NCBI GenBank assembly: GCA_963971535.1
Contig: OZ020601.1
Coordinates: 19,675,278 to 19,739,277, forward strand
Direction of reading: 5' to 3'
Length of the DNA: 64,000 nt
Source: Notolepis coatsorum
Lineage: Eukaryota; Chordata; Actinopteri; Aulopiformes; Paralepididae
Part shown: positions 1-64,000 of the stretch, piece by piece
Position numbering within the stretch: position 1 is the stretch's first letter
Layout: each line of letters starts with the position of its first letter
Notes under the pieces: model-generated
The model's database searches: none
The model's input: only the letters and a program-made list of their open reading frames with translations
What the model was told of the DNA's origin: nothing
Program-made: the position numbers and the translations under genes

Positions 1-245
1 TCTACCCTACCTACCCTCTTACCCTCTACCCTACCTACCCTCTTACCCATAGCCTGGAACAGAGGTTTATTCTCAAGGACCCCAAATTGAGCTACGGACC
101 CATTCGATAATACATTGTCTCAGGGACACCTATTTGTGAATATGTTGGTTGTTAAGATATGATTGGCTCACTAAACGGCTCCCGTTGTAGGATGTTAAGA
201 TATGATTGGCTCACTAAACAGCTCCCGTTGAAGGATGTTCTTTAT
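1..245. repeat. Short direct repeats at window start
   Basis: Bases 1-48 are a short run of CTACC/TTACCC-type repeats. Bases 151-193 and 194-237 are two near-identical 43-bp direct copies that begin GTTAAGATATGATTGG. A diverged inverted relative of this unit lies at about 2123-2170, just beyond the piggyBac-like element, so 151-2170 may be the remains of one larger element with inverted ends. No coding exon is seen here. By gene order this is intron of the RNF144B-like gene. Confidence 0.5.
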
Positions 246-264
246 TATGCAGTGAGTAGTAACT

Positions 265-1155
265 TCTGAAGCGTTACTCTCGTTACTATTCCTCATCGGC
301 ACCAAAACCACCCTCAGCAGATCCGGACCCATCACACTCACCATAGTTCGCAACCTCTGCGTCATCCTGGACCCCACCCTCTCAATCGACCCCCATGTCC
401 GCTCCATTGTCTAAACCTCCTACTTTCACCTCTGCAACATCGCCAAAATTAGACACTGCCTCTCACCCCCTGCCGCTGAATCCCTCATCCACGCCTTCAT
501 CTCCTCCCGCTTCGACTACTGCAACTCCCTCCTCACTGGCGTCACCTCCCGCTCCCTCCATAAACTGCAGATGGTCCAAAATTCAGCCGCCCGCCTCACA
601 AACGCCCGGCCCCGTGACCACATCACTCCTGTCCTCCACTCTCTCCACTGGCTCCCGATCAAGGAAGGCATTAACTTCAAAATACTACTCCTCACCTTCA
701 AAGCCCTCCATAGCCTGGCCCCCCCCTACCTGACTGACTTCCTTCTCCCTTATCGCCCCACCCGTTCCCTCCGGTCCTCTTCCACTGATTCCCTCACTGT
801 CCCGTCAGCCAAACTCAAACGTTTTGGTGATCAGGTCTTCTCACGTGCTGCACCCCGACCTGGAACACCCTCCCTCAGTCCATCAGAAACTCTCCCTCAC
901 TCTCCACCTTCAAATCCCATCTCAAAACCCACCTGTTCTCCCTAGCATTTAACCTTCTCTACCCATAACCTCCCTCCTCCAACCTGTTGTTGTTTGTTAC
1001 TGTGGCTCCATGTTCCTGTGTATTTCATATTGTTCCCTGTTTCCCCTGTGGTTCTATGTTTCTTTTGTTTCTTTGTTTGTTTTTTCTCTTTGCCTACTGT
1101 CAGCGACTTCGGGTTACTGAGAAGTGCTCTATAAATTAAATTTATTATTATTACT
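265..1155 (+). mobile_element. LINE fragment (L2-like), 3' end of reverse transcriptase ORF
   Basis: Translation across several frames gives the typical C-terminal part of an L2/CR1-group polyprotein: a block like FISSRFDYCNSLLTG, then LHKLQMVQNSAARLT and HITPVLHSLHWLPI (about 480-660), then a degenerate tail. The frame is interrupted, so this is a dead, 5'-truncated copy. It ends in a TTATTATTATTA tail at about 1140-1154, as L2-like elements often do. It lies in an intron of the RNF144B-like gene. Confidence 0.75.
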
Positions 1156-1176
1156 CGCTTCATAACAAAACATCCT

Positions 1177-2122
1177 TTAACCCATTCTCTGCCGGAGCTT
1201 ATATCCATCCTTGTAGCCTCTCTGCCAGCACTATTTGTCTATGGAGATGTTCACCTTCTTTGCAGGGCTATAACTTTTTTAATTGTATTGCTAAATTGAC
1301 ATTACTATGGCCCATTCAACATCAATTATCTATCGTTCAGGATGTAGGAACGTTTTACTTTTTCATTCACACATTCATACTAAAATACCGTCCAGAGTAT
1401 AAATATGTTTTTATCGTTTTCTGCTGTATTTCATAGAACGTGAGATATAGCCATAAATGCATATATTAGATGATCAAATGCAGTTTGATACCGATCAACG
1501 TTATATTAAAAATTTCAACTGTACATGATCCTAAACGTCATGACTGGTCATCTGCTGGTGACCGGAGGGGGGGGGGGGGGGGGTCGTTTATAATTCAATG
1601 ACCGACGTTAAATGATTCATGTAGTATGGGTGATATATAGATCAGAGCAGTTTGTATGGATAATAATAATGAAAAACGCTGAAACTCACGGCAGCTTCCT
1701 CTTACCGTTGGGCGATCACACTGGCGCAAACAGATCCCAGTTATGTGATGTTGATCTAGGTGATCCAGTTCTGGTTTGTATAATACTAATATACGTCCAA
1801 TCATGTTGTTTATTGAGTTATGGCAACGGATCGATATCCACGGTGTCTGGATAGAGTCCCGCGAGCGATAACGAGTGGCCGGACGGAATAGGGGACGGAC
1901 TAAGCACTTCCGGCCACTTCCGGTTTTAGCAACTCGCCGATCGGCCACCAGGTGGCGGTATTGAAGCGTTGCAGAGTTGAGCGGAGTCCTACAACACCAG
2001 CCAAGACTCCGTGGGTGAAATGTGAATATCATGACGAAAATATGAAATATTTATCTCAAAGATGCCTTTAGGCAGATTACGCATGGTGGAGAATGACGTG
2101 TCATCGGCGGAGAATGGGTTAA
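1177..2122. mobile_element. piggyBac-like non-autonomous DNA transposon (TTAA ends)
   Basis: TTAA at 1177-1180 and TTAA at 2119-2122 flank inverted ends: the left end reads CCCATTCTCTGCCG and the right end is the complement of CCCATTCTCCGCCG. TTAA target duplication with ends starting CCC is the piggyBac-superfamily signature. The interior (about 940 bp, AT-rich, with a poly-G run near 1566-1582) has no transposase frame. Nearby 3' boundaries of older repeats are intact, so it looks like one insertion. Confidence 0.7.
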
Positions 2123-2500
2123 CGGGAGCTGTTTGGTTCAGCGGACCTACTTGTTCATATCTTAAGATACAATTTAAATCCAGGTGTCCATAGCTGTTAA
2201 GGATCAGAAAGGTCTGACCTCCTGACCTCCAGTGAAGTAAACAGGGAAATTAAACTGTTCCCTCAGGAACACCCTCAGGAACACCCTCAACGACCCCTGG
2301 CGGTCACCAGACCCCACACTGAGAACCACTGCCCTAGAATAATAATAAGAGGACGGGTCAGTGACATCATTGAAAGGTTTGACAATGGCTTCCCTGTTAC
2401 CACTGGGAGAGCGCTGTCTCCTCACAAGGCATCACTGTAGCTGTTGTCACAACACTTCAGGAATGTGGTCTTGGTACAAGTGATGATGCTGGTTTCATAT

Positions 2501-2860
2501 TTAAAAGAACACTGCAACATTTTGGGAAATTAGCTTACTGTCTTCTCCAGAGAGAGACAAGATGGATACCAGTTTCCTCTCTGTGCGTTCAGTAGAAAGC
2601 TATCTGGCTGCACGTTAGCCTAGCTTAGCACAATGAATGGAAGCGGACATGACCGGCCTAGCCTAGGCATTGTCCAACTAACACCTCTCCCGAAGGCTAA
2701 CCGGTCATGTCCGCTTCCATTCATTGTGCTAAGCTAGGCTAACATGCAGCCAGATAGCTTTCTACTGAACGCACAGAGAGGAAACGCGTATCTATCTTTT
2801 TGTCTCTCTCTGGAGAAGACGATAAGCTAATTTGCCAAAATGTTGGCGTGTTCCTTTTAA
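2501..2860. mobile_element. Foldback MITE (TTAAAAGAACACT family)
   Basis: The two halves are near-perfect reverse complements. The left arm (2501-2680) reads TTAAAAGAACACTGCAAC and on through GCTAGCCTAG-type sequence. The right arm (2690-2860) is its mirror and ends in TTCCTTTTAA. The centre is at about 2680. Related, less complete copies lie at 26116-26309 and, split by a nested insertion, at 43800-44616. No coding capacity. This is a widespread type of fish palindromic repeat. Confidence 0.75.
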
Positions 2861-2984
2861 GGACATGTTTGTTTCACATTCTGAATGAGGGCGGCAGACA
2901 GTGACAGTCTTCAGTTTTAGAGAAGTTGGCTTGTGACTCGAAGGGAAGTGAAAGATGATCGCTTTCCCCTCCATCAGCAACTAC

Positions 2985-3040
2985 CACCAGTGCCCTTGAG
3001 CAAAGCACTGAACCCCCAACTGCTCCATTGGCCAACATTG
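2985..3040 (+). mobile_element. tRNA-SINE fragment
   Basis: A short stretch with the CCTTGAGCAAAGCACTGAAC body of the fish tRNA-derived SINE that is found nearly whole at 52422-52650 and 55771-56008. Head and tail are missing. Confidence 0.55.
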
Positions 3041-3362
3041 GAAGGCTGGTTGTATTTTCACAGCTCCCAGGTGTTTATGCAAACTAATTGAAAGCAAATT
3101 ATTTCCCATTAGGGCTACAATATCTCCTAGATGTTCCCTATAAGTTGAGACACCGTTGATAGTGTTCCTTATTGTCAACATTTGTTTTTCTTCTCCTTCT
3201 TCAATCATTATCAACACAAACAAACCTTTTACAGACACAAAACACAGCAAATACATTTTTATTATGTATCTGTCTAGTGCAGTGGCTCTCCAACTGTTTC
3301 ATGTCTAGGAATTCCATAATTGTCTATACTGTAGGTATACTGTACTGTAGATGATGATGAGG

Positions 3363-4229
3363 AATGATGTCCACTAGATGTTGAAATGATGTCCACTAGA
3401 TGTTGAAATGATGTCCACTAGATGTTTTAATGATGTCCACTAGATGTTGAAATGATGTCCACTAGATGTTGAAATGATGTCCACTAGATGTTTTAATGAT
3501 GTCCACTAGATGTTTTAATGATGTCCACTAGATGTTTTAATGATGTCCACTAGATGTTTTAATGATGTCCACTAGATGTTGTAATGATGTCCACTAGATG
3601 TTGTAATGATGTCCACTAGATGTTATGAAATTATGTCCACTAGATGTTGTAATGATGTCCACTAGATGTTGTAATGATGTCCACTAGATGTTGTAATGAT
3701 GTCCACTAGATGTTATGAAATGATGTCCACTAGATGTTATGAAATGATGTCCATTAGATGTTATGAAATGATGTCCACTAGATGTTATAATGATGTCCAC
3801 TAGATGTTGTAATGATGTCCACTAGATGTTATGAAATGATGTCCACTAGATGTTATGAAATGATGTCCATTAGATGTTATGAAATGATGTCCACTAGATG
3901 TTGTAATGATGTCCACTAGATGTTGTAATGATGTCCACTAGATGTTATGAAATGATGTCCATTAGATGTTATGTAATGATGTCCATTAGATGTTATGAAA
4001 TGATGTCCACTAGATGTTATGTAATGATGTCCACTAGATGTTATGAAATGATGTCCACTAGATGTTATGAAATGATGTCCACTAGATGTTATGTAATGAT
4101 GTCCATTAGATGTTATGTAATGATGTCCATTAGATGTTATGAAATGATGTCCACTAGATGTTATGTAATGATGTCCACTAGATGTTATGAAATGATGTCC
4201 ACTAGATGTTATGAAATGATGTCCACTAG
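3363..4229. repeat. Minisatellite, 21-24 bp unit (about 39 copies)
   Basis: Tandem copies of AATGATGTCCACTAGATGTT plus 1-4 variable bases (GA, TA, GT, ATGA), with C/T variants (CCACTAG versus CCATTAG). The array ends about 65 bp before the acceptor of the RNF144B-like last exon. Each unit contains CCACTAG, an acceptor-like AG, but without a good pyrimidine tract. Long open frames across it (for example repeated MMSTRCYE) are repeat artefacts. Confidence 0.95.
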
Positions 4230-4296
4230 GGTTAGATGTGGAGACGCGGCTCGTCTTGATGATCTATGAGCTGAACAGCTGCCTGTTGTCCTGCAG

Positions 4297-4464
4297 GTGG
4301 TGGGCATCTTGCTGGGCGTCAGTCTCGTGGTGCTGGTGACGTCTCCGCTCCTCCTGCTGGCGTCTCCCTGCATCCTGTGCTGCTTCTGCAAGCCCTGCCG
4401 AGGCAAGAAGAAGAGGAGGAAGAGGAAGAAGGACCTCAGCCAGTCAGACTCCACAGCGTCATAA
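4297..4464 (+). CDS. rnf144b: RNF144B-like E3 ubiquitin ligase, last coding exon
   Basis: An exon preceded by TTGTCCTGCAG encodes 55 residues, starting [20 protein letters not shown], and then stops at TAA. The first 30 residues are one hydrophobic transmembrane helix. A cysteine cluster ([10 protein letters not shown]) and a lysine/arginine-rich tail follow. From memory this matches the C-terminal end of RNF144B (RBR family, RING1-IBR-RING2 plus a single C-terminal membrane anchor); RNF144A ends differently, without the basic tail. The RING domains and earlier exons lie outside the window to the left. The tail here ([19 protein letters not shown]) is longer and more basic than I recall for mammals. 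Family knowledge: these ligases act on p53/p21 and apoptosis regulators from membranes. Assignment rests on one short exon, so RNF144A or another TM-anchored RBR is possible. Confidence 0.75.
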
Positions 4465-5756
4465 TAGAACCGTTCTCCTCTCTATATATTTTTTTTTAAA
4501 TTGTCCCGGCCCGGAGAGCACTCTCTCAGAAAGCAGGTCCAGGCGGTGTGACGGGAGTCTGATTTAAAGTGGAGGGAAAAGGATGAATTCACAGAACATT
4601 CTCAACAGCAGGCTCTACTGGAGCTGACGCTGACCTGTTTCAACAGATGGTTTAATTGATGGACGTTTCCTGTTTCATAACCACATTCATGAACGCTCAT
4701 TTGGCTTGTGCACCATGACATAGCTGCCATGGAACATGGTGTTAATGTGGTTATAGAGGCTTTCCACAGAACAGAATGCCCTTTTTTCAACATTCTGGAG
4801 GGGACAATGTGAGAAAATATACCAACAAATACATACTAAATTGGTGTTTTATTACTGGATCTTGTAAATAAGTCACAGTGGAACAGAAATATCGTGCTCT
4901 TCAAATGTTTTGCCTGCTTGACCACCGCACGGAATTTAGGCATGTTCTTTCAAAATGGGTTACCAATTGTTATAAGCAGCCATGTTGGAAGAAATAGAAT
5001 TCTGTGCAAAGCCTCTATTGAAGTCCGTGCTGGTTTAGTGGATGAGTCAGACAGCTGACGTGTCACCATGCTAGCAGACAGCAGGTATCAGACATGAGAC
5101 ATGAAACCAAACAAAGCTTGAATGTTTCTGACAAAATCAAATGGCAGCCATCTTACAGTGCATGAAAGGAGATGACCTCAGTATGTTCTATTAATTTCAC
5201 AGCTGACGGTGAAGTGTGAGAGCTCTCTTGGGTCATGCTGTTAGTGGTACAGACAGTATTGCTGTAACATCGGCACAACGGCACAGTTTTTCTCTGTGCA
5301 TACCGGAGGCCATGTTGGGGCTGCCGCCATGACGCATATCGGAGGCCATGCTGGGGCCATGATGACTGCGCGGAAGAGGCGCTTCGCAAACATAATTACA
5401 AATAATTTTGCCCAAGACATGAACAGCCCAAAATATTATTCTTGAAATATAAGAAATTCCTTTCAGTACAGATTCAGGTGTCTGGGTGTGTGGGTTTGAT
5501 CCCTGTTAGATCACCACTAACGTCTAGTTGTTTCAGATGCACACGATGTGTTTAACCGCCAAATATAAAAATGCATACATGTACAAAGATATGAGTGGAC
5601 ACCAACAGCTCTCTCCCTAATCCAAGAAAACTAGTGCTAAGACACCAGGCGAATGTGTCAGTCTATGGTAACATTTGAGTCTTGACTATTTCAGATTTCT
5701 GGCTCTAGTTCATAAATATTGACTGAACTGTCTTAGGCTCTCATACACACACATAC

Positions 5757-6658
5757 AGTACCAGTGTAACACCACCTCTCACACAGTTCAGTGTAACACC
5801 ACCTCTCACACAGTTCAGTGTAACACCACCTCTCACACAGTTCAGTGTAACACCACCTCTCACACAGTTCAGTGTAACACCACCTCTCACACAGTTCAGT
5901 GTAACACCACCTCACACAGTTCAGTGTAACACCACCTCTCACACAGTTCAGTGTAACACCACCTCTCACACAGTTCAGTGTAACACCACCTCTCATACAG
6001 TTCAGTGTAACACCACCTCTCACACAGTTCAGTGTAACACCACCTCTCATACAGTTCAGTGTAACACCACCTCACACAGTTCAGTGTAACACCACCTCTC
6101 ACACAGTTCAGTGTAACACCACCTCTCACACAGTTCAGTGTAACACCACCTCTCACACAGTTCAGTGTAACACCACCTCACACAGTTCAGTGTAACACCA
6201 CCTCCCACACAGTTCCAGTGTAACACCACCTCTCACACAGTTCAGTGTAACACCACCTCTCACACAGTACCAGTGTAACACCACCTCTCACACAGTTCAG
6301 TGTAACACCACCTCTCATACAGTACCAGTGTAACACCACCTCTCATACAGTTCAGTGTAACACCACCTCTCACACAGTTCAGTGTAACACCACCTCTCAT
6401 ACAGTTCAGTGTAACACCACCTCTCACACAGTTCAGTGTAACACCACCTCTCACACAGTTCAGTGTAACACCACCTCTCACACAGTTCAGTACCAGTGTA
6501 ACACCACCTCTCACACAGTTCAGTGTAACACCACCTCACACAGTTCAGTACCAGTGTAACACCACCTCTCACACAGTTCAGTGTAACACCACCTCTCACA
6601 CAGTTCAGTACCAGTGTAACACCACCTCACACACAGTACCAGTGTAACACCACCTCCC
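5757..6658. repeat. Minisatellite, about 27 bp unit (about 33 copies)
   Basis: Tandem copies of TTCAGTGTAACACCACCTCT plus CACACAG, with TACCAG insertions in the right half and occasional CTCACACAG deletions. Reverse-strand frames reading repeated ERWCYTEL or MRGGVTLN come only from the 27-bp period. It lies in the probable 3' UTR of the RNF144B-like gene. Confidence 0.95.
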
Positions 6659-6894
6659 ATGTGCCAACTTGTTATGGTGCCAAACACCCGTGTTGTTCTG
6701 TCCTCAAAGTGCCTCACCCTGCCTGCAGTGCCTCACCCTGCAGTGCCTCACCCCGCCTGCAGTGCCTGGTATTTGGTGGTATTTGCTTTGCCTTCCATTC
6801 TATCTGATCTTATGCAACGTTTTAGCCGTGTTGTTTATTAGAGTGAACAGCCATTAACATTATTATAGGGAGGGGCATCCTTCACTGGGAAAGG

Positions 6895-7352
6895 GAGCCG
6901 CTCTGTGCTCCGAGAGGAACCTCTTGGTGACGTGAGAGAAGCCGCTCTGTGCTCCGAGAGGAACCTCTTGGTGACGTGAGAGAAGCCGCTCTGTGCTCAG
7001 AGAGGAACCTCTTGGTGACGTGAGAGAAGCCGCTCTGTGCTCAGAGAGGAACCTCTTGGTGACGAGAGAGAAGCCGCTCTGTGCTCAAGAGAGGAACCTC
7101 TTGGTGACGTGAGAGAAGCCGCTCTGTGCTCAAGAGAGGAACCTCTTGGTGACGTGAGAGAAGCCGCTCTGTGCTCAGAGAGGAACCTCTTGGTGACGAG
7201 AGAGAAGCCGTTCTGAGCTCAGAGAGGAACCTCTTGGTGACGTGAGAGAAGCCGCTCTGTGCTCCGAGAGGAACCTCTTGGTGACGTGAGAGAAGCCGCT
7301 CTGTGCTCAGAGAGGAACCTCTTGGTGACGTGAGAGAAGCCGTTCTGTGCTC
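6895..7352. repeat. Minisatellite, about 41 bp unit (11 copies)
   Basis: Tandem copies of a unit beginning GCCGCTCTGTGCTC and ending CTCTTGGTGACGTGAGAGAA, with one- or two-base length variants (CCGAGAGG, CAGAGAGG, CAAGAGAGG). It is more GC-rich than its surroundings. Confidence 0.95.
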
Positions 7353-7570
7353 GGAGGATCTGCTACAGGGCTTCAATGGTACAGATGCAGATGTTTGATG
7401 TTTCCACCTGGTTTTCTCTTCCAGACCAAAGGATGGAATATGTGTACTAAGTGTAACATGTGTAAATATGTATTTATGGGCTGTGTGTGTACGGCGTCCT
7501 GTTATCGTTTCTACTCTTCTGTTGATGCTTCTGCATCAAGACGTTTTATAAAAGCTCCCATTGTAAATGA

Positions 7571-7576
7571 AATAAA
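7571..7576 (+). terminator. rnf144b: Polyadenylation signal AATAAA
   Basis: AATAAA in an ATGAAATAAAACCT context, about 3.1 kb after the RNF144B-like stop. It is the best candidate transcript end before the repeats that start near 7660. Confidence 0.45.
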
Positions 7577-7660
7577 ACCTATTGAACACGCGTTACACTG
7601 GTGATGTGGTCGTTATACTTATGCAGTAGGGTGTTTTGTACATTTAAATCGTATGGTTTA

Positions 7661-8225
7661 TTAGATTAGATTCAAATGTATTGTCATTATACAGCACAAG
7701 TACAGTACAATGAAAAGAAGTTTGGCATCCAACCAGAGTACAAATATAACAGTAAGGTGCAATAGTAATATAGTAAATATATGAATTAGTAGAATAGTGC
7801 TAATCAGATGTGTACATAGTTTTAGTATTAATATGTACAGTGATACCGCCGGTATAAAGACATGGTAGTAAGTCATACTGGCCAGTGGCATAACTAGTAA
7901 GTAGGTAAGGGATATACACAGCAGATGTAGTGTCTACAGACTACAGATGTGTAAAAAGGATTATATGCGGGTATACTATGTACAGATATGGATTGATACG
8001 GTAAGAATAAATATATATATATGGTATATACAGCATTATTGTACATGCTATCATACAGACTTATAATATATTATTATGGGTAATATGCAGGTGTATAAGT
8101 AGGTAGCCTATATAGAAGGATTATATGCAGGTATATTCAGACAGATATGTATATACGCTTTAAATATAAATGTATATATATACGGCACTATTGTACATGC
8201 TATCATACATTTATATTATATTTCG
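7661..8225 (-). mobile_element. Interspersed repeat (TCTAATCTAA-tailed family), minus strand
   Basis: It starts with TTAGATTAGATTC, the complement of a TCTAATCTAA tail, followed by TGTATTGTCATTATACAG. The same family is on the plus strand at 31590-31985, 38990-39207 and 40340-40875, partly at 33845-34105, and on the minus strand at 44679-44995. The polyadenylation-like tail and orientation suggest the 3' end of a retroposon. There is no protein signal, so the class is not certain. Confidence 0.55.
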
Positions 8226-8279
8226 CCCTGCAGTTGATGATGAGGGAAGTGGATTTCTGCTACTGTGTGAAAAAGGAGA

Positions 8280-9836
8280 GGCATGGTCATGCTGGACCTA
8301 CAAAAGGCCTTCGACACTGTCAATCACTCCATTCTAATGGACAAGCTAAAAGCAATTGGTTTTGATAGCCTATCAGTGAGCTGGATGCAATCCTACCTGG
8401 AGGGGAGAGAACAGATGGTAGAGGTAAACGGTACTCTATCCCCCCCCCTCACAGTGAGCTGTGGTGTTCCACAAGGAAGCATACTAGGGCCGCTACTCTT
8501 CCTAATTTATGCAAATGACATGTCGTCAGCCTGTGACTGCAACTTGTTCCTGTTTGCGGACAACTCAGCCCTGCTGGTCTCTGACAAGAACAAATTGCAG
8601 GTTGAAAAAACCCTCAGCACGGAACTAGGCAAAATCTGCATATGGCTCGCTGATAACAAACTATCATTACACATGGGCAAAACAGAGTCCATTCTCTTCG
8701 GTTCAAATAACAAACTCAGCAAGACCGACGGCTTCTCAGTTACAGTGGGTGACAATATTGTCACAAGGAAAGACGAAATTACCTACCTGGGTTCCATCCT
8801 AGAGGCAAATCTTTCCTGTGACAAAATGGCATCCAATGTAATAAAAAAAGTCAACCAACGAACTAGATTCTTGTACCGGATCTCCTCTCTGGTAAACAAG
8901 AATACCCTGAGGACTCTGGCAGGAGCACTCATTCAAGGGTACTATGACTATGCGTGCACCTCATGGTACCAAAGCACCTCAAAGGCACTTAAAACAAAAT
9001 TACAAACATCACAAAACAAACTGGTCAGACTACTACTTGACCTGAACCCCAGAACCCACCTCACCCCTGCCCACTTTGCCAACCTAGGATGGCTTAGAGT
9101 AGACGACAGAGTACAGCAACTTGCAATGGGCCTGGTCTACAAGATACACTATACGACCGGGGTGCCCATGTACATGTCAAAATACTTCCCAAAGGTCAGT
9201 GAATACCACAACCACTACACCAGAGGAAGCTCAACAAATCATGTTAAACCCAGATTCGGCTCAAACAAGGGACTAAACACGTTTCGCAATTATGCCACAA
9301 CAATGTGGAACGCCCTACCCAAAGCTGTAAAGGAATGTGAATCCCTGCCCACATTCAAAACCGCCCTTAAAGAGCACCTACGGGAGGCTGCAATTCGAAA
9401 CTGGCCACCGTAAATGCCCAAAACCCCCACCACCTCCTAATAGACAGTCTCCTCCCCACCGCATGTATATATTCCCTCCCCGCCGTATGTATATTCCCCT
9501 CCCACCCACCCACCCCCTCCTAATGTACAGTCCCCTCCCCATCATATGTATATACTCTGTCAGGATCTAGGGGTAACAGTACTGTATATTTGAATACCGC
9601 CTATGTCACAAATGTATCAGTACTAAATACCTATATGTCCCTATGCCATAAATGTCATGTATGTTATGTATGTCATAAATGTCTATATGAATTGAAAATG
9701 GGGGACCCTGATGGAAACAAGACAAACGTCTTTCTCAGGTCTGCATCCCCTTAACAATTGTATGTATTGAGCCGTACTGTATTGTACCCATTCTGCAATC
9801 TGTTAAATAAAGTTTTCATTCATTCATTCATTCATC
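8280..9836 (+). mobile_element. LINE family A, copy 1 (5'-truncated, RT C-terminal half)
   Basis: A 376-codon open frame at 8283-9413 begins inside the reverse transcriptase: [18 protein letters not shown] (RT motif A region), then [20 protein letters not shown] (motif B), then LFADNSALLV, where the family has FADD. The second catalytic aspartate is thus Asn here, so the RT would be dead even without truncation. The C-terminal part ends TFKTALKEHLREAAIRNW. The 3' UTR has poly-C tracts and a motif GGGGGACCCTGATGG, and ends AATAAAGTTTT plus (CATT)n at 9836. Upstream RT and endonuclease are missing. I place it in the CR1/L2/Jockey-like group without a firm clade. Confidence 0.85.
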
Positions 9837-10026
9837 TTATTTGTCACCAGTTTTTTTCTTTCCCTTTTTAAACGGGTGCTTAGTGCCACCTTGTGTCCAA
9901 AAAGAAAAGTACATCTTTGTTTTGCAACCCCCCCCCCCCCCCCCCCCCCCACCCAAAAGGAGGTGGTCAAACTCATAAACAAACCAACGACACTCTGAAG
10001 CACGACAGGTTCTGAAAAGCCTTGAA
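9837..10026 (+). promoter_or_regulatory. Short candidate promoter/5' UTR of the xylose isomerase gene
   Basis: Only 190 bp separate the 3' tail of LINE copy 1 from the xylose isomerase start codon. The stretch holds a run of about 22 C (9928-9950) and no TATA box I would trust. Either the promoter is very compact, or a non-coding first exon lies farther upstream beyond the LINE. This is inference from position only. Confidence 0.3.
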
Positions 10027-10723
10027 ATGACAACGGAGAAAGAGTTCTTCGCGGGTAATCATGTTATTCTAACGATCAAACGCGCTGTGCGTAAATTGTA
10101 TGCAATTTATATGTCTGAAGTGTGTTGCACGCAGCACACAGCGCCACGTATGCACGACACGTATAACATCGCGCTTACTTTTTGTTTTATTATGCATTCC
10201 ATTCTTGCAATCAGCTTTATGATTCTCATTCCATTGTATGTTGTCAGTCACTCTTAAACTGTGTAAACTGTAATTTCCTCCGCGCAACTCCTAAGTGTGT
10301 ATTGGTTCATTGAATATCGTAATCTACTGCAAAAACTTATTCCTGCAGGTATATCAAAGATACCATATGTGCCCAACGCTGGAACACGAGATGTCATGTG
10401 CTTCAAACATTACAGTGCAGGGGAGGTAGGTGTGACTGGACACACGCGCACATTTGAATGATATATTTATGTCCACATAAATACAAGTATGTCAAGGACA
10501 TGAACACACTAATAATGCAATCAGATATTGAGAGATACAAACATGAAAATAACAGGAGCAGGTGAAACTATCTCTCTGAATGAATGAATGAAAACTTTAT
10601 TTAACAGATTGCAGAATGGGTACAATACAGTACGGCTCAATACACACAATTGTTAAGGGGATGCAGACCAGAGAAAGACGTTTGTCTTGTTTACATCAGG
10701 GTCCCCCCCCCTCTCTCTTACTG

Positions 10724-10778
<55 letters not shown>

Positions 10779-13700
10779 AAGATACGCACTTTAAGTGTGA
10801 TTCTGTTACAGTAGAACCGGTGGTTCTCGATCTGTTTCATCAAGGACCTCGAGTCCTTGAGTCCTCGACATTGATATGAGTCCCGTTATTGAAAATAGGC
10901 CGTTATTGAAAATAAGAACTTGTTCTTACAAGATACACTACGCGACCAAGGTACCCATGTACATGTCAAAATACTTCCCAAAGGTCAGTGAATACCACGA
11001 TCACAACACCAGAGGGAGCTCCACAAATCATGTTAAACCCAGATTTGGCTCAAACAAGGGACTAAACACGTTTCGCAATTATGCCACATCAATGTGGAAC
11101 GCCCTACCCAAAGCTGTAAAGGAATGTGAATCACTACCCACTTTCAAAAACACTCTCAAAGAACACCTACGGGAGACTGCAATTCGAAACTGGCCCCTAC
11201 AAATGTCCTAACCCAGTTGTACAGTAAATGACCAAGTATGGCTTTGTCAGTATTCCAATGTACAGTGTACAGTGTGTGTCCCCCTACCCAACCCCCCCCC
11301 CCCCCCCACCTCCAATGTACAGCCCCCACCCACCCATCCAACCCCACCCCACCCACCCAACCTCCCCCAATGTACAGTTTCTACGTCAAATGTATATACA
11401 CTCTTTTTCTGGACACTTTTTGTATCACAAACAGTACTGTATTTGCAAATCTGATATGTCATAAATGTATAGATGTAGCAGTACTGTCATATGTTATGAT
11501 GAATTGAAAATGGGGGACCCTGATGTAAACAAGATAAAAGTCTTTCTCTGGTCTGCATCCCCTTAACAATTGTATGTATTGAGCTGTACTGTACTGTACC
11601 CATTCTGCAATCTGTTAATAAACTTTTCAATCAATCAATCAATCAAAACGAACCTGCCTATTCAAATAAAGGTTTGATGATGATTGATATTATGAGATTT
11701 TGTCCAGATAATAAGATAAGTCCATAATTCTGCAAGTGAAAGTGATCAGAATAGTCATTTTTATTCTCACATAGACCTGTTTTTCTGTGGACGGCCTGGA
11801 ACTGATGTAGCCAATTACTTAAACATTTTCTTCACAAACATAGCCACAACACTGGTAAACAAACTACCCTCCCACTCAGGGCATTATGGGGTAGAACACA
11901 TAGTAGCATACTACAAGAACCTTGGGGTCCACAAAGACGACTTCAAACTGGAAATGGTAACAACAGATGAGGTACTCAAAATACTGAGCGCCCTCCAACC
12001 GAACAAGGCCACTGGCCATGACAACATCCCCTCCAAATTCCTCAGAGACTCAGCAGCCGCCATCACCCCAGTCATCACACACATAATAAACCTCTCCATA
12101 AAACAGGGACACGTCCCCAAGGACTTCAAAATTGTGAGAGTAACACCCCTGCACAAAAAGGGCAGTAAATTAGACCCAGGCAACTACCGCCCTGTTTCTA
12201 TCCTTACCTCCATCTCGAAAGTCATGGAAAAAATAGTATACGAACAGGTCGAAAAGTACCTTGCGGAAAAAAATCTAATCTACGAATTCCAATCTGGCTT
12301 CAGAACATCCCACTCCACTGACACATGCCTTCTCTATTTAAATGACCACATCAAACAAGAGGTGGATGCAGGCAAATACTGCGGCATGGTCATGCTGGAC
12401 CTACAAAAGGCCTTCGACACTGTCAATCACACCATTCTGATTGACAAGCTAAAAGCAATTGGTTTTGATAGTCTATCAGTGAGCTGGATGCAATCCTACC
12501 TGGAGGGGAGAGAACAGATGGTGGAGGTAAACGGTACCCTATCCCCCCCCCCCTCACAGTGAGCTGTGGTGTTCCACAAGGAAGCATACTAGGACCGCTA
12601 CTGTTCCTAATTTATGCAAATGCCATGTCGTCAGCTTGTGACTGCAACTTGTTCCTGTTTGCGGACGACTCAGCCCTGCTGGTCTCTGACAAGAACAAGT
12701 TACAGGTTGAAAAAACCCTCAGCTCGGAACTAGGCAAAATCTGCATATGGCTCGCTGATAACAAACTATCATTACACATGGGCAAAACAGAGTCCATTCT
12801 CTTCGGTTCAAATAACAAACTCAGCAAGACCGACGGCTTCTCAGTTACAGTGGGTGACAATATTGTCACAAGGAAAGAAGAAATTACCTACCTGGGTTCC
12901 ATCCTAGAGGCAAATCTTTCCTGTGACAAAATGGCATCCAATGTAATAAAAAAAGTCAACCAACGAACTCGATTCTTGTACCGGATCTCCTCTCTGGTAA
13001 ACAAGAATACCCTGAAGACTCTGGCAGGAGCACTCATTCAAGGGTACTACGACTATGCTTGCACCTCATGGTACCAAAGCACCTCAAAGGCGCTAAAAAC
13101 AAAATTACAAACATCTCAAAACAATCTGGTCAGACTACTGCTTGACCTTACTAGAACCCACCTCACCCCTGCCCACTTTGACAACCTATGATGGCTTAGA
13201 GTAGACGACAGAGTACAGCAACTTGCAATGGGCCTGGTCTACAAGATACACTACACGACCAAGGTACATGTCAAAATACTTCCCAAAGGTCAGTGAATAC
13301 CACGATCACAACACCAGAGGGAGCTCCACAAATCATGTTAAACCCAGATTCGGCTCAAACAAGGGACTAAACACGTTTCGCAATTATGCCACATCAATGT
13401 GGAACGCCCTACCCAAAGCTGTAAAGGAATGTGAATCACTACCCACTTTCAAAACCAAAGAACACCTACGGGAGACTGCAATTCGAAACTGGCCCCTGTA
13501 AATGTCCTAACCCAACCCCCTCCAATGTACAGTAAATGACCAAGTATGGGGTCAATATTCCAACGTACAGTTTTGCTTGTACAGTTGTACAGTCTGCAAT
13601 CTGTTAATAAAGTTTTCAATCAATCAATCAATCAATCAAACTGGTCCCCAGACCCCTGGTTGAGAACCACTGTAGTAGAAGACTGTTTTGAATTAGGGAT

Positions 13701-14744
13701 GTTCGATATTGGCTTTTTTACCGATATCCGATATACGGATATTGTGTCCAACTCTTAATTTCCGATACCGATATCAACCGATACCGATATATGCAGGGTC
13801 CCCTTAATTTCAGGTAATTAACATTACATATCTCTTGTCGTGGAATTAACACAACATTATGCATACTTGTCACAATAAATAAAATAAGAATGTGCTTGCC
13901 TGGGTAAATACAGGTTAAATAAATGTAAAAAAAAAAATATATATATATACCGATAATTTCCGATATTACATTTTAATGTCAATAGCGTACGATAATATCG
14001 GACATCCCTATTTTGAATCCATATTTCTCGGACGGATGAATGGGCTTTTTATAGTGTTTTTGCAGTATATGGTGTACACTGTGTTTTTGCAGTATATGGT
14101 GGACACTGTTTTGCAGTATATGGTGTACACTGTGTTTTTGCAGTATATGGTGGACACTGTTTTGCAGTATATGGTGGACACTGTTTTGCAGTATATGGTG
14201 GACACTGTGTTTTTGCAGTATATCGTGTACACTGTGTTTTTGCAGTATATGGTGGACACTGTTTTGCAGTATATGGTGGACACTGTGTTTTTGCAGTATA
14301 TGGTGTACACTGTGTTTTTGCAGTATATGGTGTACACTGTGTTTTTGCAGTATATGGTGGACACTGTTTTGCAGTATATCGTGTACACTGTGTGTTTTTG
14401 CAGTATATGGTGTACACTGTGTTTTTGCAGTATATGGTGTACACTGTGTTTTTGCAGTATATGGTGGACACTGTTTTGCAGTATATGGTGGACACTGTTT
14501 TGCAGTATATGGTGGACACTGTTTTGCAGTATATGGTGGACACTGTTTTGCAGTATATGGTGGACACTGTTTTGCAGTATATGGTGTACACTGTGTTTTT
14601 GCAGTATATGGTGGACACTGTTTTGCAGTATATGGTGGACACTGTGCTCCCCCACAGGTGCTGATGGGTAGAAAGATGGAGGACTGGTTGAGGTTTTCAG
14701 TCTGTTACTGGCACACCTTCTGTGGAACTGGTAATACACACACG

Positions 14745-14831
<87 letters not shown>

Positions 14832-14981
14832 CACAAACCTTATTCTTTGATGATGTAATTTGTATTTGCTTTATCTCCCCCAAAAGTAGACGGTTAAAGT
14901 TCAAGTTTCTCTCCTTCACGTTGACCTGCTGTCTGTATCTGTTTCTCTCTCTCTCCTTCATGTTGACCTGCTGTCTGTATC

Positions 14982-15025
<44 letters not shown>

Positions 15026-18000
15026 TCATGTCTGACCTGCTGTCCTTTATCTGTTTCTCTCCCCTTCATGTCTGACTCAGGCGCCGACCCATTCGGTTTC
15101 CCAACTCTCCACAGACCGTGGAATGAAGGAACTCCCATGGAGTCGGCGAAGATGAGACTCCATGCTGCTTTTGAGTTCTTCACCAAGCTCGGGGTGAGTG
15201 AGTGAGTTCTTCACCAAGCTCGGGGGGAGTGAGTGAGTTCTTCACCAAGCTCGGGGGGAGTGAGTTCTTCACCAACTCGGGGGGAGTGAGTTCTTCACCA
15301 ACTCGGGGTGAGTGAGTGAGTTCTTCACCAAGCTCGGGGTGAGTGAGTGAGTTCTTCACCAAGCTCGGGGGGAGTGAGTGAGTTCTTCACCAAGCTCGGG
15401 GGGAGTGAGTGAGTTCTTCACCAAGCTCGGGGTGAGTGAGTTCTTCACCAAGCTCGGGGTGAGTGAGTGAGTTCTTCACCAAGCTCGGGGTGAGTGAGTG
15501 AGTTCTTCACCAAGCTCGGGGTGAGTGAGTTCTTCACCAAGCTCGGGGGGGAGTGAGTTCTTCACCAAGCTCGGGGGGAGTGAGTGAGTTCTTCACCAAG
15601 CTCGGGGGGAGTGAGTGAGTTCTTCACCAAGCTCGGGGTGAGTGAGTGAGTTCTTCACCAAGCTCGGGTGAGTGAGTGAGTTCTTCACCAAGCTCGGGGT
15701 GAGTGAGTTCTTCACCAAGCTCGGGTGAGTGAGTGAGTTCTTCACCAAGCTCGGGTGAGTGAGTGAGTTCTTCACCAAGCTCGGGGTGAGTGAGTTCTTC
15801 ACCAAGCTCGGGGGGAGTGAGTTCTTCACCAAGCTCGGGGGGAGTGAGTTCTTCACCAAGCTCGGGGGGGAGTGAGTGAGTTCTTCACCAAGCTCGGGGG
15901 GGAGTGAGTTCATCACCAAGCTCGGGGGGGAGTGAGTGAGTTCTTCACCAACTCGGGGTGAGTGAGTGAGTTCTTCACCAAGCTCGGGGTGAGTGAGTGA
16001 GTTCTTCACCAAGCTCGGGGGGAGTGAGTGAGTTCTTCACCAAGCTCGGGGGGGAGTGAGTGAGTTCTTCACCAAGCTCGGTGTGAGTGAGTGAGTTCTT
16101 CACCAAGCTCGGGGGGGAGTGAGTGAGTTCTTCACCAAGCTCGGGGGGGAGTGAGTTCTTCACCAAGCTCGGGGTGAGTGAGTGAGTTCTTCACCAAGCT
16201 CGGGGGGAGTGAGTGAGTTCTTCACCAAGCTCGGGGTGAGTGAGTGAGTTCTTCACCAAGCTCGGGGTGAGTGAGTGAGTTCTTCACCAAGCTCGGGGGG
16301 GAGTGAGTTCTTCACCAAGCTCGGGGGGGAGTGAGTGAGTTCTTCACCAAGCTCGGGGGGAGTGAGTTCTTCACCAAGCTCGGGGGGGAGTGAGTTCTTC
16401 ACCAAGCTCGGGGTGAGTGAGTGAGTTCTTCACCAAGCTCGGTGGGAGTGAGTTCTTCACCAAGCTCGGGGGGGAGTGAGTTCTTCACCAAGCTCGGGGG
16501 GGAGTGAGTTCTTCACCAAGCTCGGGGGGGATTGAGTTCTTCACCAAGCTCGGGGGGGAGTGAGTTCTTCACCAAGCTCGGGGGGGATTGAGTTCTTCAC
16601 CAAGCTCGGGGGGGATTGAGTTCTTCACCAAGCTCGGGGGGAGTGAGTTCTTCACCAAGCTTTGGGGAGTGAGTTCTTCACCAAGCTCGGGGGGAGTGAG
16701 TTCTTCACCAAGCTCGGGGGGAGTGAGTTCTTCACCAAGCTCGGGGGGAGTGAGTTCTTCACCAAGCTCGGGGGGAGTGAGTTCTTCACCAAGCTCTGGG
16801 GGAGTGAGTTCTTCACCAAGCTCTGGGGGAGTGAGTTCTTCACCAAGCTCGGGGGGGAGTGAGTTCTTCACCAAGCTCGGGGGGAGTGAGTGAGTTCTTC
16901 ACCAAGCTCGGGGGGGAGTGAGTTCTTCACCAAGCTCTGGGGGGAGTGAGTTCATCACCAAGCTCGGGGGGAGTGAGTGAGTTCTTCACCAAGCTCGGGG
17001 TGAGTGAGTGAGTTCTTCACCAAGCTTTGGGGAGTGAGTTCTTCACCAAGCTCGGGGGGAGTGAGTGAGTTCTTCACCAAGCTCGGGGGGAGTGAGTGAG
17101 TTCTTCACCAAGCTCGGGGGGAGTGAGTTCTTCACCAAGCTCGGGGGGAGTGAGTGAGTTCTTCACCAAGCTCGGGGGGAGTGAGTTCTTCACCAAGCTC
17201 GGGGGGAGTGAGTTCTTCACCAAGCTCGGGGGGAGTGAAGTCAGCACTCAGTGGTTGTGTCTCATCGGAATGAACACAGGTACCAAGAACCTGTGTGATT
17301 TGCTTTAACCTGAGGCCAGGAGAAGAGTAGCAGAGTGCTACTGGTTATTGAAACATAGTCACATCAGTGACAACTTCTCCTGATATTTTTTGTGTCAGAA
17401 TCCAAACACAATATTAATTTATAAAGGTTACATATATTTCTAACACTGCACAGCATGTTTTTTTTTTAAATAATGTGTCACAATAGAAAAACTGGATCCC
17501 TGCAGCGCTGTTTGAAACTAGAAATGATCTGTTGGTCTGTGATGCTCCTACCCTCCCACCACCTTTAGAAGATTGATTGATTTTCTTTTGACAATATATA
17601 AATAAATATGTGACAGAAGCACAGTCTGGAATACTGCCAAGGATAGACACAAAAAAGCTCAGAGATTATTTCCATTGTGGTCCTTGTAGGGGGGTGGGGG
17701 AATGAAGTATGCATCATACCTATACCATTGCACAGGTAAGATGTGACATTACTTTAACCTATACAGTTGTACAGGTAAGATGTGACATTACTCTAACCTA
17801 TATAGTTGTACAGGTAAGATGTGACATTACTTTAATCTATATAGTTGCACAGCTAAGATGTGACATTACTTTAACCTATATAGTTGTACAGGTAAGATGT
17901 GACATTACTCTAACCTATATAGTTGTACAGGTAAGATGTGACATTACTTTAATCTATATAGTTGCACAGCTAAGATGTGACATTACTTTAACCTATATAG

Positions 18001-21000
18001 TTGTACAGGTAAGATGTGACATTACTTTAATCTATATAGTTGCACAGCTAAGATGTGACATTACTTTAACCTATATAGTTGTACAGGTAAGATGTGACAT
18101 TACTCTAACCTATATAGTTGTACAGGTAAGATGTGACATTACTTTAACCTATATAGTTGTACAGGTAAGGTGTGACATTACTTTAATCTATATAGTTTCT
18201 GCTTCCCCCTTTACCATACAAAGACACATCTTTACCTCTTCCTGCTTCCCCCTTTACCATACAAAGACACATCTTTACCTCTTCCTGCTTCCCCCTTTAC
18301 CATACAAAGACACATCTTTACCTCTTCCTGCTTCCCCCTTTACCATACAAAGACACATCTTTACCTCTTCCTGCTTCCCCCTTTACCATACAAAGACACA
18401 TCTTTACCTCTTCCTGCTTCCCCCTTTACCATACAAAGACACATCTTTACCTCTTCCTGCTTCCCCCTTTACCATACAAAGACACATCTTTACCTCTTCC
18501 TGCTTCCCCCTTTACCATACAAAGACACATCTTTACCTCTTCCTGCTTCCCCCTTTACCATACAAAGACACATCTTTACCTCTTCCTGCTTCCCCCTTTA
18601 CCATACAAAGACACATCTTTACCTCTTCCTGCTTCCCCCTTTACCATACAAAGACACATATTTACCTCTTCATGCTTCCCCCTTTACCATACAAAGACAC
18701 ATCTTTACCTCTTCCTGCTTCCCCCTTTACCATACAAAGACACATATTTACCTCTTCATGCTTCCCCGTTTACCATACAAAGAAACATCTTCTAAGCTAC
18801 TGCAATGCTGGTTCGCTTTGTTTCAATCGTTTAATTTTTGGATTTGTGTCAAGAACAGAAATGTCAAGCATTTGTAATGATTGTAGGGCTAATCGTTTCT
18901 TCCCAAATCTACACAGGCAGCTTTTAAGCAGCATAATGTTGATTTAATCAGTTGTTTTGATAATTTCTTTAATTTAAAAAAAATATATTTTTACTTCTGC
19001 TTGTGGCTTATTGACGTCTCCTTGTCTCTACAGGTGAGGTATTACACGTTTCACGATAGGTAAGTGACTCTATTTAAAGGTTTTACCACTGACTTGAGAT
19101 CTGTTTACTTACTGTACACGTGGACATTAAGTGTAGTGTGTACTACCCTAGTTACATACTGGTAACACTCCTAACTGAGAACGTTTGAATACAGGACCGT
19201 GTGAATACTATTATATTCCCACCACAGTCAGGACAGCTGAAACCCTCAGTCAGGACAGCTGAAACCACCACAGTCAGGACAGCTGAAACCACCACAGTCA
19301 GGACAGCTGAAACCACCACAGTCAGGACAGAAGAAACCACCACAGTCAGGACAGCTGAAACCATCACAGTCAGGACAGCTGAAACCACCACAGTCAGGAC
19401 AGCTGAAACCACCACAGTCAGGACAGAAGAAACCACCACAGTCAGGACAGCTGAAACCCTCACAGTCAGGACAGCTGAAACCCTCACAGTCAGGACAGCT
19501 GAAACCCTCAGTCAGGACAGCTGAAACCCTCACAGTCAGGACAGCTGAAACCACCACAGTCAGGACAGCTGAAACCACCACAGTCAGGACAGCTGAAACC
19601 CTCACAGTCAGGACAGCTGAAACCACCACAGTCAGGACAGCTGAAACCATCAGTCAGGACAGCTGAAACCACCACAGTCAGGACAGCTGATACCACCACA
19701 GTCAGGACAGCTGAAACCACCACAGTCAGGACAGCTGAAACCCTCACAGTCAGGACAGCTGAAACCACCACAGTCAGGACAGCTGAAACCATCAGTCAGG
19801 ACAGCTGAAACCACCACAGTCAGGACAGCTGATACCACCACAGTCAGGACAGCTGAAACCACCACAGTCAGGACAGCTGAAACCACCACAGTCAGGACAG
19901 TTGAAACCACCACAGTCAGGACAGCTGAAACCATCAGTCAGGACAGCTGGAACCACCACAGTCAGGACAGCTGAAACCACCACAGTCAGGACAGCTGAAA
20001 CCATCAGTCAGGACAGCTGGAACCACCACAGTCAGGACAGCTGAAACCACCACAGTCAGGACAGCTGAAACCACCACAGTCAGGACAGCTGAAACCATCA
20101 GTCAGGACAGCTGAAACCATCACAGTCAGGACAGCTGATACCACCACAGTCAGGAGGACAGCTGAAACCACCACAGTCAGGACAGCTGAAACCACCACAG
20201 TCAGGAGGACAGCTGAAACCACCACAGTCAGGACAGCTGAAACCACCACAGTCAGGAGGACAGCTGAAACCACCACAGTCAGGACAGCTGAAACCATCAG
20301 TCAGGACAGCTGGAACCACCACAGTCAGGACAGCTGAAACCCTTACAGTCAGGACAACTGAAACCCTTATAGCCAGGACAACTGACTGTGGTTGACACCC
20401 ACACTTGAGCAAAGCAAACCATGGCTGCCATACAGTACCCTGGGTTCTTTAACCTCTTAACATGCCCTTGCACGAAAGTCACGGCATTTTGCGAGTGTCT
20501 AACGGCTTGGGCTGCATCTTTCGCAGAACATATAAATGACCGTTCGAAAGATCTATTTGTTGCCGTTCGAACGCCACCTCACTCGACCAAATCCTTTCCT
20601 CGGTTCTCGAGTTACATTACGATATGTCTATGGCGAGCGTCTTTTTACGTGCTGCGCGTCAGATGACCACCCTGGACTCCAGATGCTCCAGAACTGCCAG
20701 TCATCCGCTGATGGCGAAAATGATTGATCAGCGTTGTAGCCAATGAGTGTACCATTCCAACGATACCCCACGTGGTAGAGATCTAGGTGAAAGTTGACGA
20801 GCGAAAACCAAAAGTGAATCACACTTCAGAATGAACGGCCGTGGATGAGGAAATGGATTTTGGATTGTGTTGCCGATTAAACTCTGACGTCTCTCAAGGC
20901 CCATTTCTGAACAGACTTTAATAACATGTGGACTTGTACTACATAAGACTTCAGGCTATGGAACCGCAGTGTTTTCCAGCTTATATCTCTATACTGGAAT

Positions 21001-24000
21001 ATTGGAATATGGAATCTTGCAACCACTACAGAAAAAGTACACAAGTTCAACTCAAGTTCAGACATCTGTTACTCTATTTCATTAGCACTAAAAGTGATTT
21101 TCCTTTTTTGCATTAGTAACTTCAGAATGTTATCTTTCAAAAGAGACCAGGCTCATACATGTGCTATACGTATAAAGCTAAGCTTTGCAAAGAAAGTATG
21201 CAGTCCTCAAGTTCAAGTAAAAAAAATTAAATGGCCACTTTTCTGGGTGCTTGTTAAGAAGTTAACGACCGCATTGAGTCGGGACTCCGGTTTAACGGCA
21301 CTCAGAAATGTACTGTGTCCCTGTCACCATAGCAGGAGCATTGTTACAGCAAAGTCCAAGGACATATCGCAACCTTCCGATCATGTGGCCAGAGCCCCAC
21401 CCATGTCACCACGCTGCTGGACTAATTGTAGCCTAGATAGATAACTTGGATAACTTCACCCTCAGGGCCTCGAATCAGGCCTCAAACTATCTCTTTTATT
21501 ATTGATGATTATAAATGATCATTAGCCTAATGGATGTTGTACCGTGTTGCTCTCAGGGACATGGCTCCAGAAGGCTCCAGTCTGGAGGAGTCCAACAGGA
21601 ACCTGGATGAGATGACAGACCTGGCTCTCCAGCTGCAGACCCACACTGGTGTGAAAGTTCTGTGGGTGACCTGCAACCTGTTCGCCCATCCAAGGTCAGT
21701 GGTCTGTCTAGAGTAGAACCACTGTAGCATAATGTCATCACATGTGTTCTATCTGTATATACAGTCATCACATGTGTTCTATCTGTATATACAGTCATCG
21801 CATGTGTTCTATCTGTATATATGGTCATCACATGTGTTCTATCTGTATATACAGTCATCACATGTGTTCTATCTGTATATACAGTCATCGCATGTGTTCT
21901 ATCTGTATATATGGTCATCACATGTGTTCTATCTGTATATACAGTCATCATGCTACTCATGACAGGTACATTGTTACACATGACAGGTACATTGTTACAC
22001 ATGACAGGTACATTGTTACACATGCCAGGTACATTGTTACTTATGACAGGTACATTGTTACTTATGACTAGGGATGCTCGATATTGGCTTTTTTACCGAT
22101 ACCGATATACCGATATTGTCCAACTCTTAATTTACCGATATATGCAGGGTTTCCCCCCAAAAAAATTGAATAATTTCAAACATTATATATCTCTTGTTGT
22201 GGAATTAACACAACATTATGCATACTTTTGACAATAAATAAAATCAGAATTTGTTCTTACTTGCTTGCCTGGGTAAATAAAGGCTATAGAAATGTAAAAA
22301 AAATTAAAACCGATACCGATATTTTCCGATATTACATTTTAATGCCGATATCGGCCGATAATATCGGTAGGCCGATAATATCGGACATCCCTACTTATGA
22401 CTGTTACTTATGACAGGTACATTGTTACTTATGACAGGTACATTGTTACACATGACAGGTACATTGTTACACATGACAGGTACATTGTTACTTATGACAG
22501 GTACATTGTTACTTATGACAGGTACATTGTTACACATGACAGGTACATTGTTACACATGACAGGTACATTGTTACTTATGACAGGTACATTGTTACTTAT
22601 GACGGGTGCATTGCTACTTATGACAGGTGCATTGTTACTTATGACAGGTACATTGTTACTTATGACAGGTACATTGTTACTTATGACAGGTGCATTGTTA
22701 CTTATGACAGGTACATTGTTACTTATGACAGGTACATTGTTACTTATGACAGGTGCATTGTTACTTATGACTGTTACTTATGACAGGTACATTGTTACTT
22801 ATGACAGGTACATTGTTACTTATGACAGGTGCATTGTTACTTATGACTGTTACTTATGACAGGTACATTGTTACTTATGACAGGTACATTGTTACTTATG
22901 ACAGGTACATTGTTACTTATGACAGGTACATTGTTACTTATGACTGTTACTTATGACAGGTACATTGTTACTTATGACAGGTACATTGTTACTTATGACT
23001 GTTACTTATGACAGGTACATTGTTACTTATGACAGGTACACTGTTACTTATGACAGGTACATTGTTACTTATGACAGGTACATTGTTACTTATGACAGGT
23101 ACATTGTTACTTATGACAGGTACATTGTTACTTATGACTGTTACTTATGACAGGTACATTGTTACTTATGACAGGTACATTGTTACTTATGACAGGTACA
23201 TTGTTACTTATGACAGGTACATTGTTACTTATGACAGGTACATTGTTACTTATGACAGGTACATTGTTACTTATGACAGGTACATGAACGGAGCAGCCAC
23301 TAACCCTGACTGTCATGTTCTGGCCTACGCTGGGGCTCAGTTGAAGAAAGGACTGGATGTTGCGAAGAAAGGACTGGATGTTGCCAAGAAGCTTGGAGCA
23401 GAGAACTTTGGTACGAGAGAGAGTTACAGTAGTGTCTCCACATAAAATATCAACTTGAGTAACTTTTTTGATAAAATAAGATGAGACAAGACATTCCTTT
23501 ATTCATCCCCTTTGGGAAATTCAGGCATCCTAGCAGCACGGGGCAGGGGGAGGGGAGGGGGGGGGGGTAATAGTAGAAAGGTATGGGCAGGGTAATAGTA
23601 GAAAGACATAAATATAGGAAATTAAATTAAATCTGAATATAGAAATATGAGGAAAATAAACAGTGTAAACAATATAATTAAATCTATCTATAAACAAAGG
23701 TGCATATGAGGGTCTGTATGCCCTATCGGTTATAATATACGTTACAATATATGTAGGCAATAATAAATAAAAAAATGTTATCTGTTTTCTGTCTTTTAGT
23801 TTTCTGGGGCGGCAGGGAGGGCTTCCTCTCTATACACAACACTGATGTTGCTGCTGAACTCAAACACATGGCCAACTTCTTCAAAATGGCTGTCAGTAAG
23901 TACAGAGTGTGAGCCTCATCTCTGGCTGTCAGTAAGTACCGAGTGTGAGCCTCATCTCTGGCTGTCAGTAAGTACCGAGTGTGAGCCTCATCTCTGGCTG

Positions 24001-27000
24001 TCAGTAAGTAAGAGTGTGAGCCTCATCTCTGGTGTATTTCTGTCTTGACTATGTTGTCAAATTAAAGTCAGCAAGCTTTTGTGTACGAAGACGGTGTCTG
24101 TAGTGGAGGATAACTTCAATGTGCTATACATAACATTCAGCCACTAGATGTCGCACTAGAGCACCAGCATGTAATTTATCCAATCAGGTGCATTCCACTT
24201 GGGGAAATGGGAAGTAGGGAGGGGATACATTCCTGCAACATATAAACAACTTTTTTTTTGACCCACCACATTTTTTTAAATGATAAATATCTTAATCAAA
24301 TGTCTTTTTTGGGGGGAAAGCAATACTTTTTTTTATGGAGGTAGAAGTAGATAGTTTTCTAATCCAATAGGCTGGTCTTCTGCACCCCTAGCCCTCTGTC
24401 CTACGTACCAATGATGTTGTTGATCCATACTTCTTTCTCAGCACAATCAATGCTGTTCTTCATACTGGATACCCACAGTCGGTGATGTACCTGAACGTTC
24501 ATATTTTGGGGCGAACGTGAACTGAATGTACTGTATTTCCGCTAGATGAACGTAATTGTGAACGCGTTCATTCTCTGCGCTCTATCACAGTATAACTTAG
24601 TTCAAAAGTGTGCCAGATTTGGGACGGGCGCACACACACACACACCGAAAGGTTTCGGTGTGTGTGTGTTGCGCGCGGAGAGAGAGAGAGTCGTGCAGAG
24701 AGAGTCGTGCAGGCCGCACCTTCAAGGCAATGATAGGGGAAACACTGATAAATAATCACAGTGTGATGGAAATGCCAGTATTCTGATTGCTGCTGATTGT
24801 TCGGTGAGGGGAAGTTACTCTGGTCAAAACTGTCGAAAAACTTGTTCAACTCGTTTGCCTGCTCCATAAATGCAAAAATGTTCTCTTGTTTGCAGAGTAC
24901 AAAGAGAAGATAGGACTGAAGTGCCAGTTTCTCATTGAGCCGAAACCTAAAGAGCCTTGTAAACACCAGTATGACTACGGTAAGCAGTCTCATACCAGTA
25001 TCAAACACCAGTATGACTACGGTAAGCTGTCTCATACCAGTATCAAACACCAGTATGACTACGGTAAGCTGTCTCATACCAGTATCAAACACCAGTATGA
25101 TTACGGTAAGCTGTCTCATACCAGTATCAAATACCAGTGTGTCTCCAGTGTGTCTCCAGTGTGTATCCAGTGTCTCCAGTGTGTCTCCAGTGTGTCTCCA
25201 GTGTGTATCCAGTGTGTCTCCAGTGTGTCTCCAGTGTGTCTCCAGTGTGTCTCCAGTGTGTCTCCAGTGTGTCTCCAGTGTGTATCTAGTGTGTCTCCAG
25301 TGTGTCTCCAGTGTGTCTCCAGTGTGTCTCCAGTGTGTATCCAGTGTGTCTCCAGTGTGTATCTAGTGTGTATCTAGTGTGTCTCCAGTGTGTCTCCAGT
25401 GTGTCTCCAGTGTGTGTCCAGTGTGTCTCCAGTGTGTCTCCAGTGTGTCTCCAGTGTGTCTCCAGTGTGTCTCCAGTGTGTTCTCCAGTGTGTCTCCAGT
25501 GTGTCTCCAGTGTGTCTCCAGTGTGTCTCCAGTGTGTTCTCCAGTGTGTCTCCAGTGTGTCTCCAGTGTGTCTCCAGTGTGTCTCCAGTGTGTCTCCAGT
25601 GTGTTCTCCAGTGTGTCTCCAGTGTGTCTCCAGTGTGTTCTCCAGTGTGTCTCCAGTGTGTCTCCAGTGTGTCTCCAGTGTGTTCTCCAGTGTGTCTCCA
25701 GTGTGTCTCCAGTGTGTCTCCAGTGTGTTCTCCAGTGTGTCTCCAGTGTGTGTATATATACTTAGGTGCCTCTCTCTTCCAGATGCCATGAGTGTAATAG
25801 GTTTCCTGAAGCAGTATGGTCTGGACAGTCACTTTAAGCTGAACATCGAGCCCAACCACACCACGTTAGCGGGACACTCCTACGAACATGACGTCGTCAT
25901 GGCCGCTGCGTAAGACGTGATTATTTGACATCATGTAGGGGTGTTCTCGGTACAGAAAGGAAGATTTTTTAAAGAAATCTGTCCGTTCAATATGGAATAT
26001 GTATAATAATATACATTATATATTTATGTATCACAGTTGTGCTGATATTCACTGCACTCACTCTCGTGTGATATTGTACGTGATAAGTACGGTATGACTA
26101 CTGCTATTAGTAGTAGCACAAATTAATGGAAGCGATACGGACCAGTAGCCTAGCTTAACACTCTGTATCCGCTTCCATTAATTTGTGCACTGCTAAACTA
26201 GGCTAGCGTGCACAAATAGCTAGCGTGCAGCCGGATTGGCATCTTATCTAGTCTGTCTCTGGAGAAAACGGTAAACACATTTCCCATAATGTTGGGAGTG
26301 TTCCTTTAACATTAGTGTATCATTACACCCCTAACATGTTGGCATCATTAGATGGATGGCATTTACTGCACCCCAATGTTCACTATTACATTATCACTAC
26401 TGACTGCTTTCTGCCGGGCAGGTTTGGCATGCTGGGTTCAGTGGACTCCAATACAGGCTCTCCAGACCTGGGTTGGGATACAGACCAGTTCCCCATGGAC
26501 ACCAGGAACATCACCATGGTGATGAAGGTGAGGACAACCGATGGTTTTAGAGTGGTCATAGAATAATGGATTTCTTTTTTTATAACTTTCTTTATTGGAA
26601 GTTTTCAAAAAATTTAAAGTACAGATAATTATACAAATTATACATCTTCCTTCCCCCCCCCCCCCCATTTCCCGTTCCTATCCCCTAGCCCCTCCCCATC
26701 CCATCCACGGAGAGTGATAACAGACATATATATATATATATATAATACAACAACAACAAAACAACAACAAACAAAAAAAATAATGGATATTTAAAGAGGA
26801 ATGGCATTTTATTTAAAGCTGCACCGGGTAGTATTGAGAATAAAACGTACCTCTACAATAACTAGTTACATTACCTCTACAATAACTAGTTACATTACCT
26901 CTACAATAACTAGTTACATTACCTCTACAATAACTAGTTAAATTACCTCTACAATAACTAGCTACATTACCTCTACAATAACTAGTTACATTACCTCTAC

Positions 27001-30000
27001 AATAACTAGTTAAATTACCTCTACAATAACTAGTTACATTACCTCTACAATAACTAGTAACAAATGCTTGGATATTATATATATATATAATCTCGACACA
27101 AATTAAAAAAAAAATCACCCTTTGAAACAAAGTGAACCAACGTTGCTCTTAGAGGATGTTTCTCTGAAACAAAGTTAACCAATGTCATTCCCCTTCTCAG
27201 ACCATCATTGAACAAGGTGGTCTGCAGCCTGGAGGTCTGAACTTCGACGCCAAGGTACGTAGAGAGTCCACAGACCTGGAGGACCTGTTCATCGCTCACA
27301 TCGGAGCCATGGACGCCTTCGCCAGAGGACTCAGGAACGCCGTCCGCATGGCAGAAGAAGGAGTGATCTCTGGTATGGTGAAGGTACTGTATGCCTTTCA
27401 GGTTTCACGTTTATTTTATTGGTCAATGGTCATAATGTATGTATGTTAACACGAGGTCAACGGCACAATGAAACGTGTTGGACGAGAAAACAGGTCAGCT
27501 CAGCAGTAGGAGGACTAGACACATTAGGGCACTAGTCATATAAAGGTAGAATAAAGTAAAATAAAAAGTAAATAAGCATGGCATAACAGAGCAGCTGAAA
27601 GGAAGTATAGAAAGTCACGCCTCACTGCTGACATCGACACATATCACAACCTCTTGTTAACATTCTCCAAAACCATTACTAATGCCAAAGCTTCTTTCTT
27701 TCACCATAGGATCGAGGCCTCTGCCAAGAATCTTCGCAAACTGCATGCTACCATGTCCTCCCTCCTCACTCCCCCCCCACCCCCCCCTCCCTCATCTTTC
27801 TCTGCCGAAGACTTTGCGATCTTCTTTGAGGAAAAAGTGGAGAACATCCGCAGCTCCTTCTCCCAACCCCCACCCATTCCAAATGCTGAATCGAGAACCT
27901 CATCCTTCACTCTGTCATCTTTCTCTCCCATTACAGAAGCCGAGACCCTGACACTGGTAACGTCGAACCGTCCGACTACATGCCAGCTGGACCGGCTACC
28001 TTCCCCACTCCTCCAGTCCATAGCACCAGACATCCTCCCATTCCTAACTGCAACCATCAACTCCTCACTCAACTCGGGGGTGGTCCCCACCTCCCTAAAA
28101 CAAGCCAGAGTCACGCCCCTCATAAAAAAACCATCCCTGAACCCTACCGTCATAGGCAACTACCGTCCTGTCTCTCTTCTCTCCTTCCTTTCTAAAACAC
28201 TTGAACGTGCTGTATCCAACCAACTTACTGCTTATCTCTTACAGAATGACCTCCTAGACCCTAATCAGTCAGGCTTCAGGACTGGTCACTCCACAGAGAC
28301 AGCCCTCATTGCGGTCACAGAGGCACTTCACTTAGCAAAAGCGAAAGGCCTCTCCTCTGTCCTGATTCTCCTAGATCTATCTGCAGCCTTCGACACAGTC
28401 AACCACCAGATCCTCCTCGCGGCCCTCGCAGGAATGGGAGTGGCTGGCTCTGCGCTGACATGGTTGTCATCATACCTCAATGACCGCTCCTACCAAGTGT
28501 CATGGAGAGGGACCCTGTCGGCCACCCGCCCCCTGCGGACGGGTGTCCCCCAGGGCTCGGTTTTAGGACCCCTTCTCTTCTCCCTCTACACTAAATCACT
28601 GGGTAACATTATCACGTCTCATGGCTTCTCCTACCACTGTTATGCCGACGATACTCAACTCTTCCTCTCCTTCCCTCCCTCAGATATCCACGTCTCTGAG
28701 CGGATCTCGGCCTGTCTGTCCGACATCTCCGCCTGGATGACGACCAACCACCTCAAACTGAACCTAAGCAAAACAGAATTGCTCCACCTGCCGGCCAAAT
28801 CCTCCCCCCTGACCGACCTTTCCATCACAGTCGAGAATGCAGCTGTGACCGCGTCCCCGACCGCCAAGAACCTTGGTGTTGTCCTCGACGACCAGTTGAA
28901 CTTCTCTGCTCACATCGCAGCGACAACCAGAACCTGCCGATTCCTCCTGAGCAACGTCAGAAGGATACGCCCCTTCCTGACAAAAGAAGCCACCCAACTC
29001 CTCGTCCAATCAACAGTCATCTCCCGCCTCGACTACTGCAACGCACTGCTCGCTGGCCTCCCGGCCACTGCCACTAAGCCTCTTCAACTCATTCAGAACG
29101 CAGCGGCCCGCCTGATCTCAAACCTACCGAAGTCGGCCCATGTCACCCCACTTCTTAGGGACCTGCACTGGCTCCCCATTGCTGCACGAATCCGCTTCAA
29201 GGCCCTTGACCTAGCATACCGTGCGGCAAAGGGAACTGCTACCGCCTACCTCCGGTCAATGGTCTCTAACTACACACCCTCAAGACCCCTACGCTCTGCA
29301 TCTTCTGGCCGCCTCAGACCTACTCCTATCCAAGCTCCGGGAGGGTCATCAAAGAGAAGTCGCCTATTCTCAGTCCTTGCCCCACAATGGTGGAATGAAC
29401 TACCCACCCCAGTTAGGACAGCCGAAACACGTCCAATCTTTCGCCGTCGACTAAAGACTCACTTCTTCAACCATTATCTGAATTAAAAAAAAAAATAAAA
29501 ATAAAAATCTAACCCTAACTAACCATACTGTCATGCACTTGTCCTAATAAACTAACCTACACTGTAGCACTCAACACTTTGATGAACATTGTTACTCAGC
29601 TGATAGAGTTGTGCTCTTCCTGATGGCTTGTCGTACAGAACTTGTAAGTCGCTTTGGATAAAAGCGTCAGCTAAATGACTAAATGTAAATGTAAATGTAA
29701 ATGAATAAGATGTATAACTATGTACATAATATGTAAATTAGGATATGTGTATAAACAGTATTACACAGGTGGTATGAGATATGGGAGAATGAAATACATG
29801 GAATGTGACACTAATAATAATAATTATTATATTAAACTGTATTTGTATAGCACCTTTAATACAGAAATTGTAGCCCAAATGCTTCACAGCTGAGAAAATA
29901 GACATACAAATAATAATAATAAAAAAAATAGAAATGAGGAAATGAGCAAACTATATACAGTACATAATATGACAACGAGGATTTGTGTGTAAAAGTAGAA

Positions 30001-32340
30001 GTGACAAGTGTATACAACAGTATTACACATTGGTATGTAGCAGTCCAGGTTCAAGAGCAGCAGTCATAGTTGATGGTGCATTTATGTGTAGTGCAGGCCG
30101 CAGGTAAGCAGATGCAAAGTGGTAGGTTTCTCTCCTCCACATTGCCTGTGGTGCATTTTTTCCTATTGCTAGGTTTTAGTGAGTTTTTCCTTACCTTCGC
30201 GTGGGGTATGTCTGGGAGTGTTGCATTTATTTTAAAAATGTTAGACTTTATGGTGTTTTGTTCTTGACCTATTGTGATGTTTCTTCTTGACTTGTTTAAA
30301 GAAGACGTGTCCGGCCCATGGGGACATTAACGTGTGGCCTTACAAATACATTTGATTTGATTTGGTATATTTAGGTTTATGAGTTGAGAGGCCTGATGGC
30401 CTGGTGGTAAAAACACCACGGCAACATCATGGAACGATGTCATCCAACAAAATCTGGATTTTTTGACAGAAGATAAGGTTTTAACATTGTTGTTGTTTAA
30501 GTTTTATTTGTATTGCCGTACAGCCAGGCTGTCATTTTATGACGCAAAGTGAACATCAACACTAGCATAGTATGAAGTTGTGGTATAATATGTCCTCATG
30601 TAAATATGTTCCCCTTACCTGTGCCCCCCCCCCCCTCTGTGGAATAAGACACCCCCCTCCCCTGTGTCCCCCAAACCTGTACCCCCTCCCCCCCATCTGA
30701 TCTATCAAATGGGACCACTCCCCCCCCTGTTACCTATATAGATCTCCTCTTGAGATCTATCCGGGGTCTTCTTACCTGGGTAAATTCAGCTGATCACCTG
30801 GGGGGAAGCCCTCAGCCATTCTCTCTATGTATTCTATCTGTTTGGTTAATAAACCCTTGTTATTATCCAAGCCTCGGTTGACTGAGCACATTCTTCATCA
30901 GGATATCGACTACAAATATCCCACAAAGTGCAAAAGGATACAAGCAAACGTTCACAGGCCAAGATACATAACATAAACATCGCCTTCCATTATCTAAATA
31001 CACACCTTCATTTTCTGTTTACATATTGTTGTGAAAATACTACATCTGGTTTTAGTCTTCTGATATTAGAAATGTTTGATTTGAACAGGAGCGCTACTCA
31101 AGCTTCAGCCACGGGATTGGACAGAAAGTGGAGGATGGCATCGCCTCATTGGAGGATCTGGAGGTGAGGAGCAACATTAAACATTTCACTGCCACACGAC
31201 AGCCGGTCAACCCTTTCACTGTGACAATACAGAAGGTTAGCCCTTTACTATCACACAACCGACGGCGATGCATCCGTGGAGCTAATGATGGAGCATCGCC
31301 GTCGGTTGTGTGATAGTAAAGGGTTAACCTTCTGTTGTGTGGCAGTGAATGGGTTAAAGATGTCCCACTTTGTACACGCTTGCTGCTGCTGCTGCTACAC
31401 TCATTCCACCCCAAGAGGAATTAGTTGGAAAATCCAACACCTGTTTTTATTTTTTTATATAAACATGACAACAGTAGTATGTTTGTTATATGTTTCAATG
31501 AACCGCCCTGGAATCCCTGGATCCCATGATGAGAGGGAAGACATTTTTAACTTGCACGTGGAGACTACTAAAGAAGTGTCAAACTTATGTTATACTCCTT
31601 ATCTTACTCTATATCCACATATGTCTGTGCATACCTGTATATAATCCTTTTTACATATCTGTAGATACTATTATCTCTACAAATCCCTTACATACTCGTA
31701 CTAGTTACGCTGCTGGCCAGTATGACTTACTACCATAGGGTCTTTATACCTGTGTCATTGTACATATTAATATATTACAGTAAACACTACAACTCTGTAC
31801 ATACATCCGATTAGCATGATTATTCAGTAGTACCAATTTATATATTTTATACCCAGTTTAATCACCTGTACATTGTATATTACTATTGCACTTTACTATT
31901 ACATTTGCACTCTGATTGGATGACAAACTTATTTTCGTTGTACTGTACTTGTGTTGTATAATGACAATACATTTTAATCTAATATAATTCTGTGGGCACC
32001 CGGTCCTGTGGTTGCATGCTCTTATAATGAGCTGGCGGGGCGAAATCAGGTGCACATTCAATTTAAGAATCAGTGGCATTCCTCATTCGGTCGAGTGCAG
32101 CTGAGAACACTGACTGTTTGAGAACAAGTTTCCACGCGTTCATGAATCCGGCGGGGATCTTTCTTAGGTTTGGTCTTACAAAGTTAAGAAGATATTTAAG
32201 ACACTTAAGAAAATGTTCGAGAATGAGGTCCAATGTGTTTTTTTTTGTTTTCTCAGGACTTCATCAAGCAGAACGGAGAGCCAAAGGTCACATCAGGCAA
32301 ACAGGAGAAATATGAAACCATCTTTAATCACTACGTGTAA
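10027..32340 (+). CDS. Xylose isomerase (class II), complete 14-exon gene
   Basis: Exons: 10027-10054, 10349-10425, 14658-14730, 15081-15193, 19034-19059, 21557-21694, 23280-23410, 23800-23895, 24896-24979, 25783-25909, 26422-26527, 27201-27383, 31089-31163, 32257-32340 (TAA). All introns are GT-AG, all phases agree, and the sum is 1341 nt, or 446 residues; class II enzymes are about 440. The enzyme interconverts D-xylose/D-xylulose and D-glucose/D-fructose with two divalent metals in a TIM barrel. Seen in order: FKHY and [15 protein letters not shown] (N-term), FHDRD (catalytic H104, D107), LIEPKPKEP (E242, K244), NIEPNH (E278, H281), GSVDSN (D306), GWDTDQFP (D317, D319), [11 protein letters not shown] (D349). 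Spacing from E242 onward equals E. coli XylA plus 10. Start chosen because [10 protein letters not shown] joins in phase to ISKIPY of exon 2. Odd points: a 7-residue tandem duplication in exon 7, and LWVTCN where LWGTAN is usual. Introns hold splice-junction minisatellites, LINEs, SINEs and hATs. The many introns argue against bacterial contamination. Confidence 0.95.
10577..10706 (-). mobile_element. LINE family A, copy 2 (3' end only, minus strand)
   Basis: It starts with a (TGAA)n tail and AAAACTTTATTTAACAG, and continues with the complement of the family 3' UTR (GGGATGCAGACCAGAG) up to the GGGACCCTGAT motif. It lies in xylose isomerase intron 2, head-to-head with copy 3. Confidence 0.85.
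10720..10772. repeat. (CA)n microsatellite
   Basis: About 26 CA dinucleotides in xylose isomerase intron 2, between two oppositely oriented LINE fragments. Confidence 0.95.
10928..11646 (+). mobile_element. LINE family A, copy 3 (5'-truncated)
   Basis: It begins at ACAAGATACACTACG and reads [20 protein letters not shown] through [13 protein letters not shown] in a frame that ends near 11211. The 3' UTR has C-rich tracts and ends AATAAACTTTTCAATCAATC at 11646. Only the last about 95 codons of the ORF are present. Confidence 0.85.
11811..13640 (+). mobile_element. LINE family A, copy 4 (RT region, broken frame)
   Basis: The copy starts at CTGATGTAGCCAATTAC. It reads [18 protein letters not shown], then [19 protein letters not shown], then RT motifs ([36 protein letters not shown]) and the C-terminal domain. 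The poly-C tract at about 12541-12553 has 11 C against 9 in copies 1 and 5, which shifts the frame. A TGA follows near 13188 where other copies read GGATGG, and two short deletions lie in the last 250 bases of the ORF. It ends (TCAA)n at 13640. The endonuclease is missing. It lies in xylose isomerase intron 2. Confidence 0.88.
13694..14010. mobile_element. hAT-type MITE with 8-bp target duplication
   Basis: The ends are TAGGGATGTTCGATATTGGC on the left and complementary ATATCGGACATCCCTA on the right. The flanks are identical 8-mers, TTTTGAAT at 13686-13693 and 14011-14018. The interior is rich in CCGATA/TATCGG repeats and has no transposase. 8-bp duplication is the hAT hallmark. A sister copy sits at 22069-22393. 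Located in xylose isomerase intron 2. Confidence 0.9.
14055..14648. repeat. Acceptor-like minisatellite before exon 3 (24-29 bp unit)
   Basis: About 23 copies of GTTTTGCAGTATATGGTG plus (T/G)ACACT(GTG). Each unit holds a T-tract followed by CAG, the form of a 3' splice site. The array runs to within 10 bp of the genuine acceptor of xylose isomerase exon 3 (CTCCCCCACAG, 14657), and its last unit merges into it (ACACTGTGCTCCCCCACAG). Long frames on both strands across this array (231 and 392 codons) are artefacts of the period. Confidence 0.93.
14737..14829. repeat. (CA)n microsatellite in intron 3
   Basis: About 45 CA repeats only a few bases after the exon 3 donor (GTAATA at 14731). Long intronic CA repeats next to a donor can bind hnRNP L and change exon use; that is known generally, not shown here. 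Confidence 0.95.
14905..15080. repeat. Pyrimidine-rich tandem repeat ending on the exon 4 acceptor
   Basis: About four copies of a unit CTTCATGTTGACCTGCTGTC plus TGTATCTGTTTCTCTCT. The last, shortened copy ends TTCATGTCTGACTCAG at 15080, the acceptor of xylose isomerase exon 4. A (CT)n run lies at 14988-15022. Confidence 0.8.
15173..17238. repeat. Donor-junction minisatellite: exon 4 end plus 5' splice site, about 75-80 copies
   Basis: The first copy is the real end of xylose isomerase exon 4: GAGTTCTTCACCAAGCTCGG G followed by donor GTGAGT (boundary 15193/15194). The unit GAGTTCTTCACCAAGCTCGG plus G(T/G)GAGTGAGT is then repeated to 17238 with 23-32 bp spacing. Many units up to about 16.4 kb keep GGTGAGT, an intact donor. 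Most later ones read GGGGAGT, where the T of the GT is lost. The first donor is the productive one because continuing past it meets GTG AGT GAG TGA, an in-frame stop. Confidence 0.95.
17717..18197. repeat. Minisatellite with a donor consensus in every unit (41 bp, 12 copies)
   Basis: The unit is about AACCTATATAGTTGTACAG, then GTAAGATGTGACATTACTTT. CAG|GTAAGA is close to the ideal 5' splice-site match to U1 snRNA, and most units keep it; some read CAGCTAAGA. It lies in intron 4, and no matching xylose isomerase exon end was found. It abuts the next array directly. Confidence 0.95.
18198..18790. repeat. Minisatellite, 42 bp unit (14 copies)
   Basis: Very uniform copies of CTGCTTCCCCCTTTACCATA plus CAAAGACACATCTTTACCTCTT. 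The unit length is a multiple of 3, so all frames stay open for long distances (a 412-codon frame spans this and the preceding array). This is not a gene. Intron 4. Confidence 0.95.
19219..20380. repeat. Minisatellite, 24/20 bp units (about 50 copies)
   Basis: Tandem ACAGTCAGGACAGCTGAAACC plus ACC or CTC, with 20-bp variants that lack CACA and AGG insertions at 20150-20265. Higher-order pattern: blocks ending ACCATCAGTCAGG recur about every 142 bp between 19508 and 20004. Xylose isomerase intron 5. Confidence 0.95.
20381..21556. other. Intron 5, single-copy-looking stretch
   Basis: No exon or recognisable mobile element in about 1.2 kb between the array and the exon 6 acceptor (TGCTCTCAG). 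It includes TTAA sites at 20456 and 21262 that could bound an old TTAA-type element, but I see no matching inverted ends. Short open frames here have no family likeness. Confidence 0.5.
21735..21952. repeat. Minisatellite, 30 bp unit (7 copies)
   Basis: Copies of ATCACATGTGTTCTATCTGT plus ATATACAGTC, with CGCATG and ATATGG variants, starting 40 bp after the exon 6 donor (GTCAGT at 21695). Runs directly into the 21-bp array. Confidence 0.93.
21953..23280. repeat. Acceptor-junction minisatellite: 3' splice site of exon 7 (21 bp unit)
   Basis: Tandem TACATTGTTACTTATGACAGG copies from 21953, interrupted by a hAT element at 22069-22393 and by TTATGACTG-type shortened units. The array ends in the real exon 7 acceptor TTATGACAG|G (23279/23280), after which the exon reads TACATGAACGG. 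So each unit equals the acceptor plus the first bases of the exon. The last six units (AGs giving exon starts at 23154, 23175, 23196, 23217, 23238, 23259) are in frame with exon 7 and encode RYIVTYD each. I place the start at 23280 only because [10 protein letters not shown] aligns to the family without insertion. Confidence 0.95.
22069..22393. mobile_element. hAT-type MITE inside the intron 6 minisatellite
   Basis: The ends are TAGGGATGCTCGATATTGGC and ATATCGGACATCCCTA. The 8-bp duplication CTTATGAC (22061-22068 and 22394-22401) is itself part of the 21-bp satellite unit, so the insertion came after the array existed. Same family as 13694-14010. Confidence 0.92.
23343..23384 (+). repeat. In-exon 21-bp tandem duplication (exon 7 of xylose isomerase)
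   Basis: GAAGAAAGGACTGGATGTTGC at 23343-23363 is repeated at once, adding seven residues (KKGLDVA twice). This accounts exactly for the 7-residue excess between the catalytic Asp of FHDRD and the Glu of LIEPKPKEP compared with E. coli XylA (135 versus 128). It falls in the helix before [14 protein letters not shown]. Confidence 0.9.
23476..23775 (-). mobile_element. Retroposon 3' end, minus strand (ATTTCCC-tailed fish family)
   Basis: ATAAGATGAGACAAGACATTCC then CCCCTTTGGGAAATTC is the complement of the common fish 3' end AATTTCCC...GGGG...AATAAA. A plus-strand relative is at 63700-63935, sharing CCGATAGGGCATACAGACCC, and a fragment is at 45140-45215. In xylose isomerase intron 7, ending about 25 bp before exon 8. 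Confidence 0.6.
23888..24032. repeat. Donor-junction repeat of exon 8 (36 bp, 4 copies)
   Basis: Exon 8 ends ...GGCTGTCA|GTAAGTA. The 36-bp unit GGCTGTCAGTAAGTACCGAG plus TGTGAGCCTCATCTCT is present four times, so the last eight exon bases and the donor are copied with the intron start. Read-through into copy 2 meets TGA (GTG TGA) in frame, so only the first donor is productive. Confidence 0.93.
24110..24360 (-). mobile_element. MITE family with TTAAAGGTGCTATA ends (diverged copy)
   Basis: Contains the family landmarks CAGCCACTAGATGTCGCAC, CCAATCAGGTGCATTCCAC and a GGGGGGAAAGCAATACTTTT stretch. The best complete copy is at 51381-51647 in the opposite orientation. Intron 8. Confidence 0.65.
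24635..24700. repeat. Inverted CA/TG hairpin
   Basis: (CA)n followed by CCGAAAGGTTTCGG and (TG)n: the ACACACACACCGAAA half is mirrored by TTTCGGTGTGTGTGT, a short stable hairpin in intron 8, followed by (GA)n. Confidence 0.7.
24958..25132. repeat. Donor-junction repeat of exon 9 (42 bp, 4 copies, in frame)
   Basis: Exon 9 ends AAACACCAGTATGACTACG|GTAAGC. The last 19 exon bases, the donor and following intron are repeated with period 42, placing equivalent donors at 24980, 25022, 25064 and 25106 (copies 2-4 read GTAAGCT). The frame stays open, so use of donors 2, 3 or 4 would insert one, two or three copies of [14 protein letters not shown]-like sequence after residue 255 in the barrel. Confidence 0.93.
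25133..25751. repeat. 11-bp minisatellite (CAGTGTGTCTC)n
   Basis: About 55 copies of CAGTGTGTCTC with 12-bp variants (GTGTTCTC) in the right half. It directly follows the 42-bp array and ends 30 bp before exon 10. Open frames in all phases are artefacts. Confidence 0.95.
26116..26309. mobile_element. Foldback MITE, diverged copy (same family as 2501-2860)
   Basis: Arms with GAAGCGATACGGACCAGTAG and the mirror TATCCGCTTCCATTAATTTG, then CTGTCTCTGGAGAAAACGGT and TGTTCCTTTAAC at the right end. Intron 10. Confidence 0.65.
26570..26790 (-). repeat. LINE-like 3' end, minus strand, with poly-C and (TA)n/(CAA)n
   Basis: TTATAACTTTCTTTATTGGAAG resembles the reversed 3' end of a fish non-LTR element; a C-rich block (26656-26710), (TA)n at 26727-26742 and CAACAACAA runs follow. 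Intron 11. Family uncertain. Confidence 0.4.
26848..27062. repeat. Minisatellite, 24 bp unit (9 copies)
   Basis: ACCTCTACAATAACTAGTTA plus CATT, highly uniform (T/A variant TTAAATT), in intron 11, about 140 bp before exon 12. Confidence 0.95.
27612..29704 (+). mobile_element. LINE L2-type element with open 610-codon RT frame
   Basis: The open frame 27654-29486 has no internal stop. It contains [50 protein letters not shown] (motif A), [19 protein letters not shown] (motif B), [10 protein letters not shown] (motif C, catalytic YADD intact), LNLSKTELL, then [27 protein letters not shown] and [14 protein letters not shown]. The 5' part with the AP endonuclease is missing, so it is truncated and not autonomous. 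The 3' end carries CGCTTTGGATAAAAGCGTC and (AAATGT)n, the L2/SINE tail shared in fish. The uninterrupted frame points to a recent insertion. It lies in xylose isomerase intron 12, sense orientation. Confidence 0.93.
29705..31088. other. Rest of intron 12: old repeat fragments
   Basis: 29812-29935 holds a minus-strand fragment resembling a reversed fish LINE/SINE end (GTATTTGTATAGCACCTTTA). 30130-30350 ends in an AATACATTTGATTTGATTT tail like a retroposon 3' end. 30625-30740 is C-rich. The last 200 bases before the exon 13 acceptor (TTTGAACAG) look unique. No exon seen. Confidence 0.45.
31179..31357. mobile_element. Foldback MITE (TTAACCCTTTCACTG family), copy 1
   Basis: CACTGCCACACGACAGCC on the left and the mirrored TTGTGTGGCAGTGAATGGG on the right, with a second inner palindrome around ACAACCGACGGCGATG and CATCGCCGTCGGTTGTG. 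A fuller copy at 44140-44355 has TTAA at both ends. Starts 16 bp after exon 13's donor. Confidence 0.8.
31590..31985 (+). mobile_element. Interspersed repeat (TCTAATCTAA-tailed family), plus strand
   Basis: Runs from a CTTACTCTATATCCACATAT segment to ATGACAATACATTTTAATCT plus an AATATAA tail. Same family as 7661-8225 in reverse. Intron 13. Confidence 0.55.
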
Positions 32341-32562
32341 TGAAGACACTTACCAGGCCGGTGTCTGCCTATGACTCAAGACCTCCAACATCAATCCCGT
32401 CCATGTTAACTATGAAACTAATGATGACACAATATAGCTTAACTAGTAGAAGTCATACAAGTATGAACTGAAATCTGTGATGTGTAGCGGTGGAATAACT
32501 CCTGTGCATGATGATGGTGTGACAAATAACAACCAAATCAGTATAAAAACAAAGTATTTTCT

Positions 32563-33057
32563 AGGGCGGCTACGTGGCGTAGTGGGCAAGGCGCTCGCCA
32601 CGAATGCGGAGACGCTGGGCTCGCCTGTTCGAGCCCAGCGCTCCACATTGCTTTCAGTTTAGCTGGTCGTTCATACTAATACACATTGGCCGTATTAGGG
32701 GGTGGGAAACTGATGGGTGGGGATCGGGCGTTGTGGACAGCAACTCCTACAGGTCGGTTGGTGCGCCTGCGCAGTAGAATCAGGAAGTGTCGGGGGCAGC
32801 GTGAGCCTCCCACGCGTTACTCCTCGCCACTGAGAGATCGATCTGCGCAGGTGAAAAGATGCGACTGCTGTTACCTCAAGTACCGGAGGGGACTTGTGCT
32901 ATGTATGACTTAGTCCACATTGCAGCCGGCTTGTGGGAGGCAAGAAACAGCGTTCGTGACAGGGGAGGGTTGAATTGGATGATACGAAATTGGGATGGGA
33001 GAAAATATAGAAAAATGGGAGAAAAAGTGGATAAAAAAAAAAGAAAAAGAAAAAAAC
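32563..33057 (+). mobile_element. tRNA-derived SINE, 495 bp, copy 1
   Basis: The head is tRNA-like: box A TGGCGTAGTGG and box B-like TGTTCGAGCCC at about 32575-32640. A long body follows, then an A-rich tail. Flanked by a 9-bp duplication GTATTTTCT (32554-32562 and 33058-33066). A second copy, 37420-37898, is nearly identical in sequence. I do not recognise the named family. It lies in the probable xylose isomerase 3' UTR. Confidence 0.88.
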
Positions 33058-33518
33058 GTATTTTCTCACATTGTTCTGTCTGTTTCTACTTGTTATTCCG
33101 AACCTTACTTACATCATGTTGATACCACTTGATATAATGTACTGCATCACTACCGTTTCTACTCGCATGTAATGTGTACATGACTTTGTGCAACACTTGG
33201 ACTTTGCATTTAGATATAAAGATTCAAATTGGGTAAAGTCTATTTCACAAGTGGATTAAGTGGGCGGTTAAACTACTGCTGTATTTACACATACCAACAT
33301 ATGTCCTTAGAAGCAGATGACAGATACATCTGTCTTTTCAATATTTGCACAATGTTAAGAGAAAGTAGCCTTACTTCATGGAAGCTATGTATTAAAAATA
33401 ACTATTTAAATGTTATTAGGGTGACCGTTTGGTGGTAGCCTGCCCTACTCAATGTTCTTAGATGAGAGAGAGAGGGGCTATTCAGAATAGTTGTATTCAC
33501 TGTTGATTGTAGGAATGC

Positions 33519-33524
33519 AATAAA
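33519..33524 (+). terminator. Candidate polyadenylation signal of the xylose isomerase gene
   Basis: AATAAA in GGAATGCAATAAATCAAATG, 1.18 kb after the stop codon and before the next repeat block. Confidence 0.4.
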
Positions 33525-33844
33525 TCAAATGAATGAAGAACGATCCTGTTTGTGACATAAATATTTATCCATGTGATCTCAGAAACACAGAGGCGTGCTG
33601 GGTGCAGTGTGAGTGACCTATTCATTAAAACTATTGTAGGGTCACTGCATCTTTTTTCCATGGTTAACTGGCGAGCTGATCCTAGGTCTGTCCCTAAGGA
33701 GTGCAACTTTACCCCCAGACTGATCTGAGTCTAGTAAGACAATAGTAGCTAAAAAATAATCCTCATCCACTTCCTTGTTTTTATTTGACATGTGTAGGCC
33801 TACAACTATAGTTGTTATGAAGCCAGGTTGCAGGGTGACTTCTA

Positions 33845-34105
33845 GCTTCACTAATAATAATATCATACATATGTCTGTATTATAGCATGTACAGTAGTGC
33901 TGTATATTTATATTTACTGCATATATATATCCATATCTGTCTGAATATACCTGCATATAATCCTATCTAACTACTTATACATCCGCATATAACTGTATGA
34001 TGGCATGTACAATAATGCTGTATACATATATTTATACTTACCATAGCTGTGTATCTACCTGCCTACAATCCTTTTTACATATCTGCAGATACTATATCTG
34101 TCAAA
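33845..34105 (+). mobile_element. Interspersed repeat fragment (TCTAATCTAA-tailed family)
   Basis: Shares TATGTCTGTATTATAGCATG and ATACCTGCATATAATCC blocks with 40340-40875; the tail is absent. Confidence 0.45.
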
Positions 34106-34235
34106 TAAATGTCCCTTATGTAGCACTTGTGTCAGTAACAGCTGGTCGCCACAGGCACAGTTCTAAGTTCGAATGAGGAGGAGTAATATGCACAATTAAA
34201 GGAATAGTAGACCAGAGACAGAGTTATAACAATAA

Positions 34236-36648
34236 CCTGTGTTCATCAATGACAAAACTGAGGAAAACAAAAACAAACCACGTGAACTTTGGAAATTACT
34301 CAATAATCAACTAGGATGTAAAAAACTTAAAACCAGATTCTCAAACATAAACATAAAAACGGACAACACGCTCATCACAGACAAGCTGGATGTAGCCAAT
34401 TACTTAAACATTTTCTTCACAAACATAGCCACAACACTGGTAAACAAACTACCCTCCCCCACTCAGGGCTTTATGGGGTAGAACACATAGTAGCTTACTA
34501 CAAAAACCTAGGGGTCCGCAAGGACGACTTCAAGCTGGAAATGGTAACAACAGATGAGGTACTCAATAAACTGAGCGCCCTCCAACCTAACAAGGCCACT
34601 GGCCATGACAACATCCCCTCCAAATTCCTCAGAGACGCAGCAGCCGCCATCACCCCAATCATCACACACATAATAAACCTCTCCATAAAACAGGGACACG
34701 TCCCCAAGGACTTCAAAATTGCGAGGGTGACCCCTCTGCACAAAAAGGGCAGCAAATTAAACCCAGGCAACTACCGCCCTGTTTCTATTCTCACCTCCAT
34801 CTCGAAAGTCATGGAAAAAATAGTCTATGAACAGGTCGAAAAGTACCTAGCGGAAAAAAATCTAATCTACGAATTCCAATCTGGCTTCAGAACATCCCAC
34901 TCCACTGACACATGCCTTCTCTATTTGAATGACCACATCAAACAAGAGGTGGACGCAGGCAAATACTGCGGCATGGTCATGCTGGATCTACAAAAAAAGG
35001 CCTTTGACACGGTCAATCACTCCATTCTGATTGACAAGCTAAAAGCAATTGGTTTTGATAGTCTATCGGTGAGCTGGATGCAATCCTACCTTGAGGGGAG
35101 GGAACAGATGGTGGAGGTAAACGGTACCCTATCCCCCCCCCTCACAGTGAGCTGTGGTGTTCCACAAGGAAGCATACTAGGACCGCTACTGTTCCTAATT
35201 TATGCAAATGACATGTCGTCAGCTTGTGACTGCAACTTGTTCCTGTTTGCGGACGACTCAGCCCTGCTGGTCTCTGACAAGAACAAGTTACAGGTTGAAA
35301 AAACCCTCAGCTCGGAACTAGGCAGAATCTGCATATGGCTCGCTGATAACAAACTATCATTACACATGGGCAAAACAGAGTCCATTCTCTTCGGTTCAAA
35401 TAACAAACTCAGCAAGACCGACGGCTTCTCAGTTACAGTGGGTGACAATATTGTCACAAGGAAAGATGAAATTACCTACCTGGGTTCCATCCTAGAGGCT
35501 AATCTCTCCTGTGACAAAATGGCATCCAATGTAATAAAAAAAGTCAACCAACGAACTCGATTCTTGTACCGGATCTCCTCTCTGGTAAACAAGAATACCC
35601 TGAAGACTCTGGCAGGAGCACTCATTCAGGGGTACTACGACTATGCTTGCACCTCATGGTACCAAAGCACCTCAAAGGCGCTAAAAACAAAATTACAAAC
35701 ATCTCAAAACAAACTGGTCAGACTACTGCTTGACCTTACTCCTAGAACCCACCTCACCCCTGCCCACTTTGACAACCTAGGATGGCTTAGAGTAGACGAC
35801 AGAGTACAGCAACTTGCAATGGGCCTGGTCTACAAGATACACTACACGACCAAGGTACCCATGTACATGTCAAAATACTTCCCAAAGGTCAGTGAATACC
35901 ACGATCACAACACCAGAGGGAGCTCCACAAATCATGTTAAACCCAGATTCGGCTCAAATAAGGGACTAAACACGTTTCGCAATTATGCCACATCAATGTG
36001 GAACGCCCTACCCAAAGCTGTAAAGGAATGTGGATCACTACCCACTTTCAAAACCTCTCTCAAGGGACACCTACGGGAGACTGCAATTCAAAACTGGCCC
36101 CTGTAAATATCCTAACCCAACCCCCTCCAATGTACAGTCATTTACCTAGTATGGTTTTGTCAATAGTCCAATGTACAATTTTGTTTGTTTGTACAGTGTC
36201 TCCTCCCCCCCCCCCCCCCTCAATGTACAGTTTTGCTTGTTTATACAGTGTGTCTCCCCCCCCCCCCCCCCCCCCCAACCACCTCCAATGTAAATTACCC
36301 AGTATGGTTGTCAATATCCCAATGCACCCAACCCCCCCACCCAACCTCCTCCAATGTACAGTTTCTACGTCAAATGTATATACTCCCTTTTCTTGACTCC
36401 TTCTGTATCACAAACAGTACTGTATTTGCAAATCTGGTATGTCATAAATGTATAGATGTAGCAGTACTGTCTATCTGTATGTCATGTATGTCATATATGT
36501 CCTGATGAATTGAAAATGGGGGACCCTGATGTAAACAAGACGAAAGTCTTTCTCTGGTCTGCATCCCCTTAACAATTGTGTGTATTGAGCTGTACTGTAT
36601 TGTACCCATTCTGCAATCTGTTAATAAAGTTTTCAATCAATCAATCAA
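34236..36648 (+). mobile_element. LINE family A, copy 5 (longest; 521-codon open RT frame)
   Basis: The longest copy of the family here. An upstream frame (34239-34481) reads TEENKNKPRELWKLLNNQLG, the linker between endonuclease and RT. One frame break separates it from the main frame 34541-36106, which carries [18 protein letters not shown], the RT motifs ([13 protein letters not shown] with one extra Lys codon in a poly-A run, [26 protein letters not shown] with intact FADD) and the C-terminal domain. The endonuclease is missing. The 3' UTR has two poly-C tracts and ends (TCAA)n. It lies between xylose isomerase and SQLE. Its 3' part is nearly identical to copy 7 in SQLE intron 4. Confidence 0.9.
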
Positions 36649-37404
36649 AATTAAAAGCGCGCTAGCTAGACAGTAATAATACATACAGACGTAAAGTACA
36701 AGTAATGGTTTGAAGTATCCCTTTTAGGTTCTTTCAGTAACCTCTCCTTTCGGGAGGGTTAGTTCGATATCAAGTCCTAGGTTGATTGGATCAACACATT
36801 GGGGTTTGTTCAGACGTCTCTGAGGTTATCTCTAGCTAAAAGCTAGGTTCCAGGTTGGATATTGGATGTATCCTTTTATCATCAGTAAACTCTATATCAG
36901 TTTATCATTTCAATAGGTAAACGTTTAAACATATTAATTTAAACATTTAAGTGTGAAGGGAATGCAAATACCTTATTAGGTGAATTTATCCTTTAAACCA
37001 TCTTTCTTTACAGGAGAACCATCAGTGATTCAGCTATAATCAATATGTCATCAATGGGATTCAAGTATCTTACTGGGTGAATTTAATTCTCCCTTCTTAT
37101 AGGAGAATATCAGTACCCATATATCAAATTAAATCAAATCAAATACAATATCAAAATAACACAAGGTGAACGGGGTCGAAGCCCTTGGAAGTCCTTGTAT
37201 TCTCGTTCAATCAGATCAATCCTACCGGACTGTTTGTGTAACAGGAGTTGAGCAACAGGGGTATTCACATCAGGCTGGCATTAGCCTTGAGCTATATCAG
37301 AGGTTCCGGGGTTGGCTCGCCATCTGGTATCGGTCCGGCACACCGCCTCGTCCCGCGTGGGCACACGTGGTGATGGGTGGTCTGGAACTGCTCCAAGGGT
37401 GGTT
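36649..37404. other. Intergenic stretch before the second SINE
   Basis: No gene seen. It may be the continuation of the LTR-like sequence whose ends form the palindrome at 37871-38821, because the SINE at 37420 interrupts that sequence and the same target-site motif stands at both sides. Confidence 0.35.
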
Positions 37405-37419
37405 GAGAATTGCAGGTTT

Positions 37420-37898
37420 AGGGCGGCTACGTGGCGTAGTGGGCAAGGCGCTCGCCACGAAATCTGGAGACGCTGGGCTTGCCTGTTCGAGCCCAGCGCT
37501 CCACATTTGCTTTCAGTTTAGCTGGTCGTCCGTACTAATACACATTGGCCGTATTAGGGGGTGGGAAACTGATGGGTGGGGATCGGGCGTTGTGGACAGC
37601 GACTCCTACAGGTCGGTTGGTGCGCCTGCGCAGTAGAATCAGGAAGTGTCGGGGGCAGCGTGAGCCTCCCACGCGTTACTCGTCGCCACTGAGAGATCGA
37701 GCTGCGCAGGTGAAAAGATGCGACTGCTGTTACCTCAAGTACCGGAGGGGACTTGTGCTATGTATGACTTAGTCCACATTGCAGCCGGCTTGTGGGAGGC
37801 AAGAAACAGCGTTCGTGACAGGGGAGGGTTGAATTGGATGATACGAAATTGGGATGGGAGAAAATATAGAAAATGGGAGAAAAAGTGGATCAAAAAAA
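37420..37898 (+). mobile_element. tRNA-derived SINE, 479 bp, copy 2, with 15-bp target duplication
   Basis: Same family as 32563-33057. The duplication is GAGAATTGCAGGTTT at 37405-37419, and GAGAATAGCAGGTTT at 37899-37913 (one difference). The right arm of the neighbouring palindrome carries the undamaged GAGAATTGCAGGTTT on its minus strand, plus the SINE tail. Confidence 0.9.
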
Positions 37899-38821
37899 GA
37901 GAATAGCAGGTTTCAGTCTATGTTGTTTAGTCCATTCAGTCTGTTCAGTGCTGTTTCAAGATGCACAGAACTGAAGAACCGCCCGCTTATATAGAGACAC
38001 AAATGTTCTAGAATGTGACATCATAAGGTGACATAACTTTCTATCATGACATCATACGGTGGTTCTAGAAAGTACTATTATGACATCACCACACACCAGA
38101 ATGTTCTATGTTCCAGAAAGGTCTATGACATCACCACAAACGTTCTAGAAGGTTCTATGTTCTAGAATGTTCTATTATGACATCATACTGTGACATCACA
38201 AATGTTCTTACATAATAGCATTAACTATTTATGTTCTTATTCAATCTGAACCCTGGGTTACATCCTCCCCTTCTTTCCTAATGCACGTCCCTGTGCATAT
38301 TATCCCAGTCTAAGCTCAGTAATCACAGACTCTTTAGATGACTCCGACTCCCAAGAACCTCATAGGATTGTGATAATGTAGTGCTGGGATAATATGCACA
38401 GGGACGTGCATTAGGAAAGAAGGGGAGGATGTAACCCAGGGTTCAGATTGAATAAGAACATAAATAGTTAATGCTATTATGTAAGAACATTTGTGATGTC
38501 ACAGTATGATGTCATAATAGAACATTCTAGAACATAGAACCTTCTAGAACGTTTGTGGTGATGTCATAGACCTTTCTGGAACATAGAACATTCTGGTGTG
38601 TGGTGATGTCATAATAGTACTTTCTAGAACCACCGTATGATGTCATGATAGAAAGTTATGTCACCTTATGATGTCACATTCTAGAACATTTGTGTCTCTA
38701 TATAAGCGGGCGGTTCTTCAGTTCTGTGCATCTTGAAACAGCACTGAACAGACTGAATGGACTAAACAACATAGACTGAAACCTGCAATTCTCTTTTTTT
38801 TATCCACTTTTTCTCCCATTT
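37871..38821. repeat. 0.95-kb palindrome made of LTR-like ends (about 438-bp arms, 75-bp spacer)
   Basis: Left arm 37871-38308 and right arm 38384-38821 are near-perfect reverse complements. Each arm reads, outward from the spacer: a purine tract (AGGAAAGAAGGGGAGGA), then TGTAACCCAGGG, then a TATA-like CTCTATATAAGCGGGCGG. A polypurine tract followed by TG and a TATA box is what the 3' end of an LTR retrotransposon looks like, so the arms are probably two LTR-end fragments in inverted order. It is a broken fossil without coding sequence. The outermost 35 bp of both arms are the SINE tail. Confidence 0.8.
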
Positions 38822-38989
38822 AGACTCTGGAATAGTGACTGGATTATCGTTACTAGTGGGTTTCCTAGTCGTGGATATGTCAGGACTTTTGGAGGTTCTC
38901 TATGTCTTGTCGACCTTCTTGGGTGTTCATCTCTGACATCTATTTCGTTTTCTTTTTCCACGTCGTCTTGGACATTCTCCTGCTAGCCT

Positions 38990-39207
38990 GGTCCTTACCA
39001 CACTACAACAACCCACTGTACATATCGGAACATCTGATAGCACTATTACTCTGTAGTACTCTTATTATATATTTGTGTAATTATCCTGTTTAATCACCTG
39101 TACATTGTGTATATTACTATTGCACTTTACTGTTACATTTGCACTCTGGTTGTATGCCAAACTTCTTTTCTGTGATGGCAGTACATTTGATCTGATCTAA
39201 TCTAATT
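38990..39207 (+). mobile_element. Interspersed repeat (TCTAATCTAA-tailed family)
   Basis: Ends TTTGATCTGATCTAATCTAA after TGCACTTTACTGTTACATTT; the same order of blocks is at 31840-31985 and 40770-40875. Lies just upstream of the SQLE promoter region. Confidence 0.55.
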
Positions 39208-39334
39208 GTATGAAGCCAGGTTTGAGCAGGGTGATTATTTCAGTCTTCTTCGCTGTGACTTGAATGATCCTCTGGGTGGAAACCAAATTCCCCATGCATG
39301 CAGCGAGCCGATGATGATGAGAGACCGGCTTCAG

Positions 39335-39798
39335 CCTCACCTTTCTGACGACGTCACATCATACTAGCAGCCTGCCCGGCTCGTCGTCCAACCAGCGGCC
39401 GGCCGCCCTCAGAGGCGTCCTATGGGCGGGTAGCGTGAGCTCTGCTCACCGCCGCGTCGCGCCTGGTTGGCGGGTCGAGCTGCAGAGAAGACGGGACGCC
39501 ACCCAATCCCGGAGCCGCCCGCGTTTTGCATTAGCATAATATATGCATCGTTTTTTTTGGACCGGTTTCTAAATTATCATGGGTTTTGATCAAAGCTGAA
39601 ATATTGTTTTGGACCGACTGACAGCTGGCAGGTCCTGAAAAAAAAAGAAAAAAAGGATATGAACCTGTAACTCACTATTTCATTTATTATTGTATTTGCC
39701 TTTTACCGGACGTCGGATTATTTTTTTCCCCTTTGCGCTTTTTATATTTTTAATTTGTATTATTCTACGTGTTCCTGGTCATTTCAAGTTACTAAAAG
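39335..39798 (+). promoter_or_regulatory. sqle: SQLE promoter/5' UTR candidate (CpG-rich)
   Basis: A CpG-dense block at 39340-39540 contrasts with the AT-rich surroundings. Seen in it: a CRE-like GACGTCAC at 39349-39356, a GC box GGGCGGG at 39424-39430, and a CCAAT box at 39503-39507. SQLE in other vertebrates is driven by SREBP with NF-Y and Sp1; the GC and CCAAT boxes fit that. I see only weak SRE-like candidates (GCTCACCGCC near 39444). Short upstream ORFs (ATG GGT TTT GAT CAA AGC TGA at 39579-39599, and ATG AAC CTG TAA near 39659) may lie in the 5' UTR if transcription starts before them. Confidence 0.55.
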
Positions 39799-59707
<19,909 letters not shown>

Positions 59708-60985
59708 GAGACACGCCCCCCCCCCCCCCCCCCCCCCGAGACGCCCAGACCCCCCCCCCCCCCCCCCCCCCTCCTGTAGACGACACCATCGGCACAAGTC
59801 ACCGTAGGAGTTGTTGTCCGAACGTTTTTTCGCGTTTATGTTCCATCCTTTGTATAAAAAAAAAATCACTTGTTGCTGCCTTTGACATCCACTTGTGTTG
59901 ACGGTCACTTAGTGATGATGACTGGTGTAAGTGTTTTATATATGACATGGTCCAGGGCCGTCTCTCTCTCTGCTGAAAGAAAATGTCTTATTTAATTGGA
60001 TTTCTGCCTTATTTAAATGCCTTGACACCTTTGGACGAACACACTGTGTAAACACACGACACGAGTCATATTCTACAACAGTGACTTGGCCTCCAGCTCG
60101 ACCCTACGTTGCCTAACCACAGGCTCCGCCGCTGTGGACTCACAATTCAATTCAATTGAAGAGCCATACTGTTGCGATAAGACGCCAATAGAGTTATTAC
60201 CATGTTGTTTGCTTTTATTTACATTTTAAACTCAAGTTGATCAAAATGTTGATTGTTGCGAGATGCTTAACTGTATGAAACCACTTGTTCCGCTGTCTAT
60301 AAGCCGTCACCTGATTTGAATTGTATTGAACATGAGGACATGTTCATTTAGATATTATACTGCATGGGTATGTTTATCAATGACTTATTGTACACCTGAA
60401 GCGCCTACTGGGGGGGGGGGGTTCTGGCAGGAGTGATTGGTCTCACGAAACAGGTTGTTCGTCCTGACATGTGTTCGTATCAAACACCTTCCTTCCTATT
60501 TTACCGACATGTGTATTTCCTGCCTTTTAAAGAATGTTATTGTACTTCACTTACTGTGTGACAAGGGAATGTTTTTCGTGATCCTCCTGCAGAACTTCTT
60601 ATTACCTGTGAAACTTGCTCCTAGAAGTCACAGAACCGAACCAGGAGTGGCTGTGACTGCAGACTCGAAGGCGCTGGTATGTCACTGAACACGTGGCACT
60701 TGTTGAGATGCCTTGAGGAGCGCTGGGCTTGACGCGTCACTCCCCCAGTAACAAATAGCACTGAATCATCTATTCAACGCGGGCCCCTGCGACCCGGGAG
60801 GGGATAAAGGGAATTGAGTCCCAGAACTGAAGCAAAGTCCAATGAAATGAAGCTCAGGGGGTTGTGTTTCTCTGAGCTGACTCTGGATCAGTTCCTCAGT
60901 CTTCTGCACTGTCCCTGTTTACCTGTCAATGTCTTGTGATTGATGAGCTGTAATTTAATAAATGGCAAATCTGTCCAAATTTGTC
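59708..60985 (+). other. sqle: SQLE 3' UTR
   Basis: From the TGA to just past an AATAAA at 60957-60962. It begins with two poly-C tracts (59717-59738 and 59750-59772) separated by GAGACGCCCAGA, and holds a poly-G run at 60411-60421. Otherwise unique sequence. Reverse-strand open frames over the poly-C tracts (59402-59908) are shadows. Confidence 0.7.
60957..60962 (+). terminator. sqle: SQLE polyadenylation signal AATAAA
   Basis: AATAAA in GTAATTTAATAAATGGC, 1.25 kb after the SQLE stop and followed by T/G-rich sequence (AATTTGTCTTTCTTTGTT), as a cleavage site needs. Confidence 0.65.
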
Positions 60986-61049
60986 TTTCTTTGTTATCGC
61001 CTGTAGTTTTCATTAGACTGGGATGTTGTAAAATGTGCAGTATTTTCAT

Positions 61050-61205
61050 AGATAGAGCTATAGATAACATTCAGCCACTAGATGTCACACTTTTTTTTAA
61101 ATTATATTCATTAATCAATATTGTTTTTTTTGGGGGGGTAGCAATACTTTTATTCCGCACCTTTCCAAAAGCTCTGTGGATGTATTATTATTAATCTAGA
61201 GCACA
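61050..61205 (-). mobile_element. MITE (TTAAAGGTGCTATA family), internal-deleted copy
   Basis: GCTATAGATAACATTCAGCC, ACTAGATGTCACAC, then GGGGGGGTAGCAATACTTTT and AAAAGCTCTGTGGATGTATT. Just past the SQLE 3' end. Confidence 0.6.
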
Positions 61206-61436
61206 TTTAACATTACACTTGGGTCTATATACCATACTTCCCACAATCCACCCAAGTCCCGCCTACCAATGACTAATTACATCAGAATCACTAGATTCAT
61301 GTATATGTTTGAATATGGCACATTTTAAGGAAATACTTTTTAGACCAACATTATTGCATTAGGATCTAATGTAAATCCCATATTTGGTTATATGCTTATT
61401 TGAGTGGTTATTTATTCATTTGTGGCCCTTTCATTA

Positions 61437-61590
61437 ATGGTAAATGGGCTGCATTTAGATAACAGCTTTTATCCAAAGCACTTTACAACTTATGTCTCGC
61501 ATTCACCCATTCAATCACACACAGCCATGCAGTGTCTTGCTCAAGGACACTTGGACATGTGGCCCAGGATTCAAGCCCAGGTCTCCTGAA
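61437..61590 (-). mobile_element. tRNA-derived SINE (same family as 52422-52650), minus strand
   Basis: AATGGGCTGCATTTAGATAA, CAGCTTTTATCCAAAGCAC, then GTGTCTTGCTCAAGGACAC, the complement of the SINE body. Confidence 0.75.
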
Positions 61591-61615
61591 TGGGAAGAGA
61601 AAGATTTATAGACTA

Positions 61616-62075
61616 GCCAGAGGGAACCCCGTCACGACAGAGGGAACCTGGTCACCACAGAGGGAACCCCGTCACGACAGAGAGAACCCCGTCACGACAG
61701 AGAGAACCCGGCCACCACAGAGGGAACCCGGTCACGACAGAGGGAACCTGGTCACGACAGAGGGAACCCTGTCACAACAGAGGGAACCCTGTCACAACAG
61801 AGGGAACCCCGTCACGACAGAGGGAACCCGGTCACCACAGACGGAACCCCGTCACGACAGAGAGAACCCGGTCACCACAGAGGGAACCCTGTCACGACAG
61901 AGAGAACCCGGTCACCACAGACGGAACCCCGTCACGACAGAGAGAACCCGGTCACCACAGACGGAACCCCGTCACGACAGAGAGAACCCGGTCACCACAG
62001 AGGTCACTACAGACGGAACCCCGTCACCACAGACGGAACCCCGTCACCACAGACGGAACCCCGTCACCACAGAGG
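61616..62075. repeat. Minisatellite, 20 bp unit (about 23 copies)
   Basis: CAGAGGGAACCC(C/G/T)GTCACGA in 20-bp steps with AGAGAGAACCC and CAGACGGAACCC variants; right third mostly CACCACAGACGG. Intergenic. Confidence 0.95.
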
Positions 62076-62164
62076 GACTTATATTATAACTAAGGCTTTT
62101 TATTTACCCAGGTTTGCTGAGCACATACATTTAGCAACGCCCTGCTTCACACTCACACAGTTGC

Positions 62165-63072
62165 ACACATTCACATCTGGGAACTTCCCAGTACAACCAG
62201 TCTGACACTGTTGACCACTAGGAGCTGCCCAGTACAACCACAGTCTGACACTGTTGACCACTAGGAGCTGCCCAGTACAACCACAGTCTGACACTGTTGA
62301 CCACTAGGAGCTGCCCAGTACAACCACAGTCTGACACTGTTGACCACTAGGAGCTGCCCAGTACAACCACAGTCTGACACTGTTGACCACTAGGAGCTGC
62401 CCAGTACAACCACAGTCTGACACTGTTGACCACTAGGAGCTGCCCAGTACAACCACAGTCTGACACAGTTGACCACTAGGAGCTGCCCAGTACAACCACA
62501 GTCTGACACTGTTGACCACTAGGAGCTGCCCAGTACAACCACAGTCTGACACTGTTGACCACTAGGAGCTGCCCAGTACAACCACAGTCTGACACTGTTG
62601 ACCACTAGGAGCTGCCCAGTACAACCACAGTCTGACACTGTTGACCACTAGGAGCTGCCCAGTACAACCACAGTCTGACACTGTTGACCACTAGGAGCTG
62701 CCCAGTACAACCACAGTATGACACTGTTGACCACTAGGAGCTGCCCAGTACAACCACAGTCTGACACAGTTGATCACTAGGAGCTGCCCAGCACAACCAC
62801 AGTATGACACTGTTGACCACTAGGAGCTGCCCAGTACAACCACAGTATGACACTGTTGACCACTAGGAGCTGCCCAGTACAACCACAGTCTGACACTGTT
62901 GACCACTAGGAGCTGCCCAGTACAACCACAGTCTGACACTGTTGACCACTAGGAGCTTCCCAGTACAACCACAGTCTGACACTGTTGACCACTAGGAGCT
63001 GCCCAGTACAACCACAGACTGACACTGTTGACCACTAGGAGCTGTCCAGTACAACCACAGTATGACACTGTG
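62165..63072. repeat. Minisatellite, 43 bp unit (about 21 copies)
   Basis: CCCAGTACAACCACAGTCTG plus ACACTGTTGACCACTAGGAGCTG, very uniform. Intergenic, downstream of SQLE. Confidence 0.96.
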
Positions 63073-63084
63073 AGCTACTCCACT

Positions 63085-63225
63085 GGAGCAGTTGCGGGTT
63101 AAGTGCCTTCAGCGGTTGGTATCGAGGGGGGAGAGTGATATTTCTTCCTGCTGGGGAATTGAACCGGCGACCTTCCGGTCACAAGCGATCGTGTCTCTAA
63201 CCTTTAGCCCTCCGCTGCTGCTTCA
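63085..63225 (-). mobile_element. tRNA-SINE-like fragment, minus strand
   Basis: GGGGAATTGAACCGGCGACC is a box B complement; TTCCGGTCACAAGCG and AACCTTTAGCCCTCCGC follow as the complement of the tRNA-like head. Confidence 0.6.
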
Positions 63226-63699
63226 GGCTTCAGGCAGGGCTGCCCTGCTACACTGACATTCTGACCTCTGACCTCCACCTTCCACATCACCACTGTAACA
63301 CACCTGTATTCCAGGTCTCCCGTGTGGCAAGACAAACGTCTCCTGGTCGGCCAGAGGACCATCCCCCCTCAGGCCAAGAGATACAGTAGTAGGCTTACTT
63401 CAGGCCAGTGCTTCTCAATTATATTTTTTCCCGCAACCTTTGACACAAAATAATGATTTTTATTTCTCATTTCATGCTATGAATAATAATTGGAGGAGGA
63501 GCTTTAGACTTCAAATATTCTTTATTTCACAAGAAGAAAAAGCATCTATACCAAATATTATAAACATGATCATTTGGATATCTTATCATGACCCCCCACC
63601 CCACCATCAAAAATAATCTCATCACCTTGTGCGTCCCGCCCCCAAGGTAAGAACCATTGCTTCATCTGCACCTTGTGTATACTATTTACTTTTACTGCA
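63226..63699. other. Intergenic, nothing recognised
   Basis: No exon or named repeat. It includes a CTTCTCAATTATATTTTTTCC stretch with the complement-like CAAGGTAAGAACCATTGCTT near 63645, possibly the ends of an old hAT-type element (AGTGCTTCTCAATTAT versus AAGAACCATTGC). Confidence 0.35.
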
Positions 63700-63935
63700 A
63701 TATATATTCAAATTACATTTTTCTATATATAACCGATAGGGCATACAGACCCTCATCTGCACCTTTGTTTACACTGTTTAATTTTCTCATATTTCTATAT
63801 TCAGATAACATTTTATTGCCTTATTTATGTCTTTCTACTATTACCCTGCCCATACCTGTACCTCCCCTCCCCCTCCTGCTATGACACCCGAATTTCCCCA
63901 TGGGGACCAATAAATTAATATCTTATCTTATTTAT
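63700..63935 (+). mobile_element. Retroposon 3' end, plus strand (ATTTCCC-tailed fish family)
   Basis: ACCGATAGGGCATACAGACC, TCTTTCTACTATTACCCTGC, then GAATTTCCCCATGGGGACCAA and a TAAATTAATATCTTATCTTA tail. Mirror of 23476-23775. Confidence 0.6.
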
Positions 63936-64000
63936 CTTTAATTAATTAAGCAGTGCTATTGCTACACAAGCAAAGCCCAAATGAAACCAGTCACAGACAC

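Follow-up and report, generated by a model that had tools for sequence, protein, structure and literature searches.

Four of the 26 splice junctions of a xylose isomerase gene lie inside minisatellites whose repeat unit carries the exon end together with its splice site. That is, at the donors of exons 4, 8 and 9 and at the acceptor of exon 7 the junction itself is the repeated sequence, as the original prediction had held for the window (the whole 64,000-nucleotide stretch of DNA that was analysed). The same design was found at nine loci in six genes: in all nine arrays the units carry the splice site, and one terminal unit corresponds to the real junction. These minisatellites were probably founded by ordinary short tandem duplications that happened to straddle splice junctions, in a genome with a high rate of such events, and were kept as intron.

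The gene model (Table 1) has GT/AG ends at 13 of 13 introns, and its protein scores 631 bits against TIGR02630 (cutoff 533) and 499 bits, over the full length, against PDB 4xkm. If the outermost splice sites are used, the protein is free of gaps relative to bacterial enzymes at the four arrayed junctions. The exon-proximal site would presumably be the one used in mRNA, this choice being predicted from genomic sequence.

Table 1. Coordinates of genes, arrays and other features in the window.
Feature	Position	Strand	Description
Xylose isomerase gene	10027..32340	+	14 coding exons, put together from the window sequence; 446-aa frame intact
24/27-bp array upstream of exon 3	14054..14646	+	units contain TTTTGCAG; stops 11 bp before the acceptor
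Exon 4	15081..15193	+	array begins with the last 22 nt of the exon
Exon 4 donor array	15172..17233	+	unit 26-32 bp = exon end + GTGAGT(GAGT)
Intron 4 array	17728..18197	+	39-bp unit with CAG/GTAAGA; away from coding junctions
Intron 6 array	21734..21950	+	30-bp unit; begins 40 bp past the exon 6 donor
Exon 7 acceptor array	21954..23285	+	21-bp unit TGTTACTTATGACAG/GTACAT; interrupted by insertion
Short transposon-like element in exon 7 array	22069..22393	.	ends TAGGGATG...CATCCCTA; 8-bp target duplication CTTATGAC
In-frame 21-bp tandem duplication within coding exon 7	23343..23390	+	
Exon 8 donor array	23887..24032	+	4 x 36 bp; 9 nt exon + 27 nt intron
Exon 9 donor array	24961..25138	+	4 x 42 bp; 19 nt exon + 23 nt intron
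11-bp array	25134..25751	+	occupies almost all of remaining intron 9; stops 31 bp short of exon 10
Neighbouring gene, 11 exons	39799..59707	+	internal control

The four arrays are head-to-tail, with TRF unit sizes of 21-42 bp, and each covers one end of its intron only. The exon 4 array, for which 75-80 copies had been estimated, contains 71 units when counted by their GAGTTC start, the exact 21-nt exon end being present in 59 of them. The four copies each at the exon 8 and exon 9 donors were confirmed, and the dozens announced for exon 7 correspond to 41 GACAG/GT motifs, the final one being the real acceptor followed by 6 nt of exon 7. Contrary to what had been proposed, none of these arrays begins exactly at its splice site: the first 22, 9 and 19 nt of the donor arrays still belong to exons 4, 8 and 9, respectively, and the exon 7 array extends 6 nt into its exon. 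Upstream of exon 3 a T-tract/CAG-type array is indeed present, but it leaves 11 bp to the acceptor, which it does not span. As for a short repeat said to end on the exon 4 acceptor, TRF places the ends of a 42-bp repeat and a (TC)n tract at distances of 83 and 57 bp upstream, although diverged copies can be read by eye up to the acceptor. Within 2 kb, the GGTGAGTGAG donor is kept in 20 of the 71 exon 4 units, 17 among the first 36 and three among the last 35. Purging of decoy donors was rejected, since retention near the exon and loss far away is the opposite of what would be expected if nearby decoys were removed. All four exon 9 donors read ACGGTAAGC.

The clearest view of how such an array relates to its junction comes from a pair of paralogs, L056 and L058, the only one found with and without an array. 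In L058 the exon ends ..TTACTACATGTCCCCG/gtgagttattgatccg, followed by TTTCCG, and a single 32-bp segment lies across the donor. L056 carries four tandem copies of this segment, followed by the same intron. Identity between the loci is 97.9% across the 292 bp that lead up to and enter the first unit, and 94.7% across the 170 bp that begin with the last unit. The ends of the 32-bp segment have 2 bp in common and no splice motif. At this one locus the intron was not created by the duplication, since its start and donor are present in the array-free copy. Furthermore, among three paralogous kinase exons, an acceptor array occurs in L090 only and a donor array in L107 only.

Recurrence was assessed in the same 3.42-Gb genome with exons of other genes chosen blind to repeats. 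Junction-spanning arrays were found at five of 165 junctions (four donors and one acceptor), that is, at about 3% (95% interval 1-7%). All five lie in kinase genes unrelated to xylose isomerase, where TRF units measure 23-64 bp, and none of the 19 junctions of myosin exons was spanned. The kinase sample comprised 80 of 136 matches, the rest being mostly matches with in-frame stops, long open frames or apparent duplicates (L085 was retained despite one stop in its match). A donor table and a simple acceptor score were used to assign 146 of the 160 kinase exon ends, namely 76 acceptors and 70 donors; the donor of L107 was set manually and aligns with those of its paralogs L049 and L090. The myosin sample consisted of nine loci of 145 matches, with junctions read by eye. 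The sample is not fully independent, five exon groups being more than 90% alike. Arrays were counted under a stricter filter (TRF period of at least 15, not low complexity), which was set after the loose-filter arrays had been seen and which removed a weak acceptor array at L037 (14 bp, 1.9 copies); a two-copy repeat inside the L085 exon was also excluded. With both window genes included, donors were arrayed at 7 of 105 and acceptors at 2 of 106 (p 0.10, not significant, in a count that includes the gene picked for its arrays); in the unselected sample alone the figures were 4 of 82 and 1 of 83 (p 0.21).

Whether junctions are met more often than by chance depends on the comparison. Of the 15 non-exonic arrays in the xylose isomerase gene, four cross a junction versus 0.73-1.15 expected (permutation on collapsed lengths, P 0.005-0.023); pooled with the neighbouring gene, the figure is 4 of 24 versus 1.1-1.6 (P 0.023-0.068), and these P values are flattering because the gene was chosen after the fact. 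The neighbour, which we take to be squalene epoxidase (SQLE), has nine intronic arrays and none of its 20 junctions is spanned. In the sample, 5 of 22 arrays span a junction versus 2.61 under uniform placement (P 0.11), or 5 of 16 versus 1.90 (P 0.034) without six transposon-like arrays, which were removed by eye after their units had been seen, as were five in the analysis that also gave the phase result below. Thus, the recurrence elsewhere is confirmed, and the excess over uniform placement, on which the original prediction was to stand or fall, is borderline and at most 2-3 fold. The exonic share of the unit in the nine junction arrays ranges from 0.23 to 0.92 (mean 0.49; KS p 0.63 versus uniform), so that among these nine no preferred phase of the junction was seen, nor duplication end points at the splice site. 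Under the loose filter (TRF period of at least 10), about 13 sides of array edges lie within 50 bp of exon ends versus about five at 51-190 bp, compared with six and seven under the stricter filter. Several loose-filter arrays are pyrimidine tracts or two-copy matches, and crowding near exon ends is not claimed.

According to the explanation that we favour, a tandem duplication of about 20-65 bp, made perhaps by slippage or template switching, would land across a splice junction, against a background in which short tandem duplications may appear and grow very frequently. Duplications wholly within an exon would usually be eliminated by selection. When a donor is straddled, the first copy would keep its exon end and donor undamaged and remain next to the exon, and when an acceptor is straddled the last copy would stay intact; the array would then expand as intron and be retained nearly neutrally. 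The arrays are most likely kept because copying slips across a splice site do little harm, and tolerance of this kind, raised as an alternative in the original prediction, fits the data. In favour of ordinary duplication count above all the L056/L058 pair, and further the gap-free protein alignment at the four arrayed junctions, the in-frame 21-bp duplication in coding exon 7, which amounts to a 7-aa insert relative to two aligned bacterial enzymes, the restriction of arrays to single paralogs at L090 and L107, the lack of a preferred phase among the nine arrays, and the high minisatellite load (28% of the window and 12.4% over 20 sampled stretches of its contig). By comparison, the available text of PMC2688266 puts total tandem repeats at 1.7-5.0% for four fish, with 20.6% for Nothobranchius furzeri. 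The bias towards donors has the direction that tolerance predicts, without being significant. Against the favoured explanation count that the L056/L058 pair is a single one with only 2 bp of shared ends, that L058 may instead have lost copies, and the loose-filter crowding near exon ends; moreover, if the 2-3 fold excess is real, tolerance alone would be insufficient.

The main competitor is the view that junctions attract duplications. We regard it as unlikely that donors above all are duplication hot spots, with a few per cent of junctions now minisatellites and some bearing dozens of strong competing sites, and as slightly more unlikely still that mutation favours tandem duplication at splice junctions, chiefly donors, through R-loops, transcription-linked break repair or slippage between donor-like motifs. 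The donor and acceptor counts, which include the gene picked for its arrays, and the 2-3 fold excess in the unselected sample are compatible with the first of these readings. The four arrayed junctions in one gene and the five elsewhere versus 1.9-2.6 expected would suit such a bias, and TGAGT, which the exon 4 donor GTGAGT has in common with exon sequence 23 nt upstream, could have supplied microhomology. However, the junction has no preferred phase in the unit, the duplicated segment of the paralog pair ends without a splice motif, and none of the SQLE or myosin junctions is spanned. In the xylose isomerase gene and SQLE, 35 of 46 junctions are array-free, and direct repeats of 4-6 bp are scarcer at these than in the intron background, the opposite of an intrinsic slippage bias through such repeats, which was rejected. 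The R-loop origin suggested originally, and with it a GC-skew explanation, was discarded as well, no common skew being shared by the four arrays (exon 4 +0.28, exon 7 +0.13, exon 8 +0.12, exon 9 -0.22). In a rough comparison, which array length makes not like-for-like, 134 of 1457 random contig points fall within arrays, a larger share than the five of 165 junctions. Given the absence of a preferred phase, the plain 32-bp duplication, the lack of a common skew and the borderline excess, the proposed junction-linked mechanism was not supported.

That selection keeps the arrays, as spare splice sites or for in-frame unit peptides, is very improbable. The three decoy donors of exon 9 would each add whole 14-aa units and the last six decoy acceptors of exon 7 whole 7-aa units, stop-free in both cases. 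A functional in-frame peptide was rejected, the frame being open only there; all three exon 8 decoys lead to a stop near codon 233 and all five exon 4 decoys tested to one near codon 101, 51 of the 71 exon 4 units are without the GGTGAGTGAG donor, and arrays differ among paralogs. Collapse or inflation of repeats during assembly deserves hardly any credence: long arrays are difficult to assemble and some small contigs duplicate matches of large ones, but array copies differ at many places, the exon 7 array contains an insertion with its target duplication, and the design is shared by short arrays (about 2-4 copies) and across nine loci in six genes. Equally far-fetched is a purely geometric origin, in which many introns were once compact and arrays were forced near junctions. 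Intron 6 consists of 40 bp, an array and the array carrying the insert, and intron 9 of two arrays and 31 bp; by a rough reckoning each would measure about 90 bp with arrays and inserted element collapsed. Such geometry accounts for nearness but not for spanning, and the within-gene permutation was already made on collapsed lengths.

Splice-site-bearing minisatellites have precedents. A human minisatellite reportedly provides multiple splice donors for one transcript (6-16 type, said to be IFI6). The arrays here fit that type in their head-to-tail units of minisatellite size with a splice site, one terminal unit being the real junction; in the human case transcripts were studied, whereas here four arrays in one gene and five in unrelated kinase genes, acceptors included, are known from genome sequence. 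In human segmental duplications, the available text of PMC2812944 describes variable internal tandem repeats at exon-intron boundaries (162 alignments, with 27 intron modifications), similar in their units of about 30 bp and recent expansion. Those repeats are said there to make novel introns in young paralogs, whereas here, in one pair, the intron exists without the array. For the original prediction, which knew of no described system of this kind, these two accounts are thus precedents. Dual-specific splice sites in tandem arrays are reported for UBC, with 792 human introns embedded in tandem repeats (PMC10809524, available part); AGGT, which would in principle allow use as donor and as acceptor, occurs in the units of the exon 7 acceptor array and the intron 4 array (43 and 21 per kb), while the exon 4, 8 and 9 arrays have 0 per kb. 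In UBC a single repeat block encloses the intron, whose length is a unit multiple, whereas the four arrays here each span one intron end. The Rogers model, in which an intron is gained when a segment with AGGT is duplicated in tandem (PMC4974935, available part), also involves a short tandem duplication with a splice site that can leave the protein unchanged; at the L056/L058 locus no new intron is made, however, as array-free L058 already has the donor and intron start. A published count of junction-spanning arrays versus random positions was not found in the open-licence literature that was searched, the human surveys PMC10809524 and PMC2812944 coming near in their available parts. A search of IMG/VR contigs with the exon 4 unit gave no match, as expected.

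What makes the arrays interesting is their apparent frequency, about 3% of junctions. If this holds, the genome would be a natural laboratory for spliceosome choice among many equal sites, with L056 and L058 displaying the junction with and without an array. It is also a warning that exon-end annotation may go wrong in repeat-rich genomes. Finally, the element in the exon 7 array, presumably hAT-like, was inserted into existing repeats, so that the array predates it.

The xylose isomerase gene encodes, once its exons are joined, an intact protein of 446 amino acids, with GT/AG boundaries in 13 of 13 introns. The protein scores 631 bits against TIGR02630 (cutoff 533) and aligns over its full length with bacterial enzymes of known structure. 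A genome of fish appearance carries this bacterial-type, intact 14-exon gene; the matches listed in the literature search included no report of one from a vertebrate. When overlapping TRF rows were merged, and the two parts of an insertion-split array counted as one, 16 arrays with a unit of at least 10 bp were found in the gene. One is exonic: 21 bp of coding exon 7 are duplicated in frame (23343-23390), which forms a 7-aa insert relative to two aligned bacterial enzymes. Four span splice junctions: three donors (exons 4, 8 and 9), with an exonic reach of 22, 9 and 19 nt, respectively, and one acceptor (exon 7), with a reach of 6 nt; the arrays originally proposed at exon-intron junctions of this gene are real at these four. 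The exon 3 array ends 11 bp short of the acceptor. The intron 4 array (17728-18197, 12 copies) carries CAG/GTAAGA in most units and, from its sequence, looks like a dual-specific or recursive splice-site array, not at any coding exon of the model. A short element that we take to be hAT-like is present in two copies (about 13694-14010 and 22069-22393), which both have TAGGGATG ends and are flanked by target duplications of 8 bp; the latter copy sits within the exon 7 array and so provides a relative date.

Chance within the window was assessed by collapsing every array to one unit and placing the units uniformly, excluding purely exonic positions, a test that is weak because the gene was picked for its arrays: the observed 4 junction-spanning arrays of 15 compare with 0.73 expected (P 0.005), or with 1.15 (P 0.023) when transposon stretches marked by eye are left out. 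Pooling with the neighbouring gene, presumably squalene epoxidase, gives 4/24 arrays against 1.1-1.6 expected (P 0.023-0.068). This neighbour has 11 exons, one GC donor and 9 arrays, with none of its 20 junctions spanned. Its GC donor (CAG/GCAAGA) ends exon 6 in the region 50407-50778, and a perfect 43-copy CTGT tract begins 28 bp further on. In its last intron a 23-bp unit is repeated 147 times (56007-59388), which makes this array longer than any other in the window.

Junction arrays also occur in other genes of the same genome, so that the phenomenon is wider than the original observation on one gene. Eighty of 136 Pfam kinase matches were sampled with 250-300 bp of flank per side, repeats being ignored in the choice, and 9 myosin loci of 145 matches were added later, yielding 146 called kinase and 19 myosin junctions. 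Of these 165 junctions, five (3.0%, 95% interval 1.0-6.9%) carry an array built like those of the xylose isomerase gene, all in kinases (see table); none was found at the 19 junctions of the 9 myosin loci. A weak extra acceptor-spanning match in L037 (14 bp, 1.9 copies) was removed by a stricter filter. With uniform founders, expectation being derived from arrays in the same flanks, 5 of 22 arrays span a junction against 2.61 expected (P 0.11), or 5 of 16 against 1.90 (P 0.034) without six arrays that appear transposon-like by eye. On this sample of the genome a two- to three-fold excess over uniform founders is possible, with borderline statistical support.

Xylose isomerase gene (window coordinates) and junction arrays at sampled kinase exon loci
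Feature	Position	Strand	Copies and unit	Remarks
Xylose isomerase gene, 14 coding exons	10027-32340	+		joined exons, profile and structure matches
L056 donor array			4 copies of 32 bp	unit = 16 nt of exon end + gtgagttattgatccg
L071 donor array			6.9 copies of 39 bp	continues past end of fetched sequence
L037 donor array			2.1 copies of 64 bp	
L107 donor array			11.4 copies of 23 bp	TCTCACTGGAGG/GTAGGGAACCG; continues past end of fetched sequence
L090 acceptor array			about 9 units of 29 bp	

The birth of one such array may be recorded in the kinase exons L056 and L058, recent paralogs that encode an identical peptide. Identity between the two loci is 97.9% across the 292 bp that lead into the first unit and 94.7% across the 170 bp that start with the last one. 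L058 has a single TTACTACATGTCCCCG/gtgagttattgatccg followed by TTTCCG, whereas L056 has four near-identical copies followed by the same sequence as L058. The simplest reading of these sequences is that a 32-bp segment, from 16 nt inside the exon to 16 nt inside the intron, was tandemly duplicated and later amplified; the ends of the segment have 2 bp in common. Copy loss in L058 is possible instead of gain in L056, but it would need to be exact. Both loci possess the donor and the beginning of the intron, so these were not created by the array. Among the related exons L049, L090 and L107, an acceptor array is found in L090 only and a donor array in L107 only.

Neither phase nor end points nor repeat content supports a junction-linked mechanism, as originally proposed, and the numerical excess is small and uncertain. 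If arrays were nucleated by splice signals, their end points would be expected at a constant distance from the junction. The exonic share of the unit in the nine arrays (four xylose isomerase, five kinase) is 0.23, 0.25, 0.29, 0.45, 0.48, 0.50, 0.59, 0.71 and 0.92 (KS against uniform, p 0.63; with n=9 only gross departures are excludable). The 35 array-free junctions (of 46 in the window genes) are spanned by fewer direct repeats of 4-6 bp than the intron background, so that, judged in this way, junctions are not inherently more liable to slippage, although exon composition may contribute to the deficit. No common sign of GC skew was found among the four xylose isomerase junction arrays. The best reading is that tandem duplication would strike anywhere and would survive where the outermost copy, the site used in the gene model, retains an intact exon and splice site. 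Tolerance of this kind predicts more arrayed donors than acceptors, because a spare acceptor upstream of the real one meets the splicing machinery first; the counts are 7/105 donors versus 2/106 acceptors with both window genes included (p 0.10), and 4/82 versus 1/83 in the unselected sample alone (p 0.21). In the exon 4 array the donor is kept in 20 of 71 units, most of them close to the exon (17 in the first 36, 3 in the last 35). Use of the array-internal decoys is predicted to run into a stop for 3/3 in exon 8 and 5/5 tested in exon 4, and to leave the frame open for the three of exon 9 and the last six of exon 7. The 6-16/IFI6 minisatellite is reportedly a precedent. Others are repeats at exon-intron boundaries in human segmental duplications (PMC2812944), tandem dual-specific splice sites (PMC10809524) and intron gain via tandem duplication (PMC4974935).

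The window lies at 19.7 Mb on a 93.7-Mb contig (C46) of a 3.42-Gb assembly, and its minisatellite share is 28%, that of twenty 10-kb stretches of the contig (L009-L028) being 12.4%. The genome is thus rich in minisatellites, and the window sits in one of its richer parts. Tandem repeats in total make up 1.7-5.0% in four fish and 20.6% in Nothobranchius furzeri, according to PMC2688266; the load here is high, though not unprecedented. Random points on the contig fall inside an array in 134 of 1457 cases, a figure that hinges on array length and filter and serves only as a reminder that arrays are ubiquitous. Minisatellite content follows a regional gradient along the contig, being richer in the first 20 Mb (12-52% in five stretches) than beyond (1-10% in 14 of 15 stretches, 30% in one).
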